NCBI GenBank assembly: GCA_946811185.2
Contig: OX328108.1
Span: forward strand, 21,833,239-21,897,238
Source of the DNA: Hippopus hippopus
Lineage: Eukaryota; Mollusca; Bivalvia; Cardiida; Cardiidae
Length of the DNA stretch: 64,000 bases
Reading direction: 5' to 3'
A model generated the notes under the pieces. That model saw only the letters and a program-made list of their open reading frames with translations. It made no database searches and was not told the origin of the DNA. Position numbers and translations under genes: made by a program. Positions 1 to 64,000 of the stretch are shown here, in pieces (positions within the stretch are counted from its first letter, which is position 1; each line of letters starts with the position of its first letter).

Positions 1-420
1 GTCTAACAGCACTACAAACTCTATCCGGGTCGTAGTAGTCAAAAGAAGTCCAAAATAGGCAGCGAGCGCTTCGCCTTATTATTATTAGTTTTTTTGGCCG
101 GGGTTTGGGGGTTCAGAGATAGTGAAAGGACAGGTCCGAAATATATTTCTAGTGTTGATTTGATGATATCTTTGAAAAGTGACTGCAACTTTTTTTATTT
201 TTTGAGAACTATTTTGGGCATGTTTCCAGAAAAGTAGCATTTCTACCATCCGGAAAGGCCTTCGTTAACAGTTTTTTTTACTAATCATAGTATACGATCT
301 TCGTAAGAGAGGCCCCGACTTGCAGTTAATGGGTTAAAAATTGTATAAAGAGGGGGGAGGAGGATTTATATTTGAAATGAGGGAAATGAGGGTTTGGGGT
401 CATTGTGAATTCTTGAAAAT

Positions 421-433
421 GGACTTTCTTTTG
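421..433 (-). promoter_or_regulatory. Histone downstream element-like purine tract (U7 snRNA target candidate)
   Basis: The minus strand reads CAAAAGAAAGTCC and begins 9 nt after the stem-loop. It is close to the CAAGAAAGA type of histone downstream element that base-pairs with U7 snRNA. Between the stem and this tract most units read AAACCAATT, giving an ACCA-like cleavage context. Copy 1 has AAATCAATT instead. No AATAAA signal lies nearby on this strand. Confidence 0.7.
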
Positions 434-442
434 AATTGATTT

Positions 443-458
443 GGCTCTTAAAAGGGCC
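443..458 (-). terminator. Histone-type 3'-end stem-loop (copy 1; same place in every unit)
   Basis: Read on the minus strand this is GGCCCUUUUAAGAGCC, which fits the metazoan replication-dependent histone consensus GGYYYUHHUHARRRCC at every position. It forms a 6-bp stem with one C-A mismatch and the four-base loop UUUA. It is preceded by AAAAC, as in many histone genes. It begins about 25 nt after the stop codon, inside the usual histone range. In every copy the element occupies the 16 nt starting 26 bases below the last base of the stop codon. Confidence 0.85.
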
Positions 459-483
459 GTTTTGAAGAAAACGACTTGAATAA

Positions 484-813
484 TTATTCAGAGTCGGAAG
501 AATAATCTGAGTCGGACGCCTGCACGATTTCCACGGATTCGTTGAACAGCTCCCGGCGAAGTTCGGCAACCTGGTCAGCTTTGCAATAGGCATAATCATA
601 ATACATGTTGCGTGCTCCTTCAATGACAGCAAGTTTCAGTCGAAGGTTATAGCGGAACGATCTGTTGTTTGCACGTTTTGCCATCTTGTAGCGTTTCTGC
701 ACCTCGCCTAGACGTTGGTTCAGCAAGACGATCTGGTCGCAGGCTTTTCTAAAACGTCGTTCAGTATCACTTAAAGTGAATCGTTTGTCAAGAGCTTTCA
801 TTCTTGAAGGCAT
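484..813 (-). CDS. Array gene copy 1: unrecognised 109-aa helical protein with histone-type mRNA 3' end
   Basis: I do not recognise this protein. Residues about 15-50 and 52-90 look like two long helices separated by a short polar turn (KRANNRS). The body is rich in Arg and Lys, with the segment SFRYNLRLKLAVIEGARNMY at its centre. The tail (about 100-109, SDSDYSSDSE) is acidic and serine-rich, with sites of the casein-kinase-2 type. No signal peptide, membrane segment, zinc site or clear histone fold is visible. The ATG at 813 has A at -3 and lies about 60 bp downstream of a TATA box, leaving room for a leader of only about 30 nt. There is one exon. The stop is followed after about 25 nt by a histone-type stem-loop (443-458) and a purine-rich element (421-433). 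This copy encodes the majority protein shared by 14 of the 29 copies. By analogy with histone genes I infer S-phase-coupled expression and possibly a chromatin role. Neither is shown by the sequence. Confidence 0.85.
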   Translation of the reverse strand: MPSRMKALDKRFTLSDTERRFRKACDQIVLLNQRLGEVQKRYKMAKRANNRSFRYNLRLKLAVIEGARNMYYDYAYCKADQVAELRRELFNESVEIVQASDSDYSSDSE

Positions 814-872
814 GTTGATGTTGTATCGATTTGGATAGCTAGTTGCTAATAACTTTTACGGTAGGCTCGGGC

Positions 873-880
873 TATATATA
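873..880 (-). promoter_or_regulatory. TATA box of array gene (copy 1)
   Basis: TATATATA in the context gagaaTATATATAgcccgag on the minus strand lies 60 bp upstream of the ATG. It predicts a start site near 840-850 and a leader of about 30 nt. The box is present in all 29 copies at +60 from the first base of the ATG, or +57 in copies 8, 9, 15 and 19, which lack three leader bases. Confidence 0.75.
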
Positions 881-919
881 TTCTCGCATGGTCTAAGACT
901 AATACACTCAAAATGCCAA

Positions 920-934
920 TGTCATATTATGACA
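920..934. promoter_or_regulatory. Upstream palindrome TGTCATATTATGACA
   Basis: A perfect 7-1-7 palindrome lies about 40 bp upstream of the TATA box. Its half site TGTCA/TGACA recurs as TTGACAC about 20 bp further upstream. The position suggests a proximal promoter element for a dimeric factor. The factor is unknown. Confidence 0.5.
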
Positions 935-1006
935 CCTAAACATTGTGCCAAAATGAGTTGACACTTAGCTAATTACGCACACGACTTTAGAACAACATCC
1001 TCGTTT

Positions 1007-1026
1007 GCTAATCGATTAGCCACGTG
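1007..1026. promoter_or_regulatory. Upstream palindrome GCTAATCGATTAGC next to an E-box CACGTG
   Basis: A perfect 14-bp palindrome at 1007-1020 contains TAATCGATTA, which resembles homeodomain or CUT-type sites. It abuts a canonical CACGTG E-box at 1021-1026. The pair lies about 195-215 bp upstream of the ATG and is kept in the array units, except that copies 14 and 18 have one change in the palindrome (GCCAATCGATTAGC). The Polinton-like element inserted just 4 bp beyond the E-box. Confidence 0.5.
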
Positions 1027-1030
1027 GGCA
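1025..1030 (+). repeat. Left target site duplication TGGGCA
   Basis: The six bases TGGGCA directly precede the element and recur directly after it at 16001-16006. Uninterrupted units read CACGTGGGCATGTAAATGG at this point, with a single TGGGCA. This proves a 6-bp duplication on insertion, the length expected of a Polinton-type integrase. Confidence 0.97.
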
Positions 1031-2395
1031 AGTAGTAATAGCGTATCTTTGCTTGTAAACAAAGATGCTAGGTTGTTATAGAAACATACATGTTGAAACT
1101 TGTTTCACCATGAAGACTAACCTACTGTGTAGTATACGGGTTATTATGATGTCGTCTATTTGAATTGTTTTTCAATAGCGCCACTCGTCTTTAAGTGCTT
1201 TTCAAATATTGGTGATTGGTACTTAATCCGCCTAAAGATACTTTGAGGTATATGAAGACTGATTAAAGATGTAATTTGATTGTGTCTTTAAAGTGAAGAC
1301 AATGTATACATTATTTGAAAAACCTTATTGGTACGAAATTTGAAGCTCTGATAAATGGTAAAAACATTGTGGGAAAAAAGATGGTTGGACGAGGTATTGA
1401 GATAAAACCCACCACCTTTTAATTATTATAAACCTATTGGCTGGTAAGCGCGACTAACTGACCTTTTATGGACGATGTAGATCGAGCTTAGACTGTACAG
1501 GATATGCAGTTTGATCTTTGTTAAGGACAGTGTAGATCAAGATCAGACTACACAGAACATGCTGAGCGACCTTCTAATTATAATTAACCCTTTGTGTAGA
1601 TGAAGATCAGACTGCACAGAACATTCAGTTTGATCTTTGTTGCGGCTAGTGTAGATCAAGATTAGACTGCGCAGAACATGCGGCGCGAGCCCCCCAATTA
1701 TTATTAACCCTTTAGCTGTTGCGCGCGACTCACTGACCTTTTACGGGCACTGTAGATCAAAGTCTGACTGCAGAAGAACATGCGCTTTAATGTTTGTTGC
1801 GGACAGTGTAGATCAAGATCAGACTACAAAGAACATGCAGCCGTCCAATTATTATTAATCCTTTAGCTGTTGCGCGCGACTCACTGACCTTTTACAGGCA
1901 CTGTAGATCAAAGTCTGACTGCAGAAGAACATGCGCTTTAATGTTTGTTGCGGACAGTGTAGATCAATATTTCGGTTATTGATGTCGAATTGAAAATTTA
2001 AGTGTAGATCAAGATCATACTACACAGAACACGATAAGGTAATATTATTTCCCCCTAAATCATAACTTTGAAACAGCAATGTTTGGGTTATTGGAGGTTA
2101 TTGATGTAAAGGATGTGAGCAGTACGTTTAATCTCGTTCAAACGTGTCCAGTCAAGTTTCTTTTTGTCGGTTATTTCATTATATAAATTTTACTACGATG
2201 TCTTTAAACAATTATTGACTTTCCGCCCCAAATTATTATTAACCCTTTTAATTGCCAAGCGCCACTCACTGACCTTTTGAGGACAGTGTAGATCAAGATC
2301 AGACTACAAAGAACATGCAGCCGTCCAATTATTATTGTTAAGTTTCTTTTTGTCAGTTATTGCTTTATATAAATTTTACTGCGATGTCTTTAAAC
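1031..2395 (+). repeat. Left terminal inverted repeat
   Basis: By eye this matches the reverse complement of 14632-16000 with only scattered differences (for example GCGTATC against GCGTCTC near the tip). Beyond 2395 the two arms remain similar but degenerate to about 2570. A small hairpin (ATCTTTG 1045-1051 with CAAAGAT 1060-1066) lies close to the tip. Inside are an approximately 150-bp tandem duplication (1694-1960), an approximately 92-bp direct repeat (2152-2260 and 2340-2432) and the dispersed dyad motif listed separately. Confidence 0.92.
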
Positions 2396-2560
2396 AATTA
2401 TTGACTTTCCGCCCCAATATTATTAACCCTTTGGCAGCTTAGTGCAAATCACTGATCTTTTGCACACAGTGTCGATCAAGATCAGACTACAGAAGAACAT
2501 GTAGTTTAATATTTGTTACTTATTGGGTAGATCAAGATCAGACTGCGCAAAACAGAATAA
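1470..2560 (+). repeat. Subterminal iterated dyad motif TGTAG-N12-CTACA (about 12 copies)
   Basis: The core TGTAGATCAAGATCAGACTA, or a close variant, recurs near 1476, 1531, 1595, 1649, 1751, 1807, 1902, 1958, 2003, 2287, 2469 and 2527. Its ends TGTAG and CTACA are inverted repeats, and the middle contains GATCAAGATC. It is usually followed by AGAACATG and interspersed with AATTATTATTAACCCTTT and CACTGACCTTTT. The mirror-image set fills the right arm. Such arrays often bind a replication or transposition protein. The role here is inferred. Confidence 0.8.
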
Positions 2561-2570
2561 TGGCCTCGGG

Positions 2571-2747
2571 TAAAAACTAGTAATTGTAACCTTCCCTGAG
2601 TGTTACAGAAACATACATGTTAAAACTTGTTTTACTGTGAAGACTGACCCTGCCTTCTGATTGGTTATTTTTCTGTGTAAAGGGTCGACATGTCCATAGC
2701 TGTTTGATCCTAATCTGAAAATAGTCCACTAACCAAAATGAAGAATT
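2571..2747. other. Leader region between left repeat and first gene
   Basis: This AT-rich stretch has no open frame and no clear TATA box. Part of it (about 2602-2642, ACATACATGTTAAAACTTGTTT) resembles the tip region of the inverted repeat near 1083-1112, so it is a diverged partial copy of it. The promoter for the two downstream genes must lie here or in the repeat. Confidence 0.4.
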
Positions 2748-2867
2748 ATGACGTTATTTCTAAAAATAAAATCACGCCTCTTTTTGAAAACGAGGCTGTC
2801 GCTGCAGTTTTTATGGACGCTATTGACCGTTTCTTATCATTCTAATTCTAGAATTGAAACCGTCAAC

Positions 2868-3158
2868 ATGAATACTTTTGAAGCTACTTTAGAAATTATT
2901 GTGAACTCTTTTACCAATGCTGAGGAATTAATGAATTTTGCGGCAACGATAGGAATTCAAGATTCTCCGATAGTGAGGTTCCGTTTATTTCAACTACAAA
3001 ACCTGGAATACGATTCTGAGTTTGTGAACGGACAAATAGAAAATGTGTTGGAACATTTGGATGGGCCAATAAACATTACGAGTGAGACCATTACAGACGA
3101 TTTAGAACTGGCACTGCAATATATAAGAAGGGAAGAGGAGATAGAGGCGTCCATTTAA
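2868..3158 (+). CDS. Small acidic protein upstream of PolB, unrecognised (96 aa)
   Basis: I do not recognise this gene. The open frame extends upstream to an ATG at 2748, but those extra 40 codons encode a Leu/Lys/Arg-rich stretch that looks like a leader sequence read by chance. I prefer the ATG at 2868 (MNTFEATLEIIV). The product is acidic, mostly helical in appearance and ends RREEEIEASI. The stop is 21 bp before the PolB start, and both genes lie on the same strand, so they probably share a transcript. Candidate roles are terminal protein or a polymerase accessory factor, both by position only. Confidence 0.5.
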   Translation: MNTFEATLEIIVNSFTNAEELMNFAATIGIQDSPIVRFRLFQLQNLEYDSEFVNGQIENVLEHLDGPINITSETITDDLELALQYIRREEEIEASI

Positions 3159-3179
3159 GCTCTTCTATTTGACGAGGAA

Positions 3180-5675
3180 ATGGACAATATAGCCAGAGTC
3201 TGTATAGAAGATGGAGAGTGGAACCCTGAATCTCCAAGCACAGTGCGAGAATCTCAGCAGGGGTCAGCGTACAACTTAAACTATACGATGAAAAAGAAAT
3301 CAGAAAGAACGTATGCAAAAAATGCGGCAGTGGATCGGACCTACCAAGTGAAAATGAATGAACAGCATCATGGATTACGGTTACAAGACGTAAAGAAAGG
3401 ACTTCACCAGATGTTTGAAGATGTGTTAGAAAAAGCTCGGGGTTATTTAGCGGAGAATGATTTGGGAAGAGTGGTCATCCACCATAATGGATTACACGAT
3501 CCCATTATTGTTCCCCTACAACCCTGGGAGAACCTACACGTCGACACGGTGATGGAGATTATTGAGAAAGTACTTAACAGCAACCAAGATCTCTCCATTG
3601 ATGATAGTTTTGAGATTATCGTTGGATCCATTGACCTACCCAAAGGAGGAGCGAGGAGACGAATTACAAAAATTAAAGGTGAGAAAAACTCTCTACATTT
3701 AAAAAAGTCAATTGTTACTATCGAGAATGAAGACAACATGTGTATGGCGAGAGCTATAGGCGTCGGCTGGGCAAAGTTACGCCGATGCAGTCAAGAAGAG
3801 TGGAAGGAGGTGACGAAGAAGAGACAGGGTAAAAGTAATTTAGATTTAGTATTGGAACACCAGAAAGTGCCAAAAAGCTATTACAATGATCTAGTGAACA
3901 AAAACCTTAAACAGCAGAAACAGTTAGCAGAAGCATTATGTCAGTATGCCGGGGTAAACGCAGACAGACCGGCCAGTCTCAATGATGTGGGGGCGTTTGA
4001 AGAGCTTCTCGGGGTTCGTGTGATGGTGGTGAGTGCTCGTTTAGGCAATAAATTTATTACAGCGCCAAGCAGTGATGACCGCCCGTGTGTCTACATTTAT
4101 TTAGTGGACGACGAGCACTTTCACGCCATAACCAGCATCACGGGGTTCTTCAGCGCCATATACTTTTGCGATAAATGCCTCAAACATTATGATCATAGGG
4201 AATACCATGAATGCGAAATAAAGTGTATTGTCTGCAAGAGAAACTTATGTTATGATGAGGAGCCTGTCAAATGCGCGAACTGTAACATGACTTGTAGATC
4301 AGTAGAGTGTTACGACGAACATAAGAAGGTCCCTTTACATACCAAAGGGAAAAAGAAAGGACAGCCCAGTGGCCCTTCACAATGCGAAAAATGGTGGAAA
4401 TGCCCCACATGTTTCAAGGTGTTGAGAACAGACAAACGTAAAAAGGAGGAGCATCGATGTGGCGAATACCAGTGCTCCTCCTGTCACAAATATGTCATGG
4501 ATGATCATAAATGTTATTTAAGAGCCACACCGGCCAAAGAATATTACATTCCAAAATTTATATTTTTTGATTTTGAATGCAGTCAGGATGAGATGAGCTA
4601 CTGCGTTGAAGGATACGTACCCGATTCTAAATTGAATTGTAAGGACTGCCAATTGCCAGAGATATGTAAATCTTGCTCCAAATGTCAGAATTGCAAAACA
4701 GCATGGTGCGGTAAAGCGACCCACCGTCCAAACTTTGTTGTAGCGCATTCAGTATGCCCTAAATGCATTGAAAAAGAACTGACACCCGATTCCGTATGTA
4801 AGGGTTGTGGTACTCGTTGCGAAGAATGTGACAACACTGATCTGCACGAGAATGAGGACCCAGGTCCTTGTCCCGGTAAATGCGGATTCAGAGAAGTCAT
4901 ATTCGAGGGCGCGGATACCGCCGAAAAGTTTGGACAGTGGCTCTTTACGGATCAACACGAATATTTCAAGGTTGTTGCCCATAACATGAAAGGGTATGAT
5001 GGCTATTTTATTTTGGAATATTTGATCGATCAATCCATAAGGCCGGACAAAATTATTTACAACGGTTCGAAAATTATGTATATGACAGTGGAGAAAGATT
5101 TACATATGAAGGTGATTGACAGTCTCAACTTTTTACCCATGAAATTATCAGCACTCCCCGAAGCATTTGGCTTACATGAATTGAAAAAAGGGTGGTTCCC
5201 GCATTATTTTAATACTAGAGAGAATCAAAATTATGTTGGACCCTACCCTGATGCTAAAGATTATGGTTACGATTTTATGAGTGAGAAAGAAAGAAGCGAG
5301 TTAATAGCGTGGTTGAGTGAGAGAGAAAATGAAATATTTGATTTTAGAAAAGAAATGTTAGAATATTGTAGAAGTGATGTTGATATTTTAAGACAAGCTT
5401 GTATGAAATTTAGACATTTATTAATGAGTGCTACGGGGGAAGAGATAGTGGTTGTCAACAAAAAAGGGAAGGAAGAGAAAAAATGGGTTGGAGCCGTGGA
5501 TCCATTCGATTCAGTCACTATAGCTTCCGTTTGCATGAATGTTTTTAGAACCAAATTTTTGGAAGAAACATGGCGCGTAAAACTGCAAGGCAATAATCAA
5601 TGGGTACCCGCAAAAGTCATCGACGAAAAATTGTACATACAAAAAGAAACGAATGGGTCAACGAATCCAAATTGA
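3180..5675 (+). CDS. polB: Protein-primed type B DNA polymerase, N-terminal part (exonuclease domain), truncated by frameshift
   Basis: This is the first 831 codons of a Polinton PolB. The ATG at 3180 has G at -3 and +4 and follows the previous stop by 21 bp. Residues 180-320 contain DNMC (Cys188) and DEHFHAITS (His313/His315), a Cys/His pattern recalling an OTU- or papain-like cysteine protease fold. Residues 330-450 are rich in CxxC pairs, probably zinc-binding. The 3'-5' exonuclease follows: ExoI FFDFEC (Asp464, Glu466), a second Cys-rich insertion at about 487-568, ExoII HNMKGYDGYF (Asn602, Asp607) and ExoIII YCRSDVDIL (Tyr729, Asp733). TIASVCMNVFR at 780-790 is a typical Polinton PolB signature. 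The frame is lost near 5643-5648 inside a duplicated module and ends after nine foreign codons. The polymerase domain continues in the -1 frame. Confidence 0.92.
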   Translation: MDNIARVCIEDGEWNPESPSTVRESQQGSAYNLNYTMKKKSERTYAKNAAVDRTYQVKMNEQHHGLRLQDVKKGLHQMFEDVLEKARGYLAENDLGRVVIHHNGLHDPIIVPLQPWENLHVDTVMEIIEKVLNSNQDLSIDDSFEIIVGSIDLPKGGARRRITKIKGEKNSLHLKKSIVTIENEDNMCMARAIGVGWAKLRRCSQEEWKEVTKKRQGKSNLDLVLEHQKVPKSYYNDLVNKNLKQQKQLAEALCQYAGVNADRPASLNDVGAFEELLGVRVMVVSARLGNKFITAPSSDDRPCVYIYLVDDEHFHAITSITGFFSAIYFCDKCLKHYDHREYHECEIKCIVCKRNLCYDEEPVKCANCNMTCRSVECYDEHKKVPLHTKGKKKGQPSGPSQCEKWWKCPTCFKVLRTDKRKKEEHRCGEYQCSSCHKYVMDDHKCYLRATPAKEYYIPKFIFFDFECSQDEMSYCVEGYVPDSKLNCKDCQLPEICKSCSKCQNCKTAWCGKATHRPNFVVAHSVCPKCIEKELTPDSVCKGCGTRCEECDNTDLHENEDPGPCPGKCGFREVIFEGADTAEKFGQWLFTDQHEYFKVVAHNMKGYDGYFILEYLIDQSIRPDKIIYNGSKIMYMTVEKDLHMKVIDSLNFLPMKLSALPEAFGLHELKKGWFPHYFNTRENQNYVGPYPDAKDYGYDFMSEKERSELIAWLSERENEIFDFRKEMLEYCRSDVDILRQACMKFRHLLMSATGEEIVVVNKKGKEEKKWVGAVDPFDSVTIASVCMNVFRTKFLEETWRVKLQGNNQWVPAKVIDEKLYIQKETNGSTNPN

Positions 5676-5895
5676 AAGGAGTGAAAGTGTGCAAGAAAGA
5701 ATTTGTAAGTACCCCCATAGCGGAAATGGAAGAAACATGGCGCGTAAAACTGCAAGGCAATGATCAATGGGTACCCGCAAAAGTCATCGACGAAAAATTG
5801 TATATACAAAACGGAAACGAGTGGGTCCAAGAATCCGAATTGAAAGGAGAGAAAGTGTGCGAGAAAGAATTTGTGAGTTCCCCCATAGCGAAAAT
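5561..5895 (+). repeat. In-gene tandem duplication (167 + 168 bp) in PolB
   Basis: Positions 5561-5727 and 5728-5895 are two copies of one segment, encoding a 56-residue module that starts EETWRVKLQGN and ends KEFVSSPIA. The first copy lacks one base relative to the second, at the run CAAAAAGAAAC (about 5640-5651; CAAAACGGAAAC in copy two). The one-base loss causes the frameshift. The module sits between the exonuclease domain and the segment leading to the polymerase palm. Confidence 0.92.
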
Positions 5896-7672
5896 TCCTC
5901 CCAGTGGTTACAATGATCAATACAGTAAAGCGTCAATTCAATGGTTAGAGTGGAGGGCGAAACTCGATAACGTTCATATCCAACATGCTTTGAATGAAGG
6001 GGAGAAAACGATCCCCGGCACTCGCTACAAATTGGACGGATATTGTAGAGAAACCAACACGGTCTATGAATATCACGGATGTATATTTCATGGATGCCCC
6101 GTGTGTTTCTCTGACAATCGTGAAGAAACGTATCACCCACTCACACACCAGTCTTTGGACGAATTGTACGCGCTGACATTGAAAAAACAAACACGCCTCG
6201 AAAATTTAGGTATGAAATATATTTGTATTTGGGATCACGACTTCAAAAAACAACAAAACCAAAACCCTGAACTTCGGCAATTCATTTCTCAGCTAGATAT
6301 CATGGATCGACTAGACCCGAGAGAAAGTTTCTTTGGGGGTCGCACCAATGCGAGCCGGCTCTATTACAAAGTAAAAGAAAACGAGCGAGTGAAATATGTG
6401 GATTTTACGAGTCTGTATCCATGGGTAAACAAGTATTGTCGATATCCCTTAGGTCACCCCACAGTCATTACCAAAGATTTCGGGGACATCAAGGATTATT
6501 TTGGTATTGCCAAGGTGAAGATTATCCCTCCCAGGGGACTCTATCACCCAGTCCTTCCTTACAGGTCCAACGGCAAACTAAAGTTTTCTTTATGTCGGAC
6601 CTGCGCGGATACCGAAAGTCAAACCCCGTGCGAATGTACAAATGAACAAAGAGAGTTGACTGGTACGTGGTGCACCCCCGAAATAGAAACGGCTGTCAGA
6701 TTAGGGTATAAAATCACAAAAATTTATGAAGTATACCACTGGGAAGAAAGCACTCAATATGACCCCAAAACCCATGAAGGAGGACTGTTTGCTCAATATA
6801 TTAACACATTTTTGAAATTTAAACAAGAAGCAAGCGGCCCTCCCAAATGGATTAAATGTTACGATGATATGAATAAGTACATCGGACAATATGTGGAAAA
6901 AGAAGGGGTCTCATTGGATCGACAAAATATTCGAAAGAACCCAGGACTTAGAGCTTTGGCAAAACTGTGTCTCAATAGCTTTTGGGGAAAGTTTGGTCAG
7001 AGACTTAATATGCGACAAACGGAATTTTTTCACGAAAGTCAGGCCAACATGTTTTTTCAACTTTTTTCCGATCCATTGAAGCAACCCATCGATTTTCATA
7101 TATTGTCTAATGATACGATACAAGTCGAATGGCAGTATAAGGACGATTGTCAACCCGAAGATAACAAAACCAATATATATTTGGCAACATTTACAACGTG
7201 CTGGGCCAGACTTAAACTTTACAGTGTACTTGAGGCATTAAACAGAAGAGTCTTGTATTACGATACGGACAGTGTGATATACGTGAGTCGTCCAAATGAG
7301 TATGATCCACCTCTAGGTGATTACTTGGGTGAACTGACGAATGAGCTTCAGAATGGAGAGTACATTGTGGAGTTTGTGTCTGGGGGGCCAAAAAATTATG
7401 CTTACAAAACGAATGAAAACAATGAAACTTGTAAAGTGAGGGGATTTACCCTAAATTATAAAAACAGTCAACTCATTAATTTTCATAGCGTGAAAGATAT
7501 AGTCACAGACCCTCAAAGTAGTTCAAATATCACTGTGACCAATCCTAGTAAAATTTGTAGGGATAAAAAGAAAAGAAAATTGTATAATAGAGAAGAACAA
7601 AAAAGTTATCAAATGGTTTATACAAAAAGACGAAAAGTAGACCTCTTTGATACAGAGCCATACGGGTTTTGA
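5600..7672 (+). CDS. polB: Protein-primed type B DNA polymerase, C-terminal part (polymerase domain)
   Basis: This continues the PolB gene in the -1 frame. The ATG at 5600 is only the first in this frame, and true continuity begins near 5645. In this frame's numbering, residues 140-170 hold LDGYC...YEYHGCIFHGCP (Asp146, Glu157), a D-x10-E-x2-GC-x2-HGC pattern common in Polinton PolBs and reminiscent of PD-(D/E)xK nucleases. Palm motif A is VDFTSLYP (Asp268), motif B is KLCLNSFWG (Lys455, Asn459, Gly463) and motif C is YYDTDS (Asp555, Asp557). GGPKNYAYK at 595-603 is the KxY-type thumb motif. The end, VDLFDTEPYGF, is the usual Polinton PolB C-terminus, so the gene is complete at its 3' end. 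All metal-binding aspartates are kept. Apart from one lost base the gene looks intact, implying recent inactivation or a bridging mechanism. Confidence 0.93.
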   Translation: MGTRKSHRRKIVHTKRNEWVNESKLKGVKVCKKEFVSTPIAEMEETWRVKLQGNDQWVPAKVIDEKLYIQNGNEWVQESELKGEKVCEKEFVSSPIAKIPPSGYNDQYSKASIQWLEWRAKLDNVHIQHALNEGEKTIPGTRYKLDGYCRETNTVYEYHGCIFHGCPVCFSDNREETYHPLTHQSLDELYALTLKKQTRLENLGMKYICIWDHDFKKQQNQNPELRQFISQLDIMDRLDPRESFFGGRTNASRLYYKVKENERVKYVDFTSLYPWVNKYCRYPLGHPTVITKDFGDIKDYFGIAKVKIIPPRGLYHPVLPYRSNGKLKFSLCRTCADTESQTPCECTNEQRELTGTWCTPEIETAVRLGYKITKIYEVYHWEESTQYDPKTHEGGLFAQYINTFLKFKQEASGPPKWIKCYDDMNKYIGQYVEKEGVSLDRQNIRKNPGLRALAKLCLNSFWGKFGQRLNMRQTEFFHESQANMFFQLFSDPLKQPIDFHILSNDTIQVEWQYKDDCQPEDNKTNIYLATFTTCWARLKLYSVLEALNRRVLYYDTDSVIYVSRPNEYDPPLGDYLGELTNELQNGEYIVEFVSGGPKNYAYKTNENNETCKVRGFTLNYKNSQLINFHSVKDIVTDPQSSSNITVTNPSKICRDKKKRKLYNREEQKSYQMVYTKRRKVDLFDTEPYGF

Positions 7673-8175
7673 TGGTCGACCACTGTCAAATTTGCTTTCA
7701 ACGATATTACGACATTTATATATAAACCTGTAAGATATTTCTTCATTGTCACTCAATTCTCAAAAAGAAAAAGAAAGTGTCACTCAATTTTCAAAAAAAT
7801 GTGTCAGACAGATACTAAAAACTGTCACACAAATATTAAAAAGTATCACTCATTTTCTTAAAAGTATCACTCATTTTTCAAAAAGGCCACTACCCTCTAC
7901 GTTTTTGTACTTTTAAACGTAAATTCCCGTAGGGTCCGTTTCAAAAAAGTGTCACTCATTTTTCAAAAAGGTCACTACCTTCTACGTTTTTGTACTGTTA
8001 AACGTAATTCCCGTAGGGTCCGTTTCAAAAAAGTGTCACTCATTTTTCAAAAAGTGACACTCATTTTCTAAAAAGTGTCATTCATTTTCTTAAAAGAGTT
8101 ACTCATTTTTCAAAAAGTGTCTATCATTTTCTTAAGAATGTCATTCATTTTCTTAAAAGTGTTACTCATCTGTTG
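7673..8175 (+). repeat. Tandem repeats of a GTGTCACTCATTTTTCAAAA-type monomer
   Basis: From about 7745 to 8170, degenerate copies of GTGTCACTCATTTTTCAAAA of roughly 20-25 bp follow one another. They are interrupted twice by an approximately 85-bp segment containing CTACGTTTTTGTACT and CCCGTAGGGTCCGTTTC (about 7893-7950 and 7975-8030). The array begins about 70 bp after the PolB stop. No gene is visible. Confidence 0.85.
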
Positions 8176-8213
8176 TTCATCTTATTGTATCATGATTGTA
8201 TTGCTTGTAAATA

Positions 8214-8483
8214 AAAAGATATTAAGAATGAATTTCCCTTTGTGTTTTGAGTTAATGAAACAAGCAAGAAATCGTCAACGTTCTCTATTTGATTTACCAG
8301 GTTCCTCCAACGCGTTATAATTAAGCTTTTTTTTTGGGGGGGGGTAAAAAGATATTAAGAATGAATTTCCCTTTGTGTTTTGAGTTAATGAAACAAGCAA
8401 GAAATCGTCAACGTTCTCTATTTGATTTACCAGGTTCCTCCAACGCGTTATAATTAAGCTTTTTTTTTTTTGGGGGGGGGGGG
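8214..8483 (+). repeat. Tandem duplication of ~131 bp ending in T/G homopolymers
   Basis: Two nearly identical copies (about 8214-8344 and 8345-8483) run from AAAAAGATATTAAGAATG to AATTAAGC followed by a T-run and a G-run. The homopolymer lengths differ between the copies. The short open frames across them are by-products of the duplication. Confidence 0.9.
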
Positions 8484-8720
8484 GGAAACACAGCTTTAGT
8501 ATATTTAACACAAACATGATCTAAGAAGATGCAAAAATTATAGGAAAAATGCAAATTTAAAGCTTAATGTGAAAAATGCATGTAAAAACTGTCGTGTTAA
8601 AAGAAAATAAAAGCTGTATGACACCAATACTTTGAATTTTTTACCACTAGGAAAATTTTCAGATATTCAAAGCAATTTAGCTTTTTTGCTTAAATGATTG
8701 ACTCCATCTCTGAAGGAGTC
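8484..8720. other. AT-rich non-coding stretch
   Basis: I see no gene, RNA or clear repeat here. It is A/T-rich DNA with stop codons in every frame. Confidence 0.5.
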
Positions 8721-8784
8721 GAAAATATCGTGAGAAAAGGAGAAAATGCTGGTTACCAGCATTTTCTCCCCCACCCACAATGCT
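8721..8784. repeat. Foldback (palindromic) motif, copy A
   Basis: The arms GGAGAAAATGCTGGT and ACCAGCATTTTCTCC are perfect 15-bp inverted repeats around a single base (about 8739-8769). Outside them lie GAAAATATCGTGAGAAA and CCCACAATGCT, a weaker match. The same palindrome recurs at 9294-9405 and, degenerated, in the 334-bp segment of the long array units. Confidence 0.85.
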
Positions 8785-9293
8785 CCCACATGCTCTTTAC
8801 GTACAACTGTTGGAAAAAAAAACAGCAATGCAAAAGTTACTGTAGCTTATAAAGCTACCTAATAATCGTAATAGAGAGTGTGCATTGAGGCAAGATCAGA
8901 CAATGCAGTAGAGCAGGCTGACCTGAGTAACATGTAAATTGAAGTCATCAGTCATCTTGTCTCCGATTCAAATTAACACCAATGATAAATAAACTGTTAC
9001 CAAACAACCCTGTTTCAAAAATCCCTATTGGAAAAAACGGGAATATGAAAACACTGTGAGAAAATCCAGTAGCCCGCAAATGCTGCTTTCCTCACACTGT
9101 CCCAATCCCTTTAAAGATGATTTCTATCACTCAGACCATATCTACCGGAGATACATATTCAATACAACTACTTCTAATTACTTTAACTCTTTACCAGACG
9201 ACAAAATCGTGGACTTGACTGAAATGAAAGTATTATTTCTTTGCAGACGACAAATCAAATGTGACTTAGAAATTGAAATTTGTTTTGGGAACA
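8785..9293. other. Non-coding stretch inside the element
   Basis: I see no supported gene here. A degenerate relative of the foldback motif may lie at about 9047-9105 (GAAAACACTGTGAGAAAA ... TCCTCACACTGTC). An open frame at 9056-9421 runs through repeat sequence and is not credible. Confidence 0.4.
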
Positions 9294-9405
9294 GTAGAAA
9301 ACATTGTGGGAAAAGTAGAAAATGTTGTAGGAAAAGGAGAAAATGCTGGTTACAAGCATTTTCTCCTTTTACCATCATTCTCCCCTTTTTCCACTATGCT
9401 CTCAA
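9294..9405. repeat. Foldback motif, copy B
   Basis: This copy has 16-bp arms AAAAGGAGAAAATGCT and AGCATTTTCTCCTTTT around a short loop. It is flanked by GTAGAAAACATTGTGGGAA and a second, similar half-arm GTAGAAAATGTTGTAGGAA. It is the most complete of the three types in the window. Confidence 0.8.
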
Positions 9406-9454
9406 AGGGCTTCTTTCGTAGGGTTTTTAGAAGTAGGGATTGTGCGGTAAAAGG

Positions 9455-9793
9455 TTAGATATATATATATAGAATAGTAAGCTCCTTACTAAAGAATTCA
9501 AATAATACTTTAGAATTCATTCCATGTGGAGTAATAGTACCAAGAATGTGCATCCAAGATGTTTCTTTCAATAGTCTTTTCCTGTTATTTGAAACTTTCT
9601 CAATAGACATAAATGTAAAATCATGAATGATATGTCCAGGGGAATTGAAATGTTCTGAAACATTTGTAATCATATCAGGGAAATGTAGAATGTCAAATTT
9701 ATGTTTATTTATACGATTGGCACATTTCTGGTGGGTTTGTCCAACATACTGAAATTTACATTTCTTACATGTAATTAAATATATTATATGTAT
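9455..9793 (-). pseudogene. Penelope-like element fragment: GIY-YIG endonuclease C-terminus
   Basis: The minus strand is open from about 9793 to 9455. It reads IIYLITCKKCKFQYVGQT, then R-x3-H, SEHFNSPGHIIHDFTF, IEKV, R-x5-E-x4-LGTITPHGMN. This is the pattern of the GIY-YIG endonuclease domain at the C-terminus of Penelope-like reverse transcriptases: the CxxC-x3-YVGQT entry, the HFN-PGH core and the LGT-P-G-N end. No reverse transcriptase is present upstream, so this is a truncated relic nested in the Polinton-like element. Confidence 0.8.
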
Positions 9794-9799
9794 TTATAT

Positions 9800-10540
9800 A
9801 TATTACATCAGTAGAAATGCAGGAAAGGTCTTGCTTTATTTAATGCATGCATGATGTAGTACTGCTTGTAAAACAATCAGACACATGAATGGTTAAGCAC
9901 TTAATGGTTGAAATGTTTCAGTATGGGAACTTTTTTTGACATACACACTCTTTACAATGTATTTTACGGATCAGAATCTCTTCTGATTAGTCCACTTCCT
10001 TTTGCAGTTAATTGGTTGTCTAATTTTAGAACGACTGTCTGATTTCTTAACAGGTCATTTTCGTCATGATCTAAACATAGATAACGTGTCCAATCATGTT
10101 TGTCAGTTTATTAACTAGACAACAGGATAAGTAGTTAAAACAATCTGATGCCATTTCTTGTCCTGGTAAATATCATTTCCAGCTTGTTACTCGGTTTATA
10201 AAATTCTCAATGTCAGATATCATAATTGAACGTTTGGGTCATTTTGAAGCGTTTGCCACACCATTTCTCTGTGTCAGTATGGTTTAATCACTTTTGTATT
10301 ACACTATGCATGACTCGTTTGTTGAAAATTACAAAGGCACTTAAATTACATGTTTAAAAGTGCTTTGTGATGATAGAAGTCGAAAATGTGAAATGAAAGT
10401 TTTATACTGAAGTTCTTAACGATAATAAAGTAAATGGAACACCGCAGGGCTTAATGAACTTAATAAATGACGGCCTACTTTATTATCCAATCAAGGACGA
10501 TTTAAATTTAGTCAAATGCAAACGTGTTAAACCATACACT
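9800..10540. other. Non-coding stretch inside the element
   Basis: AT-rich sequence with no recognisable gene, RNA or repeat. A 79-codon frame at 10454-10693 has no family resemblance and overlaps a duplicated segment. Confidence 0.45.
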
Positions 10541-11573
10541 AATACCAGTATGCGTTATAACATATATAAAGCTACTTTTACCTTTTGGTGTTCTTTTATA
10601 GTAATCTTTATAGAAAATGGCGTCATTTCCGGCCTCCGACTCCTCAAAAATGTATTCCTTACCTTCGTAAATGGAGTTCTTAGCAAAAGTTAATACAAAT
10701 AGGTACCAAGATCATGAATATCGATTCATGAACAATGATTTTAGCATTTTTTTGTTAGAGTTACTGCATTAATAGCCTATCTGAAATATTTCAGGTAATA
10801 TTACGATATCACTTTAATCTCTAGGTGAATTCTGAGTTCAAAAGTGACTTATCGTGGTTAGAGACCAACAGTGTTAACGTTTATGAATATTTCTAATAAA
10901 AGGAAAGTTTTGATATGGAGTGGGGAATGTGAACATTATATGGGTAAGTTTTATCTATTTCATCTAATGGTTACAGTAACAGTCTGGTATGCCAGTATCT
11001 TGAAGAATATATTCAACCTACGTATCATTTACACAACGAAAGTTTTAGTTCCACTGGCCAAAGGTCAGCAAGCTTATGTAATGGCCCTATGTCTATCGTG
11101 CGTGTATGCCTGTGTCCGCCCATTGTCTCAATTTTCGAACAACTTCTTCTCATAAACTACGAGGGTTATTTCAAAGGATTTTACCTGTTTTTTTTTTCTT
11201 AATGCTAATGCCAGTGCGTATAATAACATATACAAAGATTTGTTTTTGTTTTTGTCTTGTGCTGATCTTCTATGGTAATTTTTATAGAAAATGAGGTCAT
11301 TTTTAACCGCCATCTCACCAGAATGTATTCGTTACCCCCCATAAATGGATTTCTGAGCGAAAGTTAATACAAGTGGACACAAAGATCACGCAATTCGGTT
11401 CATAACAAACGATTTTTAGCCACTTTTTGTTTAAGTTACTGTATTAATAGCGTATCTAAAATCTTTCAGGCAACGTTACGATCTCACTATGATCTTTAGG
11501 TAAATTTTGACTTCCAATTTGAATTCCAAGCGAAAAATTATCGTGGACAGACACCAAGAACGTAAAAGTCGGT
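10541..11573 (+). repeat. Diverged direct repeat pair (10541-10875 and about 11204-11573)
   Basis: The two segments align in order over about 350 bp. Shared landmarks include TTTATAGAAAATG, AATGTATTC-TTAC, GAAAGTTAATACAA, AAGATCA, TTACTG-ATTAATAG, TTTCAGG and ATTACGAT-TCACT. They differ at many positions and small indels, so this is an old duplication. The copies are about 660 bp apart. Open frames inside are short and not shared between copies, arguing against a gene. Confidence 0.75.
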
Positions 11574-12495
11574 CAGTAAATACAGATTGGAGTCATTTAG
11601 TGTCAGTGGATGTCAAAAGCGCGTATCACCCACAGCTTTAACCCCTGTATATCCGTTGTCATTTAAGTGACACCCACAAAACTATACACTTTCTTAGTCC
11701 GTGTGACAAGGCCATTCCAATGATACCTATATTGATTCGATCTGACTGCAAATAAAAAAGTCGATTTTTCTAGGAAAAGGAGTATCGGCTCTAAAACGGC
11801 TGGGAATTGAACGACAAATACGCAGGTCAAAAGGAAAGAGTAAAGCGTCACGTATCATTTGTCAGGGTTTTCTCAAATTTCATGAATAGAAACTGCCAGA
11901 AATTGAAAGAAAGGGTTGAATACCGATTTCTTTGCTTTGTTTTTCTAAAATGTGGTGCCTTTGCCTACATTTCCTAGAATTAAACTTATCAGTACACGAA
12001 TTCACTTGCTAGAAGGTTGGGTTGTCAAGAAAAAATCATTCCATTGCTGAAAGAAACAACTTCTATAACTTTCGACCAATATCTTACATTTTTGCTAAAT
12101 CTAATCCATTACTAGGGTTATTAATAATATTTATGTAAACATTAACCGGCTCTCTTTATAAGTTACCTTAATCCGATTTCAAGTCAAAAACATTGACATA
12201 TAAATGGGTACTGGACTTTAAAAGGATGATGCGTCTTGTCCAATCTTATTTGAGTCATTTAATTTTTTTAATTTAAAGGGAAACGACTTGATTTTTTTTT
12301 TGTCATTTGCATCATAATCAATGATATAAATAGGTACTAGACATTAATCCATAGGCTGCTTTGCGGGGCTTTATGTGGTTTTACACCCAGTGAAGATCCA
12401 GGAGCCTGCGAGACTGCACAGAACGAGCTACCAGATCTTGAGTCTACTCTGTCCGATACAGTGAGAAATTTTTTGCTAAAAATATTTTGGAAAGA
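11574..12495. other. Non-coding stretch inside the element
   Basis: No supported gene. Short similar phrases such as ATATAAATGGGTACTGGAC (about 12199) and ATATAAATAGGTACTAGAC (about 12324) suggest another old duplication. Confidence 0.4.
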
Positions 12496-12499
12496 GCGA

Positions 12500-12910
12500 T
12501 ACAAGTGACCATGTAATAAAGAACCAGTTTATTGCTGCAAAGTCGTACGCTCTTTTTTACGGGTTTGATTTACCAGAACGGGTTAAAGGGAAGGGGCGTG
12601 ACATTGTAAAGTCTAAATAGGGATAAGCGACGAATTGGGGTGCGATATTGTGAAATATAAACAATAATGAACAAGAAATCGAGTCGTGTCATTGTAAAAT
12701 GTAAACATATTGTGAGTCATTGTATATTTTCTTAACGTAAAACATTGTGAGAACTACCATCGAACAATATAATGTCGTAACACATTCAGGAAATAGGATG
12801 ATTTTTGAGAGAAAATCTCCCTATGTCATTGGCACAGGCACTAATAAAGAACCAATTTATTGCTGCAAAGTCGTATGCTCTTTTTACGGTTTTGCTTTAT
12901 CAGAGCGTAT
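12500..12910 (+). repeat. Diverged direct repeat of ~85 bp (about 12510-12585 and 12837-12910)
   Basis: Both copies contain AATAAAGAACCA, TTTATTGCTGCAAAGTCGTA, GCTCTTTTT and ACGG-TTTG. They are about 330 bp apart. Confidence 0.75.
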
Positions 12911-13127
12911 TTAATAGCAAGATTTTTCCCCATTGTAACAGCCTATCCTGTTGGAAACCTAACAAATCGGATCGGTTTTCATTCTTTGACTCAAAGTATA
13001 AAAAGCTTTCCTTGGGAAAGTCAACAAAAAACAACATATTAAACACACAGACACATAAACATGAACGCATGCATGTACGTACTTTACAAGTTTAAAGATA
13101 TACATACATGCAGAAACGCTTATTACC

Positions 13128-13366
13128 CGAAACCCGATCGGGTAGCTCAGGTAGCTCGTGATCAGAGAGTTGCGGGTTGGATCCCTATTTGAGTTTCAGG
13201 CCTCCCACCTCTGATGCATGTGAGAAAGTTGCCAATGGCTTGGAAAGAAAGTTGTGTTTGTACTGGTGTAAGAAAAGGAAACACACAGATAGGTCCACTG
13301 ACCTCCGTAATATGACATATGCTGTTAAAGCGGTGTTAAACTCGAATACAATACAATACTTACTAC
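13128..13366 (+). mobile_element. tRNA-derived SINE, mollusc-like
   Basis: A Pol III box A (TAGCTCAGGTAG, 13143-13154) and box B (GGTTGGATCCC, 13175-13185) lie at tRNA spacing. A non-tRNA body of about 160 bp follows, then a tail with GTTAAAGCGGTGTTAAAC and AATACAATACAATAC. This head, body and short-motif tail is a SINE. From memory the 'AAAGCGG-GTTAAAC' end is typical of molluscan SINEs. The box B variant (GG for GT-TC) suggests an old copy. Confidence 0.75.
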
Positions 13367-14410
13367 CACAAAACTCATTTTATAGTGTAACTGATTAGTG
13401 AGAATGAATTACATAATAAGTGAATTGTGCAATTTGATATTAGTTTACACCGCTCGAAAAAGAAAGAAAAAAAAACTGAAGACGTAGTGAATGGGGAATT
13501 TATCTTTTAAAGCTTGTAAAATATTTTGATAAAATATTTCTCGTTTGATAAATGACTTTTCTTTTTTCGCAATGTTCTTGTTCCACCTCAACATGGTGTG
13601 TGGGTGTGTGTTTAAGGGTGTATATGACATATAAATCGCGCCAAAACCGAGTCTCATTAGCATGGCTGAATAGTTATACGGGGTCGCGGACTCGTCCCGT
13701 ACCAGCGGACAAGTTCATTAGTCAGTGTTAAATAACAGTCAGGGGTTTAGGGATGATAATAAAAAAAGTTTGTACCGGAAAAGAAATACTAGAACACTAA
13801 CTCTGGTTATACGTACATAATTAAATGTAATTGAAAAACGATGTTAAACCCGCTCTTAATACAAGTAACTTTGTTCCTTCATTTATGAAGGCTCTTTTCA
13901 CCTTAAGTGTTGATAAACATAACGTAAAACGAAATACGACATTTTCCGATCTCATCTCCTTTAAGATTTCAAATTTGTTTACTAACTATAAATCTCAATT
14001 ACTTTAACAAATAGATACTACGAGTGTGCTTTAATCATGTTTAAAATATAAGGATAATACGTTTTCTTTTTCCCACAGTGTTTTCCGAATCATACATTAA
14101 ATCGAGTAATTTGATCATAGTTATCAGACGGTGTCTTTCACGAATAAAGTTTGAGTAATTTCTCTTTTTCCCACAATGTTTTTACTGCATCAGTATCTCT
14201 TTTCCCCACAATGTTTTTACTGCATCAGTACCTCTATCACAATTTTGAATAAAAGTTAGCACTGAATTTTGTTAACTTCTTTCATAGTGTACTTTAATGA
14301 TACATTTCTTGTCTGGACACGCTTCTTGTACTTTTTGCCACAGGGTAAACTGTTACTACGCAAATTTTGTATTTGGTCCTGGAATAAACGACTTTAACGG
14401 TATGATATTG
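13367..14410. other. AT-rich non-coding stretch before the right terminal repeat
   Basis: No gene is visible. Around 14074-14231 the complement of AAAACATTGTGGGAAAA occurs three times. Two of these are in a perfect-looking tandem pair of about 35 bp (14162-14197 and 14198-14231, each ending ACTGCATCAGTA). The same word lies in both terminal repeats (about 1363 and 15650) and in the foldback motif. Confidence 0.55.
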
Positions 14411-14631
14411 AGGAAAGGTGGGGGGGGGGTCGCGCTGCATGTTCTGTGAAGTCTAATCTGATCTACATCGTCCACAAAAGGTCAGTGAGTCGCGATTAGC
14501 AGCCAAAGGGCTAATAACAATTGGTGGGTCGCGCCGTCTAATCTTGATCTACACTGTCGGTAAAAAGTCCGCGAGTCGCGACCGGTCAAAGGGTTAAATA
14601 ATAATTTGGGGCAGAAAGTTATGCTCTCAGT

Positions 14632-16000
14632 AAATGTTTAAAGACATCGCAGTAAAATTTATATAACGCAATAACTGACAAAAAGAAACTTAACAATAAT
14701 AATTGGACGGCTGCATGTTCTTTGTAGTCTGATCTTGATCTACACTGTCCTCAAAAGGTCAGTGAGTGGCGCTTGGCAATTAAAAGGGTTAATAATAATT
14801 TGGGGCGGAAAGTCAATAATTGTTTAAAGACATCGTAGTAAAATTTATATAATGAAATAACCGACAAAAAGAAACTTGACTGGACACGTTTGAACGAGAT
14901 TAAACGTACTGCTCACATCCTTTACATCAATAACCTCCAATAACCCAAATATTGCTGTTTCAAAGTTATGATTTAGGGGGAAATAATATTACCTTATCGT
15001 GTTCTGTGTAGTATGATCTTGATCTACACTTAAATTTTCAATTCGACATCAATAACCGAAATATTGATCTACACTGTCCGCAACAAACATTAAAGCGCAT
15101 GTTCTTCTGCAGTCAGACTTTGATCTACAGTGCCTGTAAAAGGTCAGTGAGTCGCGCGCAACAGCTAAAGGATTAATAATAATTGGACGGCTGCATATTC
15201 TTTGTAGTCTGATCTTGATCTACACTGTCCGCAACAAACATTAAAGCGCATGTTCTTCTGCAGTCAGACTTTGATCTACAGTGCCCGTAAAAGGTCAGTG
15301 AGTCGCGCGCAACAGCTAAAGGGTTAATAATAATTGGGGGGCTCGCGCAGCATGTTCTGCGCAGTCTAATCTTGATCTACACTAGCCGCAACAAAGATCA
15401 AACTGAATGTTCTGTGCAGTCTGATCTTCATCTACACAAAGGGTTAATTATAATTAGAAGGTCGCTCAGCATGTTCTGTGTAGTCTGATCTTGATCTACA
15501 CTGTCCTTAACAAAGATCAAACTGCATATCCTGTACAGTCTAAGCTCGATCTACATCGTCCATAAAAGGTCAGTTAGTCGCGCTTACCAGCCAATAGGTT
15601 TATAATAATTAAAAGGTGGTGGGTTTTATCTCAATACCTCGTCCAACCATCTTTTTTCCCACAATGTTTTTACCATTTATCAGAGCTTCAAATTTCGTAC
15701 CAATAAGGTTTTTCAAATAATGTATACATTGTCTTCACTTTAAAGACACAATCAAATTACATCTTTAATCAGTCTTCATATACCTCAAAGTATCTTTAGG
15801 CGGATTAAGTACCAATCACCAATATTTGAAAAGCACTTAAAGACGAGTGGCGCTATTGAAAAACAATTCAAATAGATGACATCATAATAACCCGTATACT
15901 ACACAGTAGGTTAGTCTTCATGGTGAAACAAGTTTCAACATGTATGTTTCTATAACAACCTAGCATCTTTGTTTACAAGCAAAGAGACGCTATTACTACT
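14632..16000 (-). repeat. Right terminal inverted repeat
   Basis: This is the reverse complement of 1031-2395, ending ACTACT at the tip. It carries the mirror set of TGTAG-N12-CTACA motifs. Between about 14420 and 14632 the arms are recognisably related but diverged, with an added G-run near 14420. Confidence 0.92.
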
Positions 16001-16006
16001 TGGGCA
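16001..16006 (+). repeat. Right target site duplication TGGGCA
   Basis: Directly follows the element's terminal ACTACT and continues into TGTAAATGGATTAAC, the normal continuation of the array unit. Confidence 0.97.
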
Positions 16007-16846
16007 TGTAAATGGATTAACAACCTTTTCTTTCACAGTTGTATCAAACCAATAAAAACTACCGTCAAACAGTTATTTATTGATGATTTTTTTTATCCTA
16101 AATTTTGCTGTTCTTTGCTCGCCGGTGAAATATTAAGCTTTATATATATATATTAAATTCTACATGGAAATTTTGGGCGATTGCTGTATCATATCATGTT
16201 TGCTTATGAAAAAGAAGAAATAGTTTTTCTTCAAGCACGAAGGAGTTCATAATTTTGTTGTGTGGTTAATGGATAAACGTTTAATTATTTTCCCACTTTC
16301 CAGGATATGTGAAGCTTTCGATACGAGTGTCGAGAAGTCCTATATTCTCCTGTATTTTTTGGTCTAACAGCACTACGAACTAATTCCGGGTCGTAGTAGT
16401 CAAAAGAAGTCCAAAACAGGCAGCGAGCGCTTCGCCTTATTATTATTATTTTTTTTTTTGCCGGGGTTTGGGGGTTCAGAGATAGTGAAAGGACAGGTCC
16501 GAAATATATTTCTAGTGTTGATTTGATGATATCTTTGAAAAGTGACTGCAACTTTTTTTATTTTTTGAGAACTATTTTGGTCATGTTTCCAGAAAAGTAG
16601 CATTTCTACCATCCGAAAAGGCCTTCGTTAACAGTTTTTTTTACTAATCATAGTATACGATCTTCGTAAGAGAGGCCCCGACTTGCAGTTAATGGGTTAA
16701 ATATTGTATAAAGAGGGGGGAGGAGGATTTATATTTGAAATGAGGGAAATGAGGGTTTGGGGTCATTGACAATTCTTGAAAATGGACTTTCTTTTGAATT
16801 GGTTTGGCTCTTAAAAGGGCCGTTTTGAAGAAAACGACTTGAATAA

Positions 16847-17176
16847 TTATTCAGAGTCGGAAGAATAATCTGAGTCGGACGCCTGCACGATTTCCACGGA
16901 TTCGTTGAACAGCTCCCGGCGAAGTTCGGCAACCTGGTCAGCTTTGCAATAGGCATAATCATAATACATGTTGCGTGCTCCTTCAATGACAGCAAGTTTC
17001 AGTCGAAGGTTATAGCGGAACGATCTGTTGTTTGCACGTTTTGCCATCTTGTAGCGTTTCTGCACCTCGCCTAGACGTTGGTTCAGCAAGACGATCTGGT
17101 CGCAGGCTTTTCTAAAACGTCGTTCAGTATCACTTAAAGTGAATCGTTTGTCAAGAGCTTTCATTCTTGAAGGCAT
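16847..17176 (-). CDS. Array gene copy 2 (109 aa)
   Basis: First copy right of the inserted element. It encodes the majority protein. Stem-loop 16806-16821, TATA box 17236-17243, upstream palindrome 17370-17383. The promoter has CTATTAAC and TAATATACTC variants shared only with copy 4. The spacer on its 3' side is the short form, lacking the 334-bp segment (junction at 16239/16240). Confidence 0.85.
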   Translation of the reverse strand: MPSRMKALDKRFTLSDTERRFRKACDQIVLLNQRLGEVQKRYKMAKRANNRSFRYNLRLKLAVIEGARNMYYDYAYCKADQVAELRRELFNESVEIVQASDSDYSSDSE

Positions 17177-17626
17177 GTTGATGTTGTATCGATTTGGATA
17201 GCTAGTTGCTATTAACTTTTACGGTAGGCTCGGGCTATATATATTCTCGCATGGTCTAAGACTAATATACTCAAAATGCCAATGTCATATTATGACACCT
17301 AAACATTGTGCCAAAATGAGTTGACACTTAGCTAATTACGCACACGACTTTAGAACAACATCCTCGTTTGCTAATCGATTAGCCACGTGGGCATGTAAAT
17401 GGATTAACAACCTTTTCTTTCACAGTTCTATCAAACCAATAAAAACTACCGTCAAACAGTTATTTATTGATGATTTTTTTTATCCTAAATTTTGCTGTTC
17501 TTTGCTTGCCGGTGAAATATTAAGCTTTATATATATATATTAAATTCTACATGCAAATTTTGGGCGATTGCTGTATCATATCATGTTTGCTTCTGAAAAA
17601 GAAGAAATAGTTTTTCTTCAAGCACG

Positions 17627-17960
17627 ATTTATTTCAGACTCGAGGAAAGACCGGAAAAAACTACCCGAGCAATATTCATAGTTGATATGTTCTTCAGTTA
17701 CACATACTTTCATGTATTACTGAAAACAGCAGATACCGTAGGTTTCACTAAATAGACAGATTCTGTTAGAATGACATCAACCCTTTCCCAAACAATCCCG
17801 ACTTTTAACAGCCCTGAGAGAGAAGACTGTAGAAAACGTTGTGGGAAGATGCGGTAACCAGCATTTTCTCCTTTTTCTACGATGTTTTCTATCTAATCAA
17901 ATACAAGTTCCACAATTGGGGCCGCGTTTGATTTTGTCATTTGCAAAGGCTTTGGATACG
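17627..17960 (+). repeat. 334-bp spacer segment present in long units only (first example)
   Basis: Long units have this segment between ...AAGCACG and AAGGAGTTC. Short units join those two directly. The segment ends in ACG, repeating the ACG just before it, so it is either an insertion with a 3-bp duplication or, in the short units, a deletion across 3-bp microhomology. It includes GTAGAAAACGTTGTGGGAA...ACCAGCATTTTCTCC (about 17829-17893), a degenerate copy of the foldback motif found in the Polinton-like element. No inverted termini are visible. Confidence 0.85.
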
Positions 17961-18165
17961 AAGGAGTTCATAATTTTGTTGTGTGGTTAATGGATAAACG
18001 TGTAATTATTTTCCCACTTTCCAGGATATGTGAAGCTTTCGATACGAGTGTCGAGAAGTCCTATATTTTCCTGTATTTTTTGGTCTAACAGCACTACGAA
18101 CTCTTTCCGGGTCGTAGTAGTCAAAAGAAGTCCAAAATAGGCAGCGAGCGCTTCGCCTTATTATT

Positions 18166-18180
18166 ATTTTTTTTTACCGG
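18166..18180 (+). repeat. Variable triplet/poly-T microsatellite (example)
   Basis: Each unit has a run of TTC and TTA triplets followed by poly-T, just after GCGAGCGCTTCGCC. The composition varies from unit to unit (for example TTCTTCTTCTTATT at about 36800 against TTCTTATTATTATTATT at about 47140). It accounts for most length differences between units and tags related units. Confidence 0.85.
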
Positions 18181-18562
18181 GGTTTGGGGGTTCAGAGATA
18201 GTGAAAGGACAGGTCCGAAATATATTTCTAGTGTTGATTTGATGATATCTTTGAAAAGTGACTGCAACTTTTTTTATTTTTTGAGAACTATTTTGGGCAT
18301 GTTTCCAGAAAAGTAGCATTTCTACCATCCGGAAAGGCCTTCGTTAACAGTTTTTTTTACTAATCATAGTATACGATCTTCGTAAGAGAGGCCCCGACTT
18401 GCAGTTAATGGGTTAAAAATTGTATAAAGAGGGGGGAGGAGGATTTATATTTGAAATGAGGGAAATGAGGGTTTGGGGTCATTGACAATTCTTGAAAATG
18501 GACTTTCTTTTGAATTGGTTTGGCTCTTAAAAGGGCCGTTTTGAAGAAAACGACTTGAATAA

Positions 18563-18892
18563 TTATTCAGAGTCGGAAGAATAATCTGAGTCGGACGCCT
18601 GCACGATTTCCACGGTTTCGTTGAACAGCTCCCGGCGAAGTTCGGCAACCTGGTCAGCTTTGCAATAGGCATAATCATAATACATGTTGCGTGCTCCTTC
18701 AATGACAGCAAGTTTCAGTCGAAGGTTATAGCGGAACGATCTGTTGTTTGCACGTTTTGCCATCTTGTAGCGTTTCTGCACCTCGCCTAGACGTTGGTTC
18801 AGCAAGACGATCTGGTCGCAGGTTTTTCTAAAACGTCGTTCAGTATCACTTAAAGTGAATCGTTTGTCAAGAGCTTTCATTCTTGAAGGCAT
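18563..18892 (-). CDS. Array gene copy 3 (109 aa; A24T, S93T)
   Basis: The most divergent intact copy, with Ala24 to Thr in the first helix and Ser93 to Thr near the tail. Stem-loop 18522-18537, TATA box 18952-18959. Confidence 0.85.
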   Translation of the reverse strand: MPSRMKALDKRFTLSDTERRFRKTCDQIVLLNQRLGEVQKRYKMAKRANNRSFRYNLRLKLAVIEGARNMYYDYAYCKADQVAELRRELFNETVEIVQASDSDYSSDSE

Positions 18893-20290
18893 GTTGATGT
18901 TGTATCGATTTGGATAGCTAGTTGCTAATAACTTTTACGGTAGGCTCGGGCTATATATATTCTCGCATGGTCTAAGACTAATACACTCAAAATGCCAATG
19001 TCATATTATGACACCTAAACATTGTGCCAAAATGAGTTGACACTTAGCTAATTACGCACACGACTTTAGAACAACATCCTCGTTTGCTAATCGATTAGCC
19101 ACGTGGGCATGTAAATGGATTAACAACCTTTTCTTTCACAGTTGTATCAAACCAATAAAATCTACCGTGAAACAGTTATTTATTGATGATTTTTTTTATC
19201 CTAAATTTTGCTGTTCTTTGCTTGCCGGTGAAATATTAAGCTTTATATATATATATTAAATTCTACATGCAAATTTTGGGCGATTGCTGTATCATATCAT
19301 GTTTGCTTATGAAAAAGAAGAAATAGTTTTTCTTCAAGCACGATTTATTTCAGACTCGAGGAAAGACCGGAAAAAACTACCCGAGCAATATTCATAGTTG
19401 ATATGTTCTTCAGTTACACATACTTTCATGTATTACTGAAAACAGCAGATACCGTAGGTTTCACTAAATAGACAGATTCTGTTAGAATGACATCAACCCT
19501 TTCCCAAACAATCCCGACTTTTAACAGCCCTGAGAGAGAAGACTGTAGAAAACGTTGTGGGAAGATGCGGTAACCAGCATTTTCTCCTTTTTCTACGATG
19601 TTTTCTATCTAATCAAATACAAGTTCCACAATTGGGGCCGCGTTTGATTTGTCATTTGCAAAGGCTTTGGATACGAAGGAGTTCATAATTTTGTTGTGTG
19701 GTTAATGGATAAACGTGTAATTATTTTCCCACTTTCCAGGATATGTGAAGCTTTCGATACGAGTGTCGAGAAGTCCTATATTTTCCTGTATTTTTTGGTC
19801 TAACAGCACTACGAACTCTTTCCGGGTCGTAGTAGTCATAAGAAGTCCAAAATAGGCAGCGAGCGCTTCGCCTTCTTCTTATTATTATTATTTTTTTTTT
19901 TTTGGCGGGGTTTGGGGGTTCAGAGATAGTGAAAGGACAGGTCCGAAATATATTTCTAGTGTTGATTTGATGATATCTTTGAAAAGTGACTGCAACTTTT
20001 TTTATTTTTTGAGAACTATTTTGGTCATGTTTCCAGAAAAGTAGCATTTCTACCATCCGGAAAGGCCTTCGTTAACAGTTTTTTTTACTAATCATAGTAT
20101 ACGATCTTCGTAAGAGAGGCCCCGACTTGCAGTTAATGGGTTAAATATTGTATAAAGAGGGGGGAGGAGGATTTATATTTGAAATGAGGGAAATGAGGGT
20201 TTGGGGTCATTGACAATTCTTGAAAATGGACTTTCTTTTGAATTGGTTTGGCTCTTAAAAGGGCCGTTTTGAAGAAAACGACTTGAATAA

Positions 20291-20620
20291 TTATTCAGAG
20301 TCGGAAGAATAATCTGAGTCGGACGCCTGCACGATTTCCACGGATTCGTTGAACAGCTCCCGGCGAAGTTCGGCAACCTGGTCAGCTTTGCAATAGGCAT
20401 AATCATAATACATGTTGCGTGCTCCTTCAATGACAGCAAGTTTCAGTCGAAGGTTATAGCGGAACGATCTGTTGTTTGCACGTTTTGCCATCTTGTAGCG
20501 TTTCTGCACCTCGCCTAGACGTTGGTTCAGCAAGACGATCTGGTCGCAGGCTTTTCTAAAACGTCGTTCAGTATCACTTAAAGTGAATCGTTTGTCAAGA
20601 GCTTTCATTCTTGAAGGCAT
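20291..20620 (-). CDS. Array gene copy 4 (109 aa)
   Basis: Majority protein. Stem-loop 20250-20265, TATA box 20680-20687. It shares promoter variants with copy 2. The short-form spacer lies on its upstream side, between it and copy 5. Confidence 0.85.
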   Translation of the reverse strand: MPSRMKALDKRFTLSDTERRFRKACDQIVLLNQRLGEVQKRYKMAKRANNRSFRYNLRLKLAVIEGARNMYYDYAYCKADQVAELRRELFNESVEIVQASDSDYSSDSE

Positions 20621-21679
20621 GTTGATGTTGTATCGATTTGGATAGCTAGTTGCTATTAACTTTTACGGTAGGCTCGGGCTATATATATTCTCGCATGGTC
20701 TAAGACTAATATACTCAAAATGCCAATGTCATATTATGACACCTAAACATTGTGCCAAAATGAGTTGACACTTAGCTAATTACGCACACGACTTTAGAAC
20801 AACATCCTCGTTTGCTAATCGATTAGCCACGTGGGCATGTAAATGGATTAACAACCTTTTCTTTCACAGTTGTATCAAACCAATAAAAACTACCGTCAAA
20901 CAGTTATTTATTGATGATTTTTTTTATCCTAAATTTTGCTGTTCTTTGCTCGCCGGTGAAATATTAAGCTTTATATATATATATTAAATTCTACATGGAA
21001 ATTTTGGGCGATTGCTGTATTATATCATGTTTGCTTATGAAAAAGAAGAAATAGTTTTTCTTCAAGCACGAAGGAGTTCATAATTTTGTTGTGTGGTTAA
21101 TGGATAAACGTTTAATTATTTTCCCACTTTCCAGGATATGTGAAGCTTTCGATACGAGTGTCGAGAAGTCCTATATTCTCCTGTATTTTTTGGTCTAACA
21201 GCACTACGAACTATTTCCGGGTCGTAGTAGTCAAAAGAAGTCCAAAATAGGCAGCGAGCGCTTCGCCTTATTATCATTATTTTTTTTTTTTTGCCGGGGT
21301 TTGGGGGTTCAGAGATAGTGAAAGGACAGGTCCGAAATATATTTCTAGTGTTGATTTGATGATATCTTTGAAAAGTGACTGCAACTTTTTTTATTTTTTG
21401 AGAACTATTTTGGGCATGTTTCCAGAAAAGTAGCATTTCTACCATCCGGAAAGGCCTTCATTAACAGTTTTTTTTACTAATCATAGTATACGATCTTCGT
21501 AAGAGAGGCCCCGACTTGCAGTTAATGGGTTAAAAATTGTATAAAGAGGGGGGAGGAGGATTTATATTTGAAATGAGGGAAATGAGGGTTTGGGGTCATT
21601 GACAATTCTTGAAAATGGACTTTCTTTTGAATTGGTTTGGCTCTTAAAAGGGCCGTTTTGAAGAAAACGACTTGAATAA

Positions 21680-22009
21680 TTATTCAGAGTCGGAAGAATA
21701 ATCTGAGTCGGACGCCTGCACGATTTCCACGGATTCGTTGAACAGCTCCCGGCGAAGTTCGGCAACCTGGTCAGCTTTGCAATAGGCATAATTATAATAC
21801 ATGTTGCGTGCTCCTTCAATGACAGCAAGTTTCAGTCGAAGGTTATAGCGGAACGATCTGTTGTTTGCACGTTTTGCCATCTTGTAGCGTTTCTGCACCT
21901 CGCCTAGACGTTGGTTCAGCAAGACGATCTGGTCGCAGGCTTTTCTAAAACGTCGTTCAGTATCACTTAAAGTGAATCGTTTGTCAAGAGCTTTCATTCT
22001 TGAAGGCAT
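21680..22009 (-). CDS. Array gene copy 5 (109 aa; D73N)
   Basis: Carries Asp73 to Asn in the second helix (MYYNYAY), marking a subfamily. Stem-loop 21639-21654, TATA box 22069-22076. The spacer on its 3' side is the second short form (junction 21070/21071), giving the 1,389-bp interval to copy 4. Confidence 0.85.
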   Translation of the reverse strand: MPSRMKALDKRFTLSDTERRFRKACDQIVLLNQRLGEVQKRYKMAKRANNRSFRYNLRLKLAVIEGARNMYYNYAYCKADQVAELRRELFNESVEIVQASDSDYSSDSE

Positions 22010-23408
22010 GTTGATGTTGTATCGATTTGGATAGCTAGTTGCTAATAACTTTTACGGTAGGCTCGGGCTATATATATTCTCGCATGGTCTATGACTAATA
22101 CACTCAAAATGCCAATGTCATATTATGACACCTAAACATTGTGGCAAAATGAGTTGACACTTAGCTAATTACGCACACGACTTTAGAACAACATCCTCGT
22201 TTGCTAATCGATTAGCCACGTGGGCATGTAAATGGATTAACAACCTTTTCTTTCACAGTTGTATCAAACCAATAAAACCTACCGTCAAACAGTTATTTAT
22301 TGATGATGTTTTTTATCCTAAATTTTGCTGTTCTTTGCTTGCCGGTGAAATATTAAGCTTTATATATATATATTAAATTCTACATGCAAATTTTGGGCGA
22401 TTGCTGTATCATATCATGTTTGCTTATGAAAAAGAAGAAATAGTTTTTCTTCAAGCACGATTTATTTCAGACTCGAGGAAAGACCGGAAAAAACTACCCG
22501 AGCAATATTCATAGTTGATATGTTCTTCAGTTACACATACTTTCATGTATTACTGAAAACAGCAGATACCGTAGGTTTCACTAAATAGACAGATTCTGTT
22601 AGAATGACATCAACCCTTTCCCAAACAATCCCGACTTTTAACAGCCCTGAGAGAGAAGACTGTAGAAAACGTTGTGGGAAGATGCGGTAACCAGCATTTT
22701 CTCCTTTTTCTACGATGTTTTCTATCTAATCAAATACAAGTTCCACAATTGGGGCCGCGTTTGATTTTGTCATTTGCAAAGGCTTTGGATACGAAGGAGT
22801 TCATAATTTTGTTGTGTGGTTAATGGATAAACGTGTAATTATTTTCCCACTTTCCAGGATATGTGAAACTTTCGGAACGAGTGTCGAGAAGTCCTATATT
22901 TTCCTGTATTTTTTGGTCTAACAGCACTACGAACTCTTTCCGGATCGTAGTAGTCAAAAGAAGTCCAGAATAGGCAGCGAGCGCTTCGCCTTCTTATTAT
23001 TATTATTATTTTTTTTTTTTTGGCGGGGTTTGGGGGTTCAGAGATAGTGAAAGGACAGGTCCGAAATATATTTCTAGTGTTGATTTGATGATATCTTTGA
23101 AAAGTGACTGCAACTTTTTTTATTTTTTGAGAACTATTTTGGGCATGTTTCCAGAAAAGTAGCATTTCTACCATCCGGAAAGGCCTTCGTTAACAGTTTT
23201 TTTTACTAATCATAGTATACGATCTTCGTAAGAGAGGCCCCGACTTGCAGTTAATGGGTTAAATATTGTATAAAGAGGGGGGAGGAGGATTTATATTTGA
23301 AATGAGGGAAATGAGGGTTTGGGGTCATTGACAATTCTTGAAAGTGGACTTTCTTTTGAATTGGTTTGGCTCTTAAAAGGGCCGTTTTGAAGAAAACGAC
23401 TTGAATAA

Positions 23409-23738
23409 TTATTCAGAGTCGGAAGAATAATCTGAGTCGGACGCCTGCACGATTTCCACGGATTCGTTGAACAGCTCCCGGCGAAGTTCGGCAACCTGGT
23501 CAGCTTTGCAATAGGCATAATCATAATACATGTTGCGTGCTCCTTCAATGACAGCAAGTTTCAGTCGAAGGTTATAGCGGAACGATCTGTTGTTTGCACG
23601 TTTTGCCATCTTGTAGCGTTTCTGCACCTCGCCTAGACGTTGGTTCAGCAAGACGATCTGGTCGCAGGCTTTTCTAAAACGTCGTTCAGTATCACTTAAA
23701 GTGAATCGTTTGTCAAGAGCTTTCATTCTTGAAGGCAT
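23409..23738 (-). CDS. Array gene copy 6 (109 aa)
   Basis: Majority protein. Stem-loop 23368-23383, TATA box 23798-23805. One base change 3' of the processing region (GAAAGTGG at about 23340) is shared with copies 15, 19 and 28. Confidence 0.85.
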   Translation of the reverse strand: MPSRMKALDKRFTLSDTERRFRKACDQIVLLNQRLGEVQKRYKMAKRANNRSFRYNLRLKLAVIEGARNMYYDYAYCKADQVAELRRELFNESVEIVQASDSDYSSDSE

Positions 23739-25132
23739 GTTGATGTTGTATCGATTTGGATAGCTAGTTGCTAATAACTTTTACGGTAGGCTCGGGCTAT
23801 ATATATTCTCGCATGGTCTATGACTAATACACTCAAAATGCCAATGTCATATTATGACAGCTAAACATTGTGCCAAAATGAGTTGACACTTAGCTAATTA
23901 CGCACACGACTTTAGAACAACATCCTCGTTTGCTAATCGATTAGCCACGTGGGCATGTAAATGGATTAACAACCTTTTCTTTCACAGTTGTATCAAACCA
24001 ATAAAAACTACCGTCAAACAGTTATTTATTGATGATTTTTTTTATCCTAAATTTTGCTGTTCTTTGCTTGCCGGTGAAATATTAAGCTTTATATATATAT
24101 ATTAAATTCTACATGCAAATTTTGGGCGATTGCTGTATCATATCATGTTTGCTTATGAAAAAGAAGAAATAGTTTTTCTTCAAGCACGATTTATTTCAGA
24201 CTCGAGGAAAGACCGGAAAAAACTACCCGAGCAATATTCATAGTTGATATGTTCTTCAGTTACACATACTTTCATGTATTACTGAAAACAGCAGATACCG
24301 TAGGTTTCACTAAATAGACAGATTCTGTTAGAATGACATCAACCCTTTCCCAAACAATCCCGACTTTTAACAGCGCTGAGAGAGAAGACTGTAGAAAACG
24401 TTGTGGGAAGATGCGGTAACCAGCATTTTCTCCTTTTTCTACGATGTTTTCTATCTAATCAAATACAAGTTCCACAATTGGGGCCGCGTTTGATTTTGTC
24501 ATTTGCAAAGGCTTTGGATACGAAGGAGTTCATAATTTTGTTGTGTGGTTAATGGATAAACGTGTAATTATTTTCCCACTTTCCAGGATATGTGAAGCTT
24601 TCGATACGAGTGTCGAGAAGTCCTATATTCTCCTGTATTTTTTGGTCTAACAGCACTACGAACTCTTTCCGGGTCGTAGTAGTCAAAAGAAGTCCAAAAT
24701 AGGCAGCGAGCGCTTCGCCTTCTTCTTATTATTATTTTTTTTTTTGCCGGGGTTTGGGGGTTCAGAGATAGTGAAAGGACAGGTCCGAAATATATTTCTA
24801 GTGTTGATTTGATGATATCTTTGAAAAGTGACTGCAACTTTTTTTATTTTTTGAGAACTATTTTGGGCATGTTTCCAGAAAAGTAGCATTTCTACCATCC
24901 GGAAAGGCCTTCGTTAACAGTTTTTTTTACTAATCATAGTATACGATCTTCGTAAGAGAGGCCCCGACTTGCAGTTAATGGGTTAAATATTGTATAAAGA
25001 GGGGGGAGGATGATTTATATTTGAAATGAGGGAAATGAGGGTTTGGGGTCATTGACAATTCTTGAAAATGGACTTTCTTTTGAATTGGTTTGGCTCTTAA
25101 AAGGGCCGTTTTGAAGAAAACGACTTGAATAA

Positions 25133-25462
25133 TTATTCAGAGTCGGAAGAATAATCTGAGTCGGACGCCTGCACGATTTCCACGGATTCGTTGAACAGCT
25201 CCCGGCGAAGTTCGGCAACCTGGTCAGCTTTGCAATAAGGATAATCATAATACATGTTGCGTGCTCCTTCAATGACAGCAAGTTTCAGTCGAAGGTTATA
25301 GCGGAACGATCTGTTGTTTGCACGTTTTGCCATCTTGTAGCGTTTCTGCACCTCGCCTAGACGTTGGTTCAGCAAGACGATCTGGTCGCAGGCTTTTCTA
25401 AAACGTCGTTCAGTATCACTTAAAGTGAATCGTTTGTCAAGAGCTTTCATTCTTGAAGGCAT
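25133..25462 (-). CDS. Array gene copy 7 (109 aa; A75P)
   Basis: Unique Ala75 to Pro in the second helix (YDYPY), which might break the helix and reduce function. Stem-loop 25092-25107, TATA box 25522-25529. Leader variants (TTGTAACGATT, GTTGTTAATA) match copies 14 and 18. Confidence 0.82.
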   Translation of the reverse strand: MPSRMKALDKRFTLSDTERRFRKACDQIVLLNQRLGEVQKRYKMAKRANNRSFRYNLRLKLAVIEGARNMYYDYPYCKADQVAELRRELFNESVEIVQASDSDYSSDSE

Positions 25463-26862
25463 GTTGATGTTGTAACGATTTGGATAGCTAGTTGTTAATA
25501 ACTTTTACGGTAGGCTCGGGCTATATATATTCTCGCATGGTCTAAGACTAATACACTCAAAATGCCAATGTCATATTATGACAGCTAAACATTGTGCCAA
25601 AATGAGTTGACACTTAGCTAATTACGCACACGACTTTAGAACAACATCCTCGTTTGCTAATCGATTAGCCACGTGGGCATGTAAATGGATTAACAACCTT
25701 TTCTTTCACAGTTGTATCAAACCAATAAAAACTACCGTCAAACAGTTATTTATTGATGATTTTTTTTATCCTAAATTTTGCTGTTCTTTGCTTGCCGGTG
25801 AAATATTAAGCTTTATATATATATATTAAATTCTACATTCAAATTTTGGGCGATTGCTGTATCATATCATGTTTGCTTATGAAAAAGAAGAAATAGTTTT
25901 TCTTCAAGCACGATTTATTTCAGACTCGAGGAAAGACCGGAAAAAACTACCCGAGCAATATTCATAGTTGATATGTTCTTCAGTTACACATACTTTCATG
26001 TATTACTGAAAACAGCAGATACCGTAGGTTTCACTAAATAGACAGATTCTGTTAGAATGACATCAACCCTTTCCCAAACAATCCCGACTTTTAACAGCCC
26101 TGAGAGAGAAGACTGTAGAAAACGTTGTGGGAAGATGCGGTAACCAGCATTTTCTCCTTTTTCTACGATGTTTTCTATCTAATCAAATACAAGTTCCACA
26201 ATTGGGGCCGCGTTTGATTTTGTCATTTGCAAAGGCTTTGGATACGAAGGAGTTCATAATTTTGTTGTGTGGTTAATGGATAAACGTGTAATTATTTTCC
26301 CACTTTCCAGGATATGTGAAACTTTCGATACGAGTGTCGAGAAGTCCTATATTTTCCTGTATTTTTTGGTCTAACAGCACTACGAACTCTTTCCGGGTCG
26401 TAGTAGTCAAAAGAAGTCCAAAATAGGCAGCGAGCGCTTCGCCTTCTTATTATTATTATTATTTTTTTTTTTTTGGCGGGGTTTGGGGGTTCAGAGATAG
26501 TGAAAGGACAGGTCCGAAATATATTTCTAGTGTTGATTTGATGATATCTTTGAAAAGTGACTGCAACTTTTTTTTATTTTTTGAGAACTATTTTGGGCAT
26601 GTTTCCAGAAAAGTAGCATTTCTACCATCCGGAAAGGCCTTCGTTAACAGTTTTTTTTACTAATCATAGTATACGATCTTCGTAAGAGAGGCCCCGACTT
26701 GCAGTTAATGGGTTAAATATTGTATAAAGAGGGGGGAGGAGGATTTATATTTGAAATGAGGGAAATGAGGGTTTGGGGTCATTGACAATTCTTGAAAATG
26801 GACTTTCTTTTGAATTGGTTTGGCTCTTAAAAGGGCCGTTTTGAAGAAAACGACTTGAATAA

Positions 26863-27192
26863 TTATTCAGAGTCGGAAGAATAATCTGAGTCGGACGCCT
26901 GCACGATTTCCACGGATTCGTTGAACAGCTCCCGGCGAAGTTCGGCAACCTGGTCAGCTTTGCAATAGGCATAATCATAATACATGTTGCGTGCTCCTTC
27001 AATGACAGCAAGTTTCAGTCGAAGGTTATAGCGGAACGATCTGTTGTTTGCACGTTTTGCCATCTTGTAGCGTTTCTGCACCTCGCCTAGACGTTGGTTC
27101 AGCAAGACGATCTGGTCGCAGGCTTTTCTAAAACGTCGTTCAGTATCACTTAAAGTGAATCGTTTGTCAAGAGCTTTCATTCTTGAAGGCAT
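26863..27192 (-). CDS. Array gene copy 8 (109 aa)
   Basis: Majority protein. The leader lacks three bases (GTTGATGTATCG instead of GTTGATGTTGTATCG), moving the TATA box to 27249-27256. Stem-loop 26822-26837. Nearly identical to copy 9, including a CTTACCTAATT variant upstream, so the two are a recent tandem duplicate. Confidence 0.85.
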   Translation of the reverse strand: MPSRMKALDKRFTLSDTERRFRKACDQIVLLNQRLGEVQKRYKMAKRANNRSFRYNLRLKLAVIEGARNMYYDYAYCKADQVAELRRELFNESVEIVQASDSDYSSDSE

Positions 27193-28589
27193 GTTGATGT
27201 ATCGATTTGGATAGCTAGTTGCTAATAACTTTTACGGTAGGCTCGGGCTATATATATTCTCGCATGGTCTAAGACTAATACACTCAAAATGCCAATGTCA
27301 TATTATGACACCTAAACATTGTGCCAAAATGAGTTGACACTTACCTAATTACGCACACGACTTTAGAACAACATCCTCGTTTGCTAATCGATTAGCCACG
27401 TGGGCATGTAAATGGATTAACAACCTTTTCTTTCACAGTTGTATCAAACCAATAAAAACTACCGTCAAACAGTTATTTATTGATGATTTTTTTTATCCTA
27501 AATTTTGCTGTTCTTTGCTTGCCGGTGAAATATTAAGCTTTATATATATATATTAAATTCTACATTCAAATTTTGGGCGATTGCTGTATCATATCATGTT
27601 TGCTTATGAAAAAGAAGAAATAGTTTTTCTTCAAGCACGATTTATTTCAGACTCGAGGAAAGACCGGAAAAAACTACCCGAGCAATATTCATAGTTGATA
27701 TGTTCTTCAGTTACACATACTTTCATGTATTACTGAAAACAGCAGATACCGTAGGTTTCACTAAATAGACAGATTCTGTTAGAATGACATCAACCCTTTC
27801 CCAAACAATCCCGACTTTTAACAGCCCTGAGAGAGAAGACTGTAGAAAACGTTGTGGGAAGATGCGGTAACCAGCATTTTCTCCTTTTTCTACGATGTTT
27901 TCTATCTAATCAAATACAAGTTCCACAATTGGGGCCGCGTTTGATTTTGTCATTTGCAAAGGCTTTGGATACGAAGGAGTTCATAATTTTGTTGTGTGGT
28001 TAATGGATAAACGTGTAATTATTTTCCCACTTTCCAGGATATGTGAAACTTTCGATACGAGTGTCGAGAAGTCCTATATTTTCCTGTATTTTTTGGTCTA
28101 ACAGCACTACGAACTCTTTCCGGGTCGTAGTAGTCAAAAGAAGTCCAAAATAGGCAGCGAGCGCTTCGCCTTCTTATTATTATTATTATTTTTTTTTTTT
28201 TGGCGGGGTTTGGGGGTTCAGAGATAGTGAAAGGACAGGTCCGAAATATATTTCTAGTGTTGATTTGATGATATCTTTGAAAAGTGACTGCAACTTTTTT
28301 TTATTTTTTGAGAACTATTTTGGGCATGTTTCCAGAAAAGTAGCATTTCTACCATCCGGAAAGGCCTTCGTTAACAGTTTTTTTTACTAATCATAGTATA
28401 CGATCTTCGTAAGAGAGGCCCCGACTTGCAGTTAATGGGTTAAATATTGTATAAAGAGGGGGGAGGAGGATTTATATTTGAAATGAGGGAAATGAGGGTT
28501 TGGGGTCATTGACAATTCTTGAAAATGGACTTTCTTTTGAATTGGTTTGGCTCTTAAAAGGGCCGTTTTGAAGAAAACGACTTGAATAA

Positions 28590-28919
28590 TTATTCAGAGT
28601 CGGAAGAATAATCTGAGTCGGACGCCTGCACGATTTCCACGGATTCGTTGAACAGCTCCCGGCGAAGTTCGGCAACCTGGTCAGCTTTGCAATAGGCATA
28701 ATCATAATACATGTTGCGTGCTCCTTCAATGACAGCAAGTTTCAGTCGAAGGTTATAGCGGAACGATCTGTTGTTTGCACGTTTTGCCATCTTGTAGCGT
28801 TTCTGCACCTCGCCTAGACGTTGGTTCAGCAAGACGATCTGGTCGCAGGCTTTTCTAAAACGTCGTTCAGTATCACTTAAAGTGAATCGTTTGTCAAGAG
28901 CTTTCATTCTTGAAGGCAT
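28590..28919 (-). CDS. Array gene copy 9 (109 aa)
   Basis: Majority protein. Same three-base leader deletion as copy 8. Stem-loop 28549-28564, TATA box 28976-28983. Confidence 0.85.
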   Translation of the reverse strand: MPSRMKALDKRFTLSDTERRFRKACDQIVLLNQRLGEVQKRYKMAKRANNRSFRYNLRLKLAVIEGARNMYYDYAYCKADQVAELRRELFNESVEIVQASDSDYSSDSE

Positions 28920-30314
28920 GTTGATGTATCGATTTGGATAGCTAGTTGCTAATAACTTTTACGGTAGGCTCGGGCTATATATATTCTCGCATGGTCTAAG
29001 ACTAATACACTCAAAATGCCAATGTCATATTATGACACCTAAACATTGTGCCAAAATGAGTTGACACTTACCTAATTACGCACACGACTTTAGAACAACA
29101 TCCTCGTTTGCTAATCGATTAGCCACGTGGGCATGTAAATGGATTAACAACCTTTTCTTTCACAGTTGTATCAAACCAATAAAAACTACCGTCAAACAGT
29201 TATTTATTGATGATTTTTTTTATCCTAAATTTTGCTGTTCTTTGCTTGCCGGTGAAATATTAAGCTTTATATATATATATTAAATTCTACATGCAAATTT
29301 TGGGCGATTGCTGTATCATATCATGTTTGCTTATGAAAAAGAAGAAATAGTTTTTCTTCAAGCACGATTTATTTCAGACTCGAGGAAAGACCGGAAAAAA
29401 CTACCCGAGCAATATTCATAGTTGATATGTTCTTCAGTTACACATACTTTCATGTATTACTGAAAACAGCAGATACCGTAGGTTTCACTAAATAGACAGA
29501 TTCTGTTAGAATGACATCAACCCTTTCCCAAACAATCCCGACTTTTAACAGCCCTGAGAGAGAAGACTGTAGAAAACGTTGTGGGAAGATGCGGTAACCA
29601 GCATTTTCTCCTTTTTCAACGATGTTTTCTATCTAATCAAATACAAGTTCCACAATTGGGGCCGCGTTTGATTTTGTCATTTGCAAAGGCTTTGGATACG
29701 AAGGAGTTCATAATTTTGTTGTGTGGTTAATGGATAAACGTGTAATTATTTTCCCACTTTCCAGGATATGTGAAGCTTTCGATACGAGTGTCGAGAAGTC
29801 CTATATTCTCCTGTATTTTTTGGTCTAACAGCACTACGAACTCTTTCCGGGTCGTAGTAGTCAAAAGAAGTCCAAAATAGGCAGCGAGCGCTTCGCCTTC
29901 TTATTATTATTATTATTTTTTTTTTTTGCCGGGGTTTGGGGGTTCAGAGATAGTGAAAGGACAGGTCCGAAATATATTTCTAGTGTTGATTTGATGATAT
30001 CTTTGAAAAGTGACTGCAACTTTTTTTATTTTTTGAGAACTATTTTGGGCATGTTTCCAGAAAAGTAGCATTTCTACCATCCGGAAAGGCCTTCGTTAAC
30101 AGTTTTTTTTACTAATCATAGTATACGATCTTCGTAAGAGAGGCCCCGACTTGCAGTTAATGGGTTAAATATTGTATAAAGAGGGGGGAGGAGGATTTAT
30201 ATTTGAAATGAGGGAAATGAGGGTTTGGGGTCATTGACAATTCTTGAAAATGGACTTTCTTTTGAATTGGTTTGGCTCTTAAAAGGGCCGTTTTGAAGAA
30301 AACGACTTGAATAA

Positions 30315-30644
30315 TTATTCAGAGTCGGAAGAATAATCTGAGTCGGACGCCTGCACGATTTCCACGGATTCGTTGAACAGCTCCCGGCGAAGTTCGGCAA
30401 CCTGGTCAGCTTTGCAATAGGCATAATTATAATACATGTTGCGTGCTCCTTCAATGACAGCAAGTTTCAGTCGAAGGTTATAGCGGAACGATCTGTTGTT
30501 TGCACGTTTTGCCATCTTGTAGCGTTTCTGCACCTCGCCTAGACGTTGGTTCAGCAAGACGATCTGGTCGCAGGCTTTTCTAAAACGTCGTTCAGTATCA
30601 CTTAAAGTGAATCGTTTGTCAAGAGCTTTCATTCTTGAAGGCAT
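30315..30644 (-). CDS. Array gene copy 10 (109 aa; D73N)
   Basis: First of a run of four D73N copies (10-13). Stem-loop 30274-30289, TATA box 30704-30711. The spacer above it carries ATATAAAATTC and TTTTGCGCG variants typical of this run. Confidence 0.85.
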   Translation of the reverse strand: MPSRMKALDKRFTLSDTERRFRKACDQIVLLNQRLGEVQKRYKMAKRANNRSFRYNLRLKLAVIEGARNMYYNYAYCKADQVAELRRELFNESVEIVQASDSDYSSDSE

Positions 30645-32042
30645 GTTGATGTTGTATCGATTTGGATAGCTAGTTGCTAATAACTTTTACGGTAGGCTCG
30701 GGCTATATATATTCTCGCATGGTCTAAGACTAATACACTCAAAATGCCAATGTCATATTATGACAGCTAAACATTGTGCCAAAATGAGTTGACACTTAGC
30801 TAATTACGCACACGACTTTAGAACAACATCCTCGTTTGCTAATCGATTAGCCACGTGGGCATGTAAATGGATTAACAACCTTTTCTTTCACAGTTGTATC
30901 AAACCAATAAAAACTACCGTCAAACAGTTATTTATTGATGATTTTTTTTATCCTAAATTTTGCTGTTCTTTGCTTGCCGGTGAAATATTAAGCTTTATAT
31001 ATATATATAAAATTCTACATGCAAATTTTGCGCGATTGCTGTATCATATCATGTTTGCTTATGAAAAAGAAGAAATAGTTTTTCTTCAAGCACGATTTAT
31101 TTCAGACTCGAGGAAAGACCGGAAAAAACTACCCGAGCAATATTCATAGTTGATATGTTCTTCAGTTACACATACTTTCATGTATTACTGAAAACAGCAG
31201 ATACCGTAGGTTTCACTAAATAGACAGATTCTGTTAGAATGACATCAACCCTTTCCCAAACAATCCCGACTTTTAACAGCCCTGAGAGAGAAGACTGTAG
31301 AAAACGTTGTGGGAAGATGCGGTAACCAGCATTTTCTCCTTTTTCTACGATGTTTTCTATCTAATCAAATACAAGTTCCACAATTGGGGCCGCGTTTGAT
31401 TTTGTCATTTGCAAAGGCTTTGGATACGAAGGAGTTCATAATTTTGTTGTGTGGTTAATGGATAAACGTGTAATTATTTTCCCACTTTCCAGGATATGTG
31501 AAGCTTTCGATACGAGTGTCGAGAAGTCCTATATTCTCCTGTATTTTTTGGTCTAACAGCACTACGAACTCTTTCCGGGTCGTAGTAGTCAAAAGAAGTC
31601 CAAAATAGGCAGCGAGCGCTTCGCCTTCTTATTATTATTATTTTTTTTTTTTTTTGCCGGGGTTTGGGGGTTCAGAGATAGTGAAAGGACAGGTCCGAAA
31701 TATATTTCTAGTGTTGATTTGATGATATCTTTGAAAAGTGACTGCAACTTTTTTTATTTTTTGAGAACTATTTTGGGCATGTTTCCAGAAAAGTAGCATT
31801 TCTACCATCCGGAAAGGCCTTCGTTAACAGTTTTTTTTACTAATCATAGTATACGATCTTCGTAAGAGAGGCCCCGACTTGCAGTTAATGGGTTAAATAT
31901 TGTATAAAGAGGGGGGAGGAGGATTTATATTTGAAATGAGGGAAATGAGGGTTTGGGGTCATTGACAATTCTTGAAAATGGACTTTCTTTTGAATTGGTT
32001 TGGCTCTTAAAAGGGCCGTTTTGAAGAAAACGACTTGAATAA

Positions 32043-32372
32043 TTATTCAGAGTCGGAAGAATAATCTGAGTCGGACGCCTGCACGATTTCCACGGATTCG
32101 TTGAACAGCTCCCGGCGAAGTTCGGCAACCTGGTCAGCTTTGCAATAGGCATAATTATAATACATGTTGCGTGCTCCTTCAATGACAGCAAGTTTCAGTC
32201 GAAGGTTATAGCGGAACGATCTGTTGTTTGCACGTTTTGCCATCTTGTAGCGTTTCTGCACCTCGCCTAGACGTTGGTTCAGCAAGACGATCTGGTCGCA
32301 GGCTTTTCTAAAACGTCGTTCAGTATCACTTAAAGTGAATCGTTTGTCAAGAGCTTTCATTCTTGAAGGCAT
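32043..32372 (-). CDS. Array gene copy 11 (109 aa; D73N)
   Basis: Same protein as copy 10. Stem-loop 32002-32017, TATA box 32432-32439. Its 3' spacer has an expanded poly-T (about 31640). Confidence 0.85.
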   Translation of the reverse strand: MPSRMKALDKRFTLSDTERRFRKACDQIVLLNQRLGEVQKRYKMAKRANNRSFRYNLRLKLAVIEGARNMYYNYAYCKADQVAELRRELFNESVEIVQASDSDYSSDSE

Positions 32373-33765
32373 GTTGATGTTGTATCGATTTGGATAGCTA
32401 GTTGCTAATAACTTTTACGGTAGGCTCGGGCTATATATATTCTCGCATGGTCTAAGACTAATACACTCAAAATGCCAATGTCATATTATGACAGCTAAAC
32501 ATTGTGCCAAAATGAGTTGACACTTAGCTAATTACGCACACGACTTTAGAACAACATCCTCGTTTGCTAATCGATTAGCCACGTGGGCATGTAAATGGAT
32601 TAACAACCTTTTCTTTCACAGTTGTATCAAACCAATAAAAACTACCGTCAAACAGTTATTTATTGATGATTTTTTTTATCCTAAATTTTGCTGTTCTTTG
32701 CTTGCCGGTGAAATATTAAGCTTTATATATATATATAAAATTCTACATGCAAATTTTGCGCGATTGCTGTATCATATCATGTTTGCTTATGAAAAAGAAG
32801 AAATAGTTTTTCTTCAAGCACGATTTATTTCAGACTCGAGGAAAGACCGGAAAAAACTACCCGAGCAATATTCATAGTTGATATGTTCTTCAGTTACACA
32901 TACTTTCATGTATTACTGAAAACAGCAGATACCGTAGGTTTCACTAAATAGACAGATTCTGTTAGAATGACATCAACCCTTTCCCAAACAATCCCGACTT
33001 TTAACAGCCCTGAGAGAGAAGACTGTAGAAAACGTTGTGGGAAGATGCGGTAACCAGCATTTTCTCCTTTTTCTACGATGTTTTCTATCTAATCAAATAC
33101 AAGTTCCACAATTGGGGCCGCGTTTGATTTTGTCATTTGCAAAGGCTTTGGATACGAAGGAGTTCATAATTTTGTTGTGTGGTTAATGGATAAACGTGTA
33201 ATTATTTTCCCACTTTCCAGGATATGTGAAGCTTTCGATACGAGTGTCGAGAAGTCCTATATTTTCCTGTATTTTTTGGTCTAACAGCACTACGAACTCT
33301 TTCCGGGTCGTAGTAGTCAAAAGAAGTCCAAAATAGGCAGCGAGCGCTTCGCCTTCTTCTTATTATTATTTTTTTTTTGCCGGGGTTTGGGGGTTCAGAG
33401 ATAGTGAAAGGACAGGTCCGAAATATATTTCTAGTGTTGATTTGATGATATCTTTGAAAAGTGACTGCAACTTTTTTTATTTTTTGAGAACTATTTTGGG
33501 CATGTTTCCAGAAAAGTAGCATTTCTACCATCCGGAAAGGCCTTCGTTAACAGTTTTTTTTACTAATCATAGTATACGATCTTCGTAAGAGAGGCCCCGA
33601 CTTGCAGTTAATGGGTTAAATATTGTATAAAGAGGGGGGAGGAGGATTTATATTTGAAATGAGGGAAATGAGGGTTTGGGGTCATTGACAATTCTTGAAA
33701 ATGGACTTTCTTTTGAATTGGTTTGGCTCTTAAAAGGGCCGTTTTGAAGAAAACGACTTGAATAA

Positions 33766-34095
33766 TTATTCAGAGTCGGAAGAATAATCTGAGTCGGACG
33801 CCTGCACGATTTCCACGGATTCGTTGAACAGCTCCCGGCGAAGTTCGGCAACCTGGTCAGCTTTGCAATAGGCATAATTATAATACATGTTGCGTGCTCC
33901 TTCAATGACAGCAAGTTTCAGTCGAAGGTTATAGCGGAACGATCTGTTGTTTGCACGTTTTGCCATCTTGTAGCGTTTCTGCACCTCGCCTAGACGTTGG
34001 TTCAGCAAGACGATCTGGTCGCAGGCTTTTCTAAAACGTCGTTCAGTATCACTTAAAGTGAATCGTTTGTCAAGAGCTTTCATTCTTGAAGGCAT
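33766..34095 (-). CDS. Array gene copy 12 (109 aa; D73N)
   Basis: Same protein as copy 10. Stem-loop 33725-33740, TATA box 34155-34162. Essentially identical to copy 13 over the unit (both intervals 1,723 bp). Confidence 0.85.
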   Translation of the reverse strand: MPSRMKALDKRFTLSDTERRFRKACDQIVLLNQRLGEVQKRYKMAKRANNRSFRYNLRLKLAVIEGARNMYYNYAYCKADQVAELRRELFNESVEIVQASDSDYSSDSE

Positions 34096-35488
34096 GTTGA
34101 TGTTGTATCGATTTGGATAGCTAGTTGCTAATAACTTTTACGGTAGGCTCGGGCTATATATATTCTCGCATGGTCTAAGACTAATACACTCAAAATGCCA
34201 ATGTCATATTATGACAGCTAAACATTGTGCCAAAATGAGTTGACACTTAGCTAATTACGCACACGACTTTAGAACAACATCCTCGTTTGCTAATCGATTA
34301 GCCACGTGGGCATGTAAATGGATTAACAACCTTTTCTTTCACAGTTGTATCAAACCAATAAAAACTACCGTCAAACAGTTATTTATTGATGATTTTTTTT
34401 ATCCTAAATTTTGCTGTTCTTTGCTTGCCGGTGAAATATTAAGCTTTATATATATATATAAAATTCTACATGCAAATTTTGCGCGATTGCTGTATCATAT
34501 CATGTTTGCTTATGAAAAAGAAGAAATAGTTTTTCTTCAAGCACGATTTATTTCAGACTCGAGGAAAGACCGGAAAAAACTACCCGAGCAATATTCATAG
34601 TTGATATGTTCTTCAGTTACACATACTTTCATGTATTACTGAAAACAGCAGATACCGTAGGTTTCACTAAATAGACAGATTCTGTTAGAATGACATCAAC
34701 CCTTTCCCAAACAATCCCGACTTTTAACAGCCCTGAGAGAGAAGACTGTAGAAAACGTTGTGGGAAGATGCGGTAACCAGCATTTTCTCCTTTTTCTACG
34801 ATGTTTTCTATCTAATCAAATACAAGTTCCACAATTGGGGCCGCGTTTGATTTTGTCATTTGCAAAGGCTTTGGATACGAAGGAGTTCATAATTTTGTTG
34901 TGTGGTTAATGGATAAACGTGTAATTATTTTCCCACTTTCCAGGATATGTGAAGCTTTCGATACGAGTGTCGAGAAGTCCTATATTTTCCTGTATTTTTT
35001 GGTCTAACAGCACTACGAACTCTTTCCGGGTCGTAGTAGTCAAAAGAAGTCCAAAATAGGCAGCGAGCGCTTCGCCTTCTTCTTATTATTATTTTTTTTT
35101 TGCCGGGGTTTGGGGGTTCAGAGATAGTGAAAGGACAGGTCCGAAATATATTTCTAGTGTTGACTTGATGATATCTTTGAAAAGTGACTGCAACTTTTTT
35201 TATTTTTTGAGAACTATTTTGGGCATGTTTCCAGAAAAGTAGCATTTCTACCATCCGGAAAGGCCTTCGTTAACAGTTTTTTTTACTAATCATAGTATAC
35301 GATCTTCGTAAGAGAGGCCCCGACTTGCAGTTAATGGGTTAAATATTGTATAAAGAGGGGGGAGGAGGATTTATATTTGAAATGAGGGAAATGAGGGTTT
35401 GGGGTCATTGACAATTCTTGAAAATGGACTTTCTTTTGAATTGGTTTGGCTCTTAAAAGGGCCGTTTTGAAGAAAACGACTTGAATAA

Positions 35489-35818
35489 TTATTCAGAGTC
35501 GGAAGAATAATCTGAGTCGGACGCCTGCACGATTTCCACGGATTCGTTGAACAGCTCCCGGCGAAGTTCGGCAACCTGGTCAGCTTTGCAATAGGCATAA
35601 TTATAATACATGTTGCGTGCTCCTTCAATGACAGCAAGTTTCAGTCGAAGGTTATAGCGGAACGATCTGTTGTTTGCACGTTTTGCCATCTTGTAGCGTT
35701 TCTGCACCTCGCCTAGACGTTGGTTCAGCAAGACGATCTGGTCGCAGGCTTTTCTAAAACGTCGTTCAGTATCACTTAAAGTGAATCGTTTGTCAAGAGC
35801 TTTCATTCTTGAAGGCAT
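35489..35818 (-). CDS. Array gene copy 13 (109 aa; D73N)
   Basis: Same protein as copy 10. Stem-loop 35448-35463, TATA box 35878-35885. Its 3' spacer differs from copy 12 by a T-to-C change near 35163. Confidence 0.85.
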   Translation of the reverse strand: MPSRMKALDKRFTLSDTERRFRKACDQIVLLNQRLGEVQKRYKMAKRANNRSFRYNLRLKLAVIEGARNMYYNYAYCKADQVAELRRELFNESVEIVQASDSDYSSDSE

Positions 35819-37212
35819 GTTGATGTTGTATCGATTTGGATAGCTAGTTGCTAATAACTTTTACGGTAGGCTCGGGCTATATATATTCTCGCATGGTCTA
35901 AGACTAATACACTCAAAATGCCAATGTCATATTATGACAGCTAAACATTGTGCCAAAATGAGTTGACACTTAGCTAATTACGCACACGACTTTAGAACAA
36001 CATCCTCGTTTGCTAATCGATTAGCCACGTGGGCATGTAAATGGATTAACAACCTTTTCTTTCACAGTTGTATCAAACCAATAAAAACTACCGTCAAACA
36101 GTTATTTATTGATGATTTTTTTTATCCTAAATTTTGCTGTTCTTTGCTTGCCGGTGAAATATTAAGCTTTATATATATATATAAAATTCTACATGCAAAT
36201 TTTGCGCGATTGCTGTATCATATCATGTTTGCTTATGAAAAAGAAGAAATAGTTTTTCTTCAAGCACGATTTATTTCAGACTCGAGGAAAGACCGGAAAA
36301 AACTACCCGAGCAATATTCATAGTTGATATGTTCTTCAGTTACACATACTTTCATGTATTACTGAAAACAGCAGATACCGTAGGTTTCACTAAATAGACA
36401 GATTCTGTTAGAATGACATCAACCCTTTCCCAAACAATCCCGACTTTTAACAGCCCTGAGAGAGAAGACTGTAGAAAACGTTGTGGGAAGATGCGGTAAC
36501 CAGCATTTTCTCCTTTTTCTACGATGTTTTCTATCTAATCAAATACAAGTTCCACAATTGGGGCCGCGTTTGATTTTGTCATTTGCAAAGGCTTTGGATA
36601 CGAAGGAGTTCATAATTTTGTTGTGTGGTTAATGGATAAACGTGTAATTATTTTCCCACTTTCCAGGATATGTGAAGCTTTCGATACGAGTGTCGAGAAG
36701 TCCTATATTTTCCTGTATTTTTTGGTCTAACAGCACTACGAACTCTTTCCGGGTCGTAGTAGTCAAAAGAAGTCCAAAATAGGCAGCGAGCGCTTCGCCT
36801 TCTTCTTCTTATTATTTTTTTTTTTGCCGGGGTTTGGGGGTTCAGAGATAGTGAAAGGACAGGTCCGAAATATATTTCTAGTGTTGATTTGATGATATCT
36901 TTGAAAAGTGACTGCAACTTTTTTTATTTTTTGAGAACTATTTTGGGCATGTTTCCAGAAAAGTAGCATTTCTACCATCCGGAAAGGCCTTCGTTAACAG
37001 TTTTTTTTACTAATCATAGTATACGATCTTCGTAAGAGAGGCCCCGACTTGCAGTTAATGGGTTAAATATTGTATAAAGAGGGGGGAGGAGGATTTATAT
37101 TTGAAATGAGGGAAATGAGGGTTTGGGGTCATTGACAATTCTTGAAAATGGACTTTCTTTTGAATTGGTTTGGCTCTTAAAAGGGCCGTTTTGAAGAAAA
37201 CGACTTGAATAA

Positions 37213-37542
37213 TTATTCAGAGTCGGAAGAATAATCTGAGTCGGACGCCTGCACGATTTCCACGGATTCGTTGAACAGCTCCCGGCGAAGTTCGGCAACC
37301 TGGTCAGCTTTGCAATAGGCATAATCATAATACATGTTGCGTGCTCCTTCAATGACAGCAAGTTTCAGTCGAAGGTTATAGCGGAACGATCTGTTGTTTG
37401 CACGTTTTGCCATCTTGTAGCGTTTCTGCACCTCGCCTAGACGTTGGTTCAGCAAGACGATCTGGTCGCAGGCTTTTCTAAAACGTCGTTCAGTATCACT
37501 TAAAGTGAATCGTTTGTCAAGAGCTTTCATTCTTGAAGGCAT
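37213..37542 (-). CDS. Array gene copy 14 (109 aa)
   Basis: Majority protein. Stem-loop 37172-37187, TATA box 37602-37609. The upstream palindrome is changed to GCCAATCGATTAGC (about 37736-37749), a variant seen again only in copy 18, 6,894 bp away. Confidence 0.85.
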   Translation of the reverse strand: MPSRMKALDKRFTLSDTERRFRKACDQIVLLNQRLGEVQKRYKMAKRANNRSFRYNLRLKLAVIEGARNMYYDYAYCKADQVAELRRELFNESVEIVQASDSDYSSDSE

Positions 37543-38938
37543 GTTGATGTTGTAACGATTTGGATAGCTAGTTGTTAATAACTTTTACGGTAGGCTCGGG
37601 CTATATATATTCTCGCATGGTCTAAGACTAATACACTCAAAATGCCAATGTCATATTATGACACCTAAACATTGTGCCAAAATGAGTTGACACTTACCTA
37701 ATTACGCACACGACTTTAGAACAACATCCTCGTTTGCCAATCGATTAGCCACGTGGGCATGTAAATGGATTAACAACCTTTTCTTTCACAGTTGTATCAA
37801 ACCAATAAAAACTACCGTCAAACAGTTATTTATTGATGATTTTTTTTATCCTAAATTTTGCTGTTCTTTGCTTGCCGGTGAAATATTAAGCTTTATATAT
37901 ATATATTAAATTCTACATGCAAATTTTGGGCGATTGCTGTATCATATCATGTTTGCTTATGAAAAAGAAGAAATAGTTTTTCTTCAAGCACGATTTATTT
38001 CAGACTCGAGGAAAGACCGGAAAAAACTACCCGAGCAATATTCATAGTTGATATGTTCTTCAGTTACACATACTTTCATGTATTACTGAAAACAGCAGAT
38101 ACCGTAGGTTTCACTAAATAGACAGATTCTGTTAGAATGACATCAACCCTTTCCCAAACAATCCCGACTTTTAACAGCCCTGAGAGAGAAGACTGTAGAA
38201 AACGTTGTGGGAAGATGCGGTAACCAGCATTTTCTCCTTTTTCTACGATGTTTTCTATCTAATCAAATACAAGTTCCACAATTGGGGCCGCGTTTGATTT
38301 TGTCATTTGCAAAGGCTTTGGATACGAAGGAGTTCATAATTTTGTTGTGTGGTTAATGGATAAACGTGTAATTATTTTCCCACTTTCCAGGATATGTGAA
38401 GCTTTCGATACGAGTGTCGAGAAGTCCTATATTTTCCTGTATTTTTTGGTCTAACAGCACTACGAACTCTTTCCGGGTCGTAGTAGTCAAAAGAAGTCCA
38501 AAATAGGCAGCGAGCGCTTCGCCTTCTTATTATTATTATTATTTTTTTTTTGCCGGGGTTTGGGGGTTCAGAGATAGTGAAAGGACAGGTCCGAAATATA
38601 TTTCTAGTGTTGATTTGATGATATCTTTGAAAAGTGACTGCAACTTTTTTTATTTTTTGAGAACTATTTTGGGCATGTTTCCAGAAAAGTAGCATTTCTA
38701 CCATCCGAAAAGGCCTTCGTTAACAGTTTTTTTTACTAATCATAGTATACGATCTTCGTAAGAGAGGCCCCGACTTGCAGTTAATGGGTTAAATATTGTA
38801 TAAAGAGGGGGGAGGAGGATTTATATTTGAAATGAGGGAAATGAGGGTTTGGGGTCATTGACAATTCTTGAAAGTGGACTTTCTTTTGAATTGGTTTGGC
38901 TCTTAAAAGGGCCGTTTTGAAGAAAACGACTTGAATAA

Positions 38939-39268
38939 TTATTCAGAGTCGGAAGAATAATCTGAGTCGGACGCCTGCACGATTTCCACGGATTCGTTGA
39001 ACAGCTCCCGGCGAAGTTCGGCAACCTGGTCAGCTTTGCAATAGGCATAATCATAATACATGTTGCGTGCTCCTTCAATGACAGCAAGTTTCAGTCGAAG
39101 GTTATAGCGGAACGATCTGTTGTTTGCACGTTTTGCCATCTTGTAGCGTTTCTGCACCTCGCCTAGACGTTGGTTCAGCAAGACGATCTGGTCGCAGGCT
39201 TTTCTAAGACGTCGTTCAGTATCACTTAAAGTGAATCGTTTGTCAAGAGCTTTCATTCTTGAAGGCAT
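38939..39268 (-). CDS. Array gene copy 15 (109 aa; F21L)
   Basis: Phe21 to Leu in the first helix, plus the three-base leader deletion. Stem-loop 38898-38913, TATA box 39325-39332. All its markers recur in copy 19. Confidence 0.85.
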   Translation of the reverse strand: MPSRMKALDKRFTLSDTERRLRKACDQIVLLNQRLGEVQKRYKMAKRANNRSFRYNLRLKLAVIEGARNMYYDYAYCKADQVAELRRELFNESVEIVQASDSDYSSDSE

Positions 39269-40659
39269 GTTGATGTATCGATTTGGATAGCTAGTTGCTA
39301 ATAACTTTTACGGTAGGCTCGGGCTATATATATTCTCGCATGGTCTAAGACTAATACACTCAAAATGCCAATGTCATATTATGACAGCTAAACATTGTGC
39401 CAAAATGAGTTGACACTTAGCTAATTACGCACACGACTTTAGAACAACATCCTCGTTTGCTAATCGATTAGCCACGTGGGCATGTAAATGGATTAACAAC
39501 CTTTTCTTTCACAGTTGTATCAAACCAATAAAAACTACCGTCAAACAGTTATTTATTGATGATTTTTTTTATCCTAAATTTTGCTGTTCTTTGCTTGCCG
39601 GTGAAATATTAAGCTTTATATATATATATTAAATTCTACATGCAAATTTTGGGCGATTGCTGTATCATATCATGTTTGCTTATGAAAAAGAAGAAATAGT
39701 TTTTCTTCAAGCACGATTTATTTCAGACTCGAGGAAAGACCGGAAAAAACTACCCGAGCAATATTCATAGTTGATATGTTCTTCAGTTACACATACTTTC
39801 ATGTATTACTGAAAACAGCAGATACCGTAGGTTTCACTAAATAGACAGATTCTGTTAGAATGACATCAACCCTTTCCCAAACAATCCCGACTTTTAACAG
39901 CCCTGAGAGAGAAGACTGTAGAAAACGTTGTGGGAAGATGCGGTAACCAGCATTTTCTCCTTTTTCTACGATGTTTTCTATCTAATCAAATACAAGTTCC
40001 ACAATTGGGGCCGCGTTTGATTTTGTCATTTGCAAAGGCTTTGGATACGAAGGAGTTCATAATTTTGTTGTGTGGTTAATGGATAAACGTGTAATTATTT
40101 TCCCACTTTCCAGGATATGTGAAGCTTTCGATACGAGTGTCGAGAAGTCCTATATTTTCCTGTATTTTTTGGTCTAACAGCACTACGAACTCTTTCCGGG
40201 TCGTAGTAGTCAAAAGAAGTCCAAAATAGGCAGCGAGCGCTTCGCCTTCTTCTTCTTATTATTTTTTTTTTTGCCGGGGTTTGGGGGTTCAGAGATAGTG
40301 AAAGGACAGGTCCGAAATATATTTCTAGTGTTGATTTGATGATATCTTTGAAAAGTGACTGCAACTTTTTTTATTTTTTGAGAACTATTTTGGGCATGTT
40401 TCCAGAAAAGTAGCATTTCTACCATCCGGAAAGGCCTTCGTTAACAGTTTTTTTTACTAATCATAGTATACGATCTTCGTAAGAGAGGCCCCGACTTGCA
40501 GTTAATGGGTTAAATATTGTATAAAGAGGGGGGAGGAGGATTTATATTTGAAATGAGGGAAATGAGGGTTTGGGGTCATTGACAATTCTTGAAAATGGAC
40601 TTTCTTTTGAATTGGTTTGGCTCTTAAAAGGGCCGTTTTGAAGAAAACGACTTGAATAA

Positions 40660-40989
40660 TTATTCAGAGTCGGAAGAATAATCTGAGTCGGACGCCTGCA
40701 CGATTTCCACGGATTCGTTGAACAGCTCCCGGCGAAGTTCGGCAACCTGGTCAGCTTTGCAATAGGCATAATCATAATACATGTTGCGTGCTCCTTCAAT
40801 GACAGCAAGTTTCAGTCGAAGGTTATAGCGGAACGATCTGTTGTTTGCACGTTTTGCCATCTTGTAGCGTTTCTGCACCTCGCCTAGACGTTGGTTCAGC
40901 AAGACGATCTGGTCGCAGGCTTTTCTAAAACGTCGTTCAGTATCACTTAAAGTGAATCGTTTGTCAAGAGCTTTCATTCTTGAAGGCAT
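40660..40989 (-). CDS. Array gene copy 16 (109 aa)
   Basis: Majority protein. Stem-loop 40619-40634, TATA box 41049-41056. Matches copy 20 in gene and upstream spacer but not in the microsatellite of the 3' spacer. Confidence 0.85.
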   Translation of the reverse strand: MPSRMKALDKRFTLSDTERRFRKACDQIVLLNQRLGEVQKRYKMAKRANNRSFRYNLRLKLAVIEGARNMYYDYAYCKADQVAELRRELFNESVEIVQASDSDYSSDSE

Positions 40990-42382
40990 GTTGATGTTGT
41001 ATCGATTTGGATAGCTAGTTGCTAATAACTTTTACGGTAGGCTCGGGCTATATATATTCTCGCATGGTCTAAGACTAATACACTCAAAATGCCAATGTCA
41101 TATTATGACAGCTAAACATTGTGCCAAAATGAGTTGACACTTAGCTAATTACGCACACGACTTTAGAACAACATCCTCGTTTGCTAATCGATTAGCCACG
41201 TGGGCATGTAAATGGATTAACAACCTTTTCTTTCACAGTTGTATCAAACCAATAAAAACTACCGTCAAACAGTTATTTATTGATGATTTTTTTTATCCTA
41301 AATTTTGCTGTTCTTTGCTTGCCGGTGAAATATTAAGCTTTATATATATATATAAAATTCTACATGCAAATTTTGCGCGATTGCTGTATCATATCATGTT
41401 TGCTTATGAAAAAGAAGAAATAGTTTTTCTTCAAGCACGATTTATTTCAGACTCGAGGAAAGACCGGAAAAAACTACCCGAGCAATATTCATAGTTGATA
41501 TGTTCTTCAGTTACACATACTTTCATGTATTACTGAAAACAGCAGATACCGTAGGTTTCACTAAATAGACAGATTCTGTTAGAATGACATCAACCCTTTC
41601 CCAAACAATCCCGACTTTTAACAGCCCTGAGAGAGAAGACTGTAGAAAACGTTGTGGGAAGATGCGGTAACCAGCATTTTCTCCTTTTTCTACGATGTTT
41701 TCTATCTAATCAAATACAAGTTCCACAATTGGGGCCGCGTTTGATTTTGTCATTTGCAAAGGCTTTGGATACGAAGGAGTTCATAATTTTGTTGTGTGGT
41801 TAATGGATAAACGTGTAATTATTTTCCCACTTTCCAGGATATGTGAAGCTTTCGATACGAGTGTCGAGAAGTCCTATATTTTCCTGTATTTTTTGGTCTA
41901 ACAGCACTACGAACTCTTTCCGGGTCGTAGTAGTCAAAAGAAGTCCAAAATAGGCAGCGAGCGCTTCGCCTTCTTCTTATTATTATTTTTTTTTTGCCGG
42001 GGTTTGGGGGTTCAGAGATAGTGAAAGGACAGGTCCGAAATATATTTCTAGTGTTGATTTGATGATATCTTTGAAAAGTGACTGCAACTTTTTTTATTTT
42101 TTGAGAACTATTTTGGGCATGTTTCCAGAAAAGTAGCATTTCTACCATCCGGAAAGGCCTTCGTTAACAGTTTTTTTTACTAATCATAGTATACGATCTT
42201 CGTAAGAGAGGCCCCGACTTGCAGTTAATGGGTTAAATATTGTATAAAGAGGGGGGAGGAGGATTTATATTTGAAATGAGGGAAATGAGGGTTTGGGGTC
42301 ATTGACAATTCTTGAAAATGGACTTTCTTTTGAATTGGTTTGGCTCTTAAAAGGGCCGTTTTGAAGAAAACGACTTGAATAA

Positions 42383-42712
42383 TTATTCAGAGTCGGAAGA
42401 ATAATCTGAGTCGGACGCCTGCACGATTTCCACGGATTCGTTGAACAGCTCCCGGCGAAGTTCGGCAACCTGGTCAGCTTTGCAATAGGCATAATTATAA
42501 TACATGTTGCGTGCTCCTTCAATGACAGCAAGTTTCAGTCGAAGGTTATAGCGGAACGATCTGTTGTTTGCACGTTTTGCCATCTTGTAGCGTTTCTGCA
42601 CCTCGCCTAGACGTTGGTTCAGCAAGACGATCTGGTCGCAGGCTTTTCTAAAACGTCGTTCAGTATCACTTAAAGTGAATCGTTTGTCAAGAGCTTTCAT
42701 TCTTGAAGGCAT
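42383..42712 (-). CDS. Array gene copy 17 (109 aa; D73N)
   Basis: D73N protein. Stem-loop 42342-42357, TATA box 42772-42779. Its unit closely resembles copies 12 and 13. Confidence 0.85.
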   Translation of the reverse strand: MPSRMKALDKRFTLSDTERRFRKACDQIVLLNQRLGEVQKRYKMAKRANNRSFRYNLRLKLAVIEGARNMYYNYAYCKADQVAELRRELFNESVEIVQASDSDYSSDSE

Positions 42713-44106
42713 GTTGATGTTGTATCGATTTGGATAGCTAGTTGCTAATAACTTTTACGGTAGGCTCGGGCTATATATATTCTCGCATGGTCTAAGACTA
42801 ATACACTCAAAATGCCAATGTCATATTATGACAGCTAAACATTGTGCCAAAATGAGTTGACACTTAGCTAATTACGCACACGACTTTAGAACAACATCCT
42901 CGTTTGCTAATCGATTAGCCACGTGGGCATGTAAATGGATTAACAACCTTTTCTTTCACAGTTGTATCAAACCAATAAAAACTACCGTCAAACAGTTATT
43001 TATTGATGATTTTTTTTATCCTAAATTTTGCTGTTCTTTGCTTGCCGGTGAAATATTAAGCTTTATATATATATATAAAATTCTACATGCAAATTTTGCG
43101 CGATTGCTGTATCATATCATGTTTGCTTATGAAAAAGAAGAAATAGTTTTTCTTCAAGCACGATTTATTTCAGACTCGAGGAAAGACCGGAAAAAACTAC
43201 CCGAGCAATATTCATAGTTGATATGTTCTTCAGTTACACATACTTTCATGTATTACTGAAAACAGCAGATACCGTAGGTTTCACTAAATAGACAGATTCT
43301 GTTAGAATGACATCAACCCTTTCCCAAACAATCCCGACTTTTAACAGCCCTGAGAGAGAAGACTGTAGAAAACGTTGTGGGAAGATGCGGTAACCAGCAT
43401 TTTCTCCTTTTTCTACGATGTTTTCTATCTAATCAAATACAAGTTCCACAATTGGGGCCGCGTTTGATTTTGTCATTTGCAAAGGCTTTGGATACGAAGG
43501 AGTTCATAATTTTGTTGTGTGGTTAATGGATAAACGTGTAATTATTTTCCCACTTTCCAGGATATGTGAAGCTTTCGATACGAGTGTCGAGAAGTCCTAT
43601 ATTTTCCTGTATTTTTTGGTCTAACAGCACTACGAACTCTTTCCGGGTCGTAGTAGTCAAAAGAAGTCCAAAATAGGCAGCGAGCGCTTCGCCTTCTTCT
43701 TCTTATTATTTTTTTTTTTGCCGGGGTTTGGGGGTTCAGAGATAGTGAAAGGACAGGTCCGAAATATATTTCTAGTGTTGATTTGATGATATCTTTGAAA
43801 AGTGACTGCAACTTTTTTTATTTTTTGAGAACTATTTTGGGCATGTTTCCAGAAAAGTAGCATTTCTACCATCCGGAAAGGCCTTCGTTAACAGTTTTTT
43901 TTACTAATCATAGTATACGATCTTCGTAAGAGAGGCCCCGACTTGCAGTTAATGGGTTAAATATTGTATAAAGAGGGGGGAGGAGGATTTATATTTGAAA
44001 TGAGGGAAATGAGGGTTTGGGGTCATTGACAATTCTTGAAAATGGACTTTCTTTTGAATTGGTTTGGCTCTTAAAAGGGCCGTTTTGAAGAAAACGACTT
44101 GAATAA

Positions 44107-44436
44107 TTATTCAGAGTCGGAAGAATAATCTGAGTCGGACGCCTGCACGATTTCCACGGATTCGTTGAACAGCTCCCGGCGAAGTTCGGCAACCTGGTCA
44201 GCTTTGCAATAGGCATAATCATAATACATGTTGCGTGCTCCTTCAATGACAGCAAGTTTCAGTCGAAGGTTATAGCGGAACGATCTGTTGTTTGCACGTT
44301 TTGCCATCTTGTAGCGTTTCTGCACCTCGCCTAGACGTTGGTTCAGCAAGACGATCTGGTCGCAGGCTTTTCTAAAACGTCGTTCAGTATCACTTAAAGT
44401 GAATCGTTTGTCAAGAGCTTTCATTCTTGAAGGCAT
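44107..44436 (-). CDS. Array gene copy 18 (109 aa)
   Basis: Majority protein. Stem-loop 44066-44081, TATA box 44496-44503. Repeats the leader and palindrome variants of copy 14. Confidence 0.85.
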   Translation of the reverse strand: MPSRMKALDKRFTLSDTERRFRKACDQIVLLNQRLGEVQKRYKMAKRANNRSFRYNLRLKLAVIEGARNMYYDYAYCKADQVAELRRELFNESVEIVQASDSDYSSDSE

Positions 44437-45832
44437 GTTGATGTTGTAACGATTTGGATAGCTAGTTGTTAATAACTTTTACGGTAGGCTCGGGCTATAT
44501 ATATTCTCGCATGGTCTAAGACTAATACACTCAAAATGCCAATGTCATATTATGACACCTAAACATTGTGCCAAAATGAGTTGACACTTACCTAATTACG
44601 CACACGACTTTAGAACAACATCCTCGTTTGCCAATCGATTAGCCACGTGGGCATGTAAATGGATTAACAACCTTTTCTTTCACAGTTGTATCAAACCAAT
44701 AAAAACTACCGTCAAACAGTTATTTATTGATGATTTTTTTTATCCTAAATTTTGCTGTTCTTTGCTTGCCGGTGAAATATTAAGCTTTATATATATATAT
44801 TAAATTCTACATGCAAATTTTGGGCGATTGCTGTATCATATCATGTTTGCTTATGAAAAAGAAGAAATAGTTTTTCTTCAAGCACGATTTATTTCAGACT
44901 CGAGGAAAGACCGGAAAAAACTACCCGAGCAATATTCATAGTTGATATGTTCTTCAGTTACACATACTTTCATGTATTACTGAAAACAGCAGATACCGTA
45001 GGTTTCACTAAATAGACAGATTCTGTTAGAATGACATCAACCCTTTCCCAAACAATCCCGACTTTTAACAGCCCTGAGAGAGAAGACTGTAGAAAACGTT
45101 GTGGGAAGATGCGGTAACCAGCATTTTCTCCTTTTTCTACGATGTTTTCTATCTAATCAAATACAAGTTCCACAATTGGGGCCGCGTTTGATTTTGTCAT
45201 TTGCAAAGGCTTTGGATACGAAGGAGTTCATAATTTTGTTGTGTGGTTAATGGATAAACGTGTAATTATTTTCCCACTTTCCAGGATATGTGAAGCTTTC
45301 GATACGAGTGTCGAGAAGTCCTATATTTTCCTGTATTTTTTGGTCTAACAGCACTACGAACTCTTTCCGGGTCGTAGTAGTCAAAAGAAGTCCAAAATAG
45401 GCAGCGAGCGCTTCGCCTTCTTATTATTATTATTATTTTTTTTTTGCCGGGGTTTGGGGGTTCAGAGATAGTGAAAGGACAGGTCCGAAATATATTTCTA
45501 GTGTTGATTTGATGATATCTTTGAAAAGTGACTGCAACTTTTTTTATTTTTTGAGAACTATTTTGGGCATGTTTCCAGAAAAGTAGCATTTCTACCATCC
45601 GAAAAGGCCTTCGTTAACAGTTTTTTTTACTAATCATAGTATACGATCTTCGTAAGAGAGGCCCCGACTTGCAGTTAATGGGTTAAATATTGTATAAAGA
45701 GGGGGGAGGAGGATTTATATTTGAAATGAGGGAAATGAGGGTTTGGGGTCATTGACAATTCTTGAAAGTGGACTTTCTTTTGAATTGGTTTGGCTCTTAA
45801 AAGGGCCGTTTTGAAGAAAACGACTTGAATAA

Positions 45833-46162
45833 TTATTCAGAGTCGGAAGAATAATCTGAGTCGGACGCCTGCACGATTTCCACGGATTCGTTGAACAGCT
45901 CCCGGCGAAGTTCGGCAACCTGGTCAGCTTTGCAATAGGCATAATCATAATACATGTTGCGTGCTCCTTCAATGACAGCAAGTTTCAGTCGAAGGTTATA
46001 GCGGAACGATCTGTTGTTTGCACGTTTTGCCATCTTGTAGCGTTTCTGCACCTCGCCTAGACGTTGGTTCAGCAAGACGATCTGGTCGCAGGCTTTTCTA
46101 AGACGTCGTTCAGTATCACTTAAAGTGAATCGTTTGTCAAGAGCTTTCATTCTTGAAGGCAT
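45833..46162 (-). CDS. Array gene copy 19 (109 aa; F21L)
   Basis: Same protein and leader deletion as copy 15. Stem-loop 45792-45807, TATA box 46219-46226. The CCATCCGAAAAGG variant in its 3' spacer (about 45597) is also shared with copy 15. Confidence 0.85.
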   Translation of the reverse strand: MPSRMKALDKRFTLSDTERRLRKACDQIVLLNQRLGEVQKRYKMAKRANNRSFRYNLRLKLAVIEGARNMYYDYAYCKADQVAELRRELFNESVEIVQASDSDYSSDSE

Positions 46163-47558
46163 GTTGATGTATCGATTTGGATAGCTAGTTGCTAATAACT
46201 TTTACGGTAGGCTCGGGCTATATATATTCTCGCATGGTCTAAGACTAATACACTCAAAATGCCAATGTCATATTATGACAGCTAAACATTGTGCCAAAAT
46301 GAGTTGACACTTAGCTAATTACGCACACGACTTTAGAACAACATCCTCGTTTGCTAATCGATTAGCCACGTGGGCATGTAAATGGATTAACAACCTTTTC
46401 TTTCACAGTTGTATCAAACCAATAAAAACTACCGTCAAACAGTTATTTATTGATGATTTTTTTTATCCTAAATTTTGCTGTTCTTTGCTTGCCGGTGAAA
46501 TATTAAGCTTTATATATATATATTAAATTCTACATGCAAATTTTGGGCGATTGCTGTATCATATCATGTTTGCTTATGAAAAAGAAGAAATAGTTTTTCT
46601 TCAAGCACGATTTATTTCAGACTCGAGGAAAGACCGGAAAAAACTACCCGAGCAATATTCATAGTTGATATGTTCTTCAGTTACACATACTTTCATGTAT
46701 TACTGAAAACAGCAGATACCGTAGGTTTCACTAAATAGACAGATTCTGTTAGAATGACATCAACCCTTTCCCAAACAATCCCGACTTTTAACAGCCCTGA
46801 GAGAGAAGACTGTAGAAAACGTTGTGGGAAGATGCGGTAACCAGCATTTTCTCCTTTTTCTACGATGTTTTCTATCTAATCAAATACAAGTTCCACAATT
46901 GGGGCCGCGTTTGATTTTGTCATTTGCAAAGGCTTTGGATACGAAGGAGTTCATAATTTTGTTGTGTGGTTAATGGATAAACGTGTAATTATTTTCCCAC
47001 TTTCCAGGATATGTGAAGCTTTCGATACGAGTGTCGAGAAGTCCTATATTTTCCTGTATTTTTTGGTCTAACAGCACTACGAACTCTTTCCGGGTCGTAG
47101 TAGTCAAAAGAAGTCCAAAATAGGCAGCGAGCGCTTCGCCTTCTTATTATTATTATTATTTTTTTTTTTTTGCCGGGGTTTGGGGGTTCAGAGATAGTGA
47201 AAGGACAGGTCCGAAATATATTTCTAGTGTTGATTTGATGATATCTTTGAAAAGTGACTGCAACTTTTTTTATTTTTTGAGAACTATTTTGGGCATGTTT
47301 CCAGAAAAGTAGCATTTCTACCATCCGGAAAGGCCTTCGTTAACAGTTTTTTTTACTAATCATAGTATACGATCTTCGTAAGAGAGGCCCCGACTTGCAG
47401 TTAATGGGTTAAATATTGTATAAAGAGGGGGGAGGAGGATTTATATTTGAAATGAGGGAAATGAGGGTTTGGGGTCATTGACAATTCTTGAAAATGGACT
47501 TTCTTTTGAATTGGTTTGGCTCTTAAAAGGGCCGTTTTGAAGAAAACGACTTGAATAA

Positions 47559-47888
47559 TTATTCAGAGTCGGAAGAATAATCTGAGTCGGACGCCTGCAC
47601 GATTTCCACGGATTCGTTGAACAGCTCCCGGCGAAGTTCGGCAACCTGGTCAGCTTTGCAATAGGCATAATCATAATACATGTTGCGTGCTCCTTCAATG
47701 ACAGCAAGTTTCAGTCGAAGGTTATAGCGGAACGATCTGTTGTTTGCACGTTTTGCCATCTTGTAGCGTTTCTGCACCTCGCCTAGACGTTGGTTCAGCA
47801 AGACGATCTGGTCGCAGGCTTTTCTAAAACGTCGTTCAGTATCACTTAAAGTGAATCGTTTGTCAAGAGCTTTCATTCTTGAAGGCAT
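47559..47888 (-). CDS. Array gene copy 20 (109 aa)
   Basis: Majority protein. Stem-loop 47518-47533, TATA box 47948-47955. Its unit is almost the same as that of copy 27, 12 kb away. Confidence 0.85.
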   Translation of the reverse strand: MPSRMKALDKRFTLSDTERRFRKACDQIVLLNQRLGEVQKRYKMAKRANNRSFRYNLRLKLAVIEGARNMYYDYAYCKADQVAELRRELFNESVEIVQASDSDYSSDSE

Positions 47889-49281
47889 GTTGATGTTGTA
47901 TCGATTTGGATAGCTAGTTGCTAATAACTTTTACGGTAGGCTCGGGCTATATATATTCTCGCATGGTCTAAGACTAATACACTCAAAATGCCAATGTCAT
48001 ATTATGACAGCTAAACATTGTGCCAAAATGAGTTGACACTTAGCTAATTACGCACACGACTTTAGAACAACATCCTCGTTTGCTAATCGATTAGCCACGT
48101 GGGCATGTAAATGGATTAACAACCTTTTCTTTCACAGTTGTATCAAACCAATAAAAACTACCGTCAAACAGTTATTTATTGATGATTTTTTTTATCCTAA
48201 ATTTTGCTGTTCTTTGCTTGCCGGTGAAATATTAAGCTTTATATATATATATAAAATTCTACATGCAAATTTTGCGCGATTGCTGTATCATATCATGTTT
48301 GCTTATGAAAAAGAAGAAATAGTTTTTCTTCAAGCACGATTTATTTCAGACTCGAGGAAAGACCGGAAAAAACTACCCGAGCAATATTCATAGTTGATAT
48401 GTTCTTCAGTTACACATACTTTCATGTATTACTGAAAACAGCAGATACCGTAGGTTTCACTAAATAGACAGATTCTGTTAGAATGACATCAACCCTTTCC
48501 CAAACAATCCCGACTTTTAACAGCCCTGAGAGAGAAGACTGTAGAAAACGTTGTGGGAAGATGCGGTAACCAGCATTTTCTCCTTTTTCTACGATGTTTT
48601 CTATCTAATCAAATACAAGTTCCACAATTGGGGCCGCGTTTGATTTTGTCATTTGCAAAGGCTTTGGATACGAAGGAGTTCATAATTTTGTTGTGTGGTT
48701 AATGGATAAACGTGTAATTATTTTCCCACTTTCCAGGATATGTGAAGCTTTCGATACGAGTGTCGAGAAGTCCTATATTTTCCTGTATTTTTTGGTCTAA
48801 CAGCACTACGAACTCTTTCCGGGTCGTAGTAGTCAAAAGAAGTCCAAAATAGGCAGCGAGCGCTTCGCCTTCTTCTTATTATTATTTTTTTTTTGCCGGG
48901 GTTTGGGGGTTCAGAGATAGTGAAAGGACAGGTCCGAAATATATTTCTAGTGTTGATTTGATGATATCTTTGAAAAGTGACTGCAACTTTTTTTATTTTT
49001 TGAGAACTATTTTGGGCATGTTTCCAGAAAAGTAGCATTTCTACCATCCGGAAAGGCCTTCGTTAACAGTTTTTTTTACTAATCATAGTATACGATCTTC
49101 GTAAGAGAGGCCCCGACTTGCAGTTAATGGGTTAAATATTGTATAAAGAGGGGGGAGGAGGATTTATATTTGAAATGAGGGAAATGAGGGTTTGGGGTCA
49201 TTGACAATTCTTGAAAATGGACTTTCTTTTGAATTGGTTTGGCTCTTAAAAGGGCCGTTTTGAAGAAAACGACTTGAATAA

Positions 49282-49611
49282 TTATTCAGAGTCGGAAGAA
49301 TAATCTGAGTCGGACGCCTGCACGATTTCCACGGATTCGTTGAACAGCTCCCGGCGAAGTTCGGCAACCTGGTCAGCTTTGCAATAGGCATAATTATAAT
49401 ACATGTTGCGTGCTCCTTCAATGACAGCAAGTTTCAGTCGAAGGTTATAGCGGAACGATCTGTTGTTTGCACGTTTTGCCATCTTGTAGCGTTTCTGCAC
49501 CTCGCCTAGACGTTGGTTCAGCAAGACGATCTGGTCGCAGGCTTTTCTAAAACGTCGTTCAGTATCACTTAAAGTGAATCGTTTGTCAAGAGCTTTCATT
49601 CTTGAAGGCAT
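49282..49611 (-). CDS. Array gene copy 21 (109 aa; D73N)
   Basis: D73N protein. Stem-loop 49241-49256, TATA box 49671-49678. A TGTTCTCTGC spacer variant above it (about 49932) is shared with copies 23, 25 and 26. Confidence 0.85.
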   Translation of the reverse strand: MPSRMKALDKRFTLSDTERRFRKACDQIVLLNQRLGEVQKRYKMAKRANNRSFRYNLRLKLAVIEGARNMYYNYAYCKADQVAELRRELFNESVEIVQASDSDYSSDSE

Positions 49612-51004
49612 GTTGATGTTGTATCGATTTGGATAGCTAGTTGCTAATAACTTTTACGGTAGGCTCGGGCTATATATATTCTCGCATGGTCTAAGACTAA
49701 TACACTCAAAATGCCAATGTCATATTATGACACCTAAACATTGTGCCAAAATGAGTTGACACTTAGCTAATTACGCACACGACTTTAGAACAACATCCTC
49801 GTTTGCTAATCGATTAGCCACGTGGGCATGTAAATGGATTAACAACCTTTTCTTTCACAGTTGTATCAAACCAATAAAAACTACCGTCAAACAGTTATTT
49901 ATTGATGATTTTTTTTATCCTAAATTTTGCTGTTCTCTGCTTGCCGGTGAAATATTAAGCTTTATATATATATATAAAATTCTACATGCAAATTTTGGGC
50001 GATTGCTGTATCATATCATGTTTGCTTATGAAAAAGAAGAAATAGTTTTTCTTCAAGCACGATTTATTTCAGACTCGAGGAAAGACCGGAAAAAACTACC
50101 CGAGCAATATTCATAGTTGATATGTTCTTCAGTTACACATACTTTCATGTATTACTGAAAACAGCAGATACCGTAGGTTTCACTAAATAGACAGATTCTG
50201 TTAGAATGACATCAACCCTTTCCCAAACAATCCCGACTTTTAACAGCCCTGAGAGAGAAGACTGTAGAAAACGTTGTGGGAAGATGCGGTAACCAGCATT
50301 TTCTCCTTTTTCTACGATGTTTTCTATCTAATCAAATACAAGTTCCACAATTGGGGCCGCGTTTGATTTTGTCATTTGCAAAGGCTTTGGATACGAAGGA
50401 GTTCATAATTTTGTTGTGTGGTTAATGGATAAACGTGTAATTATTTTCCCACTTTCCAGGATATGTGAAGCTTTCGATACGAGTGTCGAGAAGTCCTATA
50501 TTTTCCTGTATTTTTTGGTCTAACAGCACTACGAACTCTTTCCGGGTCGTAGTAGTCAAAAGAAGTCCAAAATAGGCAGCGAGCGCTTCGCCTTCTTCTT
50601 CTTATTATTTTTTTTTTGGCGGGGTTTGGGGGTTCAGAGATAGTGAAAGGACAGGTCCGAAATATATTTCTAGTGTTGATTTGATGATATCTTTGAAAAG
50701 TGACTGCAACTTTTTTTATTTTTTGAGAACTATTTTGGGCATGTTTCCAGAAAAGTAGCATTTCTACCATCCGGAAAGGCCTTCGTTAACAGTTTTTTTT
50801 ACTAATCATAGTATACGATCTTCGTAAGAGAGGCCCCGACTTGCAGTTAATGGGTTAAATATTGTATAAAGAGGGGGGAGGAGGATTTATATTTGAAATG
50901 AGGGAAATGAGGGTTTGGGGTCATTGACAATTCTTGAAAATGGACTTTCTTTTGAATTGGTTTGGCTCTTAAAAGGGCCGTTTTGAAGAAAACGACTTGA
51001 ATAA

Positions 51005-51334
51005 TTATTCAGAGTCGGAAGAATAATCTGAGTCGGACGCCTGCACGATTTCCACGGATTCGTTGAACAGCTCCCGGCGAAGTTCGGCAACCTGGTCAGC
51101 TTTGCAATAGGCATAATTATAATACATGTTGCGTGCTCCTTCAATGACAGCAAGTTTCAGTCGAAGGTTATAGCGGAACGATCTGTTGTTTGCACGTTTT
51201 GCCATCTTGTAGCGTTTCTGCACCTCGCCTAGACGTTGGTTCAGCAAGACGATCTGGTCGCAGGCTTTTCTAAAACGTCGTTCAGTATCACTTAAAGTGA
51301 ATCGTTTGTCAAGAGCTTTCATTCTTGAAGGCAT
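51005..51334 (-). CDS. Array gene copy 22 (109 aa; D73N)
   Basis: D73N protein. Stem-loop 50964-50979, TATA box 51394-51401. The 3' spacer has GGCGGGG in place of GCCGGGG after the poly-T. Confidence 0.85.
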   Translation of the reverse strand: MPSRMKALDKRFTLSDTERRFRKACDQIVLLNQRLGEVQKRYKMAKRANNRSFRYNLRLKLAVIEGARNMYYNYAYCKADQVAELRRELFNESVEIVQASDSDYSSDSE

Positions 51335-52733
51335 GTTGATGTTGTATCGATTTGGATAGCTAGTTGCTAATAACTTTTACGGTAGGCTCGGGCTATATAT
51401 ATTCTCGCATGGTCTAAGACTAATACACTCAAAATGCCAATGTCATATTATGACAGCTAAACATTGTGCCAAAATGAGTTGACACTTAGCTAATTACGCA
51501 CACGACTTTAGAACAACATCCTCGTTTGCTAATCGATTAGCCACGTGGGCATGTAAATGGATTAACAACCTTTTCTTTCACAGTTGTATCAAACCAATAA
51601 AAACTACCGTCAAACAGTTATTTATTGATGATTTTTTTTATCCTAAATTTTGCTGTTCTTTGCTTGCCGGTGAAATATTAAGCTTTATATATATATATTA
51701 AATTCTACATGCAAATTTTGGGCGATTGCTGTATCATATCATGTTTGCTTATGAAAAAGAAGAAATAGTTTTTCTTCAAGCACGATTTATTTCAGACTCG
51801 AGGAAAGACCGGAAAAAACTACCCGAGCAATATTCATAGTTGATATGTTCTTCAGTTACACATACTTTCATGTATTACTGAAAACAGCAGATACCGTAGG
51901 TTTCACTAAATAGACAGATTCTGTTAGAATGACATCAACCCTTTCCCAAACAATCCCGACTTTTAACAGCCCTGAGAGAGAAGACTGTAGAAAACGTTGT
52001 GGGAAGATGCGGTAACCAGCATTTTCTCCTTTTTCTACGATGTTTTCTATCTAATCAAATACAAGTTCCACAATTGGGGCCGCGTTTGATTTTGTCATTT
52101 GCAAAGGCTTTGGATACGAAGGAGTTCATAATTTTGTTGTGTGGTTAATGGATAAACGTGTAATTATTTTCCCACTTTCCAGGATATGTGAAACTTTCGA
52201 TACGAGTGTCGAGAAGTCCTATATTTTCCTGTATTTTTTGGTGTAACAGCACTACGAACTCTTTCCGGGTCGTAGTAGTCAAAAGAAGTCCAAAATAGGC
52301 AGCGAGCGCTTCGCCTTCTTATTATTATTATTATTATTTTTTTTTTGGCGGGGTTTGGGGGTTCAGAGATAGTGAAAGGACAGGTCCGAAATATATTTCT
52401 AGTGTTGATTTGATGATATCTTTGAAAAGTGACTGCAACTTTTTTTATTTTTTGAGAACTATTTTGGGCATGTTTCCAGAAAAGTAGCATTTCTACCATC
52501 CGGAAAGGCCTTCGTTAACAGTTTTTTTTACTAATCATAGTATACGATCTTCGTAAGAGAGGCCCCGACTTGCAGTTAATGGGTTAAATATTGTATAAAG
52601 AGGGGGGAGGAGGATTTATATTTGAAATGAGGGAAATGAGGGTTTGGGGTCATTGACAATTCTTGAAAATGGACTTTCTTTTGAATTGGTTTGGCTCTTA
52701 AAAGGGCCGTTTTGAAGAAAACGACTTGAATAA

Positions 52734-53063
52734 TTATTCAGAGTCGGAAGAATAATCTGAGTCGGACGCCTGCACGATTTCCACGGATTCGTTGAACAGC
52801 TCCCGGCGAAGTTCGGCAACCTGGTCAGCTTTGCAATAGGCATAATTATAATACATGTTGCGTGCTCCTTCAATGACAGCAAGTTTCAGTCGAAGGTTAT
52901 AGCGGAACGATCTGTTGTTTGCACGTTTTGCCATCTTGTAGCGTTTCTGCACCTCGCCTAGACGTTGGTTCAGCAAGACGATCTGGTCGCAGGCTTTTCT
53001 AAAACGTCGTTCAGTATCACTTAAAGTGAATCGTTTGTCAAGAGCTTTCATTCTTGAAGGCAT
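52734..53063 (-). CDS. Array gene copy 23 (109 aa; D73N)
   Basis: D73N protein. Stem-loop 52693-52708, TATA box 53123-53130. A GGTGTAACAG variant in its 3' spacer (about 52241) is unique. Confidence 0.85.
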   Translation of the reverse strand: MPSRMKALDKRFTLSDTERRFRKACDQIVLLNQRLGEVQKRYKMAKRANNRSFRYNLRLKLAVIEGARNMYYNYAYCKADQVAELRRELFNESVEIVQASDSDYSSDSE

Positions 53064-54456
53064 GTTGATGTTGTATCGATTTGGATAGCTAGTTGCTAAT
53101 AACTTTTACGGTAGGCTCGGGCTATATATATTCTCGCATGGTCTAAGACTAATACACTCAAAATGCCAATGTCATATTATGACACCTAAACATTGTGCCA
53201 AAATGAGTTGACACTTAGCTAATTACGCACACGACTTTAGAACAACATCCTCGTTTGCTAATCGATTAGCCACGTGGGCATGTAAATGGATTAACAACCT
53301 TTTCTTTCACAGTTGTATCAAACCAATAAAAACTACCGTCAAACAGTTATTTATTGATGATTTTTTTTATCCTAAATTTTGCTGTTCTCTGCTTGCCGGT
53401 GAAATATTAAGCTTTATATATATATATAAAATTCTACATGCAAATTTTGGGCGATTGCTGTATCATATCATGTTTGCTTATGAAAAAGAAGAAATAGTTT
53501 TTCTTCAAGCACGATTTATTTCAGACTCGAGGAAAGACCGGAAAAAACTACCCGAGCAATATTCATAGTTGATATGTTCTTCAGTTACACATACTTTCAT
53601 GTATTACTGAAAACAGCAGATACCGTAGGTTTCACTAAATAGACAGATTCTGTTAGAATGACATCAACCCTTTCCCAAACAATCCCGACTTTTAACAGCC
53701 CTGAGAGAGAAGACTGTAGAAAACGTTGTGGGAAGATGCGGTAACCAGCATTTTCTCCTTTTTCTACGATGTTTTCTATCTAATCAAATACAAGTTCCAC
53801 AATTGGGGCCGCGTTTGATTTTGTCATTTGCAAAGGCTTTGGATACGAAGGAGTTCATAATTTTGTTGTGTGGTTAATGGATAAACGTGTAATTATTTTC
53901 CCACTTTCCAGGATATGTGAAGCTTTCGATACGAGTGTCGAGAAGTCCTATATTTTCCTGTATTTTTTGGTCTAACAGCACTACAAACTCTTTCCGGGTC
54001 GTAGTAGTCAAAAGAAGTCCAAAATAGGCAGCGAGCGCTTCGCCTTCTTCTTCTTATTATTTTTTTTTTGCCGGGGTTTGGGGGTTCAGAGATAGTGAAA
54101 GGACAGGTCCGAAATATATTTCTAGTGTTGATTTGATGATATCTTTGAAAAGTGACTGCAACTTTTTTTATTTTTTGAGAACTATTTTGGGCATGTTTCC
54201 AGAAAAGTAGCATTTCTACCATCCGGAAAGGCCTTCGTTAACAGTTTTTTTTACTAATCATAGTATACGATCTTCGTAAGAGAGGCCCCGACTTGCAGTT
54301 AATGGGTTAAATATTGTATAAAGAGGGGGGAGGAGGATTTATATTTGAAATGAGGGAAATGAGGGTTTGGGGTCATTGACAATTCTTGAAAATGGACTTT
54401 CTTTTGAATTGGTTTGGCTCTTAAAAGGGCCGTTTTGAAGAAAACGACTTGAATAA

Positions 54457-54785
54457 TTATTCAGAGTCGGAAGAATAATCTGAGTCGGACGCCTGCACGA
54501 TTTCCACGGATTCGTTGAACAGCTCCCGGCGAAGTTCGGCAACCTGGTCAGCTTTGCAATAGGCATAATTATAATACATGTGCGTGCTCCTTCAATGACA
54601 GCAAGTTTCAGTCGAAGGTTATAGCGGAACGATCTGTTGTTTGCACGTTTTGCCATCTTGTAGCGTTTCTGCACCTCGCCTAGACGTTGGTTCAGCAAGA
54701 CGATCTGGTCGCAGGCTTTTCTAAAACGTCGTTCAGTATCACTTAAAGTGAATCGTTTGTCAAGAGCTTTCATTCTTGAAGGCAT
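54457..54785 (-). pseudogene. Array gene copy 24, frameshifted
   Basis: One T is missing near 54580 (ACATGTGCGTG where other copies have ACATGTTGCGTG). The frame shifts after Arg68, within the second helix. The normal stop is lost and the reading frame stays open to 54339, giving a 148-codon chimaeric frame that runs through the stem-loop (54416-54431). The TATA box (54845-54852) and stem-loop are intact. If the transcript is cut at the histone-type site, the message would have no stop codon. It derives from the D73N subfamily. Confidence 0.9.
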
Positions 54786-56177
54786 GTTGATGTTGTATCG
54801 ATTTGGATAGCTAGTTGCTAATAACTTTTACGGTAGGCTCGGGCTATATATATTCTCGCATGGTCTAAGACTAATACACTCAAAATGCCAATGTCATATT
54901 ATGACACCTAAACATTGTGCCAAAATGAGTTGACACTTAGCTAATTACGCACACGACTTTAGAACAACATCCTCGTTTGCTAATCGATTAGCCACGTGGG
55001 CATGTAAATGGATTAACAACCTTTTCTTTCACAGTTGTATCAAACCAATAAAAACTACCGTCAAACAGTTATTTATTGATGATTTTTTTTATCCTAAATT
55101 TTGCTGTTCTTTGCTTGCCGGTGAAATATTAAGCTTTATATATATATATTAAATTCTACATGCAAATTTTGGGCGATTGCTGTATCATATCATGTTTGCT
55201 TATGAAAAAGAAGAAATAGTTTTTCTTCAAGCACGATTTATTTCAGACTCGAGGAAAGACCGGAAAAAACTACCCGAGCAATATTCATAGTTGATATGTT
55301 CTTCAGTTACACATACTTTCATGTATTACTGAAAACAGCAGATACCGTAGGTTTCACTAAATAGACAGATTCTGTTAGAATGACATCAACCCTTTCCCAA
55401 ACAATCCCGACTTTTAACAGCCCTGAGAGAGAAGACTGTAGAAAACGTTGTGGGAAGATGCGGTAACCAGCATTTTCTCCTTTTTCTACGATGTTTTCTA
55501 TCTAATCAAATACAAGTTCCACAATTGGGGCCGCGTTTGATTTTGTCATTTGCAAAGGCTTTGGATACGAAGGAGTTCATAATTTTGTTGTGTGGTTAAT
55601 GGATAAACGTGTAATTATTTTCCCACTTTCCAGGATATGTGAAACTTTCGATACGAGTGTCGAGAAGTCCTATATTTTCCTGTATTTTTTGGTCTAACAG
55701 CACTACGAACTCTTTCCGGGTCGTAGTAGTCAAAAGAAGTCCAAAATAGGCAGCGAGCGCTTCGCCTTCTTATTATTATTATTTTTTTTTTGGCGGGGTT
55801 TGGGGGTTCAGAGATAGTGAAAGGACAGGTCCGAAATATATTTCTAGTGTTGATTTGATGATATCTTTGAAAAGTGACTGCAACTTTTTTTATTTTTTGA
55901 GAACTATTTTGGGCATGTTTCCAGAAAAGTAGCATTTCTACCATCCGGAAAGGCCTTCGTTAACATTTTTTTTACTAATCATAGTATACGATCTTCGTAA
56001 GAGAGGCCCCGACTTGCAGTTAATGGGTTAAATATTGTATAAAGAGGGGGGAGGAGGATTTATATTTGAAATGAGGGAAATGAGGGTTTGGGGTCATTGA
56101 CAATTCTTGAAAATGGACTTTCTTTTGAATTGGTTTGGCTCTTAAAAGGGCCGTTTTGAAGAAAACGACTTGAATAA

Positions 56178-56507
56178 TTATTCAGAGTCGGAAGAATAAT
56201 CTGAGTCGGACGCCTGCACGATTTCCACGGATTCGTTGAACAGCTCCCGGCGAAGTTCGGCAACCTGGTCAGCTTTGCAATAGGCATAATCATAATACAT
56301 GTTGCGTGCTCCTTCAATGACAGCAAGTTTCAGTCGAAGGTTATAGCGGAACGATCTGTTGTTTGCACGTTTTGCCATCTTGTAGCGTTTCTGCACCTCG
56401 CCTAGACGTTGGTTCAGCAAGACGATCTGGTCGCAGGCTTTTCTAAAACGTCGTTCAGTATCACTTAAAGTGAATCGTTTGTCAAGAGCTTTCATTCTTG
56501 AAGGCAT
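56178..56507 (-). CDS. Array gene copy 25 (109 aa)
   Basis: Majority protein. Stem-loop 56137-56152, TATA box 56567-56574. Shares several private variants with copy 26 (TAAATATTGTGCC, TTTTAAGAGCCC, GTTAACATTTTTT), so the two are a fresh duplicate. Confidence 0.85.
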   Translation of the reverse strand: MPSRMKALDKRFTLSDTERRFRKACDQIVLLNQRLGEVQKRYKMAKRANNRSFRYNLRLKLAVIEGARNMYYDYAYCKADQVAELRRELFNESVEIVQASDSDYSSDSE

Positions 56508-57899
56508 GTTGATGTTGTATCGATTTGGATAGCTAGTTGCTAATAACTTTTACGGTAGGCTCGGGCTATATATATTCTCGCATGGTCTAAGACTAATACA
56601 CTCAAAATGCCAATGTCATATTATGACAGCTAAATATTGTGCCAAAATGAGTTGACACTTAGCTAATTACGCACACGACTTTAGAACAACATCCTCGTTT
56701 GCTAATCGATTAGCCACGTGGGCATGTAAATGGATTAACAACCTTTTCTTTCACAGTTGTATCAAACCAATAAAAACTACCGTCAAACAGTTATTTATTG
56801 ATGATTTTTTTTATCCTAAATTTTGCTGTTCTCTGCTTGCCGGTGAAATATTAAGCTTTATATATATATATAAAATTCTACATGCAAATTTTGCGCGATT
56901 GCTGTATCATATCATGTTTGCTTATGAAAAAGAAGAAATAGTTTTTCTTCAAGCACGATTTATTTCAGACTCGAGGAAAGACCGGAAAAAACTACCCGAG
57001 CAATATTCATAGTTGATATGTTCTTCAGTTACACATACTTTCATGTATTACTGAAAACAGCAGATACCGTAGGTTTCACTAAATAGACAGATTCTGTTAG
57101 AATGACATCAACCCTTTCCCAAACAATCCCGACTTTTAAGAGCCCTGAGAGAGAAGACTGTAGAAAACGTTGTGGGAAGATGCGGTAACCAGCATTTTCT
57201 CCTTTTTCTACGATGTTTTCTATCTAATCAAATACAAGTTCCACAATTGGGGCCGCGTTTGATTTTGTCATTTGCAAAGGCTTTGGATACGAAGGAGTTC
57301 ATAATTTTGTTGTGTGGTTAATGGATAAACGTGTAATTATTTTCCCACTTTCCAGGATATGTGAAACTTTCGATACGAGTGTCGAGAAGTCCTATATTTT
57401 CCTGTATTTTTTGGTCTAACAGCACTACGAACTCTTTCCGGGTCGTAGTAGTCAAAAGAAGTCCAAAATAGGCAGCGAGCGCTTCGCCTTCTTATTATTA
57501 TTATTTTTTTTTTGGCGGGGTTTGGGGGTTCAGAGATAGTGAAAGGACAGGTCCGAAATATATTTCTAGTGTTGATTTGATGATATCTTTGAAAAGTGAC
57601 TGCAACTTTTTTTATTTTTTGAGAACTATTTTGGGCATGTTTCCAGAAAAGTAGCATTTCTACCATCCGGAAAGGCCTTCGTTAACATTTTTTTTACTAA
57701 TCATAGTATACGATCTTCGTAAGAGAGGCCCCGACTTGCAGTTAATGGGTTAAATATTGTATAAAGAGGGGGGAGGAGGATTTATATTTGAAATGAGGGA
57801 AATGAGGGTTTGGGGTCATTGACAATTCTTGAAAATGGACTTTCTTTTGAATTGGTTTGGCTCTTAAAAGGGCCGTTTTGAAGAAAACGACTTGAATAA

Positions 57900-58229
57900 T
57901 TATTCAGAGTCGGAAGAATAATCTGAGTCGGACGCCTGCACGATTTCCACGGATTCGTTGAACAGCTCCCGGCGAAGTTCGGCAACCTGGTCAGCTTTGC
58001 AATAGGCATAATCATAATACATGTTGCGTGCTCCTTCAATGACAGCAAGTTTCAGTCGAAGGTTATAGCGGAACGATCTGTTGTTTGCACGTTTTGCCAT
58101 CTTGTAGCGTTTCTGCACCTCGCCTAGACGTTGGTTCAGCAAGACGATCTGGTCGCAGGCTTTTCTAAAACGTCGTTCAGTATCACTTAAAGTGAATCGT
58201 TTGTCAAGAGCTTTCATTCTTGAAGGCAT
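57900..58229 (-). CDS. Array gene copy 26 (109 aa)
   Basis: Majority protein, twin of copy 25. Stem-loop 57859-57874, TATA box 58289-58296. Confidence 0.85.
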   Translation of the reverse strand: MPSRMKALDKRFTLSDTERRFRKACDQIVLLNQRLGEVQKRYKMAKRANNRSFRYNLRLKLAVIEGARNMYYDYAYCKADQVAELRRELFNESVEIVQASDSDYSSDSE

Positions 58230-59628
58230 GTTGATGTTGTATCGATTTGGATAGCTAGTTGCTAATAACTTTTACGGTAGGCTCGGGCTATATATATTCT
58301 CGCATGGTCTAAGACTAATACACTCAAAATGCCAATGTCATATTATGACAGCTAAATATTGTGCCAAAATGAGTTGACACTTAGCTAATTACGCACACGA
58401 CTTTAGAACAACATCCTCGTTTGCTAATCGATTAGCCACGTGGGCATGTAAATGGATTAACAACCTTTTCTTTCACAGTTGTATCAAACCAATAAAAACT
58501 ACCGTCAAACAGTTATTTATTGATGATTTTTTTTATCCTAAATTTTGCTGTTCTCTGCTTGCCGGTGAAATATTAAGCTTTATATATATATATAAAATTC
58601 TACATGCAAATTTTGCGCGATTGCTGTATCATATCATGTTTGCTTATGAAAAAGAAGAAATAGTTTTTCTTCAAGCACGATTTATTTCAGACTCGAGGAA
58701 AGACCGGAAAAAACTACCCGAGCAATATTCATAGTTGATATGTTCTTCAGTTACACATACTTTCATGTATTACTGAAAACAGCAGATACCGTAGGTTTCA
58801 CTAAATAGACAGATTCTGTTAGAATGACATCAACCCTTTCCCAAACAATCCCGACTTTTAAGAGCCCTGAGAGAGAAGACTGTAGAAAACGTTGTGGGAA
58901 GATGCGGTAACCAGCATTTTCTCCTTTTTCTACGATGTTTTCTATCTAATCAAATACAAGTTCCACAATTGGGGCCGCGTTTGATTTTGTCATTTGCAAA
59001 GGCTTTGGATACGAAGGAGTTCATAATTTTGTTGTGTGGTTAATGGATAAACGTGTAATTATTTTCCCACTTTCCAGGATATGTGAAGCTTTCGATACGA
59101 GTGTCGAGAAGTCCTATATTTTCCTGTATTTTTTGGTCTAACAGCACTACGAACTCTTTCCGGGTCGTAGTAGTCAAAAGAAGTCCAAAATAGGCAGCGA
59201 GCGCTTCGCCTTCTTATTATTATTATTATTTTTTTTTTTTTGCCGGGGTTTGGGGGTTCAGAGATAGTGAAAGGACAGGTCCGAAATATATTTCTAGTGT
59301 TGATTTGATGATATCTTTGAAAAGTGACTGCAACTTTTTTTATTTTTTGAGAACTATTTTGGGCATGTTTCCAGAAAAGTAGCATTTCTACCATCCGGAA
59401 AGGCCTTCGTTAACAGTTTTTTTTACTAATCATAGTATACGATCTTCGTAAGAGAGGCCCCGACTTGCAGTTAATGGGTTAAATATTGTATAAAGAGGGG
59501 GGAGGAGGATTTATATTTGAAATGAGGGAAATGAGGGTTTGGGGTCATTGACAATTCTTGAAAATGGACTTTCTTTTGAATTGGTTTGGCTCTTAAAAGG
59601 GCCGTTTTGAAGAAAACGACTTGAATAA

Positions 59629-59958
59629 TTATTCAGAGTCGGAAGAATAATCTGAGTCGGACGCCTGCACGATTTCCACGGATTCGTTGAACAGCTCCCG
59701 GCGAAGTTCGGCAACCTGGTCAGCTTTGCAATAGGCATAATCATAATACATGTTGCGTGCTCCTTCAATGACAGCAAGTTTCAGTCGAAGGTTATAGCGG
59801 AACGATCTGTTGTTTGCACGTTTTGCCATCTTGTAGCGTTTCTGCACCTCGCCTAGACGTTGGTTCAGCAAGACGATCTGGTCGCAGGCTTTTCTAAAAC
59901 GTCGTTCAGTATCACTTAAAGTGAATCGTTTGTCAAGAGCTTTCATTCTTGAAGGCAT
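59629..59958 (-). CDS. Array gene copy 27 (109 aa)
   Basis: Majority protein. Stem-loop 59588-59603, TATA box 60018-60025. Closest to copy 20. Confidence 0.85.
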   Translation of the reverse strand: MPSRMKALDKRFTLSDTERRFRKACDQIVLLNQRLGEVQKRYKMAKRANNRSFRYNLRLKLAVIEGARNMYYDYAYCKADQVAELRRELFNESVEIVQASDSDYSSDSE

Positions 59959-61357
59959 GTTGATGTTGTATCGATTTGGATAGCTAGTTGCTAATAACTT
60001 TTACGGTAGGCTCGGGCTATATATATTCTCGCATGGTCTAAGACTAATACACTCAAAATGCCAATGTCATATTATGACAGCTAAACATTGTGCCAAAATG
60101 AGTTGACACTTAGCTAATTACGCACACGACTTTAGAACAACATCCTCGTTTGCTAATCGATTAGCCACGTGGGCATGTAAATGGATTAACAACCTTTTCT
60201 TTCACAGTTGTATCAAACCAATAAAAACTACCGTCAAACAGTTATTTATTGATGATTTTTTTTATCCTAAATTTTGCTGTTCTTTGCTTGCCGGTGAAAT
60301 ATTAAGCTTTATATATATATATAAAATTCTACATGCAAATTTTGCGCGATTGCTGTATCATATCATGTTTGCTTATGAAAAAGAAGAAATAGTTTTTCTT
60401 CAAGCACGATTTATTTCAGACTCGAGGAAAGACCGGAAAAAACTACCCGAGCAATATTCATAGTTGATATGTTCTTCAGTTACACATACTTTCATGTATT
60501 ACTGAAAACAGCAGATACCGTAGGTTTCACTAAATAGACAGATTCTGTTAGAATGACATCAACCCTTTCCCAAACAATCCCGACTTTTAACAGCCCTGAG
60601 AGAGAAGACTGTAGAAAACGTTGTGGGAAGATGCGGTAACCAGCATTTTCTCCTTTTTCTACGATGTTTTCTATCTAATCAAATACAAGTTCCACAATTG
60701 GGGCCGCGTTTGATTTTGTCATTTGCAAAGGCTTTGGATACGAAGGAGTTCATAATTTTGTTGTGTGGTTAATGGATAAACGTGTAATTATTTTCCCACT
60801 TTCCAGGATATGTGAAGCTTTCGATACGAGTGTCGAGAAGTCCTATATTTTCCTGTATTTTTTGGTCTAACAGCACTACGAACTCTTTCCGGGTCGTAGT
60901 AGTCAAAAGAAGTCCAAAATAGGCAGCGAGCGCTTCGCCTTCTTATTATTATTAATATTTTTTGTTTTTTGGCGGGGTTTGGGGGTTCAGAGATAGTGAA
61001 AGGACAGGTCCGAAATATATTTCTAGTGTTGATTTGATGATATCTTTGAAAAGTGACTGCAACTTTTTTTATTTTTTGAGAACTATTTTGGGCATGTTTC
61101 CAGAAAAGTAGCATTTCTACCATCCGGAAAGGCCTTCGTTAACAGTTTTTTTTACTAATCATAGTATACGATCTTCGTAAGAGAGGCCCCGACTTGCAGT
61201 TAATGGGTTAAATATTGTATAAAGAGGGGGGAGGAGGATTTATATTTGAAATGAGGGAAATGAGGGTTTGGGGTCATTGACAATTCTTGAAAGTGGACTT
61301 TCTTTTGAATTGGTTTGGCTCTTAAAAGGGCCGTTTTGAAGAAAACGACTTGAATAA

Positions 61358-61687
61358 TTATTCAGAGTCGGAAGAATAATCTGAGTCGGACGCCTGCACG
61401 ATTTCCACGGATTCGTTGAACAGCTCCCGGCGAAGTTCGGCAACCTGGTCAGCTTTGCAATAGGCATAATCATAATACATGTTGCGTGCTCCTTCAATGA
61501 CAGCAAGTTTCAGTCGAAGGTTATAGCGGAACGATCTGTTGTTTGCACGTTTTGCCATCTTGTAGCGTTTCTGCACCTCGCCTAGACGTTGGTTCAGCAA
61601 GACGATCTGGTCGCAGGCTTTTCTAAAACGTCGTTCAGTATCACTTAAAGTGAATCGTTTGTCAAGAGCTTTCATTCTTGAAGGCAT
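61358..61687 (-). CDS. Array gene copy 28 (109 aa)
   Basis: Majority protein. Stem-loop 61317-61332, TATA box 61747-61754. Its 3' microsatellite is interrupted (TTATTAATATTTTTTG at about 60949), and the TA run above it reads TATATACATATT. Confidence 0.85.
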   Translation of the reverse strand: MPSRMKALDKRFTLSDTERRFRKACDQIVLLNQRLGEVQKRYKMAKRANNRSFRYNLRLKLAVIEGARNMYYDYAYCKADQVAELRRELFNESVEIVQASDSDYSSDSE

Positions 61688-63090
61688 GTTGATGTTGTAT
61701 CGATTTGGATAGCTAGTTGCTAATAACTTTTACGGTAGGCTCGGGCTATATATATTCTCGCATGGTCTAAGACTAATACACTCAAAATGCCAATGTCATA
61801 TTATGACAGCTAAACATTGTGCCAAAATGAGTTGACACTTAGCTAATTACGCACACGACTTTAGAACAACATCCTCGTTTGCTAATCGATTAGCCACGTG
61901 GGCATGTAAATGGATTAACAACCTTTTCTTTCACAGTTCTATCAAACCAATAAAAACTACCGTCAAACAGTTATTTATTGATGATTTTTTTTATCCTAAA
62001 TTTTGCTGTTCTTTGCTTGCCGGTGAAATATTAAGCTTTATATATACATATTAAATTCTACATGCAAATTTTGGGCGATTGCTGTATCATATCATGTTTG
62101 CTTATGAAAAAGAAGAAATAGTTTTTCTTCAAGCACGATTTATTTCAGACTCGAGGAAAGACCGGAAAAAACTATCCGAGCAATATTCATAGTTGATATG
62201 TTCTTCAGTTACACATACTTTCATGTATTACTGAAAACAGCAGATACCGTAGGTTTCACTAAATAGACAGATTCTGTTAGAATGACATCAACCCTTTCCC
62301 AAACAATCCCGACTTTTAACAGCCCTGAGAGAGAAGACTGTAGAAAACGTTGTGGGAAGATGCGGTAACCAGCATTTTCTCCTTTTTCTACGATGTTTTC
62401 TATCTAATCAAATACAAGTTCCACAATTGGGGCCGCGTTTGATTTTGTCATTTGCAAAGGCTTTGGATACGAAGGAGTTCATAATTTTGTTGTGTGGTTA
62501 ATGGATAAACGTGTAATTATTTTCCCACTTTCCAGGATATGTGAAGCTTTCGATACGAGTGTCGAGAAGTCCTATATTCTCCTGTATTTTTTGGTCTAAC
62601 AGCACTACGAACTCTTTCCGGGTCGTAGTAGTCAAAAGAAGTCCAAAATAGGCAGCGAGCGCTTCGCCTTCTTATTATTATTATTATTTTTTTTTTTTTT
62701 TTTGCCGGGGTTTGGGGGTTCAGAGATAGTGAAAGGACAGGTCCGAAATATATTTCTAGTGTTGATTTGATGATATCTTTGAAAAGTGACTGCAACTTTT
62801 TTTATTTTTTGAGAACTATTTTGGGCATGTTTCCAGAAAAGTAGCATTTCTACCATCCGGAAAGGCCTTCGTTAACAGTTTTTTTTACTAATCATAGTAT
62901 ACGATCTTCGTAAGAGAGGCCCCGACTTGCAGTTAATGGGTTAAATATTGTATAAAGAGGGGGGAGGATGATTTATATTTGAAATGAGGGAAATGAGGGT
63001 TTGGGGTCATTGACAATTCTTGAAAATGGACTTTCTTTTGAATTGGTTTGGCTCTTAAAAGGGCCGTTTTGAAGAAAACGACTTGAATAA

Positions 63091-63420
63091 TTATTCAGAG
63101 TCGGAAGAATAATCTGAGTCGGACGCCTGCACGATTTCCACGGATTCGTTGAACAGCTCCCGGCGAAGTTCGGCAACCTGGTCAGCTTTGCAATAGGCAT
63201 AATTATAATACATGTTGCGTGCTCCTTCAATGACAGCAAGTTTCAGTCGAAGGTTATAGCGGAACGATCTGTTGTTTGCACGTTTTGCCATCTTGTAGCG
63301 TTTCTGCACCTCGCCTAGACGTTGGTTCAGCAAGACGATCTGGTCGCAGGCTTTTCTAAGACGTCGTTCAGTATCACTTAAAGTGAATCGTTTGTCAAGA
63401 GCTTTCATTCTTGAAGGCAT
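63091..63420 (-). CDS. Array gene copy 29 (109 aa; F21L and D73N)
   Basis: The only copy combining F21L with D73N. It lacks the leader deletion that accompanies F21L in copies 15 and 19, so it is a mosaic. Stem-loop 63050-63065, TATA box 63480-63487. The window ends in the spacer above it. Confidence 0.85.
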   Translation of the reverse strand: MPSRMKALDKRFTLSDTERRLRKACDQIVLLNQRLGEVQKRYKMAKRANNRSFRYNLRLKLAVIEGARNMYYNYAYCKADQVAELRRELFNESVEIVQASDSDYSSDSE

Positions 63421-64000
63421 GTTGATGTTGTATCGATTTGGATAGCTAGTTGCTAATAACTTTTACGGTAGGCTCGGGCTATATATATTCTCGCATGGTC
63501 TAAGACTAATACACTCAAAATGCCAATGTCATATTATGACAGCTAAACATTGTGCCAAAATGAGTTGACACTTAGCTAATTACGCACACGACTTTAGAAC
63601 AACATCCTCGTTTGCTAATCGATTAGCCACGTGGGCATGTAAATGGATTAACAACCTTTTCTTTCACAGTTGTATCAAACCAATAAAAACTACCGTCAAA
63701 CAGTTATTTATTGATGATTTTTTTTATCCTAAATTTTGCTGTTCTTTGCTTGCCGGTGAAATATTAAGCTTTATATATATATATAAAATTCTACATGCAA
63801 ATTTTGCGCGATTGCTGTATCATATCATGTTTGCTTATAAAAAAGAAGAAATAGTTTTTCTTCAAGCACGATTTATTTCAGACTCGAGGAAAGACCGGAA
63901 AAAACTACCCGAGCAATATTCATAGTTGATATGTTCTTCAGTTACACATACTTTCATGTATTACTGAAAACAGCAGATACCGTAGGTTTCACTAAATAGA

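Follow-up and report, generated by a model that had tools for sequence, protein, structure and literature searches.

Histone-type 3' end signals on a tandem non-histone gene family and on dispersed element genes in Hippopus hippopus

Passages of three papers state that, among known mRNAs, only those of replication-dependent histones have a stem-loop in place of poly(A) at their end (PMC6303110, PMC7026596, PMC1924863), and an excerpt of a fourth states that, as of 2009, SLBP had never been implicated in the direct regulation of other genes (PMC2781718). A 64,000-nt stretch of the Hippopus hippopus genome (C13:21833239-21897238, hereafter the window) contains a tandem array of 109-codon genes that a first-pass annotation described as non-histone genes ending like histone genes. 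Does a family that encodes no histone carry this ending, how good is the signal, and where else does it occur? These questions were addressed using the window and searches of the 1.07 Gb genome.

Organisation of the array and its encoded protein

Array genes, stems and downstream elements all lie on the minus strand of the window. In unit 1, the 109-codon ORF (484..813) encodes a basic two-helix protein with an acidic Ser/Asp tail, and a TATATATA box (873..880) is located 67 nt upstream of the ATG. The stem-loop GGCCCUUUUAAGAGCC (443..458), which contains a C4·A13 mismatch, starts 25 nt past the stop and is followed after 9 nt by CAAAAGAAAG (424..433), a candidate histone downstream element (U7 target). 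Further downstream, the position of a second motif, ATTGTCAAT, is altered to ATTCACAAT in unit 1 only (402..410). Unit 2 has its stem-loop at 16806..16821, CAAAAGAAAG at 16787..16796 and an unaltered ATTGTCAAT at 16765..16773, 32 nt past the stem, which is like the element found after this species' own histone stems. The window part of the array includes 28 further gene units (16847..63420); past unit 2 the spacing is mostly ~1.72 kb, with one interval of 1.39 kb, and 27 more stems are found up to position 63065. The whole array extends over C13 about 21697265-21955708, where 131 of the 150 scored protein matches in the genome are located.

The window contains 29 stem copies of GGCCCTTTTAAGAGCC, all exact (29/29). 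Shuffled windows gave 0.08 consensus matches on average and none of 100 shuffles reached 29. An intact 109-codon ORF with its stop 25 nt before the stem was present in 28 of the 29 units (the exception, at 54416, carries a frameshift), confirming the placement of a stem-loop about 25 nt past the stop in the first-pass annotation; 27 of these ORFs are identical or near-identical to the one in unit 1. CAAAAGAAAG was found within 25 nt past the stem in 29/29 units and ATTGTCAAT within 60 nt in 28/29, starting at 9 nt and 32 nt, respectively, in the unit measured. The context just after the stem is AAACCA in the array and AAATCA in unit 1, in agreement with the ACCA-like context noted before. A genome-wide search with the exact array stem followed by TGTCAAT returned 133 matches, at least 100 of them on C13 in the array, and none in the control.

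The 27 full units share a mean identity of 99.4%; because the copies are near-identical, they count as one observation and not as 29. Among these units, variable columns made up 4.15% of the upstream spacer and 1.8% of the ORF; there were none in the 25 nt between stop and stem or in the 16-nt stem, and 1/29 just past the stem. The invariance of these two stretches is weak evidence since they are short (41 bases), and the polymorphism of the array (5 nonsynonymous, 1 synonymous) is uninformative. Immediately 5' of the histone-type stem, and overlapping it by one base, each of the 29 units has another perfect hairpin, CGUUUUCUUCAAAACG (e.g. 458-473, minus strand).

In line with the first-pass annotation, the protein is not a histone. 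A Pfam search with the 109-aa sequence gave no significant match and no histone up to E 1, the only hit being DUF349 at E 0.4; a PDB sequence search gave no match up to E 1. The protein has a pI of 9.5 and is predicted to fold into a two-helix hairpin (helices 2-47 and 51-90, mean pLDDT 87) followed by a disordered acidic tail. Histone identity was rejected on both grounds, the absence of a Pfam histone match and a predicted fold that is not histone-like. At the sequence level, the data support a non-histone, single-exon tandem family bearing a histone-type 3' end. The basic core, the acidic tail and the histone-type regulation lead us to guess at a nuclear role, linked to DNA replication or to the early embryo.

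Homologue searches found 211, 601 and 99 sequences, the best 120, 120 and 99 of which were examined. Organisms named among the homologues listed were Mya, Mizuhopecten, Dreissena, Pinctada, Magallana and Tegillarca, all of which we take to be bivalves. Several homologue clusters are large (135 sequences in P0046, with one contig given), which suggests tandem arrays in other genomes.

A mismatched stem and its putative counterparts in homologues

The stem had been called a full match to the consensus GGYYYUHHUHARRRCC. This is true of the letters in 29/29 copies; the consensus tests letters and does not enforce pairing, and in the array stem C4 faces A13, so that this position is unpaired. The C·A mismatch is fixed across the array, and the stem folds at -4.6 kcal/mol, compared with -9.4 kcal/mol with U4. 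It is one base off GGCCCUUUUAAGGGCC, the stem of the species' own H3, H4 and H2A genes. A search with the Rfam histone 3' element model, proposed in the first-pass annotation, gave a mixed outcome: RF00032 was the best family for 29/29 array stems, but their scores (23.9-24.7 bits, E 0.014-0.029) did not reach the gathering score of 34. The species' own histone ends scored 37.9 (H2A.X-like), 35.2 (H4), 33.5 (H2A), 32.4 (H2B), 31.5 (H3) and 30.0 (H1). Four of these six ends (30.0-33.5) also miss 34, which makes the cut-off strict for Hippopus hippopus, and the array scores lower than all six. The absence of a nearby AATAAA held locally; in the unit consensus, one occurs 259 nt past the stem start.

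Homologues gave indirect access to the same ending. Some have C-terminal extensions with W or Q at the position of the relatives' stop, and we infer that these are gene calls under another code that read into the 3' UTR. In a set of 187 proteins, the end of the core could be recognised and was followed by a tail of 30 residues or more in 30, and these tails were back-translated. Of the 30 tails, which are not independent as several are near-copies, 14 were compatible with the full 16-nt consensus, against 0-1% of shuffles per tail and 1/187 control cores. Tails such as NGSFQSH imply a paired U4-A13, whereas those of P0006, P0015, P0022, P0023 and P0185 imply C4 with A13, like the array; the mismatch thus appears to be long-lasting across relatives. 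In a tree that included P0104, P0110 and P0153 as compatible members, these and the array fell on separate branches.

The 16 tails that did not fit were those of P0070, P0119 and 14 members of one clade (P0123-P0138), so that back-translation to the consensus did not recover the 3' signal from any of the 14 tails tested in that clade. The C-termini of clade P0122-P0138 are alternative and spliced-looking, and P0122 is found in 241 contigs. This clade is possibly an ordinary polyadenylated form of the family.

The same ending on histone genes and on a dispersed element

The main histone cluster lies on another contig than the array (C15, around 40.57-41.47 Mb). In the copies read, its stems are GGCCCTTTTAAGGGCC (H3, H4, H2A), GGCCCTTATCAGGGCC (H2B) and GGTCCTTTTCAGGACC (H1), and the six own histone genes (one copy each) have the same architecture as the array genes. 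A [GT]TGTCA motif at +15 to +60 past the stem, present in 1.4% of shuffled flanks, was found in these 6/6 genes, in the array unit and in 23/23 ends of the element described below, mostly inside AATTGTCAAT. TGTCA starts at +30 to +37 in all element ends except L014, where the first one is at +17. The 3' flanks of the own histone genes (L059, L060, L062) carry this TGTCA-containing element 30-34 nt past the stem in 6/6 genes, and it resembles the U7 Sm site; we know of no name for it. An excerpt on the bivalve Lucina pectinata reports that every one of its histone mRNAs has the stem-loop and that purine-rich elements are present in part of them.

Outside C13, 19 scored matches on 11 contigs encode a 97-aa relative. 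Similarity between these loci extends over as much as 3 kb, with identity up to 96%, and most of their stems are fully paired, of the type AGCCCUUUUCAGGGCU. The tally of stems covers 16 relatives: 12 have exactly AGCCCTTTTCAGGGCT, 2 a fully paired variant and 2 a broken pair (14/16 fully paired). Of two more loci read, L012 has AGCCCTTTTCAGGGCT as well, and no fully paired stem follows the 97-aa gene in L009. The ending is not restricted to this gene. At five loci, 12 of the 18 gene-strand ORFs longer than 60 codons have a fully paired stem in the 50 nt downstream of them; these 12 encode the 97-aa and a 95-aa relative, a Cys-rich protein and other small proteins, and the other six ORFs include two that overlap stem-bearing genes. 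Genome-wide, the exact AU-type stem followed by TGTCAAT gave 1,346 matches, a number of ends and not of elements (the places listed are all on C1), and none in the control.

The AU-type 16-mer is nearly invariant. Among 16 distinct ends, the outer stem pair is GC in 7 and AU in 9, a change from G-C to A-U that keeps pairing, and 96.9% of cells are paired. The covariation score was 0.250 against 0.142 in shuffles and was reached by 0/500 of them; the 16 ends were chosen by us, and relatedness inflates such scores. Two counts were not above shuffles, namely pairs changed on both sides (80/500) and further pair types (498/500).

On C3, a 14-kb region (about 1746730-1761100; L069, L067, L017 and L068) has 11 histone-type ends in two inverted arms around a centre of broken polymerase-like pieces. 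For 7 of these 11 stems, the 220 nt upstream include the end of an ORF longer than 75 codons; no such stem follows the polymerase pieces or a zinc-knuckle ORF. In a Pfam scan of ten ORFs from four loci, one of the C3 polymerase pieces reached DNA_pol_B_2 at E 0.074, below cut-off, and three pieces are 34-38% identical to polymerase ORFs of the window that are themselves DNA_pol_B_2 matches. These window ORFs (3180-5675 and 5600-7672, overlapping) belong to a polymerase-bearing element that lies between array units 1 and 2 (about 1035-15997). Its inverted terminal repeats (about 1005-2487 and 14536-16023) are ~1.49 kb long and 97% identical, and a search of its interior found no stem followed by TGTCA.

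Promoters were compared over 180 nt upstream of the ATG, using five regions against six own histone promoters and 300 shuffles. All four element promoters tested resembled the own H2A promoter (z 14.5, 13.9, 7.5 and 6.3; 0/300 shuffles each), and that of the 95-aa gene also matched own H1 (z 12.4; 0/300 shuffles). The array promoter matched none of the six histone promoters (z at most 0.5); it apparently aligns with that of an element gene over the TATA box and leader.

Could the element ends be hitchhiking repeat DNA, a cassette of ~70 bp duplicated along with the element, whose hairpin has no role in RNA? The near-invariance of the 16-mer and the similarity of loci over 3 kb are consistent with this, as is the lack of an ORF longer than 75 codons just upstream of 4 of the 11 C3 ends. 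However, variation falls on the letters between the stem, loop, purine box and TTGTCA, which are themselves kept, and fully paired stems follow 12 of 18 ORFs closely. The main element gene has a median dN/dS of 0.28, with a range of 0 to 1.26 over 167 usable pairs from 19 copies selected for being intact. Together with the histone-like promoters, these observations make the hitchhiking explanation quite improbable. Comparisons of array and element genes gave dN/dS of about 0.6 to 1.6 (six comparisons).

Amplification of a chance hairpin by the array is the least credible explanation, to the point of being nearly negligible. In its favour, the 29 copies amount to one event and score below the RF00032 cut-off. 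Against it, the signal is deduced in relatives, occurs genome-wide on other genes and comes with a shared TGTCA element; taken over the array, relatives and element, the sequence signals are very unlikely to have arisen by chance. The new class of gene proposed in the first-pass annotation, a tandem non-histone family, stands as far as the single-exon family and its histone-type 3' end are concerned, but the class is wider than one tandem family since the same ends are spread genome-wide on a mobile element.

Candidate processing and its possible timing

The sequence signals, their order, their conservation and their genomic distribution are direct observations; the steps that involve RNA or protein are deduced from them. 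The best reading, with a probability of roughly two in three, is that array and element genes are processed like histone mRNAs. The array gene would encode a bivalve non-histone protein from a gene built like replication-dependent histone genes, with a single-exon ORF, a TATA box, a short stop-to-stem distance, a tandem arrangement, a stem-loop, a purine-rich downstream element and ATTGTCAAT. SLBP would bind the stem-loop and U7 snRNP would pair with the purine element, the pre-mRNA would be cut a few nucleotides past the stem, and the mRNA would have no poly(A) tail. The product would be a small basic coiled-coil protein, needed in large amounts either during DNA replication or in the egg and early embryo.

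The search for a U7 partner gave a tentative candidate. An RF00066 search of the genome returned three weak hits (best E 0.77). The best U7-like hit, L071 (C10:24660450-24660800), contains CTCTTTCTAAATTTGTCTAG, which is typical of U7, but no clear 3' hairpin was seen in it; a shorter pattern of its core gave 1 hit against 5 in the reversed control. L071 may be a U7 gene, a U7 pseudogene or a chance match. For 11 of 23 downstream elements of the mobile element, no more than 1 of 200 shuffles paired with this candidate as well as the real sequence did; the other 12 fell short. The array purine element paired at -6.3 kcal/mol, with 39/200 shuffles as good, and for the own histone genes 2 to 79 of 200 shuffles did as well, most falling short. 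CAAAAGAAAG, present in 29/29 units, is a candidate U7 target whose pairing with the only U7-like sequence found is not significant.

This weak pairing of the array, together with the fixed C·A mismatch and the AATAAA 259 nt downstream, favours the view that the array signal is a relic or impaired: it would once have worked, and the array mRNAs would now mostly be polyadenylated downstream. We regard this as unlikely. The 25 nt and the 16-nt stem are invariant in the 27 full units against 4.15% variation in the spacer (weak evidence, with 41 bases), and the five homologue tails implying C4 with A13 suggest that the mismatch has persisted across relatives. The element version has the stronger signals, and the C·A mismatch may weaken that of the array.

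A further alternative concerns timing. The signal could work uncoupled from replication: the hairpin would give oocytes or germ cells a maternal mRNA that lacks poly(A) and can be stored. Eggs store much mRNA, and short multicopy genes suit bulk supply in the germline. Nothing decisive stands against this possibility, as it shares its sequence evidence with histone-like processing coupled to replication; the two overlap on RNA processing and differ in timing. We consider it plausible, though the less probable of the two.

Under replication-coupled processing, the several small genes of the dispersed polymerase-bearing element, which share the 3' signal and have better stems and histone-like promoters, would have their expression tied to host S phase. 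A more specific reading, on which we are evenly divided, is that the small genes of a mobile element (a transposon or an endogenous virus-like element) mimic replication-dependent histone genes by means of H2A/H1-like promoters, hairpin, U7 target and TGTCA, so that expression of the element is tied to host S phase and polyadenylation is bypassed, while a related host tandem family uses the same ending.

Like animal replication-dependent histone genes, the array has single-exon ORFs, a TATA box and a tandem arrangement, with a stem-loop 25 nt past the stop, then a purine box, and TGTCA as in the own histone genes. Unlike them, it encodes a non-histone protein, has a C·A mismatch in its stem and lies on C13 and not with the histone cluster on C15; the element version differs by its A-U outer pair. 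Some histone variant or orphan histone genes have histone-type ends outside the main cluster (such as the H2A.X-like gene at C15:26492280), but the array family encodes no histone. Like the Polinton/Maverick-like elements that bear DNA polymerase B, the element is repeated and dispersed, and its inverted arms flank pieces apparently related to type B DNA polymerase. It differs in that several small genes in its arms have histone-type 3' ends and, in the four cases tested, promoters resembling those of histone genes; a literature search that named Polinton/Maverick elements returned no report of this kind.

If the mobile-element reading is correct, SLBP/U7 processing would serve non-histone genes by the hundred within a single species. 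An exception extending over a family and an element would show that other genes can acquire the histone-type ending, and would point to a route by which mobile DNA could link its expression to replication of the host. The C·A mismatch and the A-U outer pair would be natural variants for testing the rules of SLBP and U7.

A stem was also seen away from both the array and the histone genes. The orphan stem GGTCCTTTTAAGGGCC (L063 about 5068-5112; C8:42665067) has no histone ORF seen upstream; it lies downstream of a transposase-looking ORF, scores 31.4 bits and has an ACCCA context.
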